Origin: Agarophyton chilense
Taxonomy: Eukaryota > Rhodophyta > Florideophyceae > Gracilariales > Gracilariaceae
Direction: 5' to 3'
DNA length: 64,000 nt
Assembly: GCA_030374765.1 (NCBI GenBank)
Contig: JARGXX010000092.1
Location: 1,116,001 to 1,180,000, forward strand
A program made the position numbers and the translations under genes. Positions 1-64,000 of this stretch are shown here, in pieces (the stretch's first letter is position 1; every line of letters begins with the position of its first letter). The notes beneath the pieces are model-generated. The model did no database searches, was not told where the DNA came from, and saw only the letters and a list, made by a program, of their open reading frames with translations.

Positions 1-114
1 TGACCTTGTTCCCAGATGCGGGAGCTACGATGGACCGTCGTGCTCCAGCGAACCGTCGTGCCGGGAGGCAGTTTGGGATTATTTGGACTAATTGTTGCCC
101 CCTCCTGAAGGCTA

Positions 115-365
115 CGCTCCGTGCTGCCGATTTTGCGCCAATACCGGGCGATAAAATTAGCCGGGATGGTTTGAGGCTCTTGCCAAGTATCTTCCCCAGG
201 TCTGTAGCTGAACCAACGGACGCAGTAGCGCATGGTTCCATCTTCTCCTCGAACGGCGGAGATGATGCGTTCAATCACATATCCCGGTTGATGTTGATTT
301 TCCGGAAGGAGAGTGTGGTCCAGAGGGGCGAATCCATCGGATTCAGTCGGTAGCGCTGGTTCATA
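115..365 (-). pseudogene. Chromodomain at the C-terminus of the first gypsy element
   Basis: In one minus-strand frame, from about 287 down to 120, the translation contains YVIERI, then an acidic/Gly turn, YCVRWFSY and DTWQEP. This is the aromatic-cage layout of a chromodomain (Y...W..Y...W.P). In chromoviruses this domain follows the integrase and guides insertion towards marked chromatin. It aligns with the clearer chromodomain of element A (24597-24770). The linker from the integrase (about 365-990) is frame-disrupted. The chromodomain call is from motif reading only. Confidence 0.75.
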
Positions 366-989
366 GTAGTTGCAATTGACCATCGTGCCTGTGGGGCTAG
401 TCAAGTGCTCGAGAACTGCCTTAGGGGGTATGGAGACTTGAGTGTTGACCTGAGGTCGTGGTGCTTCAGTTGGGCCAGGGGGCTGGGACGTTCGTGGTGC
501 GGAGGTACTTTGAGGTCGTGTAACGCAGTCAATGGACACGGTGTCCTGTAGGCCGTCAATTAGCAACGTGATGGTGTGTTCATTGGCGTTAAAGACTTTG
601 TATGGTCCTGTAGAGCGAGGTACGAGCTTCCGCGTAGTGTCCTCGAGTTCCGCACTGTACTTCGGTGGCCGGTCCAGGTAAACCAGATCTCCTTTAGCAA
701 AGGTCGGTGTGTTCCAAACGGCTTTGTCGAAATTGCACCTGTAGCGCCGTTGAGATTTGGCGAGTACAATTCTGGTCGATTGGAGAATGCGGTCAATGCG
801 TCGGTGCGAATAGCGCTTCGCCTGGGTAAAATTCATCCCTTTGGTTATTTCCTGGGGTATGATAGACTCTTTAAGGTCAACAGCTATCGGCGGCGGCGGG
901 CTCGTTCGCATTAAGTCGAAAGGCGTTGTCTCTGTGGAAGCGTGCACCTGCGTGTTGTAGGCATAAACCAGTTGCTCAACGTATTCGTC

Positions 990-1537
990 CTAGTCCAACT
1001 GATGCTCCAAAACGTAGTGCTCCAACCGCTCCAGAAGGAGGCGGCTGAATCGTTCGGCTTGGCTAATGGTTTCCGGGTGGTACGCCGTGGTGTTCATATG
1101 TTTGATACCTAAGGTAGCACAGACATGCAAGAAGAATTTGGATACAAACTCGTTGCCGTTATTCGTGAGGAGGTAGAGTGGAATTCCATATGGATATATC
1201 CAGTGGGAAAAGAAGTCCGTGGCGACATATGTGGCTGCTTTGATCCCTAAGGGTAGGACTCGGGTAAGTTTTATAAACCTATCGGTTGTAACCAAGAAAA
1301 ACCGTTTTCCACGGGGCGAGATTGAAAGAGGCCCAAGTATATCCATCGCGACAATTCCATTGGACCTGCGGCGGGGAAGAGCTTCAATTTGGCCTGATGG
1401 TTGGCGCGAGACCCTCCGATTTGTGCGCACGATGTACAGTTCCATGCGGTTTGCCATAGGTCCTGCGCCATTCGTGGCCAGTAGAAGAAATTCTTTAGGG
1501 TCTGGTACATTCGTCGGCCTCCAGGATGACCAGCCAA
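990..1537 (-). pseudogene. Integrase of the first gypsy element, frameshifted
   Basis: Two overlapping minus-strand frames carry one integrase. The first (1537-1271) holds the zinc-binding end, with GHPGGRRMY, FFYWPRMAQD and a CTSC pair. The second (1457-990) holds the catalytic core, with AMDILGP (first Asp), LLTNNGNEF at the second acidic site and YHPETISQAERFSR (Glu region). The second catalytic Asp, normally in a DNG triplet, reads Asn here, so the active site is lost as well as the frame. Integrase would insert the cDNA copy into the host genome. Confidence 0.85.
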
Positions 1538-2034
1538 GCGGGGGAAATGGGCGAGGTATAGAAATGGCGCCCTTTGCGAAGTTTGTTTTACCCGTTGGAG
1601 TGCTTCATCCGGCGGTGAGCGGCAACATAGTAGTCCAAATTGGTCATTGTCAAACGGGCATCCTTAGGTTCCTACGAATTGGGCTGTATCCTTGTAGTAT
1701 TTGTCTTCGACCTGCGCCTATAGAAGTTCCTCAATAGTTACAGGGAGGAGCTCTTTTTCCTCCGGGGCTATCGCATAAACCTGAGGTGGTGCCGAATTGG
1801 GCAGTATTGTCTCCCAGTCTAATTGGTATACTTCGTTCTCATCTACCTCAGAATCCTTCTATTTCACCTTACTCATGAGTTCATCTGTTTCCGTATAGTC
1901 CTGAGATCCATCATCTGTAAAGGGAGTAGGAATTAGGTCGTCCAATGGGGTGTCATCAGTTCCGTCGGTAATGATTGGCGGCAGGGAATCTGCTGCCTGC
2001 TGCTTGATTCCTGGTCAATATGTTATCTCGTAGT

Positions 2035-3184
2035 CATATTTTGACAGCCTGAGGGGCCAGCTAGCGAGGCGACTCTATGCAACGGTTATATTGAGGAGCC
2101 AATGGAGTGAGTCATGGTCTGTCCTAGTTGTAAACCTGGTTCCATCGAGGTATGAACGGAGGGTCAATACGGACGATACGATGGCTAGACATTCCTTTTC
2201 GGTCGTGTTGTAGTTTCGCTCCGCGCTGGTGAGCGTTCTGCTCTAGTAGCCAATAGGTCGATAGTCCTTCGGTGACTCCTGTTCCTGTAGCAGTGCACAA
2301 CCTGCTTGGACATCAGAGGCATCTGCGTCCAGGACGAAAGGCCTATTGGGATTTGGTAAGGCCAATATGAGTGGGTTCGGCAATTTGTCCTTTAAGGTCT
2401 GAAATGCCTCGTACTGGTCATCGGTAAGGGCTTCGAACTCAGAAGGTGTTACCATATTCAGCATCGCGTTCAAAGGAATCGAGATCTTGGCAAACCCTTG
2501 GACGAACCGTTGGTAACGGTTGCACAAGCCCAGGAAGGATCGAAGTCCAGCATTGGTCCTAGGAGGGTTAGCCTGGCCAATCTTATTTGTGGTCCGTGTG
2601 GGCACCTTTAGCTTTCCTGGGAGAACAACGTGACTAAGGTACTCCACTGAGGCCTGGAAGAAAGCGCATTTGCGGAGTTTCAGTGTTACTCCAGCGTCCT
2701 GTAGGATTGTTAGCACCTCTTTCACGTGGCGAAGGTGTTTCTTTAGGATCCGTGAGAAGATGATAACGTCATCCAAATAGACCAGGGCGAACTTTCATTT
2801 GACTCTGGACAGTATAATGTCCATTACCCGTTGGAAAGTGGCTGGTGCATTCTTCAAACCAAAGGGCATACGAGCAAATCTCAATAGATCTTCATGGCCG
2901 GTAAACGTTGTCAGCGCTCTCGCATCTTCGGCCAAAGGGATTTGCCAGTATTCAGAGTCAGCGTCCAGTGTAGAAAATACAACAGCTTCGCGTAAAGAAT
3001 CTAGACAGTCGTCCATGCCGGGTATCGGGTATGAGTACCTCTTGGTTACTGCGTTCAGCTTTCTGTATTCGATATAGAACCTGACGGAGTAATATTTCTT
3101 CGCCACGACGACAACGAGACTTGCCCATTCGGATTGCTTTGGAGGGGCCTTCTCTATGACTTGAGCTTTTCGCATCTTGTCCAT
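2035..3184 (-). pseudogene. Reverse transcriptase and RNase H of the first gypsy element
   Basis: The RT palm is split at about 2795-2776 by a stop. The upstream part (3184-2795) has the fingers motif VIEKAPPKQSEWAS, YPIPGMDDCLDSL, TLDADSEYWQI and MPFGLKNAPATFQ. The downstream part (2776-2243) begins at the YLDD box (read as LDDVIIFSR) and runs through FLGLCNRYQRF into the RNase H start VLDADAS. RNase H continues at 2240-2085 with TEKECLAIV and RTDHDSLHWLL before another stop. The domain order and motifs are diagnostic of Ty3/gypsy Pol. It is non-functional because of several stops. Confidence 0.9.
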
Positions 3185-3199
3185 CTGGTCGGCGTCAAT

Positions 3200-4189
3200 T
3201 TACCTACCTTTAAGGCCGGTACGGTATGGGTGCTGGAACAGTGGTCTAGCGTCATCCTGATAGTCAATGAGGTGTGTAGTGGCTCTGATTCTTCCCAATC
3301 TACATGACCACATGGCCTGGGATTCCCTGAGGAGATCAAGTACCTGGGGCCTATAGGGTTCTAATTCTGCGCCGATAGCGACCGTCCCCTCCCAAGAGTC
3401 GACGTCCTCGTCGGGAGTTGGCGTCGCAATGTTATTCATTTGAGCCTCTATAATGGCCACGGGCACGGGTATAGTGATACCAATCATTTTAGTTTTAGGT
3501 AACCGTACGGTTTTATCTCGGAAGTTGCTGATTGTGACCAAAAAGGACCTGTTGGGGTGGATATCAATTACTCCATTGGCCATCAAGGTAAGGTGCTTCA
3601 GAACCGTTTTCGGGAGGTTCTGAATCTTTACGATACCTGAGGACTGGGAATGGACCGATACAGCGATTTGGGTCATCGAGGGTATCCTTATGGCCTTTGA
3701 CATGCGAACCTTGTTGGAATTCGTGTTTTTGGAGACAACCGCTCGTTTGCGGTTTGTTTCCGGTCCTGGGGCGGAACCAGTTTTGGAGATGTAAGGTGCG
3801 CGGTAGAACGCGACTTTCCTAAGACATGGATAAATGGCTTTAGTGTATCGATCGATAAAGGAGGTCCCTAGGATTGCCGCAGCGCCCAAGTTAGGACATA
3901 CAAAAAACCACGTGCGGACTTTGAATTGGCCTAACTCGAGGTATAGTGGTACTATCCCATTATTGTCCATTGGTCTACGTGATACATCGGTAGTTCTTGG
4001 GGTCTTTCTTGCCTGAAAGAAATCTTGCCACCCCAGTGGGAGCAGCTTAGGATGAACCAAATTGATACCAGCCCCAGTGTCCAATACAGCTGTGGTCCCT
4101 CGAGAGTTGATGGAACGAATTCCTACGGTTACTCGAACTTCATAGTTCTCCTTCCTGAGGATACGGACGGGGTCGTTATTGTGTTCCAA
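3200..4189 (-). pseudogene. Retropepsin region of the first gypsy element
   Basis: A 329-residue open stretch contains AVLDTGAGINLVHPKLL, the DTGA active site of an aspartic retroviral-type protease, followed by a beta-rich stretch ending in AAILGTSFIDRY (the ILG flap/core motif). The protease cuts the Gag-Pol polyprotein. The rest of the stretch is the linker between protease and RT. The same arrangement occurs in element B (LDTGAAPNLIHVE) at the start of Pol. The downstream RT is in a different frame, so this belongs to a dead copy. Confidence 0.8.
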
Positions 4190-4506
4190 TTGTGTTTTAT
4201 CCTGAGTGGTTCATTGTAGGTGGTTTATATTGGAAAGTGAGGAGCTCTTTGGCTCATGACCGTCCAATTGTTTGAGGCAGGGTTTTAAAGAGGGAGGATT
4301 TGCCTCGAGTCTTCCATCTAGTAGTTTTCCGATGGCGCCTCCGTTTCTTCCTGAGGATAAGGTTCTTCCACGGGGTCGTCCGCGGGATCTACCATGGCGT
4401 GGACCTGTGGGGCTTTGATCGGAGTATCCGGAGGCGTGGCATAGCGTGAGCTTCCAGGGGTCCCTGTGGTTCGTTGCTCTGCCCTGTTATACAATCCTTC
4501 GGATAT

Positions 4507-5488
4507 CTACACCCGGTAATCCTCTTCCCTTAGGGCTAGGAGGTTGTTGCGTGCGTTCTCAGGCAGATTCTTCGTACAGTCACAATGTCGGGTCACAGAA
4601 ACGCAGAGGAAGCAAGCCCTTGGAGAGCGAACAATAACGTCCTTGCGGGGCGGAAAGGGAGATGACATGGGTTTTTGTCGCCCAGTGGTCACTGTAGTTC
4701 CCTTAGAGGTAGATTATGGGGGCCTGGACGGAGGAGCACTGAAATTAACCGCGAGGACATCTCTCGAATCGGCGTAATGGAGTGATGCATCCACTTTCGA
4801 CTCCGTTGAGCTATCCAAATGGGCTTGGTTGGGTTTACGGAATGGAGTTGCATGTTCTCTGGATATATCAGCGTTGCGTTTGGGAGTGCTGCAGGTTTTG
4901 CCATAGCCCTCGGCGTAGGTAGCGAGCCTTCGGAAGGAGTATTGCGGGTTTTCCGTGTGGTAAATGCACACATGTGTCCGAATGGCAGGAAGCAATCCCG
5001 TGATGAAGTGAAGTTCAAGCCCTCCTCCGGAGAACACGTTTCCATATCGGTAAGCCTTCTTCCATAGGTCGTCTGCAAAAGCCGAATCCGGCATGTTGGA
5101 GCTCTTTCTAAAAGATGTTACTTCCTGGTGGGAAGCCATTATAACGTCACCCGTGGCGTAAGTTTCCAAGAGTTAATGAACAACCTGAGGGTACGACCTG
5201 AAGAGCTCACGGTCTTGAGCGTCCACGAGGTCAGTTGTGCCAGATATCTTCGAAACAACTCGGTCACGCGCCTCTCCTGTAAAGGAGAATTGAAAAAGGT
5301 ACAGAGCGGCGCCCTTGTGGACATCGTTTTGATCGCAGGCCGTACGTAACAAACTGAGAACCCTAAGGAAATCAATGGGATCGGAACCCGAGAACTTGTC
5401 CGTTATTGTTGGTTGCATCCGCCTAGCCCATTTGGCGATTCTGCGAGCCACCGATCCAGAATATTTCGCGGACCTGTAGGAAAGCCGG
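4507..5488 (-). pseudogene. Gag of the first gypsy element, N-terminus lost
   Basis: Minus-strand frames 5488-5173 and 5169-4714 read through a retrotransposon Gag domain (KFSGSDPIDFLRVLSLLR, then ALYLFQFSFTGEARDRV and, after a stop at 5173, FADDLWKKAYRYGNVF). A degraded zinc knuckle follows in another frame (CFLCVSVTRHCDC, 4692-4507). Gag builds the virus-like particle and binds the RNA. The first residues are missing because the copia LTR begins at 5489. Confidence 0.75.
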
Positions 5489-6174
5489 TGATGGAAAGGG
5501 AAAGGCTGAAGGAAAGGTTGAGGGATGAAAGGAAAGTTCGCCACCTCTGGCTTGGATTTACTTGGAGGCGCTCAATCTCTCACCTATATACAACTCAAAA
5601 ACGTCAGCTAACTAGACGCCAACCGAGAGTAAACCCTAGACTACAAAGCAGGGACACCCAACACTACCAATCATATTCAAGCACGACATTACCCCTAGAC
5701 AAAGTTCATTGCAGCACACAACAAGGCAATATAACAGTGCACAGCACATCATTACACTGACGTGTGCACAAATTCAATATGCCAGCACACGCTTCTTGCA
5801 TCCGCCTCCATACACTTTCACCTTCCAGCACAGTACACCAAGTCTTCTGTAATACATATCACACTCTCTTCTCCAAGTACATTCGTTACACCTTGGGAGG
5901 CGTGTACATAGTACACCAGCTGGACATCCTGAACAGCGTGCACAATAGTACAAGTAGACAACGTACACAAGTGTACTCCAGAAAATCCCAATAGTGCCAT
6001 ACCACTTATACACACTACATTGCAGGTGCATATTTGCAGTAGCAAATCACAGCACCAGTTCACGTTGAGATCCGGCTGATAGGCATATGCGCTTTTACAG
6101 AGGCACCCTCCAAAACAGCCCATGCTCTCCTGCACATTTGGTTCTCAATGACAGCATAGGCACTTGCACCAACA
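5489..6174 (-). repeat. 3' LTR of copia-1
   Basis: This 686-bp sequence is repeated at 10631-11317 with scattered mismatches and a 1-bp length difference. It starts TG and ends CA on both strands. Being left-most on a minus-strand element it is the 3' LTR. LTR divergence is clearly more than in element B, so the insertion is older. Confidence 0.93.
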
Positions 6175-6186
6175 CCCCCCCTCTGT
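6175..6186 (-). other. Polypurine tract of copia-1
   Basis: On the minus strand the bases just before the 3' LTR read GACAGAGGGGGG. A purine run directly upstream of the 3' LTR primes plus-strand cDNA synthesis. Its position fixes the LTR edge at 6174. Confidence 0.8.
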
Positions 6187-6194
6187 CACTGACT

Positions 6195-9100
6195 TCAGAG
6201 GTCTAGGGGCATCAAGCCACTCTCACTTCGAAACTTCTCCAGCTTTACACGCCCAAGTGGTTTTGTTAGCATGTCCGCAACCATGTTTTCGATGGGGCAG
6301 TAATGCAACTCAATAGACTTGTCCTGTACAGCCTCTCGCATGATATGAAAGCGAATGTCAATATGCTGGGTTCGCTTGTTCAAAACTCCGTTCCGGGCGA
6401 GGTCTATGGAACCCTGATTGTCTACATACACAGTCGTGGGTTCTACCAAGAGCTTTACGGACTTGTCCACTTGCAGACCACTTGCGTTGCCGATGCCATT
6501 CCACAGTCGCCTCAGCCAGATCGCCTCCTTCGTCCCAGTGCACAGACTCACATACTCATCTTTAGCACTGGACAGCGCAACCACTTCCTGTTGGCAAGAG
6601 CTCCAAGACACCGGAGCACCACACATCATGAACACAAATCCACTGGTGGATTTGCGAGAGGAAGTGTCACCGGCCCAGTCCGAGTCAACATATCCGTACA
6701 GCTGAGTATCCGTGCATGAGCCATATGTGAGTCCGAATAATCGAGTGCCATTGAGGTACCTCAGAACGCGCTTGACTGCCTCCGAATGAGACTCTCCAGG
6801 TTTCTCGACAAACTTTGCTAACTTGGACGCTGCAATTGAAATTTCCGGTCGAGTCCTCACAGAAAAATACATCAGGCATCCAATCGCTTGCCTGTATGGT
6901 ATGCTGGTCAACGGCTCCTCAATCTGAGTAAGGTCCATACCGGAGTCCATGGGAGTGTCCACTGGCTTTGACTGGCACATGCCAAAACGTTCCAGGACCT
7001 TGTGCGTGTACGCTGATAGCGTCAGGAACAGCATTTTCTTGGCTCGGTCACGGTGAATCTCGAAACCGAGAACCATTCGAGCCTCATTTAGGTGCTTCAT
7101 GCGGAAACGGTTTGACAACTCAGTTTTCACGTGCTTAATCGAATCCATACTCTGACTTGCAATAAGCAGGTCGTCCACATACAGAGCAATGATTACCATG
7201 AATCTCAGCTCTACTCCGGTGTAAACACACTCGTCTGCGGCGTTCGGCTTGAGAGCCATCTCCCCAACAAGAAACGCGTATATCTTTGCGTGCCACTGCC
7301 TTGGTGCCTGTCGTAACCCATAAAGAGCTTTCTTCAGTTTGCACACCAAGTCCTCGTTTCCGGGTTTAATGAATCCGTCCGGTTGCTCCATGTACACAGT
7401 CTGGTCGAGGTCTCCGTTCAAGAATGCAGTCTTCACATCCATCTGTTGTAGGTGATAATCTTGCACTGCCACAAGCGACAGAATCATCCTCACCGATGTG
7501 AACTTGACCACTGGCTCATACGTCTCCGAGAAGTCGACGCGCTCAATCTGTAGGAAACCACGAGGAACCAGACGAGCCTTGTACCGAACTGTCGGCTCAC
7601 CGTCAGCACCTGCTTCATACTTCTGCAAAAATACCCACTTGGATGATATCACGTTGCTGTCTGCTGGCCTAAGCACTAAGTCTCATGTGTCATGCTCCAT
7701 TAAGGACTCATACTCGCTGTCCATCGCCTTGATCCACGACTTGCAATCAGGACGTGACACTGCATCGCTGTACGAGCTAGGAGTGTCATCACTGGCCGCG
7801 AGTAGAGCAGTTGGGCGCCACCAGGACGAAGTCGGATTTCGTACACGAGTAGACCTACGCAATGGCACTGGCTGTGGCACCTCAGGAGCATCTTGTGGAT
7901 GATCGCTGGATTCTTCAGCACCACTTTCTGGTACCTCATCCGGAGGTGTAGCCGTGTCAGGATCCTCGTCATTGGGTTCAACTGGTGGTTGAGAGGTGGA
8001 GGTTTGGTCAGATTTCGACTTCACCGAAATTTCAATCTCGGTATAGTTCTCATCACAATTATCAGTAGTCTCATCTAATTCATTGCGTTCATCAAACTTC
8101 ACATCTATCGACACTACCACCTTTCTCTTCTGCTCATCCCACAGCTTGTAGCCATGGGATCCAACAGTGTACCCAATGAAGATCGCCTCAACGGCACGGT
8201 CCTCCAGCTTCTTCGGCTTATGATCTACCACCTTTTACCAGCACTTGCTCCTAAACACACGCATATTGCTCAAATTAGGCTTGTATCCATGCCACAATTC
8301 ATATGGTGTCACGGTACTTGGCAATGCTTTGCATGTAGCTCGGTTGCGCACATACGCTGCAACATTCAGTGCTTCTGCCCAGAAGCTTTTGGGGAGTGTC
8401 TTGTGACAAAGCATTGACCTGACCAGATCCATGAGTGTGCGGTTTAACCTTTCGGCCAGCCCGTTCTGCTGCGGATTGTAAGGCACAGTTCGCTGATGTT
8501 CAATACCGTGTGACTCAAGTTCTTTTGCAAACTTCTTGGAAAGGTACTCACCACCATTGTCCGTTCGTAGCGCACGAAGTACGCACTCACGGGCAGCGAT
8601 GGTTTTGACTTGTGTACCAGTTTGGTTTTGAACAAACTTGAGCCACATCACGAACATCTGGAACACCTCATCCTTGGTCTTGAGCATGTACAGGAAGCAG
8701 TACCGACTGTGATCGTCGATGAGTGTGACAAAGTAGCGCGAGCCTCCCAAGGAACCAAACTCCACTGGACCACATATGTCCGAGTGAACGAGGTCCAACA
8801 GCTTGGTTGCGCGATCCCCCCCTTGCTTGGGAGTAGCAGTGCGGGTAGACTTGCCTACAACACATGAGTCACAAACATCCAGCTTCTGCGTTACATCCAC
8901 ATTCAGCCCTGACACAACGCCATTGCGAGCCATTTGCTTGATGCCACCTACATTCACGTGAGCCATGCGAGCATGCCATATCGACAGGTCCGACACAAGT
9001 GCACTGTTTACATCACCAAGCTGTGACACTGCAGTGCAGAGGTAGTACAGGCCTTTGACGCGGCGTCCTTGGGCAATCAGAGTAGAGTTCTTGTACATGC

Positions 9101-10232
9101 ACACCTTGAGCTTGTCGAACACAACAGTAGCATCCAAGTCACAAATTGCAGATACCGACAGCAGGTGGTACCTCAGACTTGGCACGTGCACTACCTTATT
9201 CAGCTTGCGCGTGAACCCCTCAACAGTCAGATCCAGTTCAACACAACCTTGGCCATGAGACTCTAACTTGGAATCGTTGCCGATACTCACACCAGGGGAC
9301 ACCTTGCTCTCATACGATTGGAACATGGAGTCGTCAAAAGTCATGTGTACGGTAGCTCCAGAGTCCTCAATACAGTCACTGTTGGTGGACTTAGAGGTAC
9401 CGCTGGCAACGAGGCAAACGTACTCAGTGTCGCTGTCACCCAAACCATGCTCTTCGCTGTAAGCATGTTGTACACTTAGGTGGGCGGCAGCTTCCTGAGC
9501 GTTGTTAGCCTCATAACGTTGCTTTATGAAACAGTTCCTTTGGATATGACCTTTCTTATGACAATAATGACACTCGTTGTTCTTCCATCGCAACTACCTG
9601 CCAACCAAAGCTGCCTCACTTCCGGGGTCCTCTTTGGCACGATCGTTCATTCGCTTCTCTTCTTGCAGCAAACGACTCTTCACAAACTCTAGCATGAGTT
9701 GACGATCGCCAATCGTGGTATCAATTGCCACGATGAGGTGCTCGAATCTTTCCGGAAGTCCGCATTGGACGGCCATAGCAATGTCCTCCTCCTCAACAAC
9801 AACGTCCAAACACTTCAGATCCGATGCCAGATGACGTACACGGTTGATGAACTGTAGCATCTTCTCATCATCACGCATCTCGGCAGAGTAGAAGGACCGT
9901 CGGGCGTTGATTTTGTTGAGCAAGTTCTTACGTTGGAACACATCGCAAATGGATTTCCACATATCGGCAGCGTTGTCGGCGTCCCGCACATGATCTAAAT
10001 GCTCACCACTGAGTGTGAGACCAATAATCCGCAAAGTTCAACCAGATCTTTCGACCGTCACTGTTATCCACCCTAAAAGGACCAGTGGGGAACGCACTTG
10101 ACAGTACACCTGCTTTCGTTCAAGCCTCCAGGCTAACGTCTCGGAGTACAAGGAATCACCCAAAGTACCTCGGATCAACCGCTCGTCGCACAGGCAAAGA
10201 TGCAGACCAAACACATCAACAAACAAACTCAC
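6195..10232 (-). pseudogene. Copia-1 Gag-Pol polyprotein with three nonsense codons
   Basis: From about 10034 down to 6195 a single minus-strand frame is interrupted only by TAG at 9594-9596, TAA at 8235-8237 and TGA at 7683-7685. Domains in order: Gag (MLQFINRVRHLASDL), zinc knuckle CHYCHKKGHIQRNC, protease (EDSGATVHM), integrase (HHCC ending CDSCVVGKS, then HSDICGPV, RTDNGGEYLS and NPQQNGLAERLNRT), RT (KWVF, MDVKTAFLNGDL, LYVDDLLIAS) and RNase H (YVDSDWAGD). The TGA falls where copia proteins usually have the Trp of a TW(D/E)LV motif. The Gag N-terminus (10232-10040) is out of frame or lost. Otherwise the coding region is long and well kept, so decay is recent or the element is moved in trans. 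Confidence 0.92.
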
Positions 10233-10611
10233 ACAAACACTGAGCCGAGAACTCTATGCCCAGACTTCAACAAACACGGTCCTCAACCTCTCCGATCAAA
10301 ACCCGCAAACACGACGCGGGGATCCACAAATCAACGAAACAGAGGGAGACCAAACGAAACGGATAGCGATCGACCAACACGGGCAACAACGAGCACCCAA
10401 ACACAATCACGATAATATCGTCGAACCACTACCACCACAACGCCCTCAGGGAGGAACGCAAGACTGAAAGGAAATACCAACACCAACCCACGATACGGTC
10501 ACACCCTTGACGCAACGGCTACAACGGTGGAGACGAAGAGAAAAGAACAGCAAAACGGGTGAACGGCGGTGCGGGAGAGCGGCGAGAGACGAAATAGACG
10601 GCAAAGGTCAG

Positions 10612-10630
10612 CGGGGCTGGGCCTATAACC
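10612..10630 (-). other. Candidate primer-binding site of copia-1
   Basis: Immediately inside the 5' LTR the minus strand reads GGTTATAGGCCCAGCCCC. A tRNA-complementary primer site is expected here. The match to a specific tRNA was not tested; the position, next to the CA end of the LTR, is the evidence. Confidence 0.45.
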
Positions 10631-11317
10631 TGATGGAAAGAGAAAGGCTGAAGGATAGGTTGACGGATGAAAGGAAAGTTCCCCAGCTCTGGCTCGGATT
10701 TACTTGGAGGCGCTCAATCTCTCTCTTATATACAACTCAAAAACGTCAGCCAACTAGACTCCAACCGAGAGTAAACCCTAGACTACAAAGCAGGGACACC
10801 CAATACTACCAATCATATTCAAGCACGACATTAGCCCTAGCCAAAGTTCATTGCAGCACACAACAAGGCAATATAACAGTGCACAGCACATCATTACACT
10901 GACGTGTGCACAAATTCAATATGCCAGCACACGCTTCCTACAATCCGCCTCCATACACGTTCACCTTCCAGCACAGTACACCAAGTCTTCTGTAATACGC
11001 ATGACACGCTCTTCTCCAAGTACATTCGTTACACCTTGGGAGACGTGTACATAGTACACCAGCTGGACAACCTGAACAGCGTGCACAATAGTACAAGTAG
11101 ACAACGTACACACGTGTAGTCCAGAAAATCCCAATAGTGCCATACCACTTGTACAAACCACATTGCAGGTGCATATTTGCAGTAGCCAATCACAGCACGA
11201 GTTCACGTTGAGATCCGGCTGATAGGCATATGCGCTTTTCGAGAGGCACCCTCCAAAACAGCCCATGCTCTCCTGCACATTTGGTTCTCAGTGAGAGCAT
11301 AGGCACTTGCACCAACA
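10631..11317 (-). repeat. 5' LTR of copia-1
   Basis: This is the partner of 5489-6174 and matches it along its whole 687 bp. On a minus-strand element the right copy is the 5' LTR and should carry the promoter. The interval 10233-10630 between it and gag is the leader; I see no other gene there. Confidence 0.93.
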
Positions 11318-12298
11318 GTTGTCGGGGTTGTCCGCGTTCATAAAGCAACGATCTTGTGTGTGTCCATCGCGATCACAGAAGTCGCAATGATGTCCATTGC
11401 TCGATCTAGAACGATCGGATGATGACGATCTCAAGGCTTCAGCAAGTGCACGAGCAGTAGACTCAATGTCGGAGTGACCATCAGATTCCTCAGTTTCGTT
11501 GTTTGCAATATTGTGGGCACTTTTAGTCGATTCAGAATTTCGACCAGATTGGTTCCTCCCCTTCTTCTTGTGAGGTGAAATACGTCCAGAGGGCCTTGCA
11601 GACACCTGTTTGGCATTGTATTCATCTATGAGGGTCGTGGCCATGTAGTCCCAAGTAAGCTCAGCGATGTACTTTGTTCGAAGAGCTGCGGGAGTAGATT
11701 CCAGTGCGCAATTGGGATCAATGGAAGCAAGTGACGTGGGAGCTTTGTGTGACTCTGGTACTTCCGCATCCTTACCCATGCGCTCTAACTGATCAAATAA
11801 CGCCGTGTACTGGTCCACATAGCCTGAGATATTCTGACCATTGTATGCCATACGGAATAGTTGTGTCTGTACAGCAATTCTGGATACAGTACGATTAGAT
11901 GCATACCATGCATGAAGTATCGCGAGCATGCGCGCCGGTTCGTCGTCGACATCCATGACTATACGAAATGGCGCATCACTTAAGGCGCATATGATGATTC
12001 CACATGCCTTTTCGCGCTTGGCGACAACTCGAGCGCTATCAATAGCTGTATCCGACGTAGCTTCAGTAGTTTCAGAATGTCCAGAACCTGTCTCGACGAC
12101 GGTCCACACACCTTTCACACGACAGGCTGCACGAAGGGGATGACGCCATAAACCAAAATCATCACCTCGTTCGCCATACCGGTAGTAGTTTCTGATTCCA
12201 TATCCGTATCCGACATGTTTCAGTCTGTTATCGACGGAGCAGATAGAACGGAACCAAACGAAATTAATAAGTGGGGGGAAGCAGAGTGAGGGACTCAA
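11318..12298 (-). pseudogene. Truncated Gag of a second copia element (copia-2)
   Basis: One open minus-strand frame resembles copia Gag: an early W-H-P-L-R-A-A-C segment with GVWTVVETG, then a helical middle (MLAILHAWYASNR, QLFRMAYNGQNISGYVDQY, FDQLERMG), a Ser/Arg-rich linker and a complete zinc knuckle CDFCDRDGHTQDRC. The frame then runs into the copia-1 LTR at 11317, so protease, integrase and RT are missing. Its sequence is unlike copia-1 Gag, so this is a different family. Nothing left of copia-1 continues it. Confidence 0.8.
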
Positions 12299-13265
12299 TG
12301 CTTAGGGAAGTTTAGGAAAGGGCCACGAGCAGTGCTGAATTCGTGGCCGAGCTTGCCCAAACGGAATATCCCAACTCAAACGTTCGACAGCGAGGGCGAC
12401 AGCGGAGAATTTTGACGTCGTCTGCAGCGCTCACCGAGACGCGTCTCGTACGCGATCACAAGCGGAGCTCGGGTGCTCCCACGCTTGGAATATACTCACG
12501 GGCAGGGGCAGAAGGGGTACCCGGAACAGAAAAACCATCTCGACTTCTGGTTGGAACTTCTTGATTGAACCTACCGAGACTTGCTCGAGGTAGGCGGGCG
12601 CACTGGCGGGAGAAACTACCTCCGCTACCCTAAAGGATGATCCCCTGGACCCTGGTTACCCTCTCCAGGTGAGGTACGATATGATTACCTACCGAACTCT
12701 GCGCACTTCAGAGTCCGACGCTTTTAGTCCCTACGAGGCGTCCTAAGGACGGGTGTCGTCAAGATACACTTCCCCCAGTTGACCCAAGCTAGCCTCTTGC
12801 GGGAAAGTAGCGCGGTCGTGTGGTGTAGTACGGTTGCTCCTACACTTCCAAGCCCAATTAATTGACCTCCGTACTCTACGGACGGAGAGCAGGATTTCGC
12901 AGACTTCTCGGTCTCGTGCCGAGGGGGTACTATCAAACGCGATATGTTTTCGCCACCAAAGAGAAAGTCCGCAGGGTACACGCCTGTCGCAAAAGAAAAG
13001 AAACTTATTGATTTCAGATGAGCGTTAGTCGTAGATCGCGCACCTGTCGCAAAAGGAAAACTTCTTGAATCCAAATGAACGTTAGTAGAGCATGACGACT
13101 GCGAAGAGTCGACGCTCTGGGCCCAAAACCTCACAACGTGAGCACAGGTTAGGTAAAGGAAAAGAAAAAGGAGTGGAATAGACCAGAAGAAGAGAAAAAT
13201 AAAACAAGAAACACAAGTGAAGGTAGTCAGCCTTGACAATTTACTTCGGTCGTCGGCGACCGTCA
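12299..13265. other. Spacer, probably leader of copia-2, no gene seen
   Basis: This GC-rich stretch lies between the copia-2 gag and its probable LTR. A 182-codon minus-strand frame at 12724-13272 spans it but includes a tandem repeat and resembles no family. I regard it as untranslated leader or unrelated repeat DNA. Confidence 0.4.
12976..13090. repeat. Imperfect tandem repeat, two units of about 55-60 bp
   Basis: Each unit contains CCTGTCGCAAAAG, then a variable A-rich spacer and GAATCC/GATTTC leading to ATGA(A/G)CGTTAGT. The first unit is at about 12980-13030 and the second at about 13040-13090. Confidence 0.65.
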
Positions 13266-13269
13266 TTGA

Positions 13270-13761
13270 CAACTATATCTACCTTGCACACACTTCCGCC
13301 GCCAGTGCTAAACGTCGGCGGGTCACCCACATCTCACAGCTTGCCACTGTGCGACGAGGAGTTGCGCGCCAAAACAATTTCAAACATAAAACATAACAAA
13401 TAAAATCTCAAAAAAACATTCAAAATGGTGCGCCAGTGCCAACCGCCCCGCGCAGCCCAGATTCGGCTGTTACGGCCAAACCAGTATCCAGCCCACATTC
13501 GCACATTCTCTCCAATTGCAGAGCCCGTGCTCATTCAGCGCTCTAGTCCAATCAGATCGCTCTACCTGGGCCAAAGCCCCAACATGCCCCATTACAACCC
13601 GACCACTTGTCCATACCACGTTGCACGAGGGCATTTGCAGTAGCCAATCAGATGGCCGTTTAACGTTGAGATTGAGATGAGGCGCATATGCGTTTTTCCG
13701 CGGAGGGTGCCCAAAAGTGCCTATGATTAAATCCACTTTTTGTTTTCCACTATTTCCAACA
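13270..13761 (-). repeat. LTR related to the copia-1 LTR (5' LTR of copia-2 or solo LTR)
   Basis: The segment ending at 13761 reads TGTTGG on the minus strand, like the start of the copia-1 LTR. Inside it, ATTTGCAGTAGCCAATCA, a CGTTGAGAT block and GGCGCATATGCG at 13630-13700 match the copia-1 LTR at 11170-11240 with many substitutions. It lies upstream of the copia-2 gag in the right orientation to be its 5' LTR. The left edge is approximate because the end nearest gag is too diverged. Confidence 0.65.
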
Positions 13762-14011
13762 CTCCAAAGGGCTTAGGGGCACAGTCGACCAAACTTCAAC
13801 CTTAAAGGTACGTGTGATGTTAGTTAGATGCCCTTTCGATGTGTGATGGATATGAAATAGTTCTGGTATAAGAATGATACCAGAGAGATACATGTTAGCT
13901 GCTTTTTAAGGATTGAGTCGTGACACTGACTCAGCTTGTCCGCCATCCGCGCCCCACGGCCTCCCGACGCCGCTGCAATTCGCGCCCTTCGCCCTCATGT
14001 ACGCCGCTGCG

Positions 14012-14668
14012 ATGTCCAGGCCACAGCGCTCCATCTCCATCGCTCTGCCGTCCTCTATCTTGCGTAACGCACAGTCATTCGAGCTCCGCATCTACTGATC
14101 GGGTAGGTTGCGCGCGCTTCGGCCAACCTCAGCGTCCACGAGGGGATCATCTTTGACGAGCACCCGTACGAGTCCTCTCCGTGGTCGCACGGCTTGCCTG
14201 TTGATGCTTCCTTTCCCCGTGTGTGCTGAGCTCAGATGCGTAGTCGTGCTCAATCCGCTCGCACTTGCCAATCACGTTGCTTGCGGCTATTGCATGCCGT
14301 TTTGCGAAGAAATCGCTGTCTCTAAATCTTCCGACAGGGCCCTGCTGCCAGCATGCTACCCACAAGGTACATCGATGTCGGTGTACCACATTCGGTCGAG
14401 TTTCATCGCGCCGTCTCCCCGATCACCCGTGTCAGCGTCGATATGAAACCATCCGGCAATGACTATCAAAACGTTTCTGGCAAGTACCTCTTCGGAGGCC
14501 TATTGTCTCGCAACCGCACCCGAGCAGGGCACACGTACTGTGGCTATTAGGTCTGCACAGGAACGTGATTGTCCGATGTGTTCACCAAAAGCGTCGTGTG
14601 CGACAAGTACGATCTGGTCATCGGAACCTCAGAGCCCAGCACCCCCATCGACGATTTAGAGATAAACA
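14012..14668 (+). pseudogene. SPOUT1: Broken SPOUT1/C9orf114-like RNA methyltransferase gene
   Basis: Three plus-strand frames spell one protein in order. First, at 14012, SISIALPSSILRNAQSFELR matches the conserved start of the SPOUT domain of the SPOUT1 (C9orf114) family. After a frame change, at 14105-14165, VARASANLSVHEGIIFDE follows as expected. The C-terminal third runs from 14353: YIDVGVPHSVEF, TRVSVD, NVSGK, then TYCGY, a TAG at 14548 and a TGA at 14566, and finally LSDVF and KYDLVIGTSE. SPOUT proteins bind AdoMet through a knotted fold and methylate RNA. Two stops, at least two frame changes and a shortened middle make this a pseudogene. It has no close host neighbour and sits among transposons. 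Confidence 0.8.
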
Positions 14669-14722
14669 CGGCTTCCCCCCCCCCCCTCGCCCCCTTGTAA
14701 CGATCTTTCCACTGTGTTTGAC

Positions 14723-15623
14723 CTAGTGCAAGGCCCCGAGCACAGCGTAATCTGCACATGCGGCTTCGATTGCTCTTTCTTGGCATCTTGGTTCGCATCT
14801 TAGATGGGGCATTGCTCCGAAAGGAGTGATTAAAATGCTAAGAGAGGCATAAATCCCTCGATGATACCAGCTCTCTTTCAAAAGCACAAAAGCCATCTCT
14901 TTTATCTCCAGTTTTATGCCGGGAAATGTCTCATTCCACCGTCCCTTAATCACCAAAAGAGCAGGTTTTCGGCACTGAGCACCAAGCGTTAATGGACGCC
15001 GACGCCGAACGCACTTCACAAGAGCGTCTATGGCTAGACATCGAGGGTGGGCATCGGCATTTTCTCTGACCATCAGGATCAAACCTTCAAACACAGTGAA
15101 ATTGTCTTTCGGTGACCAAATTTTGCTTTCCGGTGGGAACAGAATCAACGGGTGAGCTGCCCTTGCAGCCAGCGTCTCCATAATTGCTCGAAGCATATAC
15201 AACCTCGATAAATGTGGAAACTGGGGCAATTTCGGCAAAAACTCTTGTCTTCAGAAACTGTCATGCCCTTTCGGAGTTGTGCTCAGCTCCGTCAACGATC
15301 AATAAGCCGGTGACATAGGCAATAGAACAGGCCAACTCACGGTTTCGTGGAATAGTCGACAACAATAGCAGTTGTCTTCAGCTTCCGACCAGACTCTTGA
15401 CGATTGGGAAAACTTATGTTGAGAACTTACCTGACGAATTCTCCAATTGTACATTTGATTTTTGCAGGCCTTTTAACAAATCCTGAGCGGCTTTGAGCGG
15501 AAAATCGCTGGCCTTTTCCAAAATTCTCTTGCTATTAAGAGCAGACTGTGCTCGTTGATTTGAAGAAGAGTCGCTATGAACATTGTTGGAGTGCAGATCC
15601 ATGGTCTGCACTTCATCTCTCAT
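14723..15623 (-). CDS. Unidentified host protein, two-exon model
   Basis: Exon 1 starts at ATG 15623 and ends at 15431 before a consensus donor (CAG|GTAAGT on the minus strand). Exon 2 runs from 15243 to the stop at 14723; the acceptor ...ACAAG|AG keeps phase and avoids an in-frame TGA. The intron is 187 bp. The product is about 237 residues: a polar, Ser/Asn-rich N-terminus, then a helical stretch (LYMLRAIMETLAARAA, FTVFEGLILMVREN, CLAIDALVKCV) that looks like an alpha-helical repeat scaffold. I do not recognise the family. An open frame just upstream (15904-15620, minus, MVSTALRAFLKC...) may be an earlier exon. It could be a gene remnant, as the region is transposon-rich. Confidence 0.4.
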
Positions 15624-15904
15624 TGTAGGTTGTAAATAATGTGCACAACGTCATTGATGTTGTTAAGAGAACCCACTACCCCCCTCCGATGGTCAGATAT
15701 CCAGCCCCTGGCCTGCGGTTCGGCGACAGTTACGGATATGAGACACATATCCGTAACGAGCGCAGAAAACGCAATGCTGGAATCTGAGGAGTGCAAAGAA
15801 GATTCAGTAGCCTCAACATGCGTCAAGAAATGTGGGAATTCCTTGTGGACTTTCTCAAGACGAGTAGGGCATTTCAAAAAAGCTCGAAGTGCAGTTGAGA
15901 CCAT

Positions 15905-16690
15905 CCACCAGTTGAATTCGGCGAATCAAACAGCGCACAAGTGATATTTGAGCGCATTATTCGACAAATTTATACTTCATTTGATCATTGGTCACTTTTA
16001 GCAATGCACGCGCAGAAGGGCTGAGCGCTGCTATTGTTGGACGTATGGGAATCACGTAATTAAATTCCCAGCAACTTGAGAACGGATACTTGAGCTTTCT
16101 GAGAGGTAGCATCCCGAATAGTGCTTACTGTCGTATAGTGGCAGAAGAGCTGACCTTTGAGGTGGTCAATATACTACACTGACATTGTAGGTGATGGATT
16201 CGAGGGATCATTGGCCCTGAATGTTCGGGAGAGCTACTATCTAGGTGTTGTCAGCCACGTTTAGTGTTGACATGTACCTTCTGGTTGAGTAATTGTTAGT
16301 AATTTTAATTGTAATTATATTTATTTTAGTACAGTAGAGGAGTGGCCACCTGGCACTGTAGCCAGTTTTGGCCAGGTCGTTGACTCTAGGTCGGAGACGG
16401 TGCCTTGCTGGCACCTCCCGGCTGATCTGGAGAGTGCAGTCCACTTCATATAGGGAACTGCACCTCCCCCATCCTAATCTGATAAAGACAGGAACCACTT
16501 GGGTCACGACTATACCTTTTGGTTCATTGTTTTTTAAATACCACATAGGCTTTCCCGCGCGTCGACGCCTACCATCGTTCACCTACACGGTATAGGCTAG
16601 TCGCCCCGCCGTTTGCCCCTGCGGGTTTTCAAGGTGCCCTGTTACCATCAAGGTTTACTACGTTTTCCTTCTTAGGTTGAGCGTCACTAC
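15905..16690. other. Spacer, no gene seen
   Basis: This is mixed AT-rich (16270-16335) and GC-rich sequence before element A. A 113-codon minus-strand frame at 16241-16582 has no family features. The AT-rich part resembles the style of the A LTR start but I could not align it. Confidence 0.4.
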
Positions 16691-17578
16691 TAAAGGACAA
16701 TGCCCTTCAAGGGGGTTTCTTCCCAGGACTTAGAGATTTCGCTCGCTTGAAGACTAGCTTGGTCTATAACAAGCTATACCGCTATTGCTTGCCGACGGCC
16801 GGTTAGGACCGGAAGTGCACACTGGTGGAACACGCGGACTACACGGATGCCGACGCTCGAGTGCGAAGCGTGCCACACGTGGCCAGGATTCTACATAATG
16901 GTTAGTATTATTTAGTAGTTTTTAGTATTTATTTAGCTATGCTATCGCTATTTAGTGTCTTTTTTTCGGGCGCGCGCCCACTGTCAGGGGCTGCGCACCA
17001 CACTACATAGGAGGTTGAGCACTGCTCCCAAGTAAACACCCTTTTGAGAGATCCCAAGGAGGGAGTCTTGGCTCTGAACTCTTCGCCTTCAGCGCGTCTT
17101 CACCGCATACTGCATTAGCGCCCGTTGCACGTTAGTTCATCCACCCCTCTGTCGACTAGAGTGCTACCACCACCGTGGGTTCATATTTAATCGCCGACAC
17201 TTGTCGTAGTCTCGCCCCTGTATAGGGTTTCGCCCCCGTTTTCCTCTTGTTCTCCTTTTTGGCTCTCGTGAGTGGCCGCCTCACTCACCTGGCTCGTCCA
17301 CCTCATAGGAGTGTTTCCTCGCTCCTTTTTCGACAATCGCCGTGGTACCGCTCCGCCTAGGATTGGTCACACCCCGGACGGTGCTGTGCTCATCTAAACA
17401 CTCTAGGTATATCCCGCCGGATTGGCCTCGGTCTTACACCCGAATTCGTCGTGCCTTTGCAGAGTGGCTCTGTTTCTGTGCTCCGCTGGGACGCGTCTCC
17501 TCTGCCTGAGGCGTGTCTCTCAAGAGAGGAAGATCCCGAACATCTTCGTGGTAGCTCCGCTCCAAGCGTTGTCCAACA
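16691..17578 (+). repeat. 5' LTR of element A
   Basis: It is 888 bp, the same length as the 3' copy at 26931, and ends in CA. The first base pair is TA here where the 3' copy has TG, probably a point mutation. A third copy is inverted and split by element B. Confidence 0.92.
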
Positions 17579-17581
17579 AAC

Positions 17582-17599
17582 TGGTCTCCTCACTTAAAA
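17582..17599 (+). other. Primer-binding site of element A
   Basis: Three bases after the LTR the sequence reads TGGTCTCCTCACTTAAAA. Element B has TGGTCTCCCGACTTAGAA two bases after its 5' LTR. TGG is the complement of the tRNA CCA end, so the primer tRNA should end in GGAGACCA; which tRNA this is was not determined. Confidence 0.7.
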
Positions 17600-17743
17600 G
17601 TTTGAGTTGGGCACAATCAGTCACGATTAATTGGACAGAGGACTCAAAAATTGAGGTTGATCTCAGTTGCCCTCTTTGAGGAAGTTTCTTGGCCCCACTA
17701 GCCGATCGGGTTTGGATACTCAAGTGTAACGGATTCTGATCTC

Positions 17744-19804
17744 ATGTCGTCCAAAGACCGTCCGAAGACGCGGAGTCAAACCGGTGCACCGGAACCATCG
17801 CAACCATCCGGTATTCTGGTCCGTTCAAGGTCTCATACCGGTGGATGGACTAGCGTACCAGGTGGAAGGACCTCGAGACCTCCTGGTTCTGATTCGACAT
17901 CCCCAGCAAATGGAGCAGGACCGGCGTCTGCCGCCGCCCAGATGCGCTCCTCTGCTAGGGATGTCACGCTCCATCCCAGCTTTGCAGCTGTGGAAAAGCA
18001 ACTCCGCTCTATGCGGGAAGCTGAAATCATCCCTGCAGAGGAGTTCGATTCCCTTCGCAAGAAGCTAAATGACACTGCTACGCAGGATTTTTCTGAGGGC
18101 CTCTGTGTCCTCCGTGCAGATGTGAACTCGATTCTAGAGTCTCTTGGTGGACCGTCGGCCTTTGTCGAGGGCGTCGCGGACAAGTTCTCGGGCGTCCGAA
18201 GCCATCCCGAGACGTTGGAACAAACCCTCATGTCGGGAGATGATCTGGCCAAGCCGGTTGCAGTATCCCACAAGGGAAGAAAGGAAGAGAACCGCCAGGC
18301 TCGAAAGAAGCGAAGTAACACGGATCCCGAACCGTCAGACTCCTCATCCTCGGAGTCCGACTGTTCCAATTCAGCGGTGGAAGTAGCTCGCCGTGGGCGT
18401 TGCTCACGCTCTAAGCGGTCAACAGCCACCCATGGTGTGATCCGCGCCCGCACGAAAGGAAGAAAGCACACAGGTTTGAAGGAGCTGAAACCGACCAATT
18501 CGCTCTTTAAGAAGCTCTTATCATACCGGTACTACCGTTTGGAGGACTCCTCTTTGGATCGTACACCCCGTGGTACAGGAAGAGTGAAGGACTGCATTAA
18601 GCGAATGCAGCTCTCACTTCGCAACCAGTTGTTTTCTGGAGAAGACCCAATATTGGTGTTGGATTTCTTGGCACGCTTTGTCGCGGAAGCTGACATCCTT
18701 GGAATGAACGAGGGACAGGCCTACATTGCCTTACCGTACTTCTTACGTGGGCTTGCAGAAGACCAGTATCCCTCTGTCAGAGGTTCATCACGCACCTCCG
18801 AAAGAGAGGTCAGATGCTAGCCTGTAGCAGTTCAGTACCTCCTGAGGTCGTATGCTACTAACTCCGCCATTCAGCAGGCTATACGCGCCCTGCGGGACAC
18901 TCGCCAGTGGCCAAGCGAGTCGGAAACCGATTATTCGTCGCGTCTTAAGAAGGCCTTCCACCGCTGTCGCAATGTTTACCCCGCTGAAGAGCGTTGTACC
19001 ATGTTTGTCGATTGTTGGGACCCGGCGATCCAGACTCTTGTTGTTCGACGTCGAGAAGATAGACCTAATGCCCCGTATTTGGAACTAGTGCAGTTCGCTC
19101 GTGCAGAAGGTGAAGCCCTGCGCGCACGCACTCCTGGCTCCAAGGTTAGGTCCGAAAAAGCGTTGATGTTACAACCGGGTACCCCGTCAGCTTCAATGAT
19201 CGACGAACAGGCCTCTCGAAGGGATTATGATAACGTTCAGCTAGCCCATAGCGACGTTCATTCCATCCCAACAACGGAGTTATTCTCAACCTTGGACGAG
19301 ACACAATACGTGATTGAGGATGACACGCTACTCTATGCGGATAATGGTCGCGTTCGTGCGCCACGCGTCCCACACGAGAGTGGTAATGTCCGCTTTTCGC
19401 GTCCTGGTTGGAGAGATACCCGCCCCGCGGTGAAGTTCGCCGAGCCTCGCCATCCAACAGCGGCTTTTGGTCTGATTTGTCATCTCTGGTACAAACCAGG
19501 CCATACTTCTCCACAATGTGTGTTGTCTCTCCGAGAATGGGCACCAGTCGTAGTCAATTACGATGCCCTATCCCCGGAGGAAAAAGCAGCTGTTCCGATT
19601 GCATCGTATATCCGTGCTCGAACGGATGTTCCACGTCACGTGTCACTTCCCCGAGCTCGGGTGGTACCTGCACCGGAATCCCGTGTCACCGACGTGGTCG
19701 GTCACCCCACCGCTTCTGCGGTACCTTCTGGACCTGATGCCCAGGAGTTGCCCGCTCAACGCCCTGAGCAGCCGCCTCCGGCAGATCAGGCCCAGAAAAA
19801 CTAA
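17744..19804 (+). pseudogene. Gag of element A
   Basis: The frame starts at ATG 17744 (SSKDRPKTRSQTG), passes an Arg/Ser/acidic linker and enters the Gag core (YYRLEDSSLDRTPRGTGRVK, PILVLDFLARFV, GMNEGQAYIALPYFLRG). A TAG at 18818-18820 replaces a Trp kept in element B (CWPEAVQYL). The core resumes in the same frame and reaches a zinc-knuckle region at about 19470-19515 reading CHLWYKPGHTSPQC; the second Cys of CX2C is Trp, while element B keeps CYLCYLRGHKAPDC. Gag ends at TAA 19802-19804, directly after the candidate frameshift heptamer. It is inactive by stop and knuckle mutation. Confidence 0.88.
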
Positions 19805-19828
19805 ATGTGGGAGTCTCCTCTCAAGGAG
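19795..19828 (+). promoter_or_regulatory. Candidate -1 ribosomal frameshift signal, element A
   Basis: The gag frame ends CAG AAA AAC TAA. The heptamer G-AAA-AAC (19795-19801) abuts the stop, and pol is open in the -1 frame from CTA 19801. Thirteen bases after the heptamer is a stem (19815-19819 with 19824-19828; CTCCT/AGGAG, loop CTCA). Element B has the same heptamer, stop, spacing and stem with compensating bases. The heptamer is not the strict X-XXY-YYZ form (G in place of A). Confidence 0.65.
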
Positions 19829-22800
19829 GGGCGCCCTCAGAGTCGAGGTCGACGGCGCCCGAGGCGTCCAAGCCTCGCTCCCCGGTCAGAATCCTTTCAA
19901 GGAAAGAGGCCGTCAATGACGTGAACTCGGAACACTTTAGTGTTCTACGTCGTCCGGGGAAACGTGTTTCCCATGACCGGTTCCCGGATAGAGTTCTGGT
20001 GATGGCCAAGAGAAAGTACAAGGTCTATGCTGACCTCGGCCTTTCACCCCAGTTTATGGTGCCACACCTTACCGTCTTCAACATCGGTGCCGGTCCGAAC
20101 TTTGTCGTGGAGGAAGTGTTACCGCCTGCTTTGCAGTCTTGAATCCGCCGCAACCACGTCCCGGAGGTCGCTGACGCGAACAACAAACCGTTGGATACGG
20201 TGGGGTTCATATAAATGGTAGTCCGCGTTGGCGCTCGCGTGGTGAAACTCGACTTCGTCGTTTGTCGGAAATAAGCCGCCCCAGTCATCTTGGGTTGCGA
20301 CTTTTGCGACCGCTTCGTCGAAGCGATCTTCCCCCGCCAACGGCATGTCGAGATGGAGGATGGATCGTCCACATCGATCGTTCGTCGTCCGCTTAGGCGT
20401 CACACGAAGAAGCATGTCCCGCTACCGGCAGTACAGGAACCTGGACCGGATAACCGTGAATCTAATAAGCTCCGCTTCGCAGCGTCGTTGTGCGTCCCGC
20501 CTGAGTCCCAAATGATGGTGAAAGTAACCTCCCATCAACATGGACTCCGTGTCTTGCAACCATTGTCGTCACTGTATGACGGGCACAGCCTCGCAATTGC
20601 GAATGGAATCGTCCATTTGAAGCCAAACCAACCGTTTCACGTGCTGATCGCCAATCTAGGGACTGTACCCCAGTATCCGATGAAGAACCAAGTGATAGGG
20701 TCCGTCATGCCGCACGCCATCGCTATGGTGCCAACAAAGCTGACCGCAGCTGACTTTCTCGGACTCGTTCACTCTAAGGAGGGAGACAGCCCGAAACCCG
20801 TTTCATTGCCAGTACCCGGGGTTCAACCTCTAACATCAGGGACGCAGCCCGTTTCAACGAGTGGTGACCGCCCCGATCCAGTCCAAGAGCTCGAGGATCT
20901 GAATCTCAGCCACGTCCCGGAGTCACACCGCCATCGATTGCGAGAACTTTTAAGGGACTTCACCACTATGTGGGACGGCTCCCTTGGTGAGATTGCCACT
21001 ACGGAACACCGGATTGATTTTCTACCGGACACCCGCCCCATCCCTCAGCACCCATACCGTGCCGGACCCGCCACACGCGCGGAGGAAAACTCACAAGTGG
21101 ATAAAATGCTTCGAGCAGGAGTCATTGAACCAGCTCAGTCACCGTGGGCTTCTCCATTAGTACTGGCTCGAAAGCAGGATGGTTCCTGGAGGTTTTGCGT
21201 CGACTACCGTCTGTTGAATGCCGTTACCGTCAAGGGCGTGTATCCAATCCCAAGAATAGACGAGCAAATTGACTCGCTGGGCACCGCCACCGTCTTTAAA
21301 ACCCTGGACGCCAATTGGGGATACTGGCAAGTTCCCGTAAGGAAGCGAGACCAGGATAAAAACCGCTTTCGCGTGTCATTCCGGTCTCTACCGTTTCTAA
21401 CGGATGCCTTTTGGTCTTACCAACGCCCCCGCCACTTTCCACCGAGCCATTGACATCCTATTGGACCGCTTCAAATGGCGTATCTGCCTGGTCTACCTTG
21501 ATGACATAATCGTCTTCTCAGATAATCTGGACACACATCTCACTCGTGTGAGGTATATCATGACCACGCTTCGAGATGCAGGTGTCAATCTTAAGTTGAA
21601 GAAATGTTACTTCTTCACGGACACTGTGAAGTATCTCGGCCATGTTATCCGTCCAGGACGTGTTACAATCGAGGAGACTCGTGTTAATTCACTCAAGGAG
21701 GCTAAAGAACTGCGGACGCAAACCGAGCTTCGTTCCTTTCTGGGACTCGCAAACGTCTACCGACGATTCATCCCGCACTTTGCGGACAAGGCTGCACCAT
21801 TAAACGCGCTTTTGCGGAAAGACCAACCACCAAAACTGGACCCCTCAACCCCCTTTCAAACGGAATCTTTCAACTCTCTTAAGGATTCTGTCGTCTCTGC
21901 CCCGATCCTCTCGTTGCCCAAGCCTGGAAGGCCCTTTCACCGTAGATACGGACGCCAGCGACTACCAAGTAGCTTTTGCACTGTTTCAAACTGCACCCAA
22001 TTGGGAAAGACGCCCCGTAGGGTACTGGTCCCGATCGCTAAACGTCCACGAGAAAAAATACTCCGTCTCGGAGAAGGAATGCCTTGCAGTAGTGTGGGCA
22101 TTATAAACGTTGCGCCCCTATCTCATGTGTAATCATTTCACCGTTTTTATGGACCGCGCATCACTTCGATGGCTACTCTCCATCTCGGAGCCTTCAGGCC
22201 GCTTTATGCGTTGGCGTTTCCGTCTAGCGGAATTTGACTTTGATGTGCAGTACCGAAAAGGATCGTGCAACACCCAAGCCGATGCTCTCTCCCCCCTGGT
22301 CACTACTGGCGAAGCACTACCCGTCAAACAAGATGAAATACCCTGCTTTGCAGTGATTGGCGACGACGCTACCATCGAGGACGAGGAACAAGACACGGAC
22401 TCTTCAGATTCCAGTTCCGAATTGGACGACTTCCTTCTCTCGGAAGATTCCGAGAAACCCTTACCAGGGAACTTCGTGCCTGTTAGTCTAGAGGAGATGA
22501 TACAGGAGCAATTCACTGACCCGTTCTGCGCGAAGGTCCGCGCTCAACTCAATGGAGGAGGTACTCTCCACTTTCAGGTGAATGACGCCGGATACCTTGT
22601 ACGGACCGACGGATTGCACCCACAAATCGTGGTACCACATAAACTCCAGTCGAGAGTATTGCAGATGTCGCACTACTCCAAACTGAGTGGCCACGTCGGG
22701 GGACGAAAACTTTACTTCACCTTACGCCGTAACTTCTACTGGCCTGCCATGGCAGTGGACTGCTACGCAACGGTGCGGTTTTGTACCGATTGCGCTCGGA

Positions 22801-24815
22801 ACCGTGTAAAACTCCACCGTCATACGACGAAGTTGAAGCTGTTTCCAGCTCGTGCTCCATTGGATTTTGTGGCCATCGATATACTCGGTCCCTTCCTTAC
22901 TACTAAGCGGAATTACAAGTTCTTACTCGTAATTACGGATCGCTTCTCAAAGCTGGTCAGGACCGTACCGTTAGGGAAGATCTCTGCTATGAGCGTGGCA
23001 CAAGCCTTCGCCCTACACTTGGTTTTCGTCTAGGGTCCACCGGCCAACCTCCTCTCCGGTAACGGGAGACAGTTTGCCTCTCGTTTCTTCGAGGATGTGT
23101 GTCGCATCTTGGACATTAGGAATCTGTTCACGAACATTTACCACCCCCAAACTAGTGGGCAGGCCGAACGGTTCAACCGGACATTACTTGCGACACGCCG
23201 TTCATACGTTGCAGATCACCCCAAAGATTGGGACTTGTTCAATGATGCGCTCACCTTTGCGTACAATACGCAGGTGCACAGGACAACTGGATTAACGACC
23301 TTCGAGCTGGTACTGTCCCGTACTCCACCGTTCGTAGCGCTGGAACCACAGCCCACGCTGGATACCTTTCCGTCACCAACTGCTTACCGCGAAGCGTGAA
23401 AAACTTGGCTCACGAAGCTCGTTCCCGCCGCACGGCGTTCAATGGGCCAAGCCCAGGCCGCTTACAAGCGTGCCTTTGATACCAAAGCCCCTCGCTCGCC
23501 GCCACGTCTCGCCCCCGACGGTTATGTATTCATCCGCAAGAAGTATTGGAACCCAGAGAAGGAGAAACGCCACAAGCTGTCACCCGTTGCCGACGGCCCC
23601 TTTCGGGTTATTTCGGTGGCTTCCAACACTGTCGTTGTTGACCTCGCTGGTAACCACGAACGCATCTCCCGCGATCGCGTGGTATCGGCTCCTCCGCCGT
23701 TAACATCCCAACCTACTGGTGTGACTGCTCCCGTTGAAACGGATTCATCGACCCCCTCACCCCGGTTCCATCCGCGTCCCTACGCGTTACCACACCCATC
23801 TCGGAATTTGTCTTACCTTCCACTACCCGCGGCGCCCAACCCGCAAGGAATCGTGTCGCGCATTCGTCGCTCCTCCCAAGTCCACCCGACGGACACCAAC
23901 CCCGTTGCATCGTCTAAGGAGGGGGAGGCGCTCGACAGCCGTTGTAATCCGGTCGATGCCTTCGCTGGAAACGCCGCACCGTCGCGTGTTATTCTTCGCC
24001 CATCAGGGGTGCCTGATACCGACGTCCTGCACGACTCTACGAAGTCGCTATTCAAGCCTCAGACAGCAGCTGGGGATAACGCCACCAACACTCGCCGAGG
24101 TGTCACCACACGTGCAACACGGAATGCGAATGAGCTCGACGCACTGCAGCCTGATACAGTACGAGTGGACGACGCACCGCCAAGTACTTCGCACGGGGAG
24201 GCGGATACATCCACGGCGCCGACGCCGGACAGCCAGCCATTGGAACGCTCACGTTACTACACGGAACCTCGCCGTGGGACAGAGATGTGCGACAATGCGC
24301 CACCGCCCCAGCGAATCTCACCGCCGAAGCGAGCTTCACCACGCCGATTAGCGGAACGACCACCCGGGTTACCCGCTGGTGTGGGCCCTCCAACCGGAGT
24401 GGGAAGCGCCGAAACAAGTCCGGCACTTGGAGAAAATGAACCGCCGAAGTCGGGTCGACATTCTACTCAGCTGAGGACTGCCTTGCGCGCTACATGGTCC
24501 GAACGGAGCGAAGCCGCCAAACGCGTGATCACTTCGGTACCCCCTGGCTCAAGACGGGTACCACCCGGAAATAGCGACACCGTCATACGGGATGGCCGGG
24601 AAGTGTACCGACAAGAGTTCGTGGTCGGACGCATTCTGGAGCACTCCTACCACCCAAAGGAGTATCTCCAATACTTGGTCCGTTGGTACGGGTACGGCCC
24701 CGAATGGGATTCAGAAGAACCGATAGAGCACCTCCCTCGGTCAAAGGTGGTACAGTATCATCGTCGTACTGTCACGGCTTTGCCGGATACCATAGACCGA
24801 GCCCAAGTGGGATAA
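19801..24815 (+). pseudogene. Pol of element A: protease, RT, RNase H, integrase, chromodomain
   Basis: Pol is in the -1 frame relative to gag. The protease active site, DTGA in element B, reads NIGA here (about 20083), so the catalytic Asp is gone. In-frame stops lie at 20140, 20212 and 20272. RT motifs are VIEPAQSPWASPLV, YPIPRIDEQIDSL, MPFGLTNAPATFH and VYLDDIIVFS, with frame changes near 21400 and 21950. Integrase has its CTDC zinc pair and DFVAIDILGPF, but a TAG at about 23031 and SGNG where the catalytic DNG should be. A TGA at 23398 replaces a Trp. The C-terminus is intact, with chromodomain residues FVVGRILEHSY, YLVRWYGYGPEWDSEEP at about 24621-24730. It is an inactive Pol with a well-preserved chromodomain. 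Confidence 0.92.
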
Positions 24816-25027
24816 GAAGACACCCGATGGGGATAAAGGAACAGAAGATCTGGATAAGGACCCTTGGAAGAAGGAGAAGATGCACAGAAGACCTGGAGAA
24901 GAACACTCAGAAGAAGTGGAAGAGAAGAAAGAAAACAAATAGGTCAAAGACGGAAGCAGTTTACTATTTTCGAAGTTGCTGTACACACTACCGCACAGCG
25001 GGATATACTAACCAAAATCACAAGGGA
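24816..25027 (+). other. Purine-rich junction between pol and the antisense gene, element A
   Basis: Bases 24816-24955 are almost entirely A and G on the plus strand and code for only charged residues if translated. The tract separates the two convergent genes. It could act as an internal polypurine tract or contribute to transcript ends; neither is shown. Confidence 0.45.
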
Positions 25028-26691
25028 TTAGTTATAAGAACCCGGATTACCGTGCGGGCCAGCCGAATCGCTAGCGGAGCTACTCCCGCCGGCCAGGTGT
25101 GCCACGAGGGCGTCTCTCATTGTACCGATGTCGCCGCTCGCCGCTTGCGCGTTCAGTCCGACACCCTGAAGGAACTGGGAGATCATGGCCACCTCTGGGC
25201 GCATGAGAACCTCGATAACTTCCGGTTCGTTCGGCAACGCCGCCGCCACTAGATCGACCACCTCACCTGCGTGAGTCACTCCGTGCGCCGGCTTCGCCGT
25301 AGTATCGGCCCCATCGGGGTCTCCCACGTCCTCCATGACCTCGTCGCCACGGTATTCGCCCTCCTCCTCCGGGAGATCATCACCGCCATAGGCGTAGTAG
25401 AAGTCATCCGAGTTGACAAACCCCACGGAGTGCCCGTATGGTATGCCTCGAGGAGCCATCCGGAGTGCCGACACCTCCACTCGGAGTTTTCTTGCTGCTC
25501 CCACGGGTTAAAGCAGATGAAATCTCCCGCCAACGGCGTGCGACGCCCCGGAGACCGATAAGCCCCACCGCCTTCTTGACCACGGCCGCTCTGCCGGACA
25601 GGCACGACAGCCCAGTCGACACGCCCAATTATGTCGATGAGCTTCTGAGCTTCATCAGCGTTATTGACACCTCCAAGAGGGAGTTGAAGGTCCAGCTGCC
25701 GGATGTAACCACGCAAACGAGGAGGAAGATACCACAGTCGATACTGGTCGTAGGCTTCCCACGAGATGTATGCCGCGGCGAGGACTGTCCATTCGGTTAG
25801 TACCACGGACCATAAGCCGGAGTGCGGATCCACGATGAGGTACGAGCCCTGATAGGAGACGACTGGAGGCAACTCCACGTAACATCCCTCGCACACCTCG
25901 ACGGAGGACCACCACCCAGGCAGGGAAACGTATGACCCGAACTGATAGATGGGACTTATTCGGTTTATCTCCGTGTCCTGATATGGGACAAGGAACACAA
26001 AGCGGGATCTGCCCCGACGCTCCTCGCGGATGAAGTTCTGTAACCACTGATATCGGGACTCACGACGAAGGTGACGGAACTCGGCACGAATGATCGGACG
26101 GACCCAGCAGATCGCTTCTTGACACGCTCGCGGTTGAACGCGCCATGCGTAAGTTTCCAACGCCGCAAGGCGGTCACAATAGCCGATCTCAGCCTGAGTC
26201 CGGTACATCCGTAGGTCGAAGCCGAATTTGCCGGGGATGGGGTATTTAAAGTTTGCCCGGTTGATCCGTGAGTAGCCGATGCGGACGAAGGTACAATGCG
26301 CCTCTTCCGCCGACTCGCGCCTTCGCCGCAGAATCGCGCGAACGGGAACCGCCACACGGCGTCGCCAGTCCCACGAAGTGGTGATCAAAGCCGGCAGCTT
26401 GCCCGGGAGACGCGCATTGCCATCAGCATACGCGGCCACGAGTTCTTCGTCGAAGACTGCTGTCGGATGGAACCACGGAGCTCTCCCAAGAATCGCCGCA
26501 TGTTGACGCGGGTTTAACCCGACGTGTTCGTCGTAACTGGGCCAGGTGTCCTCCGCAGGAGTGATGTGGCTTGAAGTTTCAACGGGACCCCGGGATTTGC
26601 TCGGCGCGGTTGAGGAGGCCCTCCCCTGTGGAACGGGAGCCGAATGGAAACCGGAGAAGAAACCTCGGCTGGGATTCTTACCACCGTTCAT
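25028..26691 (-). pseudogene. Antisense accessory gene of element A (homolog of the gene at 29451-31451)
   Basis: ATG at 26691 opens a 471-residue minus-strand frame. It aligns along most of its length with the element B protein: RAPWFHPTAVFDEEL, SWDWRRRVAV, FGFDLRMYRTQAEIGY, PIIRAEFRHLRRE, RRGRSRFVFLVPY, LPGWWSSVEVCEGCYVELPP, DPHSGLWSVVLTEW. Near 25505 the match moves to another frame (GFVNSDDFYYAYGGDDLP beside GFIYTDDY in B) and continues to 25028, so one frameshift separates the C-terminus. It lies between pol and the 3' LTR and faces pol. I see no catalytic motif, signal peptide or membrane segment. The function is unknown and I do not recognise the family. Confidence 0.8.
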
Positions 26692-26916
26692 CGGGAGTGC
26701 TGGTCGCCGAGGTATCGGGATATGGTCGCTGGAAGTTGGCGTACGATGCGGAAGAGCGCTCGAAGTTCGAGGAGTGGTTACCGCGTTGTTGCGTTTGTCG
26801 TTCGGTTATGCAGCTCTGTCTTCGACAGTCGAGTGGTCGCTGGACGCGTTACGCGGCTCACTCTTATGCCCGTTGGACTGTTGCCTCCCCGCCATATCGA
26901 CGGCGTGTTCGTCACC

Positions 26917-26930
26917 TAAGGAAAGGGATA
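26917..26930 (+). other. Polypurine tract of element A
   Basis: The bases just before the 3' LTR read AAGGAAAGGGATA, a purine run in the expected place for plus-strand priming. Confidence 0.7.
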
Positions 26931-27818
26931 TGACGGACAATGCCCTCCAAGGAGGTTTCTTCGCAGGAATTAGAAGTTTCATTCGCTTGAGTAATAGCTT
27001 GGGCTATGACAAGCTATACCGCTATTGCGTGCTGACGGCCGGTTAGGATCGGAAGTGCACATTGGTGGAACACGTGGACTGCACGGATGCCGACGCTCGA
27101 GTGCGAGGCGTGCCACACGTGGCCCGGATTGTGCCAAATGGTTAGTATTATTTAGTAGTTTATAGTATTGATTTAGCTACGCTATCGCTATTTAGTGTCT
27201 ATTTTTCGGGCGCCTGCCCACTATCAGGGGCCGCGCGCCACACTACTTAAGAGGTGGAGCACTGCTCCCAAGTAGACACCCTCTTGGGGGATCCGAAGGA
27301 AGGGAGTCTTGGCTCTGAACTGCTCGCCTTCAGCGCGTCTTCACCGCATACTGCGTGAGCGCCCGTCTCACGTTAATTCATCCACCCCTCTGTCGACCAG
27401 AGTGCTACCACCACTGTGGGTTCATATTTCATCGCCGACACTTGTCGTAGTCTCGCCCCTGTATAGGGTTTCGCCCCCGTTTCCTCTTGTTCTCCTTTTT
27501 GGCTCTTGTCAGTGGCGGCCTCACTCACCCCTCTCGCCCCCCTCATACGAGTGTATCATCGCTCCTTTTTCGACAATGGCCGTGATACCACTCCGCCTAG
27601 GATTGGTCACACCCCGGACTGTGCCGTGCTCACCTAAACACTCTAGGTATATCCCGTCGGATTGGCCTCGGTCTTACACCCGACTCCGTCGTGCCTTTCC
27701 AGAGTGGCTCTGTTTCTGTGCTCCACTGGGACGCGTGTCCTCCGCCTGAGGCGTGTCTCTCAAAAGAGGAAGATCCTGAACATGTTCGTGGTTTCTCCGC
27801 TCCAATCGTTGTCCTACA
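26931..27818 (+). repeat. 3' LTR of element A
   Basis: It is 888 bp, begins TGACGGACAATGCC, ends CCTACA, and matches 16691-17578 with dozens of substitutions. With the inverted copy starting at 27899 it forms an inverted repeat with an 80-bp spacer (27819-27898). Confidence 0.92.
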
Positions 27819-27898
27819 GCGTGTCGTACAATCAGCTCTGGGGTATGCTACTGTCTTGTCTCGGAAGCGTGGTGACTCTTAACCGTAGGGAGCGTGGT

Positions 27899-28452
27899 TG
27901 TAAGACAACGCTTGGAGCGGAGACACCACGAAGATGTTAGGGATCTTCTTCTCTTGAGAGACACGCCTCAGGCGGAGGAGGCGCGTCCCAGCGGAGCACA
28001 GAAACAGAGCCACTCTGGAAAGGCACGACGGAGTCGGGTGTAAGACCGAGGCCAATCCGGCGGGATATACATAGAGTGTTTAGGTGAGCACCCCACAGTC
28101 TGGAATGTGACGAGTTTTAGGGGGAGCGGTACCATGGCGATTGTCGGAAAAGGAGCGAAGACACACTCGTATGAGGTGGACGAGCGAGGTGAGTGAGGCG
28201 GCCACTCACGAGAGCCCAGAAAAAAAGAACAACAGGAAACTGGGGCGAAACCATATACAGGGGCGAGACTACGACAAGTGTTGGCGATTAATATGAACCC
28301 ACAGTGGTGGTAGCACTCTGGTCGACAGAGGGGTGGATGAACTAACGTGCAACGGGCGCTCACGCAGTATGCGGTGACGACGCGCCGAAGGCGAAAAGTT
28401 CAGAGCCAAGACTCTTTCCTTGGTATCTCCCAAAAGGGTGTTTTCTGGGGAG
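27899..28452 (-). repeat. Inverted A-type solo LTR, left part (split by element B)
   Basis: On the minus strand this is the last 554 bases of an A LTR, ending CTTACA at 27899. The rest of the same LTR is at 39236-39569 (334 bp); 554 + 334 = 888, the full LTR length. No primer site lies to the left and no purine tract to the right, so it looks like a solo LTR. Confidence 0.92.
28448..28452 (+). repeat. Target-site duplication of element B, left copy
   Basis: GGGAG here is repeated at 39231-39235, directly outside both LTRs of element B. The uninterrupted A LTR has only one copy at this point. Confidence 0.92.
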
Positions 28453-29369
28453 TGTGGAGCAAAACCCGGCGACGGGAAGTGCTCTCAAGATGTTCGAAGC
28501 CTTGCTCCCTGGGGGAGGCAGACTCAGAGACAGAGCCCTCCGTTCCACCCGTAGTGTGGGGTGTAACTCCCACGGGGGATTCCGGCAGTACCGACGGAGG
28601 TGAGAGGTAGAAACAGTTGGGTCGGGAATGGGTATGGGTATCCGAAAGAATGGGGGAAAATCCGGCGAAGAGGAAAAACGGGGCGAGGGTCGGGCACTAA
28701 CAGGCACCGGACCCGAGAACCAGAAAAGGGGCGAAACAACAAAAGAAACCCAATACAGGGGCGAAAACCTGTCCTCGAAAGGAAACACAAAAAGCACGCA
28801 ACAAGTAAGCAGAACCCCCACGGGGTATCGTGCACGCAGGTCGTCTGAGCGGTCCCAAGGGGGTGGTTGCACGGAACCCAAACGTGGGCACTCTCCAAGT
28901 GGAGTCGTGTCCCTACGCAGGCGTTGCTAACCAGAGCCCGTTCCGGGTTGTAAACCCGAAACGATGGCGACGAAGAACCTCTAAAGGTATCGAAGACCAA
29001 CCTTGGTTCCCATTTACTCTGAGCTTCGGACTGTCAGATCTCGTCTCCCTAAGTAGGGCCCACTAACTAAACTCTACAGTAGTGCACACCTGCTCAGGGC
29101 CATACACGTGGAGATCCCAATGTCAGGGCCCAAAAATCCAACGTTCTAACAAATATCCGAAAAATCGATGCCAAAACTAAGCCACGTGTATCACGGGGCC
29201 AATCCAACCATGGGCCATCCGAATTTTCACTTCATAGGCGAATTCTAACCAGAAAACAGTGCCACCTCAGCAAACCTTAGAGGAGATCATAGTCATAACC
29301 CTCGGAGGGTTCAATCCTCATTCTATGAGTTGCATCTTCAAGTATCCCCTAACTGGGCGTTGCTCTACA
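28453..29369 (-). repeat. 3' LTR of element B
   Basis: It is 917 bp, TG...CA, nearly identical to 38314-39230. A 158-codon frame and its opposite-strand partners inside it recur in the other LTR only because the sequence is duplicated; they are not treated as genes. Confidence 0.95.
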
Positions 29370-29383
29370 TCTCCCCGTCCTTC
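29370..29383 (-). other. Polypurine tract of element B
   Basis: The minus strand reads GAAGGACGGGGAGA directly before the LTR start at 29369. Confidence 0.75.
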
Positions 29384-29429
29384 AGACGAGGAAGAACATT
29401 CCGAGCCGCGGGTATCTCGCTTTCCGGTC

Positions 29430-29440
29430 GCTTTATATAC
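29430..29440 (+). promoter_or_regulatory. Possible TATA box for the antisense gene of element B
   Basis: CTTTATATACT lies between the LTR edge and the first ATG (29451). If it places the start of transcription about 25-30 bases downstream, the first usable codon would be ATG 29580 (MNPYVTN) instead of 29451. No equivalent box is evident in element A. Confidence 0.35.
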
Positions 29441-29450
29441 TGCTCTTCCA

Positions 29451-31451
29451 ATGGGGTCCTTCGCCACTTCTGAGGATCGCCACAAAACCGGCACATCGGT
29501 ACAACTTTCTCCTACTCCTCCGACTTTCGGCGATAAGCAACTTCTCGCAACAGCAGTCTCAACCAACCCTCTCAAGGGAATGAACCCATACGTCACCAAC
29601 CCACTCTCGGGGCCGTCGGCCTCCGCGCCGGCGGACAACGAAACTCCCCAGCAGGGTGGATATTTCTCCGATTTGGATGCGGCTCCGTCAGGTACCGAAC
29701 CTTCCGCCTCGGCGAGCAACCGACATCCTCAGGAGGATTTGGAAATTAACGCGGTGTCGTGGAATTCCGCTCATGCGATGCCCTTGGTAGCAAACTCCAG
29801 AGGTTGGATCTCAAACGAATCCTTTCGAAGGTGGAGTCCCCTTATTGATCCGGTGATATATTCCCGCGCTCCGTGGTTCCATCAGACAGCGGTTCGCGAC
29901 GATGAGCTCATCGACTCCTACATGGAGGACGGCTTATTGCCGGGTGGCCTACCTGTCGAGGTTGTACGTTCTCGCGATTGGAGGGCGCGGGTAGCCATAG
30001 AGCCTCAGTATCTATACCGCGGTCGCGGGGAGTCCCTGGACAAGGCGCGCGCAGCGATGGCGGCTCTGGCCTACCAGCGATTGGAGAGGTTACGCTTTGA
30101 CCATCTGGTTCCCCCGGAGTACGGGTTCGATGTCGCCTATTACTGCACGTACGGTGAGGTCTCCTACGGGGATAACCTGGCACCCTTTCCAGAAGCCGAG
30201 TTCCGCGGACCGGGTTTTCCTCTCCGAGAAGATATGCTCCAATGGAGTCGTCCCATCCTTCGGGCTGAATTCAGGTACCTTCAACGGCAGTTTACCCAGT
30301 ATGGGTTCGATCGACGCATGCGCTTCGAGCGCCGCTCGCGCTCCCGTTTCGGGTTCCTTGTCCCATATCCTCACGTGGAACTGGAGCGTATCCGTGACAC
30401 GGCGAAGGTTGGGCGATTCGTGCCCCTTCCAGCCTGGTGGAGTAAGGTCGAGGTCCCCCGAGGGTGCTTTGCTGAACTGCCCCCGTGCATCTACTATATC
30501 GGGTCTCGTTTGATGCACGACCCGAACTCGGGATACTGGGCCCTCGTTGCAGCCGAGTGGGCAGCCCACGTAGCGGCGCACCTCCTCTGGGATGCTCATG
30601 ACCATTTCCGTGTCTGGTATATTCTTTCGATGCTACGGACCTTCATGCGTCAGATCGACCTTGTCCCAGCGTTGGGTTCGGTCAGCAACGTGCAGGACCT
30701 GTATCCAATCTTGGACGTGATCGACAACACCCAATGGGATCGAGTTCCAGTGGAAAATCAGCCCGCAGGGGAAGGATCCGCGCGAGACAAGTCTCCTGGC
30801 CGGTACGATCCGGGCTCCGCTAACTGGGTCTATTACAATCCCTTCGAAGGGGTTCGCATCAGCGCGGCGCAAGCACGGGCGCTGATTGACTCGCCTCGAC
30901 CGATGCCGGTGAGACACCCGACGGGGTTCATTTATACCGACGATTACGAGCACGAGCCTCCAGTGGACCTGGACGATCCAGCGTTGGATAACGACATGCC
31001 AGTTCCTAGTGAAGTACTCCCTGGGGAGCCATCTGCACCCTTCCAACCAGTGGGAACGACCTCAGCTGCGGCGGCGAATACATCCGGTGGCGGTCCATCT
31101 GCTCCTCCCGGGTGGGGTGTGAACACCCTTGCGCAGGCGCCGGTTGCCACTCCGCAAGCGGATAGTGTTCGACAAGGCCTCGTGAACGCGGGCATTCCGA
31201 TTCCCCCGGGTATGACGGATGTGAGGTTGCTCTCGTGCAACACGCCGTGCGACGGAGGCGGTTTGCGCGACCGTTGGTCTTCAGAGCCTTTTGATTGGCT
31301 CGGTGAGGCGGTCGGCGCGACGGTTGGTCGTCAGAGCCTTTTGATTGGCTTGGTGCCATTCGACGTGTGCCACATAAATGCGCGGGCGCCGGTTGCCACT
31401 CCGCAAGCGGATGTGAGGTGGCGCTTTCGACACGCGCTAGCACTCTCCTGA
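29451..31451 (+). CDS. Antisense accessory protein of element B, unknown function
   Basis: A 666-residue plus-strand frame opens 82 bp inside the 3' LTR and runs towards the end of pol (31520). The frame is also open back into the LTR, so ATG 29451 is a choice; ATG 29580 is the alternative. The first ~130 residues are Ser/Pro/Ala-rich and low in order. Residues ~140-440 form a Trp/Tyr/Arg-rich domain shared with element A (RAPWFHQTAV, SRDWRARVAI, PILRAEFRYLQRQ, RSRSRFGFLVPY, LPAWWSKVEV..GC, ELPP, DPNSGYWALVAAEW). The C-terminal ~180 residues are acidic/Pro-rich and end in duplicated DNA. No membrane segment, zinc site or nuclease motif is visible. Plant Tat-lineage gypsy elements (Grande, Retand, Ogre type) are known to carry antisense ORFs, but I see no basis for homology. 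The protein could bind RNA, DNA or a host factor; this is untested. Confidence 0.8.
   Translation: MGSFATSEDRHKTGTSVQLSPTPPTFGDKQLLATAVSTNPLKGMNPYVTNPLSGPSASAPADNETPQQGGYFSDLDAAPSGTEPSASASNRHPQEDLEINAVSWNSAHAMPLVANSRGWISNESFRRWSPLIDPVIYSRAPWFHQTAVRDDELIDSYMEDGLLPGGLPVEVVRSRDWRARVAIEPQYLYRGRGESLDKARAAMAALAYQRLERLRFDHLVPPEYGFDVAYYCTYGEVSYGDNLAPFPEAEFRGPGFPLREDMLQWSRPILRAEFRYLQRQFTQYGFDRRMRFERRSRSRFGFLVPYPHVELERIRDTAKVGRFVPLPAWWSKVEVPRGCFAELPPCIYYIGSRLMHDPNSGYWALVAAEWAAHVAAHLLWDAHDHFRVWYILSMLRTFMRQIDLVPALGSVSNVQDLYPILDVIDNTQWDRVPVENQPAGEGSARDKSPGRYDPGSANWVYYNPFEGVRISAAQARALIDSPRPMPVRHPTGFIYTDDYEHEPPVDLDDPALDNDMPVPSEVLPGEPSAPFQPVGTTSAAAANTSGGGPSAPPGWGVNTLAQAPVATPQADSVRQGLVNAGIPIPPGMTDVRLLSCNTPCDGGGLRDRWSSEPFDWLGEAVGATVGRQSLLIGLVPFDVCHINARAPVATPQADVRWRFRHALALS
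31136..31412 (+). repeat. Short direct duplications at the end of the antisense gene
   Basis: A 28-bp segment (GGCGCCGGTTGCCACTCCGC and the next 8 bases) occurs at 31136-31163 and again at 31385-31412. Between them a ~33-bp segment, CAGAGCCTTTTGATTGGCT and its upstream bases, occurs at about 31269-31301 and 31319-31351. The rearranged stretch sits where element A has its pol C-terminus and chromodomain. Confidence 0.8.
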
Positions 31452-31519
31452 GCTGTCCCCGACGGGTCTCACTCATTTCTTTCCCATTCCTGATGGTTCC
31501 AGTGTCTCCATAGGAGTTC

Positions 31520-34500
31520 CTATTCCCATTCCATAACGGAGAGCCAAATTTGGTCAACCTCGTCGTCGAGATCTTCCCCGTGCGGGTCCGCTGACACAGC
31601 TCGTTCCCGAGAAAGCGGAGTTTGAGTGTGCGACACCTCAGTGTCTCGTCCGCGGCGGCGGGTGATCGTCGGCTCTGTAGGCGTTCTGGGTGCGGAGTTC
31701 TCCACACGACTCTCCCTCGGCGGGATTTCGTCATCTTTTCTGACGTCGTGCTCGGCTGGGTCGGCGGTGATGTCGCTACCCATATGCTGGGGTTGTGACT
31801 TCTCTGTCGCCGGCTCGGTCGGGCTCGCCGTCTCACTGTGAGAACCAGATTCCCTGTTAGGGCGACTGGCTGACGCCGAAACATCGTCCTGCGAAGGAAC
31901 TAAGTCCTCCTCCCCGTCCTTAGGCGGAGAGCCAGGAGGTTTGATTACCTCCGGTGGGGGAGTAACTCTGTAAGAGTTCGTTGACTGGGCCCTTGAGGGA
32001 GCGGGCCCAGGTTCGGGAGTATCCGAAGTTTCCGGTAGGTCGGTTAAACCACGTTCCCGGTGCGGATGTATAACGGGGCGGGTGTTCGAATCTCGGCTTG
32101 ACGGGTTAACTTCCGTTGAATCATCCCCTGGGGAGGGCGTTGGTGCCGACACCACTTCCACATTTGGGTTGGGCGCTCGTGTGATGCGGTCCCTGGAGAT
32201 CCGTTCGTAGCGGTTAGCGATATCCAATACCACCGTGTCCGGGTCTACAGAAACCACACGATAGGGTCCGTCCACAATTGGCGAAAGCTTGTGCCTACGT
32301 TCCTTTTCAGGATTGTAATATTCCTTTCGAAGGAAGACGAAGTCGTCGGGCTCCACCTGAGGTAGAGGTTCGCGAACCCGATAGTCAAAGTCCTTCTTGT
32401 AGGCGCGTTGAGCTTTGTCCATTGCTTTCCGGGCTATCGGCACCATCTTCGTAAGCCACTCCTTCCAGGCTTCTCGGTACAATCCTGGTGACGGGTACGT
32501 CGACAGCGTCGGTTGAGCCTCGATGGCGACCGGCGGCGGTGTCCTCGAAAGTAGCAGTTCGAATGGGGAAAACGATGTAACCCGATGTACCTGGGTGTTG
32601 TATGCATACGTGATAGCGTCTGTTTACAAGTCCCAATTTTTGGGGTGATCCGCAACATACGATCTCAAAGCGTTGAGTATCGTGCGGTTAAACCTCTCCA
32701 CCTGGCCATTCCCCTGAGGGTGATACGTAGTAACAAATAAATTCCTTACATCAAGGATTCGACATACATCCTGAAAGAACTTTGATGCGAATTGCCCTCC
32801 GTTGTCGGATAACAACTGCACCGGCGGTCCATATACGAACACCCAATGGGTCACGAACGCTTGTGCGACGGTAGCGGCGGTGATCCGCTTCAACGGCACA
32901 GTTCTCGTTAGCTTAGAGAATCTGTCAGAAATGACAAGCAGATACCGATGACCTCGGGGCGTCCTGATAAACTCCCCTAGGATGTCTATGGCCACGAATT
33001 CGAGTGGAGCCCGTGCCAGGAACAGCGTCAACTTCTTAGAGTGCTTCCGAAGTTTGACGTCATTCTTGGCGCAATTGGCGCAGGCCCGTCTGACGGCGTA
33101 ACAATCGAATGCCATTGCCGGCCAGTAAAAGTCCCTTCTCAACGTGAGGTACAGTTTTCTTCCCCCGGGGTGGGCGCCAACCTTCACATAGTGAGTGAGG
33201 TGTAATTCCCTCTGTTCTAGGATGTGCGGCACCACTATCCTCGGGCGAGGTCCAACGGTCCTGATTAGGTAACCCTGATCGTCGTCCTCGAAAGGTAACT
33301 GAAATCCTCCGTTGAGGCGAGCCCGAATCCGTGTACAGAATGGGTCGAGCTGTTGCTCGCGTATGATCTCCTCTGGAGAGATAGGTATAAAAGAGCCGGT
33401 CGGCGAATCCAGACTCTCGTTGACGAGTATATCGTCACAAACATCATCTGTCAGCGGTTGAGCTCCTCCCTCGAGGTCCGATACCATAAAACATGGGATG
33501 TCATCGTCCTCGTAGGGTTCCGTTTCCGCTGTGGTTCCCAAGCGGGATAGTGCATCAGCCTGAGTGTTCAGCTTTCCTTTCTTGTACAGGATCTCAAAGT
33601 CGAATTCCGACAGTCGGAGACGCCAGCGCATAAGGCGGCCCGAGGGTTCGGAGATCTCCAGGAGCCAACGCAAACATGCGTGGTCTGTATGGACTTTGAA
33701 ACGAGTACCCATCAGATAGGGGCGAAGTGTAGCTAAGGCCCACACAACGGCTAAACATTCTTTCTCGGAGACCGAGTAGTTCCTTTCATGGACATTCAGG
33801 GAACGTGACCAGTACCAAATAGGGTGACGTTCACCATCCTCAGAGGATTGGAACAGTGCACACCCTACTTGGTTTGCACTAGCATCGGTGTCCACTTCGT
33901 AAGGGAGCCCAGGATTGGGTAGAGCCAAGATTGGCGGTGATGTTACGGCATTCACCAGTGCCGTGAAGGCAGACGCTTCCGCGTCGCCAAAAGGTTCCAG
34001 TTCAACTGGTTGTCCCTTCGTCACGAGCCTGTTGAGGGGGGCGGCAATATCCGCAAAGTTCGGGACGAATCGGCGATACACGTTACACAGACCTAAGAAG
34101 GATCGCAACTCCGTTTGAGTTTTCGGGTGTTTTGCTTCCTTCAAGGATTTCACTCGTACTTCATCGATTGAAAGCTGTCCGGGACGGGTGATATGACCCA
34201 GATACTTAACCGAATCGGTGAAAAACTCGCACTTCTTGAGTTTCAAGGTGATTCCCGCGTCGCGGAGTATCTTCATTACGTCCCTGACGTGTTCGAGGTG
34301 GTCATCCAGGTTGTTGGAGAAGACAATAGTGTCGTCTAAATACACTAGACACGTCCTCCACTTGAAGGGAGCCAACAGAATGTCTATCGCCGGTTGAAAC
34401 GTTGCCGGGGCGTTTGTCAACCCAAAAGGCATCCTCCGGAATCGGAAAAGTCCTTGATGACACACGAAAGCCGTTTTGTCTCGATCTTCCTCCCTAATAG

Positions 34501-36058
34501 GGACTTGCCAGTAGCCCGAATTGACGTCGAGGGTAGAGAAAACAGTAGCGCTCCCAAGGGAGTCGATGTATTCGTCCATCCGAGGGATCGGGTACACATC
34601 CTTAATGATTACCTCGTTCAGGCGTCTGTAATCGATGCAGAAACGCCACGATCCATCCGGTTTCGGAACTAACACCACTGGTGAGGCCCAAGCGGACTGC
34701 GCAGGTTCAATTACGCCCGCTTTAAGCATCTTCTCCACCTGAGATTTCTCCTCTTCCCGAGCTTTTGGTCCAGCCCTGTAAGGATGTTGGGCAATAGGCC
34801 GAGTGTTCGGTAACAAGTCGATGCGGTGTTCTGTAATCCCAATAGTTCCAAGGGAACCATCCCACATGGGGGTAAATTCACGAAGCATGTGCCTCAGCTT
34901 CTCCCGATGAGATGCGGGTACATGGTTGAGATCCCATTTCTCCAATTCCTGAACAGGATCCGTCTGGTCTGCTCCTGTGATAGGGGCCGTAACCTCCTGA
35001 GGTTTAAAGTGTTCAGCGTGTCGAGCTGCAGTCGTATGCTCACCGTCTTCCGCGATTTCGGCAGTGTCCTCCCCCTCCTTAGGGTCCGCCACACCAAGGA
35101 CCTCTGCGATAGAGATCTTTGTAGGTACGACTGCATGCGGGTGTGGAAGAACAGAACCCAGGATCTGGTGTTTGACCAAATGCTGCGTTGTCTTTCCAAA
35201 GTTGGCTACCAAAACCTTGAAAGGTTTATCCGGTTCCACGGAGACAACCCCATTCGCAAAGGCGAGTTGACGCCGCGTATACAGAGACTGGTTCGGTTGT
35301 ACCACATGCACACCAATTCTCTTGGTAACAACTGTGACCCAAACCTGGGTTTCTGGCGGGATAGCCACTGACTTCGGAACCTTTACCCGTGTAGACACCT
35401 GGTCCTTCTTCACAGATTCCTGCGCGACAGGGAGAGGAACGCGTGTTCGCGCTGCTCCCTGTAAGGGTTTACGATCGATTGGGCTCGTACACCCGTCTTC
35501 GAGTTCCACAGTTCTATTCCGAGGACAGATGGCTTCCACGAAGCGGTCGCAAAAGTCACAACCCAGTATGACTGGTGCTGCAAGTGACTTGCATACAATA
35601 AACTCTAGCTGAACAAGATAGGAGCCTAACCTCACCATGAGGGAAATTGTACCCAGTGTCCGTAGCGGGTTGTTGTTCGCATCGGCGATATCCAAACGTG
35701 GACCGGTACGAACTTGAACCCGGAGCAGCGGGGGTAACAATTCAACATGAATTAAGTTAGGAGCGGCTCCTGTATCCAGGACAGATATTTGACGAACCAT
35801 AAACTGGTTGGACAGGCCGAAGTCGGCGAATACTTTATAATTCCGCTTGGCCATTACCATAACTCGATCCGGAATACGGAGATTACGGGACCGTATCCAC
35901 GGGCGACGGAGGACACTAAAGTATCCCGAGTTAACATCGGTGTCAGCCGTTCTCCTTGAAAGGATAGTCACAGCTGGGGAGCGAAGCTGGAGCGCCTCGG
36001 GCGTCTTCAACTCCGGCTTAGAAGACGCCCCTCCCGCAGGGGAGACTCCCAAGTTTAG
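31520..36058 (-). pseudogene. Pol of element B: protease, RT, RNase H, integrase; one stop
   Basis: The frame is open from the shift site (36058) to 32624. Domains in order: protease (LDTGAAPNLIHVE, then VILGCDFCDRF), RT (VIEPAQSAWASPVVLVPKP, YPIPRMDEYIDSL, MPFGLTNAPATFQ, VYLDDTIVFSNN), RNase H (VDTDASANQVG, SEKECLAVVWAL, VHTDHACLRWLL) and integrase (H..H, CANC, FVAIDILGEF, LLSDNGGQFASKFF, NGQVERFNRT), with all catalytic residues present. A TAA at 32624-32626 interrupts the integrase tail; the same frame continues to 31520 through FVFLRKEYYNPEKERRHKLS. The C-terminus is a Pro/Ser-rich linker ending without a chromodomain. Apart from the one stop this Pol looks functional. Confidence 0.93.
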
Positions 36059-36064
36059 TTTTTC
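36031..36064 (-). promoter_or_regulatory. Candidate -1 ribosomal frameshift signal, element B
   Basis: On the minus strand the gag frame ends TCG AAA AAC TAA; the heptamer GAAAAAC is at 36064-36058 and the stop at 36057-36055. Pol continues in the -1 frame (CTA AAC TTG). Thirteen bases on is a stem CTCCC/GGGAG with loop CTGC (36044-36031). This equals element A in heptamer, stop and spacing, with compensated stem bases. Confidence 0.68.
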
Positions 36065-38086
36065 GAAGCGGACCCCACCGAATTCGGTGCAGCTGCCTCG
36101 AAGGGGACCAGTTGTTCCCCGTTCGCGGGTACAAGTTCTGTATCCCTGTCAGCAAGGTGAGCTCGGAGTATCCTTTGTTCCTCATAGGACCTACTCGGGA
36201 CTCGAGCTTTCTCCTCAGGGGTCAGAGCCTCGTACTGAGCGATAATTAGTGAACCCTCCCGCAGGGGAAATGTGCAGTCTGGTGCTTTGTGACCACGGAG
36301 GTAACACAAATAGCAAATCAGCTCTGCCGGGTTCGGTTGTGGACGTGATTCCACGTGACGTGGTGCTGTATCCCTCCATCTGGGGCGAGAGAACCGAGCA
36401 GCGGTATTCGCAAAAGGTAGCAATGCGGCTGGCACCCTCCGTCCTTGGGTATAGAGCGCAGGGTCTTCATCCGTAGTCGGAGCGGATATCGACGGAAACT
36501 CAGACGTACCAATAGATTCGGGGTTACTTCCCATGAAGTGAATGTTATCATTGACCCCCACAGGGGCAGGGCCTCCTGCGAGTGACAAAGACGAGTTACC
36601 TCCATCGGCGAGGAGTGCACGTGTCGGCCGACTCTTTCGGTTCTGCCGGGCACGGAGAGTATCCACCTCAGCCTGGGCGTACTGAACCAGTTCCAATTAG
36701 GTCAGCTTGCGCTTCTCTTCCCGATGTCGGGCAACCAATGCCCTTATCGAGGGGTCCAAACCATCCACAAACATGGAGCATCTCTCGTAGGCGGGGAATA
36801 CATTCCCACATCGGTGAAACGCTTTATTCAAGCGAGTTGAATACATCGTTTCGGTTTCCATCGGCTTCTGCCGCGTATCCCTTAATGCAAGGATTGCTTC
36901 CTGAATCGCATTTCCAGTAGCGTATGACCTAAAGAGGTACTGCACCGCTTCGGGCCAGCACGTGACTTCCCCTTCCGAGGCTTGGGATGATCCACGGACA
37001 GAGTTGAACTGGTCTTCAGCCATCCCCTTTAAGAAATAGGGTAATGCAAGATACGCTTGCGCTTCACTCATACCGAGGATGTCAGCCTTTTGAACGAACC
37101 TCGCAAGGAAATCGAGCACCAGAATTGGGTCTGTTCCTGTGAACTCCCTCTTCTGTAGGGTGATGCTCAGCCTTTTGATGTAGTCCTTGACCTTACCCGT
37201 TCCGCGGGATGTTCGATCTCCCGAAGGGTTATCCAACCGGTAATAGCGGTACGATAGCAGCTTCCGATAGAGAGGATTCGTCGGCTTCAGCTCCCTTAAT
37301 CCAAGGTGTTTCCTATCCCTTCTTCCGGGTACGGATTGCCCCTTGAGAGGTGTAAGTTGCCTTCGACCGAGTCGCCCGGGATGACCGGCGTCCATCTTCA
37401 CTATCCGAAGATTCGGAGGACGAACTCGATGACGAGCGATTGGGATCGGAATCCGATAAATCCTCTTGGAGGTGAACCCTCTTCTTGGACTTGCGGCGGT
37501 CCCGTTTAGCGGAGCGGTGTTCTTCGTCTTCCGAAACGTCGGGTTTATCCTTCGAGGCTTCTGTGTCTCCGTCCATACGAATAATGGCCTCGAGGGTGTC
37601 CAGCCGAGCTCAAAAGCGTTCCGCTTGCACGCGGTGTTCCTCCACGAGGCTCCGGTACTCCTGGACAAAGACCCCTGGGGTTCCAAAGCTTTCTAAAAGG
37701 GAGTTCACATCCGTCCTCAGGGTACGAAGGTCATCGGCGACTCCCCGCTCCTGGGCGTCCTCCACTTTGCAGCGGAGGGTAGTAATCTCCTGAAGGAGCT
37801 CGACGTGAGCCGCGTTGGCGATATCGATTCGAGTCTCCAGGCGCTGTAATTCAGGGTCGGCCCGACTTCGGGGTGCTGCTCAGGGGGTCTCCACCACTGG
37901 AGCTGGGCCTACAGCCACGACCTCTCGAGGACCTGAAACCACTGAGGGTGCTCTCCGAGTGTCCGGATCGATACGGGAATCGTTCCGATTTTCGGGAATT
38001 GAGCTCCTCGACCTAGGCGGGGCCGGGGGCACTGAATTCGCATGACGGTTCGATCCAGTCCTGGAACCACGTGTAGGGGGCGACAT
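36055..38086 (-). pseudogene. Gag of element B with three stops and a frameshift
   Basis: The frame starts at ATG 38086 (SPPTRGSRTGSNRH). TGA codons at 37882-37880 and 37612-37610 both look like CGA changed by one C-to-T step. A frame change near 37320 moves the reading to the frame that holds the Gag core (YYRLDNPSGDRTSRGTGKVK, PILVLDFLARFVQKADILG, CWPEAVQYLFRSYATG). A TAA at 36699-36697 replaces a Tyr present in element A. The last part (36696-36055) keeps a full zinc knuckle CYLCYLRGHKAPDC. Between the N-terminus and core is a charged coiled-coil-like stretch and a Ser/Glu-rich linker. The gene cannot make full-length Gag. Confidence 0.9.
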
Positions 38087-38293
38087 GCTGCAGACACGAC
38101 ACCGACGATTCGGGGTAACGATGAAATTCGATCACGAGATTCCCGGAGAACGGATGACGTAACACAAAACAAAAATAAAAACCAATTCCACCCTTTCCAA
38201 AGGGGACCACTACAACAAATCTTCATGACGGTGCTTCCTCTTCCAAGAGATATTCCGACACGTGGATGACCAACCCAAAAGTCCGAGAATGGA

Positions 38294-38311
38294 TTCTAAG
38301 TCGGGAGACCA
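38294..38311 (-). other. Primer-binding site of element B
   Basis: Two bases after the 5' LTR the minus strand reads TGGTCTCCCGACTTAGAA, matching 13 to 14 of 18 positions of the element A site. Both imply the same kind of primer tRNA. Confidence 0.7.
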
Positions 38312-38313
38312 CT

Positions 38314-39230
38314 TGTGGAGCAAAACCCGGCGACGGGAAGTGCTCTCAAGGTGTTCGAAGCCTTGCTCCCTGAGGGAGGCAGACTCAGAGACAGAGCCCT
38401 CCGTTCCACCCGTAGTGTGGGGTGTAACTCCCACGGGGGATTCCGGCAGTACCGACGGAGGTGAGGGGTAGAAACAGTTGGGTCGGGAATGGGTATGGGT
38501 ATCCCAAAGAATGGGGGAAAATCCGGCGAAGAGGAAAAACGGGGCGAGGGTCGGGCACTAACAGGCACCGGACCCGAGAACCAGAAAAGGGGCGAAACAA
38601 CAAAAGAAACCCAATACAGGGGCGAAAACCTGTCCTCGAAAGGAAACACAAAAAGCACGCAACAAGTAAGCAGAACCCCCACGGGGTATCGTGCACGCAG
38701 GTCGTCTGAGCGGTCCCAAGGGGGTGGTTGCACGGAACCCAAACGTGGGCACTCTCCAAGTGGAGTCGTGTCCCTACGCAGGCGTTGCTAACCAGAGCCC
38801 GTTCCGGGTTGTAAACCCGAAACGATGGCGACGAAGAACCTCTAAAGGTATCGAAGACCAACCTTGGTTCCCATTTACTCTGAGCTTCGGACTGTCAGAT
38901 CTCGTCTCCCTAAGTAGGGCCCACTAACTAAACTCTACAGTAGTGCACACCTGCTCAGGGCCATACACGTGGAGATCCCACTGTCAGGGCCCAAAAATCC
39001 AACGTTCTAACAAATATCCGAAAAATCGATGCCAAAATTAAGCCACGTGTATCACGGGGCCAATCCAACCATGGGCCATCCGAATTTTCACTTCATAGGC
39101 GAATTCTAACCAGAAAACAGTGCCACCTCAGCAAACCTTAGAGAGGATCATAGTCATAAACCTCGGAGGGTTCAATCCTCATTCTATGAGTTGCATCTTC
39201 AAGTATCCCCTAACTGGGCGTTGCTCTACA
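38314..39230 (-). repeat. 5' LTR of element B
   Basis: It is 917 bp and the near-identical partner of 28453-29369. It should carry the sense promoter reading leftwards. It is followed on the right by the second GGGAG. Confidence 0.95.
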
Positions 39231-39569
39231 GGGAGCAGTGCTCAACCTCCTAAGTAGTGTGGCGCGCGGCCCCTGACAGTGGGCGCGCGCCCGAAAAATA
39301 GACACTAAATAGCGATAGCGTAGCTAAATAAATACTAAAAATTACTAAATAGTACTAACCATTAGGTATAATCCGGGCCACGTGTGGCACGCCTTGCACT
39401 CGAGCGTCGGCATCCGTGCAGTCCACGTGTTCCACCAGTGTGCACTTCCGGTCCTAACCGGCCGTCAGCACGCAATAGCGGTATAGTTTGTCATAGCCCA
39501 AGCTATTCCTCAAGCGAACGAAACTTCTAAGTCCTGCGAAGAAACCACCTTGAAAGGCATTTTCCTTCA
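39231..39569 (-). repeat. Inverted A-type solo LTR, right part, with second GGGAG
   Basis: This continues the A LTR interrupted at 28452. It reads, on the minus strand, from TGAAGGAAAATGCC at 39569. Positions 39231-39235 are the duplicated GGGAG. Confidence 0.92.
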
Positions 39570-39728
39570 CGCGTACAACTAGGCGTTAGAAATTTGTACT
39601 CCTTTTATAACAGGATGGATTGCAGCAGTAAAGTCAAGGATAATTCGGAGGGCTTCATAACAGGCCACAGGTGTGTATTTGTTCAGAGGATAAAAGTGAA
39701 CGAACTTTTTCTACTTTCGTCTACGTAG

Positions 39729-39965
39729 TCAGCAGCGTGCCTTCTTCAAAAATATCTTTCCGATCGCATCGAGCATTTTTAACTTGAACAACCAAGTAAA
39801 GAGAACTAGTCTCATCAAAGTTTCACGTGGACCTAGTTCCCATGTTTTTCGATTGATGAGCGCATTCATTTCACGATCAATGACTTCACGCCATCTGGTA
39901 TCCGTGCAGGCTTTTGGGAAGCTGCTTGGAACTGAGGGATTGTCCAGAATTTTCTTGGAGACCAA
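39729..39965 (-). pseudogene. Copia reverse-transcriptase fragment
   Basis: A 78-residue minus-strand stretch contains TRWREVIDREMNALINRKTW, the run before the RT fingers in copia Pol (W-x2-A-x2-x-E-x2-L...TWEL), then FTWLFKLKMLDAIGKIFLKKAR, the KWVFK..G...R.KAR motif. Only this short piece is left. It lies just outside the solo LTR and is a separate old insertion. Confidence 0.75.
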
Positions 39966-40417
39966 ACATTGAGGAAATTATGTGTCATAAAAATGAACCT
40001 TAACCACATGTTATTCAACGTCGGGACAGTCCAATTTGTATTCGAAAGGTTCTGTGTCCTCCTTCTCCTTTTATCTTGTTATCCCTTTCAGAAGAGTAGA
40101 TATGCCAGGAAATGGGAAAGAGTTGATTGTTTTGAAGTTCAAGCTGCGACAAGTGATAACCGAGTTCTTTTCCGGGAAAAACACACGAAGAAGTGTTGTG
40201 CCACTTTGCATTCCAACGAAATGCGCAAATATGGAACGTGGGAGAAACTTTTTGTTTGTTACTGTCTTATCTCAGTGACTTTGTCTCCCGTAAGATTTCA
40301 TTCCTCTCACAAGTGCATTTCTATTTGAATATACATTTGTATTGTTTACGGGATCATGTATTGACATCATCACGTTAGTCTGTATTGCCTCACTGTGTTT
40401 TTACCTACATAAAGACG

Positions 40418-40452
40418 GAGTCTCAGACTTTCCTTATCTGGTCTGAGACTCC
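40418..40452 (+). repeat. Perfect 12-bp inverted repeat (hairpin)
   Basis: GGAGTCTCAGAC (40418-40429) and GTCTGAGACTCC (40441-40452) are exact reverse complements with an 11-base pyrimidine-rich loop. It may be a transcript terminator or RNA hairpin, or an LTR relic. Confidence 0.7.
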
Positions 40453-41029
40453 CCCAACTCACATTCTCTCACCTCTTCGTTCGTGCCCGAATCTTAGAGC
40501 GGTAGACGGAAGCACAACCAGATTGGCCAAACTCGGGAATGTGGGGGAAAAACAGAAATTGAGAGGAATCGTTTAAACGCAAAGTTGTGGTTGTATCTGT
40601 CAGCAAATATTGGAAGATGATTGATATATCGGACAAAGATTGTATTTGGATTGATGCAGTTCATCAAAGATCGCCACGGGGGGAAACCAACCCATAAAGA
40701 TTACAATCCGATTGCATTACAAGATAAAGATTGCAGTCCCCTCAAAGACTGCTATTATAGGTTTCAATCCATACATCCTCAGAATAGTTACACCTCTGCA
40801 ATTATTTGTTGCACTAACCGGAATGCACCATGGCAAAAAGTTCATCTGTGTTTGTGCCTCGCATCTCGCCAACTCCATACCCAAGCGAGAGTTTTAATTC
40901 AAACAAACAGTGTACGTTCGCATTTTTGTCGAGGTCGCGATTTTATTATAATCCGGTACAGCCTCCCTTTCAAATGGAGACCTGACGTACGCTATTGATC
41001 CCCGTGTCCATGTTTTGACAGCCGGACTC

Positions 41030-41462
41030 AGGACAAATGCAATTAGAATCTATCAAGCAGTCACAAAAGGTGACACATTTTCGTGGAAGAGAGGTCAATC
41101 CAACCATACAGTTCAGAATCTCTGTACTGACACAATTTCATCTGCCTTTCCAAGGACCAACTCATCGATCACGACTCTGTGAGACTGCTGAACCAAATTG
41201 GGCTTTCGCAAATAGAGGGAGTAGGTTATCCTGCTCAGATCTCACTGGTTCCATGGCCCAGTAAGAGTTTGCAGTCAAAGATTCTGCGTACGCTCGGATG
41301 TTTTGTATCGGTCGTGAATGTATCTTCGCGGTGAAGCCTTTCTTTCAATAAGAAAAGTGATTTATGCTGCTGATAACTGTATCACGTCGGTGGTTGTCGA
41401 TGCTTTGAGTGCACAAAGCAGGACAAATACAATTGGAATCAGTCAAGCAGTAACGGAGGCTG
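41030..41462 (+). repeat. Imperfect direct repeat, two ~40-bp copies about 390 bp apart
   Basis: AGGACAAATGCAATTAGAAT... at 41030-41070 recurs as AGGACAAATACAATTGGAAT... at 41422-41462. Similarity may extend weakly upstream of both copies (GTACGCTATTGATCC and TTTATGCTGCTGAT). Confidence 0.6.
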
Positions 41463-41486
41463 TTTCAATCGATGGACCAGGGATGG

Positions 41487-41493
41487 TATAAAA
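41487..41493 (+). promoter_or_regulatory. TATA box of the gene at 41678
   Basis: TATAAAA lies 191 bp before the ATG. A leader rich in C, T and A follows, with no clear upstream gene. Confidence 0.5.
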
Positions 41494-41677
41494 TGAACCC
41501 ACACCCACACTCTGCAATTTTCACACTTCTCTTTCTTCACACACTCCATCCTTCATCAAACGCAATCCTTCACTCAACGCCATCCTTCAACTATCACCAT
41601 CCTTCAACACAGCCCATCATCCGCGCGTCCATCGCGCCTACTCGTACCACCCGTACTATTCATCAAAGCATCACGAA

Positions 41678-42289
41678 ATGGATTTTTCTCAGTGCGTATT
41701 CGTGGACAAGGCGGGAGATGTGCTAATGATGGACATCATGTGGGAAGTGACGTTGGTGCTAATGTTGGGCGCCAGCTTGGGCTACAGACCAGTCCGGTAT
41801 GTGGACTGGCTGAAAAGAAACGACACAGCGCGCCACGATTGTGCGCGGCCCGAGCTGGCGCCTAGGGCGACCCCCAGCGTATCTATGTTTGAGCTCGCGT
41901 GGAGGCGGAACAGCGGTTCGAGAAGCTCAGCGCCAACGAATTCGCCGAGGGGGTCGCCTAAAAGATCATCGAGGATGTCGCCGAAGGAGTCGCAAAAGAG
42001 GTCATTGAGGGGATCGCCAGGAGGTGTATCGGGTTGCAGTGGAGTGACAAAGGTTTCTACGAAGTTACGACTTCAAAAGATCCCGCGTCACAGGTTTTCC
42101 AGAGATAAAATTCTGAAAATGGTGGAAGTCGTTGGGGCACCGGTGATCCAGCTGTCAATGCTGGGGCGGCGGGAAGCCAATGAGCCTTCGGCGGTGGTAT
42201 CGTTCGGCACGGCGGAGCACTGCGACAGGGCATACGAGGAGGTAAGGCGACCCCTGGACCAGGACGGAATATGGGTATCGAAGGTTTAG
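41678..42289 (+). CDS. Small protein with a possible RNA-recognition motif
   Basis: The 203-residue frame starts at GAAATGG (41678), a fair start context, downstream of a TATA box. Residues ~15-40 are hydrophobic (DIMWEVTLVLMLGASLGY), possibly a membrane segment. Residues 70-125 are Ser/Arg/Pro-rich with a repeated (S/R)SPK(R/E)S pattern. The C-terminal ~75 residues look like a divergent RRM: LRLQKIPRHRF as RNP2, a helix DKILKMVEVV, SAVVSFGTAEHCDRAYEEV as RNP1 plus helix 2, and a final GIWVSKV strand. The RRM call is inference from pattern; RNP1 aromatics are partly missing. The gene could also be lineage-specific. No intron is evident. Confidence 0.5.
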   Translation: MDFSQCVFVDKAGDVLMMDIMWEVTLVLMLGASLGYRPVRYVDWLKRNDTARHDCARPELAPRATPSVSMFELAWRRNSGSRSSAPTNSPRGSPKRSSRMSPKESQKRSLRGSPGGVSGCSGVTKVSTKLRLQKIPRHRFSRDKILKMVEVVGAPVIQLSMLGRREANEPSAVVSFGTAEHCDRAYEEVRRPLDQDGIWVSKV

Positions 42290-42608
42290 TTCGGCGGGAA
42301 GGTAGCGTAGTAGTATAGTGAAAGCTGATTGTAAAAAGCACATGGAAAATATCGGGTTCAGTCGGATGCAACGGATGGCGACAGCGGATTAAGTGCGAAA
42401 GAAAAAGCGGCGCCGATGATGTTATCTGTCGAATCAAAGCAAAAGGTTGATATGACCCTCTCGCGGTCTTGACTGGAGGCTTGGGGGAGTGCGTGAATGC
42501 AGTACGACGCGTGGCGAAGACGGCGAGGTTATTTCATGGCGCTTCGAGCTTTTCGTTTGACGTGAGGCCATCATGGCGATGTTGGTAGTTCCCCTTCCTG
42601 CAACTCAC

Positions 42609-42854
42609 GAAGGGCGCCCGGAGATCCAACACCTTTAACAACAGGCGAAATTCTGCGCAATCGTACCCTTCAAATGCAAGTGCAAATTGTGAAAATACTT
42701 GTGAAAGTTGTGAGGAATTACTGTCATTGAAGGTAAACCGCCCACATCTCTCCAGTGAAAGTGTAAACAAGACCATTGGCCCCATGACGTTGTTATTCGA
42801 TGTCCATGCCACACAAAACACCTCCCTTCCAATAAGACCACATGCTTTCGCCAT
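42609..42854 (-). CDS. Possible exon of an unknown gene
   Basis: An 82-codon minus-strand stretch starts at ATG 42854 (AKACGLIGREVFCVAWTS) and ends at a GTGAGT donor (42608-42603). It reads like protein (FEGYDCAEFRLLLKVLDLRAPF) but no partner exon was found to the left. Treat as weak. Confidence 0.25.
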
Positions 42855-44753
42855 TCGTATCTGATTCGTCGCTTCCCTTCAAATGCCTTTAAGCTGCCTG
42901 TTGTTTCTACATTCGTTCTCTATCTCTATGCATCGTGTTATCGTCACAACCTAACAAAAGTAGTCTCGCGACTACTTCCTGCATCCCACCTCAACCTGCG
43001 TTGAAAAACTCATAACCGTTTACTACGCCGGTCAAAATGCTTCTTTCAACACGCTCATTCTAATTCCTACCCGAAAAGAGACATACATACGTATTTCCCC
43101 TTCCTCAAGAACTTTCATCTTATTTTGCAATTAAGACACCACATTCAACAGTGATCAGAAAAGGTTGGCCGACAAAAACAGAAGAGACAGGCGAGATCCG
43201 ACCCATGAACGCGCTTATACTAGCACCGTTTCGAACAGTTTTTAGCAACACAACAGCATCAAACCTCGCACCATAAGGAGCTTCAAACATGTACTGCGTC
43301 TACGGCATCTTACACTTCCTACACACCATACAACTGAAATGACACATAAACTGAATCCTGTATGCCAAGGGTTGAGCCTCTATAGTTGTTGCAAACCAAA
43401 AGCATTGCAGTCTTTCATCCTCTTGAATCTTTAAAAGATATACGTCGCAGTAGGCTGGCGTGGAACCACCATCACTACTTTTTTTTCGCGTATCGGTTTA
43501 ATCGACTTTGCCACATGGAACCTTCCTCATCTCTCCTTAGGATGAGAACGAATGCTCTACTTCCTTATGCCTCAACGGATCTGCGAAACATAACCATTGT
43601 CGCCGAGAAAAAAATACCACTTGCTGCGAAGAATCAGCAACCTGGTAGCGCTCATGTCGTAAGCCATTGCCAATTACAGAAAGCATTAGACTTCTAAGAT
43701 GTTCACGATTTCCAATTCGTTGAGCTGGGGATGGGTTTCTCAACTTCGTCCTATGATTGTTCGGCAATGACAACATCGACACTCGAGCCGTGCATCATCG
43801 GAAAGCTGGCTCTCTTGATATGGATTTGAAAGATAAAAGGTTGGTTTCAAGGTGCAAGATTTGTTTCGGAAGAATAACCTTTCGCTTCCGGAGAGCATTT
43901 TGCTGGGTGCACTGATGCGGTTTAGGAGCAAATGATCATAGAAGCACATTGATGAAGAGGAGGTATGAGTCCATCGGGGTTTAATAGAGGGGTGTTGTCG
44001 TTTTTCTTGTTTTGCGGACCTACAGATTTTGCAGGGAAAACACATCTTGCCCCAGTCTGAAGTACACAGTCTCGGTTTTCAAACGCTAGAGAGAGTCGAG
44101 ATCTTCAGCAGGGCGCGCTATGAGCAGACAGCGCAATTAATTGTCGACTTCCAAGTAATCAGCTGGCCATAGCTTGCAGAATAAATGATTTGGAAGGGAG
44201 GAGACGTGATCGAGCCCTCAACCAGAGTTTAGATCCGGGTCTTTTTTATTCTTTCTTTGCTCGGTCTCTGCGATTCGGAACACATAGGTTCGAGCGACAA
44301 AAAATCTCCAGTGAAACTTGAGGCTCGAGATTGGCCTCTGTTCTACACAGCCCTCAATTCGCGAAGCGACAGTTTGAAGGACCCACCCTTCGCACTTACT
44401 CATCTCGTGGACTACGGTCAATTGCAAAGCATGCAATTGATTTGGAAATGGGTACACGTAGGTGAGCAGCATGGTTAAGCAGCACAGAAGAAGCATAACA
44501 ATCTCGACATAGACTTGACTGTGAGAAATGGTGTCACGCTCGTGCAACAGCCGTAGAGAGTCTCGATGACCCACGATAGAACATGGCACGAACCCATATC
44601 GCACTCCCGTTTGCGCGTTGCCGATCTGAGTCGCAACGGCAAAAGACGGGGTGTGAAGGGAGCAGCCCTAGTTTTGGCGATCACCGCCAAAATGGCATAG
44701 TCAGGCATCAACAGACATTTTAACGTAAACATCAGGTATGAGACGAAAGTTTA
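42855..44753. other. Intergenic, no gene seen
   Basis: Only short frames in all six readings, none with a recognisable domain. AT-rich tracts and frequent stops fit a spacer between the transposon-side genes and the CCA enzyme. Confidence 0.5.
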
Positions 44754-46550
44754 CTATCGATACTGCTTATATTTAGCAATGATCCATTCTGATATATCCT
44801 CGAGACCTGTACCCGGATTCTGAATAATCCAGTCAATCTGTTGGTTCATTATGACGCTGAGTATCGGACCTTTCTTGAGTTTGGGCAGCATCTTGAGCAA
44901 TTGATTTCCATTAACCATTGGTTTGATATCCCAAACCCCTTCTAATCCCATCTTCTCAACCTTCTCTCCAAAATCCAAGTAGTCCTCCATCAGCATACGG
45001 CATTCGCTACCCATTTGGTCGCACGTTCCTCCCATGCCTCCAGCGTAGGTGTGCTCCCCTTTCGCAGGACGTAACTCCATCACCAGAGCTATCTGGAGAG
45101 CACTTCGCCAATAAGGCCCTGCGGATCGAATTACACGCCCAGTTTTGAGTCGATCCAACTTTTCCGCGCCTTTGTGAACAAGTTCTTGCAAACTGAGAGC
45201 AGCTTCGTGAAGTGCGCATACATCTGCCACGTCTTTTGAGCCGAGGCGGAGCTCATGTCTCAGGATATATTGGGCAACAGATATGACCTTTCGCTTCTTG
45301 CGGGAGAAAGAGTGTCTACATTGCATACCCGCGAGCGGTGATAGAAGGGCAGCGTAACGTACGATCTTTCTTGGTGCAGCACACTTGTCTGGAGGTTTTA
45401 AGATATGTAGGTTCAGCAAAGCGCCCAGGGCAACAGAAGGGAAGTCGGCGGGCGGGCAAGCGTTGTTCACAAGGTCAGGTTCGTGAGGAAGGCGGAATAC
45501 AATTGGGAATAGACTCAGTTCTACAAGAAGTCCGACTGCGTGGGGTGCATTATCACATGCAACGACTCGATCGATCTCGTGCGAGATGCGCTCTCGTGAA
45601 ACCTTCGCACCAAGCGCTTCATGCACTTGCGCATCTCGACAGGCTTCAAACAAAAGGCTATCGAAGCTGAAATTGATGCGTGAGGCAAAACGAATGGCAC
45701 GCAGAGCACGGAGCGGGTCGTCAAGTAAGGTGGTCTGAGGGGGAAGCGGAGTTCGAATAATTCGATCTCGGATGTCGTCCAAGCCGCGATGGGTAAAGTC
45801 TTCGATGGCATGAGTGTTGATGTTGTAAAAAAGGGCGTTGATTGTAAGGTCACGTCGCATGGCGTCTTCGTAAGGTGTGCCAATCTTAATATTAGGGATA
45901 CGAGAGTCGTGAGAGTAAGTCTCTGTGCGAAGGTTGACCAAATCGAGACAGACGTCCATAACGCGCATGGTAGCCGTCTCCAAATGTTTACTCTGGTCCG
46001 GGTTCTTCTGAATGAGTCCAACCGAAGCATGGGGCATATGATGCTCGTCGAGATAATGGTTGATGCGCTCTGCAAACTGAATGCCGAGCATTGTGTCCAG
46101 GGCAATATCAATGTCCACGTTAGTAAGAGTAGCATTGGGGTAAAGGATCTTATCGCGAACCCAGCCGCCAGCAACGCGCAGGGTGGGCTGTGGGGACACA
46201 GTTCGAGCAACTTCCAGGAGCAAATCGAAAAGCTTTGTTTCCAACGACGTGAGCGATACGGAAAGCGGTTTCTGCGGCGTGGCGGCCGGCTTCAAGCGCG
46301 AAGGACTGGGCTCAGGAGGGCTCATTGTGCTCAAACTGGGCGAGCGCGGTCGCTTCATGCGCGCAGAAGGCGAATGACGAAGAGGCGAGCCGCGCACAGC
46401 GCGGACCAAAGCCGGTAGCGAGCGAAGCGCGAACACGGACGAATACACGACAGAAGCGGGCGAGCGGGCGCGACAGAGGCGGCGCGTGGAAGAATGGAAG
46501 GGAATGTATGGGCAAGGGCGCGACGCAACGAAGAAGAGCGTGGGAGTCAT
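44754..46550 (-). CDS. CCA: CCA tRNA nucleotidyltransferase
   Basis: The enzyme adds CCA to tRNA 3' ends using CTP and ATP and no template. The nucleotidyltransferase head shows RVAGGWVRDKIL (G-G motif), NVDIDIAL (metal-binding D-x-D), RRDLTINALFYN, DDPLRALRAIRFASR and SRERISHEIDR in family order, followed by the helical tRNA-binding part. The frame is open further upstream to 46769, giving 671 residues. I chose ATG 46550 because what follows (FFVASRPCPYIPFHSSTRRLCRA) is Arg/Ser-rich and lacks acidic residues, like an organelle leader. A later ATG (46358, MKRPRSPS) would give a nuclear/cytosolic form, so dual targeting by start choice is plausible. No intron. It is divergent from the aminotransferase gene, 304 bp between chosen ATGs. 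Confidence 0.93.
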   Translation of the reverse strand: MTPTLFFVASRPCPYIPFHSSTRRLCRARSPASVVYSSVFALRSLPALVRAVRGSPLRHSPSARMKRPRSPSLSTMSPPEPSPSRLKPAATPQKPLSVSLTSLETKLFDLLLEVARTVSPQPTLRVAGGWVRDKILYPNATLTNVDIDIALDTMLGIQFAERINHYLDEHHMPHASVGLIQKNPDQSKHLETATMRVMDVCLDLVNLRTETYSHDSRIPNIKIGTPYEDAMRRDLTINALFYNINTHAIEDFTHRGLDDIRDRIIRTPLPPQTTLLDDPLRALRAIRFASRINFSFDSLLFEACRDAQVHEALGAKVSRERISHEIDRVVACDNAPHAVGLLVELSLFPIVFRLPHEPDLVNNACPPADFPSVALGALLNLHILKPPDKCAAPRKIVRYAALLSPLAGMQCRHSFSRKKRKVISVAQYILRHELRLGSKDVADVCALHEAALSLQELVHKGAEKLDRLKTGRVIRSAGPYWRSALQIALVMELRPAKGEHTYAGGMGGTCDQMGSECRMLMEDYLDFGEKVEKMGLEGVWDIKPMVNGNQLLKMLPKLKKGPILSVIMNQQIDWIIQNPGTGLEDISEWIIAKYKQYR

Positions 46551-46853
46551 GGCCGCCGAGGACGTGGAGAAGTGCGAAGGCGAGCGCCGCCGGGTCGCTG
46601 CAGCGGGGCGCGCTGCCGAGGCGGCGGGTGCGGAAGGGCACGTGTAACAACAGCTCATCTGCCCATATCTCCATGGCGGCGCAATTCGCGCCCCATGGCG
46701 CATCTTGTCACCAGCAGTGCGCACGGCGTTCGCCATCTCCTGCTCTGCGCCAATCTCCACAGTGTGCACTCCCTCAGTTCAACGCAACAGCCACCGCCAA
46801 CCCCTACTCCGCACCGCTCCCCACTACCGCCGAACTCCATAAGTGACTTCGCA
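46551..46853. promoter_or_regulatory. Shared promoter region between CCA enzyme and acetylornithine aminotransferase
   Basis: About 300 bp separates the two outward-facing start codons. It is GC-rich with no clear TATA box and is read-through open in both coding frames. If the longer CCA start (46769) is used the gap is only 84 bp. Confidence 0.45.
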
Positions 46854-48215
46854 ATGTCGCTTTCTTTCTCTGCCCCGACTTTCACCCAGTCGTTCCTTCC
46901 ATCGCTCTCGCTTAGAGCCACTACTGGCCTTACTGTCACCAAGCCCGAGAATTTCAGAACTGCTCCCCGTCCGCAGACACCATGTGCCGTGGCCACCGAT
47001 GCCGCCAAGCTCTCGCCGCCCAAGGACTTCGACTCCGTCGTCATGAGCACCTATTCTCGCTACCCTATAACCATGTCCCACGGACAGGGACTTGACCTCT
47101 ATGACACGGAGGGCACTCACTACATCGACTGCGTGGCGGGTATTGCTACTTGCACATTGGGCCATGCTCACCCTACTTTGGTCGACGCCGTCACCCGTCA
47201 GATGTCGCGCGTATCGCACGTATCAAATCTTTACTACATCCCAGAACAAGGCGCGCTTGCTTCGTGGCTTGTATCAAACTCCCCTGCAGACAAGGCTTTC
47301 TTCTGCAATTCTGGTGGAGAAGCCAACGAGGCTGCCATCAAGCTTGCTCGTAAGCACTGGCACCTCAAACACGGTTCCAATCCATCTGATGTGCCCGTCA
47401 TAATCACCGCTCACCAGTCATTTCACGGGCGCACCATCGCTACACTCACAGCAACCGGCCAGCCCAAGTACCACAACAATTGGTGGCCTCTTGTCTCTGG
47501 ATTTGAATATGTTACATACAACGATACCGCTGGACTGATCGAGCTGGCGGACAGCATCGGAGACAACCTCGCTGCAATCTTGCTCGAAGCGTGTCAGGGT
47601 GAAGGTGGTATCCATCCTGGCTCACCAGAGTTCTTCGCGGCTGCGCGTCAAATTTGCGACAAGACAGGTGCATTGTTGATGTGCGATGAAGTGCAAGTTG
47701 GCGTGGGCCGAACAGGCAAGATGTGGGGTTTCGAACACACCGGCGTCGAGCCAGATGTATTCACGCTTGCTAAGGGACTTGGTGGCGGCGTTCCAATCGG
47801 CGCCATGTGTTGCAAGGCGAAGTGTGACGTTTTCGAACCCGGGGATCATGCAAGCACGTTTGGTGGAAACCCTCTGGCAACTGCCGCTGGCCTTGCAGTG
47901 GCGAAGGAGCTGGACTCTGGGGTGTTGAACAACGCTGCGGAGCGAGGTGCTCAGTTGATCAGTGGGCTACGACGAATTGCGGAAAGGTTCCCAACGGCCA
48001 TCAAGGAAGTGCGAGGACTTGGGCTGATCTGTGGCGTGGAGATGAACCAGATTATTGCGTCTGACGCGGTTGCCAAAGCAATGAGCAAAGGGCTCTTGCT
48101 TGTGCCGGCTGGAAAGCATGTCGTGCGCTTCGTACCTCCTCTGATCATCTCACAAGGCCAGGTGGATAGCGTGCTAGAAATCTTCGAAAATGTACTTGCC
48201 GAGATGACCTCGTGA
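46854..48215 (+). CDS. Acetylornithine aminotransferase, plastid-targeted
   Basis: A PLP enzyme of arginine synthesis that makes N-acetylornithine from N-acetylglutamate semialdehyde and glutamate. The 453-residue protein starts at GCAATGTCG; the first ~60 residues are Ser/Thr/Arg/Pro-rich and start SLSFSAPTFTQSF, a typical transit peptide (FxP start would be the red-algal form). The mature part has the class III aminotransferase motifs: TEGTHYIDCVAGIA, FFCNSGGEANEAAIKLAR, SFHGRTIATLTATGQ, LMCDEVQVGVGRTGK and TLAKGLGGGVPIGA, where the Lys binds PLP. STFGGNPLA closes the site. Length is as usual for the family. No intron. The N-acetylornithine type is preferred over ornithine or GABA aminotransferase by these motifs. 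Confidence 0.93.
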   Translation: MSLSFSAPTFTQSFLPSLSLRATTGLTVTKPENFRTAPRPQTPCAVATDAAKLSPPKDFDSVVMSTYSRYPITMSHGQGLDLYDTEGTHYIDCVAGIATCTLGHAHPTLVDAVTRQMSRVSHVSNLYYIPEQGALASWLVSNSPADKAFFCNSGGEANEAAIKLARKHWHLKHGSNPSDVPVIITAHQSFHGRTIATLTATGQPKYHNNWWPLVSGFEYVTYNDTAGLIELADSIGDNLAAILLEACQGEGGIHPGSPEFFAAARQICDKTGALLMCDEVQVGVGRTGKMWGFEHTGVEPDVFTLAKGLGGGVPIGAMCCKAKCDVFEPGDHASTFGGNPLATAAGLAVAKELDSGVLNNAAERGAQLISGLRRIAERFPTAIKEVRGLGLICGVEMNQIIASDAVAKAMSKGLLLVPAGKHVVRFVPPLIISQGQVDSVLEIFENVLAEMTS

Positions 48216-49690
48216 AGGAAGTTGTAGTTCCCGGCTTTTTGATGATGGTACGAGAGCATGACAGACGAGAATACATAAATAGGGAGGTTTGTCTTCTGAA
48301 GAATTTAGGTTCTGAGTGTGTGCCGTTTTGATGGGCGAGATCCTTAATCTTTCTGTTTCTTTGTGTCATCCGCTGTGGAAAGCGTTCTGAGACCCACTAA
48401 AAGCGCCGCATGGTTAGCGTATTGCTGCAGGGCGGTATGTATATGTCTCCCTTAACGCACGCTTCTCGCAGCAGACAGACACAGAGCCCTGCTTTTGAAA
48501 GGCGCGTTGGGGAACATGATTTTGCTTCTCTCTCTCTCTTTATATGAGCACGTACGTTAAATGGTATCGTACGGGGCTTGCTAAGGACCCCCAACAACTT
48601 GCAGCACTTTCTTCTACACTGCAGCCGACCACTACATATATATAGCCATGTTACGCTCACTAAGCGGCTATATAAGTGCGTTGAAGAACGCACTAGGTTT
48701 CTAGAGTTGTTCTCGACCGCAGAAGCGTTTCGTCAACGACGACTTTGGCCTTCAGCTTTTCATATATCCCCTTCATTCAACCTCTAGCGATCGTCAGCTA
48801 AAGGGCACACCACGACAAGGCGCTTCGCATGTACCACGTTTGCCGCCAGAAAAACCGTTGACGACGTCCTTCCACCGAACCCTCATACAATCGGCGAAGT
48901 CGGGCAAACGAACCGGTGAGTAATCTGCATCTTCATCCTACCCAAGCGTATTTTCTCCGTGAAAACCCCTGGAAACAACCCTGTCCAGAGGCTCCGTTGG
49001 AGCTCTTCCTTCAAGGGAAAAACTCAGGGAAAACTTCGGTTGGATCTTCTTCCGACGATAGGGTCTTGACCTACTGCGTTCGTGCAGCTAGACGGGTGTC
49101 TTTTCATGACGTACCACCCTGGTCCGCAGCGGCGACCAACAAACCGACCGATTGTTTGGACGAGTGTAATGACCTCCCGGGTCTTCTCTACTTTGCAGAC
49201 AGCTTCAGTTTGTAGATCTTCGGAAACAGGAAACTACTATATATTCCTATACCCTTCGTAAATCAAGGTATATCTACACAGCTGTACCTTCGTAAAACAT
49301 TGCATTCGAGTGACACATAGTCTGTGAATGGAGAAACGCTTGGCCAAAGAATTTGGTTGTGCATCTCAGGGTTCGTGACATCGACACAGGCATGCACCGA
49401 ACACGCTTCGCGTTACTACTGATACAGATCACGCTCACGCGCCACAGGTGCGGTGTGCGTGCTGCATGTCGCACTTGAATTCGAGAAAGGAATCTGAAGA
49501 GAGTCAGTACCTCAATGCATAGGAAAGCGGGCAAATAATGCCAGACGCCGTGTGACTTCGATGCAATCGAGAGATACTTACACGAGAAGCAGAGATGCCG
49601 TACCTCCGCCACGCAATAACACACACCGTTCTACGTCATTGCAATTGAGAGATGCTGACACAAACACCAGAGCTGCCAGCAGCTCCCAAC
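48216..49690. other. Intergenic, no gene seen
   Basis: This holds the 3' region of the aminotransferase and some TATA-like runs (TATATATAG at about 48634 and GGCTATATAAG at about 48664). Frames are short and unfamiliar. Confidence 0.5.
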
Positions 49691-49695
49691 TGCTG

Positions 49696-50250
49696 CTATA
49701 AAAGCCGCTCTCCTCCTCACCAGTTGGTTTCCTCCTTCCTTCCGCTCACCCCATAAATCCTCGTCAATGCCAACTGCGAGGTAAGAATTGAGTTCATCGC
49801 TTTGCTTTTGCCTCTAATTCTGCGTGAAGCTAATGTTTTCCTGCCATCCGCTGCGTGCTTTCATATACACAGATTGCTGAGTACATTTTCGTCGCTGGGC
49901 AGTTGCGCTGCGCCAGGGGGCTTCCTCTCCACGTCAACTATCCAGGGCCTGCCAAGTATTCTGGGATATGGGTTTTCTTTCTGGCAGGGATCTTGGCTGC
50001 AACCGGAGAGGCACCCCATCGGTTTCCAACCGTCGACATAAAGGGTTGCTGTCGAGAGGGCTTTATATCTGGTGACCTCAATTCTTGTTCTTGTAAGTTT
50101 ACTACCTGCACCCTGCATTTTTCAATATCCGCTGTCTAACTCTTCTTCTCTGCACTGTTCCCCTTCTTTGAATTACAGACTTGTTGGTTTCCTTGGTACG
50201 ACCGTACCATTTGTATATTATTGTGAATAATTGTACAACAGGCTTGTGTA
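49696..50250 (+). other. Possible small spliced transcription unit
   Basis: CTATAAAAGC (49696) is a TATA box. About 70 bp on, ATGCCAACTGCGAG is followed by GTAAGA (donor near 49781). A pyrimidine-poor acceptor TATACACAG lies near 49872, then an open stretch of 180 bp. A second donor TTGTAAGT (near 50090) pairs with TTACAG near 50179. The first joint frame is about 60 codons and resembles nothing I know. Another frame of exon 2 begins AEYIFVAGQLRCARGLPL, a faint echo of the glutamine synthetase N-terminus, too weak to name. It may be noncoding. Confidence 0.3.
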
Positions 50251-51108
50251 CTATATATTTTTGTATATTTCAACTAACTTTATTTGGATTCCTTCTCAAA
50301 CAACTATGCTTCGTAAATGAATTTTGCAACGATTCTCATTCTTCTCACACTTCTGCGTCGTTTCAATTTTGCTATGTTATATTTACGATTACATTTTTGT
50401 CCAGCTAATTCTCTCTCTCTCTAGACATAGTAGAGGTGACGAGTCCTAGATCGTTGTATGGCGCGCCATACCCGTTGTTCGGTTCATTCTGAAGTCCAGG
50501 ACATACCGTCCATGCTCAATGCTTCAGGGATTCATTTTTATTGATGACACCGCTTCACTCGACCTTTATGTTGCTTACTATGCCGATGGGATCCTCGAGT
50601 GCTCTACAGGTTCATGCAGGATAAATACTTTACGTTGAATATGCGATTGGAAATGGATGGCATACCACATGTGAAGAAAACAAAACGAGATTGACCAGCT
50701 AGAAAGTAGGAAACAAAGACGGGTTTCCTTGTGTGTCTTATCAAGTGAAACGTGCGTTAATGTACAGCGCGGCTGAACAGTACGACGTCAAGATTTCAAA
50801 GCAGGAACGTAAATGTTGGCGGCAACGTAAGACACTTAAGGCTGCCTGCGAAGATATATCCATGTCCCAATGCGCGTGGAAAAAAGACCAACAACGTGAT
50901 GGGGAACTGGCAATCTCGGGTCTCGGTTCGGAGCAGTGTAAGTCGCAATATTTTGAATAATAGCAGGGTTTGCGTACCATTTTGAAGAGGTCAACGGGAA
51001 GGCGCTGTCAATAACATAGCACAGAAGGCTCATCGCTCTTACAATCGAGGATACTTTACCCAGAGCAATCCCACAAGAAGAAAGAAGCCCCTGCATCTCC
51101 TCGCAGAT
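50251..51108. other. Intergenic, no gene seen
   Basis: AT-rich at 50250-50440 with a short CT repeat. A 75-codon plus-strand frame at 50733 has no recognised features. A CTCGCAG directly before the next ATG could be an acceptor, which would imply an untranslated first exon here. Confidence 0.4.
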
Positions 51109-52128
51109 ATGAGCTCCATGTCTGTCGAAGAGGCATTGAAAAGCTCATCTAACTCTCTGTCTGGTGCGGTTTCACTGCTGTGGAAACTCGACACTAACAG
51201 GCTTGTGGCGGATAAGGACTACGTGATCAGCCCCCAACACCGCACTGACCATCGTTCGGACGACGCCGCGCGAGTGCCGCTTTTCGAGTTTTTCTCGGAG
51301 GATGTCTGGGAGATAAATTCTTACAAACTCTTCAGACGGTTGTTGGATAATTACGTCGTTAAGCAGGGAGTTCCGGAACGGGTTTCAGAGGAGGAGAAGG
51401 AGGAAGAAGAGAGATTTCTGGAATGCATATGTGAGAGTGACTGTCTGAGGTTTGTGTTCAAATGGCTCTGTGAAAATGGATATGAAGTTGCTTCCTCCAT
51501 GGACGACTTCAGAGAAGTTTTGGGTGACTTGTGGTTCGGAATGTATGGCAGGGGGCGAAGCAGAGATTCCTCAGCGTTTGAACATGTCTTTTGTGGAGAG
51601 ATCGCCGGGGATGATGTAAAAGGCCTTCATAATTATATTCAGGTCTACATTGAGGAACAGCGTGGGAACTTTGACTACATGGGATACGTTGATTTTCAGG
51701 GAGATTTTTGTGACAGTGCGCCACTATCGAACCAACAAGTCTTGATTATTCGTTTTCGGTGGTTTGGATGTTTGAAGAGCGTGTCTTCGATGTTTATTGG
51801 CACCTCTCCGGAATTTGAGATTGCAATGTATACGCTGCTTTGGTTCTCTAGGGACCAGGGCAGTCATGTTGAAAGCGATGCAGAGCTGGGGCCCTACCTT
51901 GTACAGCTTCGTATATATGAGTTTGATAGTAAGATTACGAGCGCTTTCCCGTGCTTGCAGGACGTCGATACAGAACAACTAAAACGGAGTTGTGAGGGCC
52001 GCAGACGGAATGAGAATGGATATGACGGCATTGAACAGTTGGGTGGTGAGGAAGAAGATGAGGATGAGCTCGAGCAATTTGACGAAGCTGTTTTGCATGA
52101 CCCTGAAGAGTTCCCGCCGTTGGGCTAG
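51109..52128 (+). CDS. EndoU (XendoU-type) endoribonuclease
   Basis: The 339-residue protein matches the EndoU fold along its length. N-terminal helices include LFEFFSEDVW, KLFRRLLDNYVVKQGVPERV and an acidic EEEKEEEERFLECI. The catalytic half has DLWFGMYGRG, SSAFEHVFCGE (first His), VKGLHNYIQVYIEEQ (second His), RWFGCLKSVSSMF (Lys) and TSPEFEIAMYTLLWF, the family signature. EndoU enzymes cut RNA at uridines, leaving cyclic phosphate ends. No signal peptide is seen, so it should act in nucleus or cytosol, as in Xenopus snoRNA processing, not as a secreted enzyme. The C-terminal 45 residues are acidic. No intron within the frame. The next gene faces it tail to tail, 478 bp away. Confidence 0.9.
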   Translation: MSSMSVEEALKSSSNSLSGAVSLLWKLDTNRLVADKDYVISPQHRTDHRSDDAARVPLFEFFSEDVWEINSYKLFRRLLDNYVVKQGVPERVSEEEKEEEERFLECICESDCLRFVFKWLCENGYEVASSMDDFREVLGDLWFGMYGRGRSRDSSAFEHVFCGEIAGDDVKGLHNYIQVYIEEQRGNFDYMGYVDFQGDFCDSAPLSNQQVLIIRFRWFGCLKSVSSMFIGTSPEFEIAMYTLLWFSRDQGSHVESDAELGPYLVQLRIYEFDSKITSAFPCLQDVDTEQLKRSCEGRRRNENGYDGIEQLGGEEEDEDELEQFDEAVLHDPEEFPPLG

Positions 52129-52508
52129 AATTGAGTCTTGATGTGTTCTCGTCAAAGTGCTGATAAACATTGAACACATGGATATGTCCCTTTACCGCAA
52201 CCTTGAGACCAGGCCATGGCGTGGTCTCAAGACTGCGGTCATGCAGAGGAAGTAGCAAGAAAAGAGGCATTTGCTACTATCTACCATCGCCGTAGTCCAC
52301 AGAGCGTTGCAAGAATGCCTTAAGTCGTCTTCTAATACTACAGCTAGTACTGAATAATACCAAAGGGTAGGTATTCTCATCAGGCCGTTGCGTTGTTTGC
52401 CCTCAATAATGTGCGTTACATCCTCAGCTGAACACAAGCTAAGGCGTTTGGAAAAACTATTTTCTCAACATATCCAAGCAACCTTACTGCAAAACAGAGG
52501 TGAACAAG

Positions 52509-52612
52509 ATCGAAGCATTGAAAAGGGTGTTGGACGAGATCAAAGCACTGACAAGGGTGTTAGACGAAATCAGAGCACTTGAAGGATAGTGGACGAGATC
52601 AAAGTACTAGAG
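52509..52612 (+). repeat. 30-bp tandem repeat, about 3.5 units
   Basis: Units of the form ATCAAAGCACTGACAAGGGT plus GTTAGACGAA recur at 52509, 52539, 52569 and about 52598, with a 1-bp loss in the third. One frame reads as LDEI(K/R)AL heptad-like peptide, but stops follow. It spans the end of the hydrolase gene. Confidence 0.7.
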
Positions 52613-53800
52613 GGCGCGGGGAAACCCAGACTCCCCTTCTCTCGAGATAACGGTAAGTTGTTCCTCAGCATCATTGGAACACGGTGTCGATTCCGAAATG
52701 CCTTTTGCTCGGCTGCAGCTCTCCAAGATTAGATCCCGAAACGCTCGTACGTTATCAAAATACAAGTGGTGGCCAGCGCCTTCTACGATGTGCACCGAGG
52801 CCGGAGCTTTCATTTGTTCACAAACTTTCTCCGCATAGTGGGAGCTCATCCAATCCCTGTCACCATATAAAAACGAAGTGGGGGTCTTTAAATGAATCAT
52901 TCGTTCCGCAAGAGGTTTGCGCGCATAGGCACCGCTTTCCAAAATGGTAGATAGAGAATGCTCACCGGCGGCGTCGGCAGCGGATATCTGATAGAAATAC
53001 TCGATGAAAGCATCCTTTGTGTGCTGTGACTGAAAGCTGAAACGGGGTTCAATGAACCGCTGAGCCAATTTTCGACCGAGACTTGTACCAGCCTGGCGGA
53101 TAAGGTATTGAGGCGTGAAGCCTAGATCCCATAATCTGAACACGATCCAGAAAATGGCCCGACGAAAAAGCGAGCCTGTCGGTATCTTCTGTGGCGGCGC
53201 CCCTGGCAGGCCAACAGGACTAGCAAGCGTAAGAGTCAAGACGTTCTGCGGACATCGCAAGGCATAGATCGTTGCAAGATATGCACCCATGGAATGCGCA
53301 ACGATGTGGAAGCGCCTAAAAGAAGGCTCCTTGTTGCGCATGTAATGCACCCACGCTTCGAAGGCATCCAAAAAGTAACCTTCGGCGTGATCAACAGACA
53401 ACGATGTAGAATGATGTGGACGCGAACTGGCGCCAAACCCGGGCCAATCGAGCAGATACAGCCGGTAGTAAGGAGCTAAGCTGGAGATGTTCCTGCCGAA
53501 AAAGGCCAAACCCGCGCCCCAACCATGTAGCAGAACAAGAGGTGGCTTCGAAGCATCACCTGCGGACAGCATATTGAGCGTCTGGCCCGATGGAAGCACC
53601 ACCCGTCGTTTTGTGTACTTGACATGCGTGAGATGCTCAAGCAAAAGCAACTCGGCGGCCTCAAGGGTAGAGAAAATGTTGCGTTCAGGCGCGGGGAATG
53701 CTTCGGGTAGTCGACGGGAGGACGGGGCAGAAGGACACGCCGTCGTGCAGGGGACACACAGGCGGAAGCTTGGAAGGATGCGCGACAGAGTGATACCCAT
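52607..53800 (-). CDS. Alpha/beta hydrolase, ABHD4/5 (CGI-58) type
   Basis: Members of this family act on phospholipids or lysophospholipids, or activate lipases at lipid droplets. The core shows PLVLLHGWGAGLAFF (oxyanion HG), LDWPGFGASSRP, the nucleophile elbow HIVAHSMGAYLAT (Ser present; first Gly of GXSXG is Ala), YGDRDWMSSHYAE (Asp) and GAGHHLYFDN (His). HHLYFD is the H-X4-D acyltransferase motif typical of ABHD4/5 and yeast Cld1/Ict1. I chose ATG 53800 (MGITLSRILPSF), giving 397 residues; an upstream ATG (53896) is possible. The N-terminus, Arg/Ser-rich with hydrophobics, could target mitochondria. The exact substrate cannot be told. No intron. Confidence 0.88.
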   Translation of the reverse strand: MGITLSRILPSFRLCVPCTTACPSAPSSRRLPEAFPAPERNIFSTLEAAELLLLEHLTHVKYTKRRVVLPSGQTLNMLSAGDASKPPLVLLHGWGAGLAFFGRNISSLAPYYRLYLLDWPGFGASSRPHHSTSLSVDHAEGYFLDAFEAWVHYMRNKEPSFRRFHIVAHSMGAYLATIYALRCPQNVLTLTLASPVGLPGAPPQKIPTGSLFRRAIFWIVFRLWDLGFTPQYLIRQAGTSLGRKLAQRFIEPRFSFQSQHTKDAFIEYFYQISAADAAGEHSLSTILESGAYARKPLAERMIHLKTPTSFLYGDRDWMSSHYAEKVCEQMKAPASVHIVEGAGHHLYFDNVRAFRDLILESCSRAKGISESTPCSNDAEEQLTVISREGESGFPRAL

Positions 53801-54376
53801 AGCGGGCGGTGCAAAGATGGGGACGGGGAAGGACGGTGACAACGATGGGTGGGAAGTACAGTATCTATGGGGATACTGTATCTTCTCTCCCAGCATGGAG
53901 GATCGGAGGTTTTCAGAGGGAATTTAACGCTCTCGGACTGGCGTATTTGAGATTACTGCTGTTGATTACTTCGCTTTATGGCAAGTAAACAGCGCGTGCG
54001 TAGAAAATGGGTTGAGAAAATGGCATTCGTGATCAGGAGTGTCGCCAATTGGCACCGAACACGTCGTTGATGTCAAAGCTACTCTTTACAAGTAATGGCT
54101 CAAGGTTATCAACAGTTTCTCCATCCTTCATCGTGCATCATGGCATAGTGCACCGAAAACCTATGCGCAGCAGCGCCTCTAGCTAGTGCTGAATTAGAGG
54201 ACTTTATGGATACAACTGGTGTCCGTCACTTCTGGAGAGAAAAGAAGCGTTATAGTGGAACAAGCAGCCCAAATTTGAATCACTAGAAGAAGTCCCGAGT
54301 GGTTTTCTGGCAAGTTGGACAAAGTTGTACCAAGCTATCCCAAGCTGTGCCAGACTGTGTCTGTGATGTCTGACGG
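53801..54376. other. Intergenic, no gene seen
   Basis: This lies between the start of the hydrolase gene and the end of the GH16 gene, both on the minus strand. TTGGACAAAGTTGTACCAAG and similar short repeats occur at 54310-54360 (two to three ~10-bp echoes of ACCAAGCT / CCAAGCTG). No frame of interest. Confidence 0.45.
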
Positions 54377-55559
54377 TTATGCCGGGAACCAATTCTTAAT
54401 CTTACAGTTCTCTCCCTTTGTGAATCTCATAGCTTCATAAGCGACCGTACGATGACCTTGATATGCAAAATGGCCGCCCCATTTGGCTGCCTGCCCACTC
54501 ACAGGCCAGAAGCTCATCATGATCTTATGCGGCGCTTGACTCGCTTTTGGGATATTCTTTGAAGTCTTGTACACTAATTTTCCGTTCACGTACCACGTGA
54601 CGGCCTTACTAGTCCACTTGAACGCGTAGTTGTTCATTGAAGCTGCTGGGTTAAAGTCGATCGGAATCATGTGCTCATTTCCTCCCTGGCCGTTTGTGAA
54701 GTAATTTGCCTGTAAACTAAGCTTTCCTGATCCTTTTTTCCAAACAAACTCAATGTCGATTTCGTTATGTGCTTTGCTTTTTCCAGGAGCGGCGTCCCAT
54801 GGTCCGGTGTACGAAAAGAAGGTAGTGATCAACCCAGATTGGGCAATTGGTCGCATCCGAACTTCGTAACATCCATACCCGTGCCAGTTCTTGGACATGA
54901 CCTGACCACTTTTGTAGGGCTTTCCATGGTTGTTTTGTTTTGAAAGGGTGAGCTTCAACTGACCGTTTTTTTGGTCGATTGAAGTTGATGAAGCGGACCA
55001 CCAACAATCAAATGGAACTCCGTTGGCGTATCCATCCGAAACTTTCCAGCGGAATTTCTGTATCTGTTTGAAGCTATCGACAAACGAACACTGGTTTGCT
55101 GCAGAACATGTTGTTAGTTGCCTTTGTCTCCACTTTTGTTCCTTATTATTCTGGTTTTTGTTTGTGGCTTTTCTGGTATGTTTATTATTCTTGTTGCGAA
55201 TAACCGCGAACAGAGGGTGCGCGCTGAGCGCGTTTCGTGCCTTGTAGATATACCTTACGAGCGTTGAATAATTAACATTGCTTGATATGGGTTGGGAAGT
55301 TGTTTCTATGTGATGGACATGTTGACATATTGCACATCACGATAGGCGAAGAAAACGTTAGTTATCCTTGCTTCGCTCCTCAATCGTTGTTGGCGACTCG
55401 TAAAAATATTGCAGTTAGCCGCCGCTCCGTAAATGGAAACTTACGTTCATGTCGCAGGAGTGAAGCTGAAACAATAATAGAAGAGGTTGCGAGCACAAGA
55501 AACAATGCTCCCAGCCACCGCGAACGCGACCTCGTTGATGAGCATGAAAGGGGAAGCAT
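54377..55559 (-). CDS. Secreted GH16-family glycoside hydrolase, two exons
   Basis: Exon 1 (55559-55445) encodes MLPLSCSSTR then an Arg-rich patch and a hydrophobic segment (WLGALFLVLATSSIIVSA), a signal peptide or anchor. It ends at AAC|GTAAGT. Exon 2 (55098-54377) follows TTCTGCAG| and restores phase; the intron is 346 bp and the product 278 residues. The mature part begins NQCSFVDSFKQIQKFRWKVS, DGYANGVPFDCWW, the usual GH16 N-terminus. The catalytic motif NEIDIEF (E-x-D-x-E) is at about residue 155. HGYGCYEVRMRP, TWYVNGKLVY and a final APHKIMMSFWP fit the jelly-roll fold. GH16 includes lichenases, agarases, carrageenases and xyloglucan enzymes; the substrate here is not clear, but a cell-wall galactan or glucan is likely. 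Confidence 0.88.
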
Positions 55560-57391
55560 ACTACTCTGATAGATGGAAAATGGGCGATGCGGAAGAAAAA
55601 GACTCAAGACAACGAAAAGAAACCAACTCAAGCATCGTTTATAAGCAGTGTCGAGTGTGGACACTGTCCACTGGACAGCAACAAAACACGCCACGCTTTT
55701 CACCACAACTTCATCTGCGGACGCACGAAAACGACGCACCGTGGTACTTTTGAAGTACCCACTGGGCCGCTTCTAACCACTCGGGGCCAGGCCCGACGGC
55801 AGTTGGTCATCTTAGTAAGCTATCGTGCCGGATGTGTAACCGGTAGTGCGTGGATTTTTATTGTGTTGTCAATAGTTATTGGCACGCATGGTCGAATGCT
55901 TCCACATTGCTGTCGGTGATGGCACATTTCGTACCGCTATTGTGCATAGGCGCCACGTTGGGAGAACAGAGGTAACACTATTTTTTTGGGGGCTGATGAA
56001 CTGAAGCGAGAGAAGGGGCTAGTATCTACTCGACATTGACCTCGAGAGAAAGAGAGAGGCAGAGAGACAGAGAGAGACAGAGCGTGGAATAAATGTTGGT
56101 ACGAAATAGAAATGCCAGTGACGGGATTGGACAGGTTGAATATACAAACCGAAACGAGGACCTGCATACTGTCTCTCTCCCTTTTGGTGCAAATGATCTA
56201 TTCTAGCGGGGCTTCTTGATGAAGGCCGAGGACTATGCGTAAGGACACGAATGAGTGAGAGAAAACTCTCGCGACTCTATCTGCTGAGAGTGAACTACAA
56301 GAATGGCGCGTCGAACAGCCGATGAACAAAGTGAGAGCAACAATGCACATGATTTGTCTCGTTGGCAAGATGTGAGAAGCCTGAGGTGGGCAAGTTGCAG
56401 CTAAAGTCAATCTCGTTTGCACCAAGAGACGAACTGTAGAGAGAGGCTGGGGGCTGGCATGAATCAGACTCGTTATTGTCCCTCGACGTATGAAGATTGG
56501 ATTTCCTTGTAAAATTTGGAACAAGCTCAAACTTCGAAGCACGAAGCTGCAGCACTTTCAGCAAAGTCTCTGCGCAACCGGTTTTGGAAAACGCTGTGAC
56601 GTGTCTTCCTGACTCCTTCAAGACTCTTGAGAGTTTTCAGTCGCTTGAAGATGTTCACGGCGATACAATAAGTTGAGATTTGTCTAAGGCAGAAAAGCAT
56701 TCCACGCGTGAGGGTAAGCGTCGTTTCTGTTTGCAATTTCAGATCACTCCAATATCAAACTGCTCAGTTGTTTCTGCTGGAGCCGTTCCAAAAGAAATCT
56801 TGATTACTTCACCCTCTGCTGGCAGACACGTTTTGCATGGAAGTCGCTTGTATGAGCTTTGACAACCACATGCTTGCACCTGTGCAAACTTCGACGAAGC
56901 CTAGACTTCAGCACGACATGGAGACACTCTTTGCCACGGTCTGGGGGAATCCTTAGCGCTTCACATCAAGAGGCTCAAAAACAGGCCTGAGTCCGGCAAG
57001 GTGCCGGCGTCGTGCACTATTTTGGAAGCGTATCTAAGTTTTGATTTATATGTATCCCTGCTCGTTATCCTTGTCTTTGAGATCTGCTCCACGGCATTTT
57101 CGGCTCATGACGGAGAACATGCTTCAAATACAACACGCGACTCATATCGGTGAACGCGATTATTGTTCTCATCATTCGCTATCTTGCACAGAAAATATAA
57201 AATGAAATGTCACTACGGCATTTCTTCTAGTATGTTCGGATAGCAGCCTTACGCATGAGAAATAGATGAGTACCGAACGAGAAAGTGGTTCGATATTCAT
57301 CCCTTTGTAGCGAAGAACAAAATTGCCGACTGTTTCCGCAATGGAAACCATTGAATGTAGATAAGTGTTCGAAGAACCCTTCATGAACAAC
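55560..57391. other. Intergenic, no gene seen
   Basis: The first part is the GH16 promoter side. A GA-rich simple repeat lies at 56043-56082. Several frames of 60-115 codons have no family features. Confidence 0.5.
56043..56082 (+). repeat. GA-rich simple repeat
   Basis: A run of GAGA units broken by C (GAGAGACAGAGAGAGACAGAG type). Confidence 0.8.
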
Positions 57392-59106
57392 TCAGACACC
57401 ACCTCCGTTCAGAGTTTGTTCATCTTCGGAGACTGCCCATTCTGGTTGCCCTGTGGACATCCTAAGCCTCTGCCAATCACTCTTCTCCGGATCGACTGTC
57501 TTTTGTATACCAGCTAACATATGCAGCGGTATCAGGACGTTGCGGTTGTTGATGATGCCTGATGAAAAGCCGGTATATCCAGCATAAGCCCCATGAACAG
57601 CCGCATGAGCCAGCAAGATGCACAATATATTATCGTGAGTGGTTGTGGGAATGGCTCGAATCTGGTACGTCCTGTGCTCACATTACAGAATAGATCATGA
57701 CGTTAGATGTTCTCTTCGCTCTCGCGTGGTGGTGCGCAGTATGGTGTAATCACATACGGGTCCAGATACTTTGTACTGATCTCACGGTTTCTTGCTTTGA
57801 AATATTTCTGCGTCTCATTGAGAAGATGAAGGCCGACATCGCCACCCTTGTCTTTCATATTTCCAGCCCCCTCGGCCGCCACAAGGACACAGTGCCCTTT
57901 TTCATCAAGCTTCTGTTCCACGTAGGCGAGGACGCCATCGGGACCTTGAAGTGTGAATGGCTCTTCTGGAATGAGGCAGCAGTCTACTACCTCTGAAGCA
58001 AGAGCTGCGTGACACGCGATGAAACCGGAATTCCGTCCCACTAAACGCGTTGGAGGTCAGTCAGTCAGTGTGTGCCGTTGATAAAACTCGCAGTGGGTCA
58101 CTGTATATGATACTCCAGCGGTAAAACTTACTCAATTTGACGATGGCAATGCAATCGGGAAAAGACGTAGCCTCTGTGTACGCCGCATCGATTGAGCGCT
58201 GCGCTTCATCTACAGCAGTTTCGAAACCTATTTCACGGCGATGGAAGAAAGATAGGCATGTTCGAAGGGCAGGTTAGCTATTTCATCGGATCATGACGGA
58301 TGTTGGGGCAAGATTGACGTACCAAACGATCTGTCAATGACGGCAATATCATTATCAATGGTCTTTGGAATACTGACAATGCTGGTCTTCAGTCGTCTAC
58401 TGACCACCTCCTCGAAGATCTTGTGGCAGCCGATGATGGTTCCATCACCGCCAATGACAAACACCTGGTCAATACGGCGCGTCTCAATTGAATCGACGAT
58501 GCGCTCCAAATCAAATCCACCACGACTTGAACCCAGAACGCTTCCGCCTTTCTTGTTGAGTCCCTGCACGCTTTCCACATTAAGCTCCAGCCAATGGCTG
58601 TTGTAAAAGCCGCGATAGCCATGTCGAACGCCGAACACTTTCGCAGCACCATAACGCAAAAGACAGAGAGTGAGCTCCTTTATGACAGTATTGATACCGG
58701 GGCAAATGCCGCCACAAGAGACAATGGCAGCACGAACGCCATTTGGGTAGCGTACGGTTCGACGCGGTCCTGCGCGCAGAAAGGCCTCTAGCAACAGTGG
58801 CTGTTGTTCGGAATTGAGGGCAATATCACCGAGAATGATTTCGCCGGGCGCTGTGAAGGTGTTGTGACGACGAGTGCGAAGCAGCGGCGATTTAAAGGAG
58901 GGAACGTCTTCGAGATAGTCGGTAAGATGTGGTGCGATGTGAATATTATAAGGCGGGAGATTCCCGCCCTTGACGGTTGGGGGCGTGGGCGGTCTGAGCT
59001 TTTTAGCTTCCGGCTTGGGAGTGGCGGCGGTACAGCGCAGCACGTAGGGCCATGTCTGGTAATTGGGTTTGATGCGGACTGGGCGGCTCACGTTGAAGGC
59101 GCTCAT
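57392..59106 (-). CDS. PFK: ATP-type 6-phosphofructokinase (plant form), four exons
   Basis: It phosphorylates fructose 6-phosphate in glycolysis. Exons (minus): 59106-58323, 58227-58132, 58040-57754, 57661-57392. Introns are 95, 91 and 92 bp. The first three donor/acceptor pairs are GTACGT/ATAG, GTAAGT/TTAG and GTGATT/CCAG, all in phase; total 478 residues. Motifs: VSCGGICPGINTVIKEL, FGVRHGYRGFY, GSVLGSSRGGFD, VFVIGGDGTIIG (GGDGT), PKTIDNDIAVIDRSFG, KLMGRNSGFIA and VAAEGAG. GGDGT, with Gly instead of Asp next, marks the ATP-using form against PPi-dependent enzymes. The first 80 residues are basic and Pro-rich and could be a transit peptide. The frame is open above ATG 59106 to 59487 but that part overlaps the promoter of the divergent PDI gene. 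Confidence 0.9.
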
Positions 59107-59601
59107 GACGGTGGCGAGGGCGATGAGGCCGGGCGCTCCCGAGGGCGCGGCGTGCACAAGACGATCGATGGCTGCAATGGGTGGGAAAGGGGGAACGTGG
59201 CGCGGCGCCCGCCGCGCGCCACAGTGCGAAGCGGTAAGGGTGATGGACAGTGGAGCAAATCTGAGAGAATCGGAGAGCAACAACACCTCACAGCCGTCGC
59301 CGCGACCAACCGAGGCCAAACAGCGCGCAAGGTGCGCCACAGCGTTTGCGACGCAAGCTGACTGAATGTGCCCCTCATGGGTCCACCGCGCGGATTTTTT
59401 GCAGCCGTGCCCCGAGTGCCCCCACATGCGTGCCACCAAACACAACCGCCCTCGCTCCCGGTGACGCTCGTCGGCTGAGTCAGCCACCCCGCCTTTCCTT
59501 CGCCTCCCCCATCCTCCCCACCCTTGCTACCTCCCCACCGCGCAGAGCGAGGTGCTTCAGGGCGACTGTCTGCTGGCGTATTTGAGCTACCGGTCTCCAA
59601 C
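59107..59601. promoter_or_regulatory. Divergent promoter region, phosphofructokinase / PDI
   Basis: 495 bp between outward-facing ATGs. GC-rich, no clear TATA. Long frames cross it on both strands, but their composition (low-complexity, Arg/Cys/Ser-rich) does not suggest protein. Confidence 0.45.
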
Positions 59602-61033
59602 ATGATAAAGCTCGCGACGATTGATCTTTTCCGCAAGGTACCTCGTGATCTTACGCACGCCACGCGTCGCGGCGGCCTCTTATCCTTGTCCGTTGCGGCC
59701 GTTATTGGTGTGGTCCTCTTCTGCGAGGTGGTCAATTACGTTCGCGGTGATACCAAGTCGCGTTTGGTGCTTGACAGCAATTCTAATCAATTGCTCGATA
59801 TCAACTTCAGTCTGTCCTTCTTCGAACTGCCGTGTCGCTACGCCACCATCGAAGCTTGGGACTTTCTTGGAAACTCCCGTCTCGATGTCACTGGGCGCAT
59901 TGATAAGACCGTCTTGTCGGCCGAGCATGGTCAGATTCATATGCAGCCTTACAAGGAGCTCATGCCACCTGAGACGGAGCGAGTGGCCCACGCGCCTGGC
60001 CATGCCACGGAGCTTGATGGCGTTTCCTACGGTCGTTTCTTGAAGGAGAATGAGTACACCTTTGTGCTCTACTACGCCACCTGGTGTCCGTTTTGCAAGA
60101 TGGTGCTGCCTCTTTGGCAAAAGCTTGCTGCTACTTTGCCATCCGTCAGGCCCAGTGTCAAAGTCGCTCAGGTCGATTGCGTAGCACAGGCGCGACTTTG
60201 CGAGTCCACCAAGATTGCGGGCTATCCCACCTTCATGATGTTCAAGGGCGTAAATCCGTTGGAGTCCAACTACGGTGGCCATCGAACACTCCAAGCCTTT
60301 ACCGATTACGTCGTTAAAGTTTCGGACACACCGCCGGAGGAGCACCCTCTCAAATACCAATGGCATGAAGGATGTTTGTTGCGCGGAAAGTTGCAGGTTA
60401 ACAGAGTGCCGGGCAACTTCCACGTTATTGCGAAGAGTGATGCTCATAATTTTGATCAGAAGAGTACGAACACCTCACACATGGTCAATCATTTATCGTT
60501 TGGTCCGCCGCTGTCACCGAAGCAACTCAAGAAGCTTCCGAACAGCGTCAAGCAGAATTTTAATCCCTTGGATAACAAGCTGTTTGTTAACCTCTACGGT
60601 TACATGTCGCACGAGCATTACATCAAAGTGGTTTCTACCACATTCGAAACTAGATCTATGCGATCGAGCGGTAGCATTCTCGGCTACCAGGTAAGTTCGC
60701 CTTTTACACAATCAACCTCCCGCTCCCATTTCCTCTATCGCCGATTGCTTTTCTGACCATCGCCATTTTCCATGTCTTCATCCCTCGCAGATGACAACAT
60801 CGAACCAGCAGTACAAGGCCGATGCCACAGTACCTGAGGCACGCTTCTCCTATGATCTTTCGCCGACCGCCGTGGTTATTTCGCGGGCAGGAAGAAGATG
60901 GTACGAGTTTATCACATCGCTATGCGCGATTGTGGGAGGTACCTTTACAGTATTCTCTCTCATGGACGGAGTTTTCCACACTCTGCAACGCAAAATGTCT
61001 GTCCCGCTCACTCCCTCCAGCAAGCTCACATAA
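59602..61033 (+). CDS. Thioredoxin-ERV fusion protein disulfide isomerase (PDI-C type), two exons
   Basis: Exon 1 59602-60690, intron 60691-60790 (GTAAGT...CTCGCAG), exon 2 60791-61033; 443 residues. The N-terminus has IDLFRKVPRDLTHATRRGG, a membrane segment (LLSLSVAAVIGVVLFCEVV) and LDINFSLSFFELPCRYATI, the ERGIC/ERV41-46 start. A thioredoxin domain follows with YATWCPFCKMVLP (CxxC as CPFC) and AGYPTFMMFKG (cis-Pro). The C-terminal ERV part has HLSFGPPLSP, ARFSYDLSPTAVVIS and a second membrane segment (FITSLCAIVGGTFTVFSLMDG). This layout is that of plant PDI-C (PDIL5-3/5-4). It should sit in ER/ERGIC membranes with the thioredoxin domain in the lumen. The family's role is oxidative folding and cargo traffic. 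Confidence 0.92.
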
Positions 61034-61339
61034 AGGAACCGATGCAACAACCCTACCATCATTCAACACGTCGTCAACCAACTGAAAGGAACTCTGGTCA
61101 TCCACATCACTTGTGATGGGAAACAAAGACGAAATGATGCACAATGATTCGATCCGCCTTTGATAGAACTTGAAACCTCTTAGCCTGTGGATCACAGCCT
61201 GTGGTTCGAGGACTTTTGACCGGCTCTAAAAAAAAGCCACACTAACGAAGCGGAGAGGGAAGCAGCAGTTGGAGCCACCCTCAGACCTGATGTTCAGCAG
61301 GAAAGCTAGACAACGACTTTAGAACTGTTCGGATACCGA
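61034..61339. other. Tail-to-tail spacer, PDI and argininosuccinate lyase
   Basis: The 306 bp hold the 3' ends of both transcripts. No gene is seen. Confidence 0.5.
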
Positions 61340-62716
61340 CTATTCCTTGAGTAAATAAGCCCATTTCGTCTCGAGTTTATGTTTAGACTGGTCTGGAGCT
61401 GTGCCTCCCGGAATATCCCTCAGTCCTACGCTCTTCTCCGGTTTCCAGAGTCCCAAGCACTCTTCATTCGCTTCTGGGATAACGCTTTTCATCTGCTCAA
61501 GAGATAGTTGGTCCAAAGGTACGCCGATCTTCCTACTGTAGCCAACCAGCTTTCCTACTCGGTGGTGAGAATCCCGAAATGGCATTCCTTGCTTGACGAG
61601 CCATTCAGCCAAATCGGTAGCCATGAGGGCCGGATCGCTTGCGGCTTCGTACATGCGATCCTTGTTCACTTTCATTGACGTTATCATAGGGGCATAAACG
61701 GAAAGGACAAGTTTGACTGTATCAATCGCATCGAAGACAGGCTCCTTGTCCTCCTGCATGTCGCGGTTGTATGCTAGTGGAATGCCTTTCATGATTGTGA
61801 GCAACGTGGTGAGATCGCCGTACACGCGAGCAGTCTTTCCTCTCGTCAACTCACACATATCAGGATTCTTCTTCTGTGGCATGAGAGAGCTTCCAGTGCA
61901 AAAATCATCACCAAGTTCGACCCAACCTGCCTCTTGGCTCATCCAGAATATGATGTCCTCGCTGATCCTTGACAAATGCATCATGATCATGCTGGACACG
62001 GATACAAGTTCTATGGCAAAATCGCGATCGCTGACGGCGTCAAGAGAGTTTTCACACAAGCCGTCAAAGCCAAGTTGTTCAGCAACCCACTTTCGATCCA
62101 GCGGCAATGTGGACCCAGCTAAAGCACTCGAACCCAACGGCAGGTTGTTCATCCGTTTCCGCCAGTCATCAAGTCTCGATACATCTCGCTGAAACATTTC
62201 AGTGTACGCCAAAAGATAGTGCGCAAGCACAATGGGCTGTGCGTGCTGCAAATGAGTAAACCCAGGCAGAATAGTATGCGTATGTTGACTCGCCAATCGT
62301 ACCAAAGCGCGTTGTACATCGACGACGCACGCACGCAGCACATCCACTTCATCTCGTAAGTACAAGCGAATATCAGTGGCTACCTGATCGTTGCGTGAGC
62401 GTCCGGCATGCAGTCGAGCCCCAGACGCACCGATAAGCTCTGTGAGACGGCTTTCAATGTTCATGTGCACGTCTTCCAATGCCTCAGACCACTTGAAGTT
62501 GCCTGCTTCAATCTCAGCTTGGATTTGAGTCAAGCCTTCGGTTATGCTAGTGGCGTCGGATTCGGGGATGATTCCTTGTCGGGCGAGCATTTGGGCGTGG
62601 GTTTTAGAGCCTAGAATGTCGTGTTTGTAGAGACGGCGATCGTAGGAGATGGATTCGCCCATCTTGGCGACGAGTGCGTTTGGCGCGGCATCGAAACGAC
62701 CGCCCCACATAGACAT
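61340..62716 (-). CDS. ASL: Argininosuccinate lyase
   Basis: It splits argininosuccinate into arginine and fumarate, the last step of arginine synthesis. The 458-residue protein is full length: MWGGRFDAAPNALVAK, SISYDRRLYKHDILGSK, EDVHMNIESRLTELIG, LHAGRSRNDQVATDIRLYLRD, TILPGFTHLQHAQP (catalytic His region) and the fumarase-superfamily signature GSSLMPQKKNPD with its mobile loop Ser. ATG 62716 starts right at the conserved WGGRF, so no transit peptide is present in this frame. Arginine synthesis is plastidial in plants, so either an unseen 5' exon supplies a leader or the enzyme is cytosolic. No intron within the frame. It shares its pathway with the aminotransferase at 46854. Confidence 0.95.
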   Translation of the reverse strand: MSMWGGRFDAAPNALVAKMGESISYDRRLYKHDILGSKTHAQMLARQGIIPESDATSITEGLTQIQAEIEAGNFKWSEALEDVHMNIESRLTELIGASGARLHAGRSRNDQVATDIRLYLRDEVDVLRACVVDVQRALVRLASQHTHTILPGFTHLQHAQPIVLAHYLLAYTEMFQRDVSRLDDWRKRMNNLPLGSSALAGSTLPLDRKWVAEQLGFDGLCENSLDAVSDRDFAIELVSVSSMIMMHLSRISEDIIFWMSQEAGWVELGDDFCTGSSLMPQKKNPDMCELTRGKTARVYGDLTTLLTIMKGIPLAYNRDMQEDKEPVFDAIDTVKLVLSVYAPMITSMKVNKDRMYEAASDPALMATDLAEWLVKQGMPFRDSHHRVGKLVGYSRKIGVPLDQLSLEQMKSVIPEANEECLGLWKPEKSVGLRDIPGGTAPDQSKHKLETKWAYLLKE

Positions 62717-62988
62717 GTTGAATGAGTGCAGAGAAAAGGCGGAAGTTTAACCGGGTAGATCGAGAGGTCAATATTGTAGAACGACTAAAGACGAGGGATG
62801 ACCCGGTGGATGCGGGGAAAAGTGTGAGCGCCCGCGCACGTCGGCGGTAACTTTGCGGACAGGAGTCGGCGCAGTGAGGCGAATGATCTCGTTGAATTCC
62901 GCGGGCGATGGAGTTTGATGAAACAACCTGTCTGGCGCATTAACGTTATATGATTGCCCAATTATTGAGCGCCATGTGGAGCAACTGT

Positions 62989-63380
62989 CTATCGGTGCCC
63001 AATTATCCTTGAGATTATTTTGGGCATCTGTTGTTGATCTATCTCTCGGACGGATCCCAGAAGGATTAAAACAATGTCTTGGCCTCCGTCATCGCGTTTC
63101 CCGAAGTGCTGCGCAGCTTCTGACAATTGAGAAATAGTATTTCCAACGAGCAGAGCAATATTTGCATTGGTTGATATTATTGAAGTCTTTGGGTAACTTC
63201 GTGACGATTCGACCAATAATTCTACTTTAATCGGTTCAAGCTTTGTTTGAAAAGGCTTTCTTGCCTTGCTGGTACCGAAATGGTTTCGAGCATATTCGAT
63301 GGCCTCATCAAGCAGCTTAGCGCAAGAATTTCCAGGTGCGCACCGCAATCTGTAGCCAGATAGCCATGGGAAGGTAGGAG
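62989..63380 (-). CDS. Unidentified reading frame, possibly an exon
   Basis: The minus-strand frame ends at 62989 and is open to about 63390. It reads like protein (LLDEAIEYARNHFGTSKARK, KLEPIKVELLVESSRSYPK, IALLVGNTISQLSEAAQHFG, DIVLILLGSVREI). No ATG opens it; GGCTACAG|ATTGCGG near 63350 could be an acceptor, so the start may lie to the right. I do not recognise it. Confidence 0.3.
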
Positions 63381-64000
63381 GAAAATGTAGAAGAAAGAGG
63401 CGCGAAAGAAGAGCGCTACTTCGAGCGCTGCCAGACGTCCGGCGAGTTGGTTCTCGGCAAGACGGCGGCTTTGGGTTGAAGCAGCGCTTGGCCCTCTGAA
63501 CCTACAAGTAGATTCTTTTCCTGGTTTCTCGAAGTCCGAGCTTTCTGTAGATGAAACCGCAGCAATTAGAACTCAGTCATCACACCGCACTGTTTCTGAG
63601 TACATTGCAAAGGCACAGGAAGTACACGCTACGGCGCTTTGTACTTGTCACGCTCTGTTATGGAAAAAAAAAAGAGGCCCAGCACCAGTAGATACCGTCG
63701 TAGATAGTCGTTGACTCACACAGCCGAAGATACCGTCCCGACTGGCTATCGTTCGCGATGTTCTGCTGCCAGTTGTAACTTTGCGAGTACTGTACGAAGG
63801 GATAAGCTACTTTAGCTAAGACACGAGCTGGGGTGTGTGAGTTGCAAATAATTAGAGCCCTTTTTTAAAATCTGCACCGCCGACATCCTCTCGAGTGGTC
63901 CGCCCAAAACGAGGACGCCGGTCGCATCCGCCCTAATCCGTTCCGATTTCTGCTCAGTTGGTAAACCGCGTTACGATTCCGTTCGGTTGTTTCAAGCCCC
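63381..64000. other. Right edge, no gene seen
   Basis: It contains an A-run at about 63663-63673 and no convincing frame. An upstream exon of the frame above may lie here or beyond the window. Confidence 0.4.

Follow-up and report, generated by a model that had tools for sequence, protein, structure and literature searches.

In the portions of the literature available here, most descriptions of antisense accessory genes in LTR elements concern plant Tat elements and certain retroviruses. HBZ of HTLV-1 is a bZIP protein. It is nuclear (available text of PMC11963269), and the antisense promoter of HTLV lies inside the 3' LTR (available text of PMC7264820). Among plant elements of the Retand lineage (Tat), an antisense gene is carried by Grande (gene23), RIRE2 and Retand (ORF4; TRP28, PF04195), and the Grande antisense protein is nuclear, its gene having its own promoter (available text of PMC11963269, PMC7264820). 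Antisense accessory genes are already known in plants and fungi; the protein described here is an unrelated one, and its host group is new.

Two elements with an antisense gene beside the 3' LTR

The window, the whole stretch of 64,000 nucleotides analysed, was reported in a preliminary description to contain two gypsy elements carrying homologous antisense genes between pol and the 3' LTR. Layout and BLASTP homology bear this out, and the span 25028-31451 consists of parts of two elements, not one (Table 1). By coordinates, the antisense gene lies downstream of pol on the opposite strand and adjoins the 3' LTR in both A and B. The elements are separate insertions with different LTRs, as described: self-comparison gave no match between A and B LTRs, and B has its own 5-bp target duplication (CTCCC in B's sense). 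Element B is nested inside a separate, inverted A-type LTR (27898-28452 and 39231-39567). The gag region of A at 18440-19098 shares 68% DNA identity with that of B.

Table 1. Features of elements A and B in the window (positions from the first letter of the window).
Feature	Position	Strand	Basis or remark
A 5' LTR	16695..17578	+	90.4% identical to 26935-27818 (self-comparison)
A gag-like open frames (17702-18820, 18821-19804)	17702..19804	+	open frames
A pol (RT, RNase H, integrase zinc-binding), split over several frames	20275..23033	+	Pfam RVT_1, RT_RNaseH, Integrase_H2C2
A integrase C-terminal part, spacer, chromodomain (~24618-24764)	23400..24815	+	Pfam Chromo E 2.9e-7
A antisense gene, C-terminal part in other frame	25028..25507	-	end MRDALVAHLAGG... 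matches C-terminus of other A copies
A antisense gene, main open frame (open to 26805), broken copy	25276..26691	-	homology to B gene
A 3' LTR	26935..27818	+	pair of 5' LTR
B target-site duplication, copy 1	28448..28452	.	plus strand GGGAG
B 3' LTR, 917 bp	28453..29369	-	99.0% identical to 38314-39230
B polypurine tract adjoining 3' LTR	29370..29383	-	GAAGGACGGGGAGA on sense strand, by eye
TATATA just upstream of B antisense gene	29434..29439	.	weak promoter lead only
B antisense gene (ATG 29451; alternative ATG 29580)	29451..31448	+	conserved core ~29868-30843
B C-terminal integrase part with spacer; window copy has lost the chromodomain by deletion	31520..32623	-	open frames, comparison with copies
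B pol (RT, RNase H, integrase)	32624..36148	-	Pfam RVT_1 5.9e-39, RT_RNaseH, rve, Integrase_H2C2
B gag-like frames (36055-36696, 36697-37692)	36055..37692	-	open frames
B primer-binding-site-like TGGTCTCCCGACTT	38298..38311	-	by eye
B 5' LTR, 917 bp	38314..39230	-	pair of 3' LTR
B target-site duplication, copy 2	39231..39235	.	plus strand GGGAG

Judged by domain content, A, B and a further family, C, are Ty3/gypsy LTR retrotransposons with a chromodomain. The domain order of B pol (RVT_1, RNaseH, H2C2, rve; Pfam) is the gypsy order and its best PDB match is Ty3 Gag-Pol (7q5b, E 4.6e-99), while its protease-like match is weak (gag-asp_proteas, E 0.11, Pfam). Chromodomains were matched in A (Table 1), in the B copy L003 (E 5.9e-8) and in C (E 4.1e-7). 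The placement in chromodomain elements of an alga holds for these three and fails for the window copy of B, which lost the domain in a net deletion of ~1.0 kb (size by arithmetic). The same deletion took the last ~27 codons of the antisense gene, so that the window B gene is family-typical up to ~31224 and has an atypical tail to 31448. Family C is laid out in the same way, its antisense gene following pol and preceding the 3' LTR, and has beside its 5' LTR a string identical to TGGTCTCCCGACTT of B. The assignment of the host to the red algae is based on phycobilisome-linker genes on nuclear-type contigs of the assembly.

The A frame is open over 509 aa (minus strand, 25276-26805) and the B frame over 737 aa (plus strand, 29238-31451). 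Compared with other A copies, the window A gene is broken by a frameshift near 25.5 kb and a stop inside the N-terminal part. Stops are absent from the gene frame of the window B copy and number 11-21 in its other five frames; family E counts against this measure, with one opposite-strand frame having only 2 stops in 1650 bp. The B gene likely starts at ATG 29451 or 29580 and not at GTG 29259, because the GTG-started frame has a stop at residue 42 in 24 of 25 gapless B copies, the window copy being the exception. The distance from ATG to LTR is short (39 or 243 bp in A, 81 or 210 bp in B, ~166 bp in C), leaving little room for a promoter elsewhere. The antisense promoter may lie in U3 of the 3' LTR or in the short spacer that separates the polypurine tract from the ATG. 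TATATA precedes the gene at 25 of 30 B loci; being related copies, these are not independent observations.

Copies, conservation and selection

Sequences related to the A antisense gene occur at no fewer than 90 positions of the genome. With up to 3 mismatches, B-family tags were found at 246 sites for the antisense gene, 300 for the pol tail and 228 for integrase, and reversed-pattern controls at 0. Pairing was analysed for the 92 exact B-family integrase tags listed for contigs C1-C77. For 61 of them an exact gene tag from the listing lay in antisense (median distance 3394 bp) and the gene was seen as a protein-level match in 6 more, giving 67 of 92 with the gene antisense downstream and leaving 25 that could not be paired; among the matches listed, none was a same-strand gene tag within 6 kb. 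At the 60 A and B loci fetched, an LTR match was present in the flank on the expected side in all (partial in several, a mere 56 bp long in L039 and displaced at L059) and a pol-tail match in 59. Frames of at least 639 aa were open in only 4 of 30 fetched A loci and of at least 640 aa in 18 of 30 B loci, and 43 of 75 scored B-like matches were stop-free over the stretch matched by the related protein P0001 (see below); as copy lists were ranked by score, these counts overestimate intactness.

A known host gene captured only in these copies had been named as a way in which the preliminary description could fail. Such capture is known in maize Bs1 (available text of PMC7264820), and nothing found here supports it. 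Copies number in the hundreds and belong to several families, divergence is saturated, and the fetched A and B loci are surrounded by matches to LTR and pol; on these grounds we reject recent capture by a few copies as highly improbable. A second transposable element, inserted long ago between pol and LTR and now a passenger, would account for a gene on its own strand with, putatively, its own promoter. We consider this very unlikely: neither window gene is surrounded by inverted repeats of at least 14 bp, no transposase domain was matched, the 60 A and B loci included no recognisable free-standing copies with ends of their own, and the protein has been under selection over long divergence.

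That selection is seen in the comparison of families. The A and B antisense proteins share 157 of 405 residues (39%, E 1e-72, BLASTP), in agreement with the earlier by-eye figure of near 40%, and are conserved less than Pol (54-65% aa identity), also as claimed. Identities between the A and B antisense genes were 0.49-0.55, 0.56-0.63 and 0.30-0.36 at codon positions 1, 2 and 3 (chance ~0.25-0.27), in protein-based alignments that favour positions 1 and 2; Pol pieces showed the same pattern at a higher level. Conservation of positions 1 and 2 with position 3 near chance shows selection on the protein between families, where dS is saturated and dN is 0.72-0.80. Together with the presence of the gene in families C and E, this upholds the view that it was kept through divergence.

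Within families, the median dN/dS was 0.64 in A and 0.56 in B (uncorrected pairwise counts), which we read as a mix of decay and constraint. The median of two close A pairs was 1.24, and B singletons stood at ~0.78 of expectation after allowing for mutation spectrum. The possibility of dN/dS near 1, which would speak against the gene, is answered in part: the within-family medians lie at 0.56-0.64, and between families dS saturation applies.

The convergent layout also suits an explanation in which only the antisense RNA matters, double-stranded RNA from convergent transcription silencing or limiting the element and the open frame being incidental; such roles are discussed for plant elements (available text of PMC7264820). 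This is unlikely, since amino acids are conserved despite near-chance third positions and RNA pairing cannot require that.

The antisense protein and its proposed role

Position and orientation of the gene are established in three families (A, B and C), and the protein is present in a fourth (E) and in other genomes. Among 5.8 billion proteins, four relatives (P0001-P0004) were found, sharing 28-52% identity with the antisense proteins of this genome (best matches in this assembly 52%, 43% and 37% for P0001, P0002 and P0003). In eight proteins, 42 alignment columns were invariant, start Met included. Overall pI was 4.9-6.8, not basic.

The family had not been recognised in the preliminary description, and searches by sequence agree, with no Pfam, PHROG or PDB match. 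TRP28 (PF04195) gave no match in 7 proteins at E up to 10, with filters that drop most matches above ~0.1; membership in TRP28 (the Retand/Tat aORF) was rejected on this ground and because the elements carry chromodomains. Two short peptide patterns matched 42 stretches in IMG/VR, none confirmed. Two AlphaFold models built on 6 sequences were weak (pLDDT 62 and 59), and Foldseek on PDB and BFVD and VIA-align returned nothing with the longer model as query. Given these models, a new fold is not a claimed result and, since neither a fold nor a domain was matched, nucleic-acid binding can only be guessed at. The best 19-residue hydropathy was at most 1.44 (exception, 1.74 in the tail of A_L041), giving no clear transmembrane stretch; an envelope-like third ORF was rejected, as the gene is antisense and such a stretch is lacking by hydropathy.

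We lean towards an element-encoded accessory gene, inherited with Ty3/gypsy chromodomain elements of red algae, whose product probably helps the element to control its own copying. A separate mRNA would run from the antisense promoter towards pol and, converging with the gag-pol transcript, could anneal with it into double-stranded RNA. The predicted product has ~520-650 residues, with a helix-rich central domain, many invariant Arg and Trp and low-complexity ends. It would be a trans-acting factor without enzymatic activity, probably located in the nucleus, that binds nucleic acid or chromatin and may tune how the element is expressed or integrated, comparable to HBZ and to what has been proposed for the antisense proteins of Grande/Retand. 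As the gene is absent from gag-pol RNA in coding sense, the product could be made while gag-pol is off.

Alternatively, the protein may be structural or enzymatic for the particle (for instance packaged, or a viral coat or movement protein) and no regulator. A conserved domain rich in helices and aromatic residues, with no similarity to regulators detected, would fit, and recombination with an unknown virus has been raised for plant antisense genes (available text of PMC11963269). The lack of matches in PHROGs, BFVD or IMG/VR (two short peptide patterns) argues against it, and no clear transmembrane stretch means that it is not envelope-like; we regard it as possible but rather doubtful.

Finding a conserved and apparently unrelated antisense protein across several chromodomain families of red algae would suggest that the same solution evolved repeatedly. 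Tentatively, and with somewhat less than even confidence, we propose that red-algal Ty3/gypsy elements evolved a dedicated 3'-LTR antisense gene independently of those in plants, fungi and retroviruses, and that its product belongs to a new protein family and adopts a new fold; the slot would then be a general, repeatedly invented home for a self-regulator that is produced while gag-pol is off. The system is testable, offering copies by the hundred and young insertions in an 80-Mb genome; if the reading is true, LTR-side antisense promoters may also act on host genes near solo LTRs.

Comparison with known systems

HTLV-1 HBZ and other retroviral antisense genes are alike in orientation and belong to animal retroviruses. 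Bdelloid rotifer LTR elements also have a family-specific extra gene (ORF3) beyond gag and pol, but its domains include DEDDy and GDSL, and no antisense gene is described in the available text (PMC5408684). Boty of Botrytis cinerea has an antisense aORF between pol and the 3' LTR, outside plants (available text of PMC7264820); its host is a fungus, and it is likened here by layout. Plant Retand-lineage elements likewise have their antisense gene after pol and before the 3' LTR, in most copies and conserved across families (available text of PMC11963269, PMC7264820); they are non-chromovirus elements known only from flowering plants, with the domain TRP28. The red-algal elements, by contrast, have a chromodomain, a red-alga host and an unrelated protein in which TRP28 was not detected.

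Antisense genes of elements A and B

The genome around the window (80 Mb, 135 contigs; the window is G000:C92:1116001-1180000) contains 13 phycobilisome-linker matches; as several of them are on large contigs that also carry the elements described here (C88, C10, C68, C16, C1 and C80), the host is a red alga. On G000:C39, two occurrences of an 892-aa frame with three phycobilisome-linker matches are separated by 185,684 bp, and a plastid genome may have been assembled twice there.

Element features in the window, and element C elsewhere in the genome
Feature	Position	Strand	Detail
Element B LTRs (917 bp)	28453-29369 and 38314-39230		99.0% identical to each other (self-comparison)
Element B target-site duplication	flanking the LTRs		5 bp, CTCCC in the sense of B
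Inverted A-type LTR, separate from element A and adjoining it	27898-28452 and 39231-39567		target of the element B insertion
Element B pol frame	32624-36148	minus	RT, RNase H, integrase (Pfam)
Element A LTRs	16695-17578 and 26935-27818		90.4% identical
Element C	contig C111, loci L061 and L062		LTRs about 86% identical

In both A and B, the antisense gene separates pol from the 3' LTR and is on the strand opposite to pol. The two proteins are 39% identical over 405 residues (BLASTP, E 1e-72), compared to 54-65% for Pol; the preliminary description, which had seen homologous genes facing pol with an identity near 40% and below that of Pol, was correct in both respects. The best solved-structure match of the element B pol was Ty3 Gag-Pol (E 4.6e-99, PDB sequence search). 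The pol of element A is broken and its chromodomain is present (Pfam). The earlier assignment to chromodomain elements holds for A, for the B copy at locus L003 and for element C, but not for the B copy of the window. Compared to L003, which retains the chromodomain, approximately 1.26 kb was replaced by approximately 0.23 kb in the window's copy (arithmetic from match positions), and this net loss of approximately 1.0 kb took the chromodomain and the last 27 or so codons of the antisense gene. The window's B gene is an open frame, but it diverges from L003 after about position 31224. Relative to other A copies, the A gene carries a frameshift near 25.5 kb and a stop within the N-terminal part. 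Inverted repeats of 14 bp or more flanking the antisense gene were absent from both window elements.

The natural start of the B gene is probably the ATG at 29451 or 29580, and the start of several relatives aligns with the second. The longer B frame proposed previously is unlikely to be the natural gene: 24 of 25 gapless B copies have a stop at its residue 42, the window's copy being the sole exception.

A primer-binding-site-like string (TGGTCTCCCGACTT, 38298-38311 in element B) is common to B and C, and A has a variant; the primer tRNAs of the three may thus be the same or close. The window also harbours a Ty1/copia element (5489-11317; RT and integrase frames at 6195-9593, minus strand; LTRs 5489-6174 and 10631-11317, 95% identical). 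In addition, a minus-strand gene with a polyA-polymerase head domain and a plus-strand class III aminotransferase gene occupy 44754-48215, and as open frames the two overlap 5' end to 5' end (46494-46769).

The protein family, its copies and their linkage to the elements

The antisense proteins have 518-650 aa, 12-19 Trp, an acidic to neutral pI (4.9-6.8) and, by eye, low-complexity ends, with no clear transmembrane stretch. The preliminary description had not recognised the family, and neither did our profile, sequence and structure searches. With an E threshold of 10, Pfam yielded nothing beyond a chance-level zinc-ribbon stretch (0.18); there was no PHROG match, no PDB sequence match and no confirmed IMG/VR locus. 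The plant TRP28 domain was searched for and not found, and membership of that family was rejected. AlphaFold models (six sequences) were helical for the most part; the longer model reached pLDDT 62 and pTM 0.65 and the core model 59 and 0.51, and a fold search with the longer one returned no match.

Two further families encode the protein. In element C, frame reading revealed gag-like frames and a pol 49-53% identical to that of B, and an antisense frame of 611 aa begins beside the 3' LTR. Family E (locus L063) is known from its 550-aa gene alone; E-like match ranges (ending at 599-613) appeared in 21 rows of the genome search with P0003, 19 of them without a stop, L063 being the one that was read. 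Among 5.8 billion proteins, only four relatives (P0001-P0004) were found within the approximately 8,000 candidates sharing most words per search. The best own-genome identities of P0001, P0002 and P0003 were 52%, 43% and 37%, indicating that they derive from other genomes. Pairwise identities were 0.52 (A-E), 0.51 (B-P0001), 0.43 (P0003-P0004) and 0.27-0.40 in the remaining pairs; 42 columns, including the start Met, were invariant across eight proteins.

Own-genome searches score the best candidates alone and their lists overlap, and the counts are lower bounds: at least 61 matches with the B protein, 92 with A, 75 with P0001, 83 with P0002 and 71 with P0003. Family-B DNA tags (up to 3 mismatches, whole genome) were found 246 times for the antisense gene, 300 for the pol-side spacer and 228 for integrase, and the reversed-pattern controls gave 0 each. 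Pairing used the first 100 places listed per tag, all exact. Among these, 64 of 100 gene tags had a spacer tag in the right direction at a distance of 1894-2220 bp, whereas the wrong side had none; two gene/spacer pairs within 6 kb were on opposite strands. As the gene-tag list ends at C77, 92 listed integrase tags (C1-C77) were considered and eight on C79 and C80 excluded. A listed gene tag was downstream and antisense in 61 of the 92 (median 3394 bp), six more paired with a match from the B-protein search, and no listed gene tag was on the same strand within 6 kb. A mismatch may simply explain the 25 unpaired ones. Sixty A and B loci, picked by gene similarity, were fetched; all had a family LTR match in the expected flank (limited to 56 bp in L039 and displaced in L059, partial in several), and 59 had a pol-tail match (all except L040).

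Three antisense genes of equal score lie exactly 9,197 bp apart (G000:C68:3138517, 3147714 and 3156911); a single element is probably repeated there in tandem. A-type gene pairs recur at 21,842-bp spacing with identical or nearly identical scores (G000:C28:1046908-1080655), probably a segmental duplication containing two elements.

Selection on the antisense frame

The full-gene codon-position analysis and the dN/dS analysis used the 40 of 61 sequences with open frames of at least 450 aa. Identity between A and B at codon positions 1, 2 and 3 was 0.49-0.50, 0.56-0.59 and 0.30-0.32 over the full gene (three pairs) and 0.55, 0.63 and 0.36 in the core (chance 0.25-0.27), compared to 0.64-0.73, 0.74-0.82 and 0.34-0.41 in Pol pieces. 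These alignments are protein-based, which biases them towards positions 1 and 2; the 1e-72 match is independent of that. Between families, dN was 0.72-0.80 and dS was saturated (infinite in three of four pairs, 3.1 in the other). These comparisons show protein-level constraint on the antisense frame between families, weaker than on Pol, and bear out the earlier proposal that the gene was kept through divergence.

Within families the dN/dS signal was weak, with medians of 0.64 in A (16 copies, 117 pairs) and 0.56 in B (23 copies, 253 pairs), the copies being chosen by score; two very close A pairs had a median of 1.24. Singletons were counted in 25 of the 30 B loci, after five that differed in length had been set aside (ratios by arithmetic): 276 were non-synonymous and 148 synonymous, approximately 0.78 of expectation with the mutation spectrum allowed for, and 12 made stops (about 17 expected). 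Shared variants were 24:15, approximately 0.67 of expectation. This weak pattern would fit a constrained gene whose copies are mostly in decay, and is insufficient alone as proof of function.

Possible expression and role, and known antisense genes

The start codon is 39 or 243 bp from the LTR in A, 81 or 210 bp in B and about 166 bp in C; given these short distances, the antisense transcript most likely initiates in the U3 of the 3' LTR or in the short spacer before the start codon. The B spacer contains TATATA in 25 of 30 loci, a weak promoter lead. In L003, pol and the antisense gene are convergent, about 0.4 kb apart. If the gene works as Grande gene23 does, it would be expressed separately, and its product would be an accessory protein that acts on the element in trans, most likely inside the nucleus.

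In titles and abstract openings, with subscription journals thinly covered, we found no report of an antisense gene in red algae or in algal chromodomain elements. A brown-alga transposon survey mentions chromodomain gypsy lineages and, in the parts covered, no antisense gene (PMC12477816). Antisense accessory genes of LTR elements are already known, and the protein family described here is apparently an unrelated one. Grande gene23 is described as having its own promoter and encoding a nuclear protein (PMC7264820, PMC11963269). The algal gene is like it in place and orientation, and may be like it in function.
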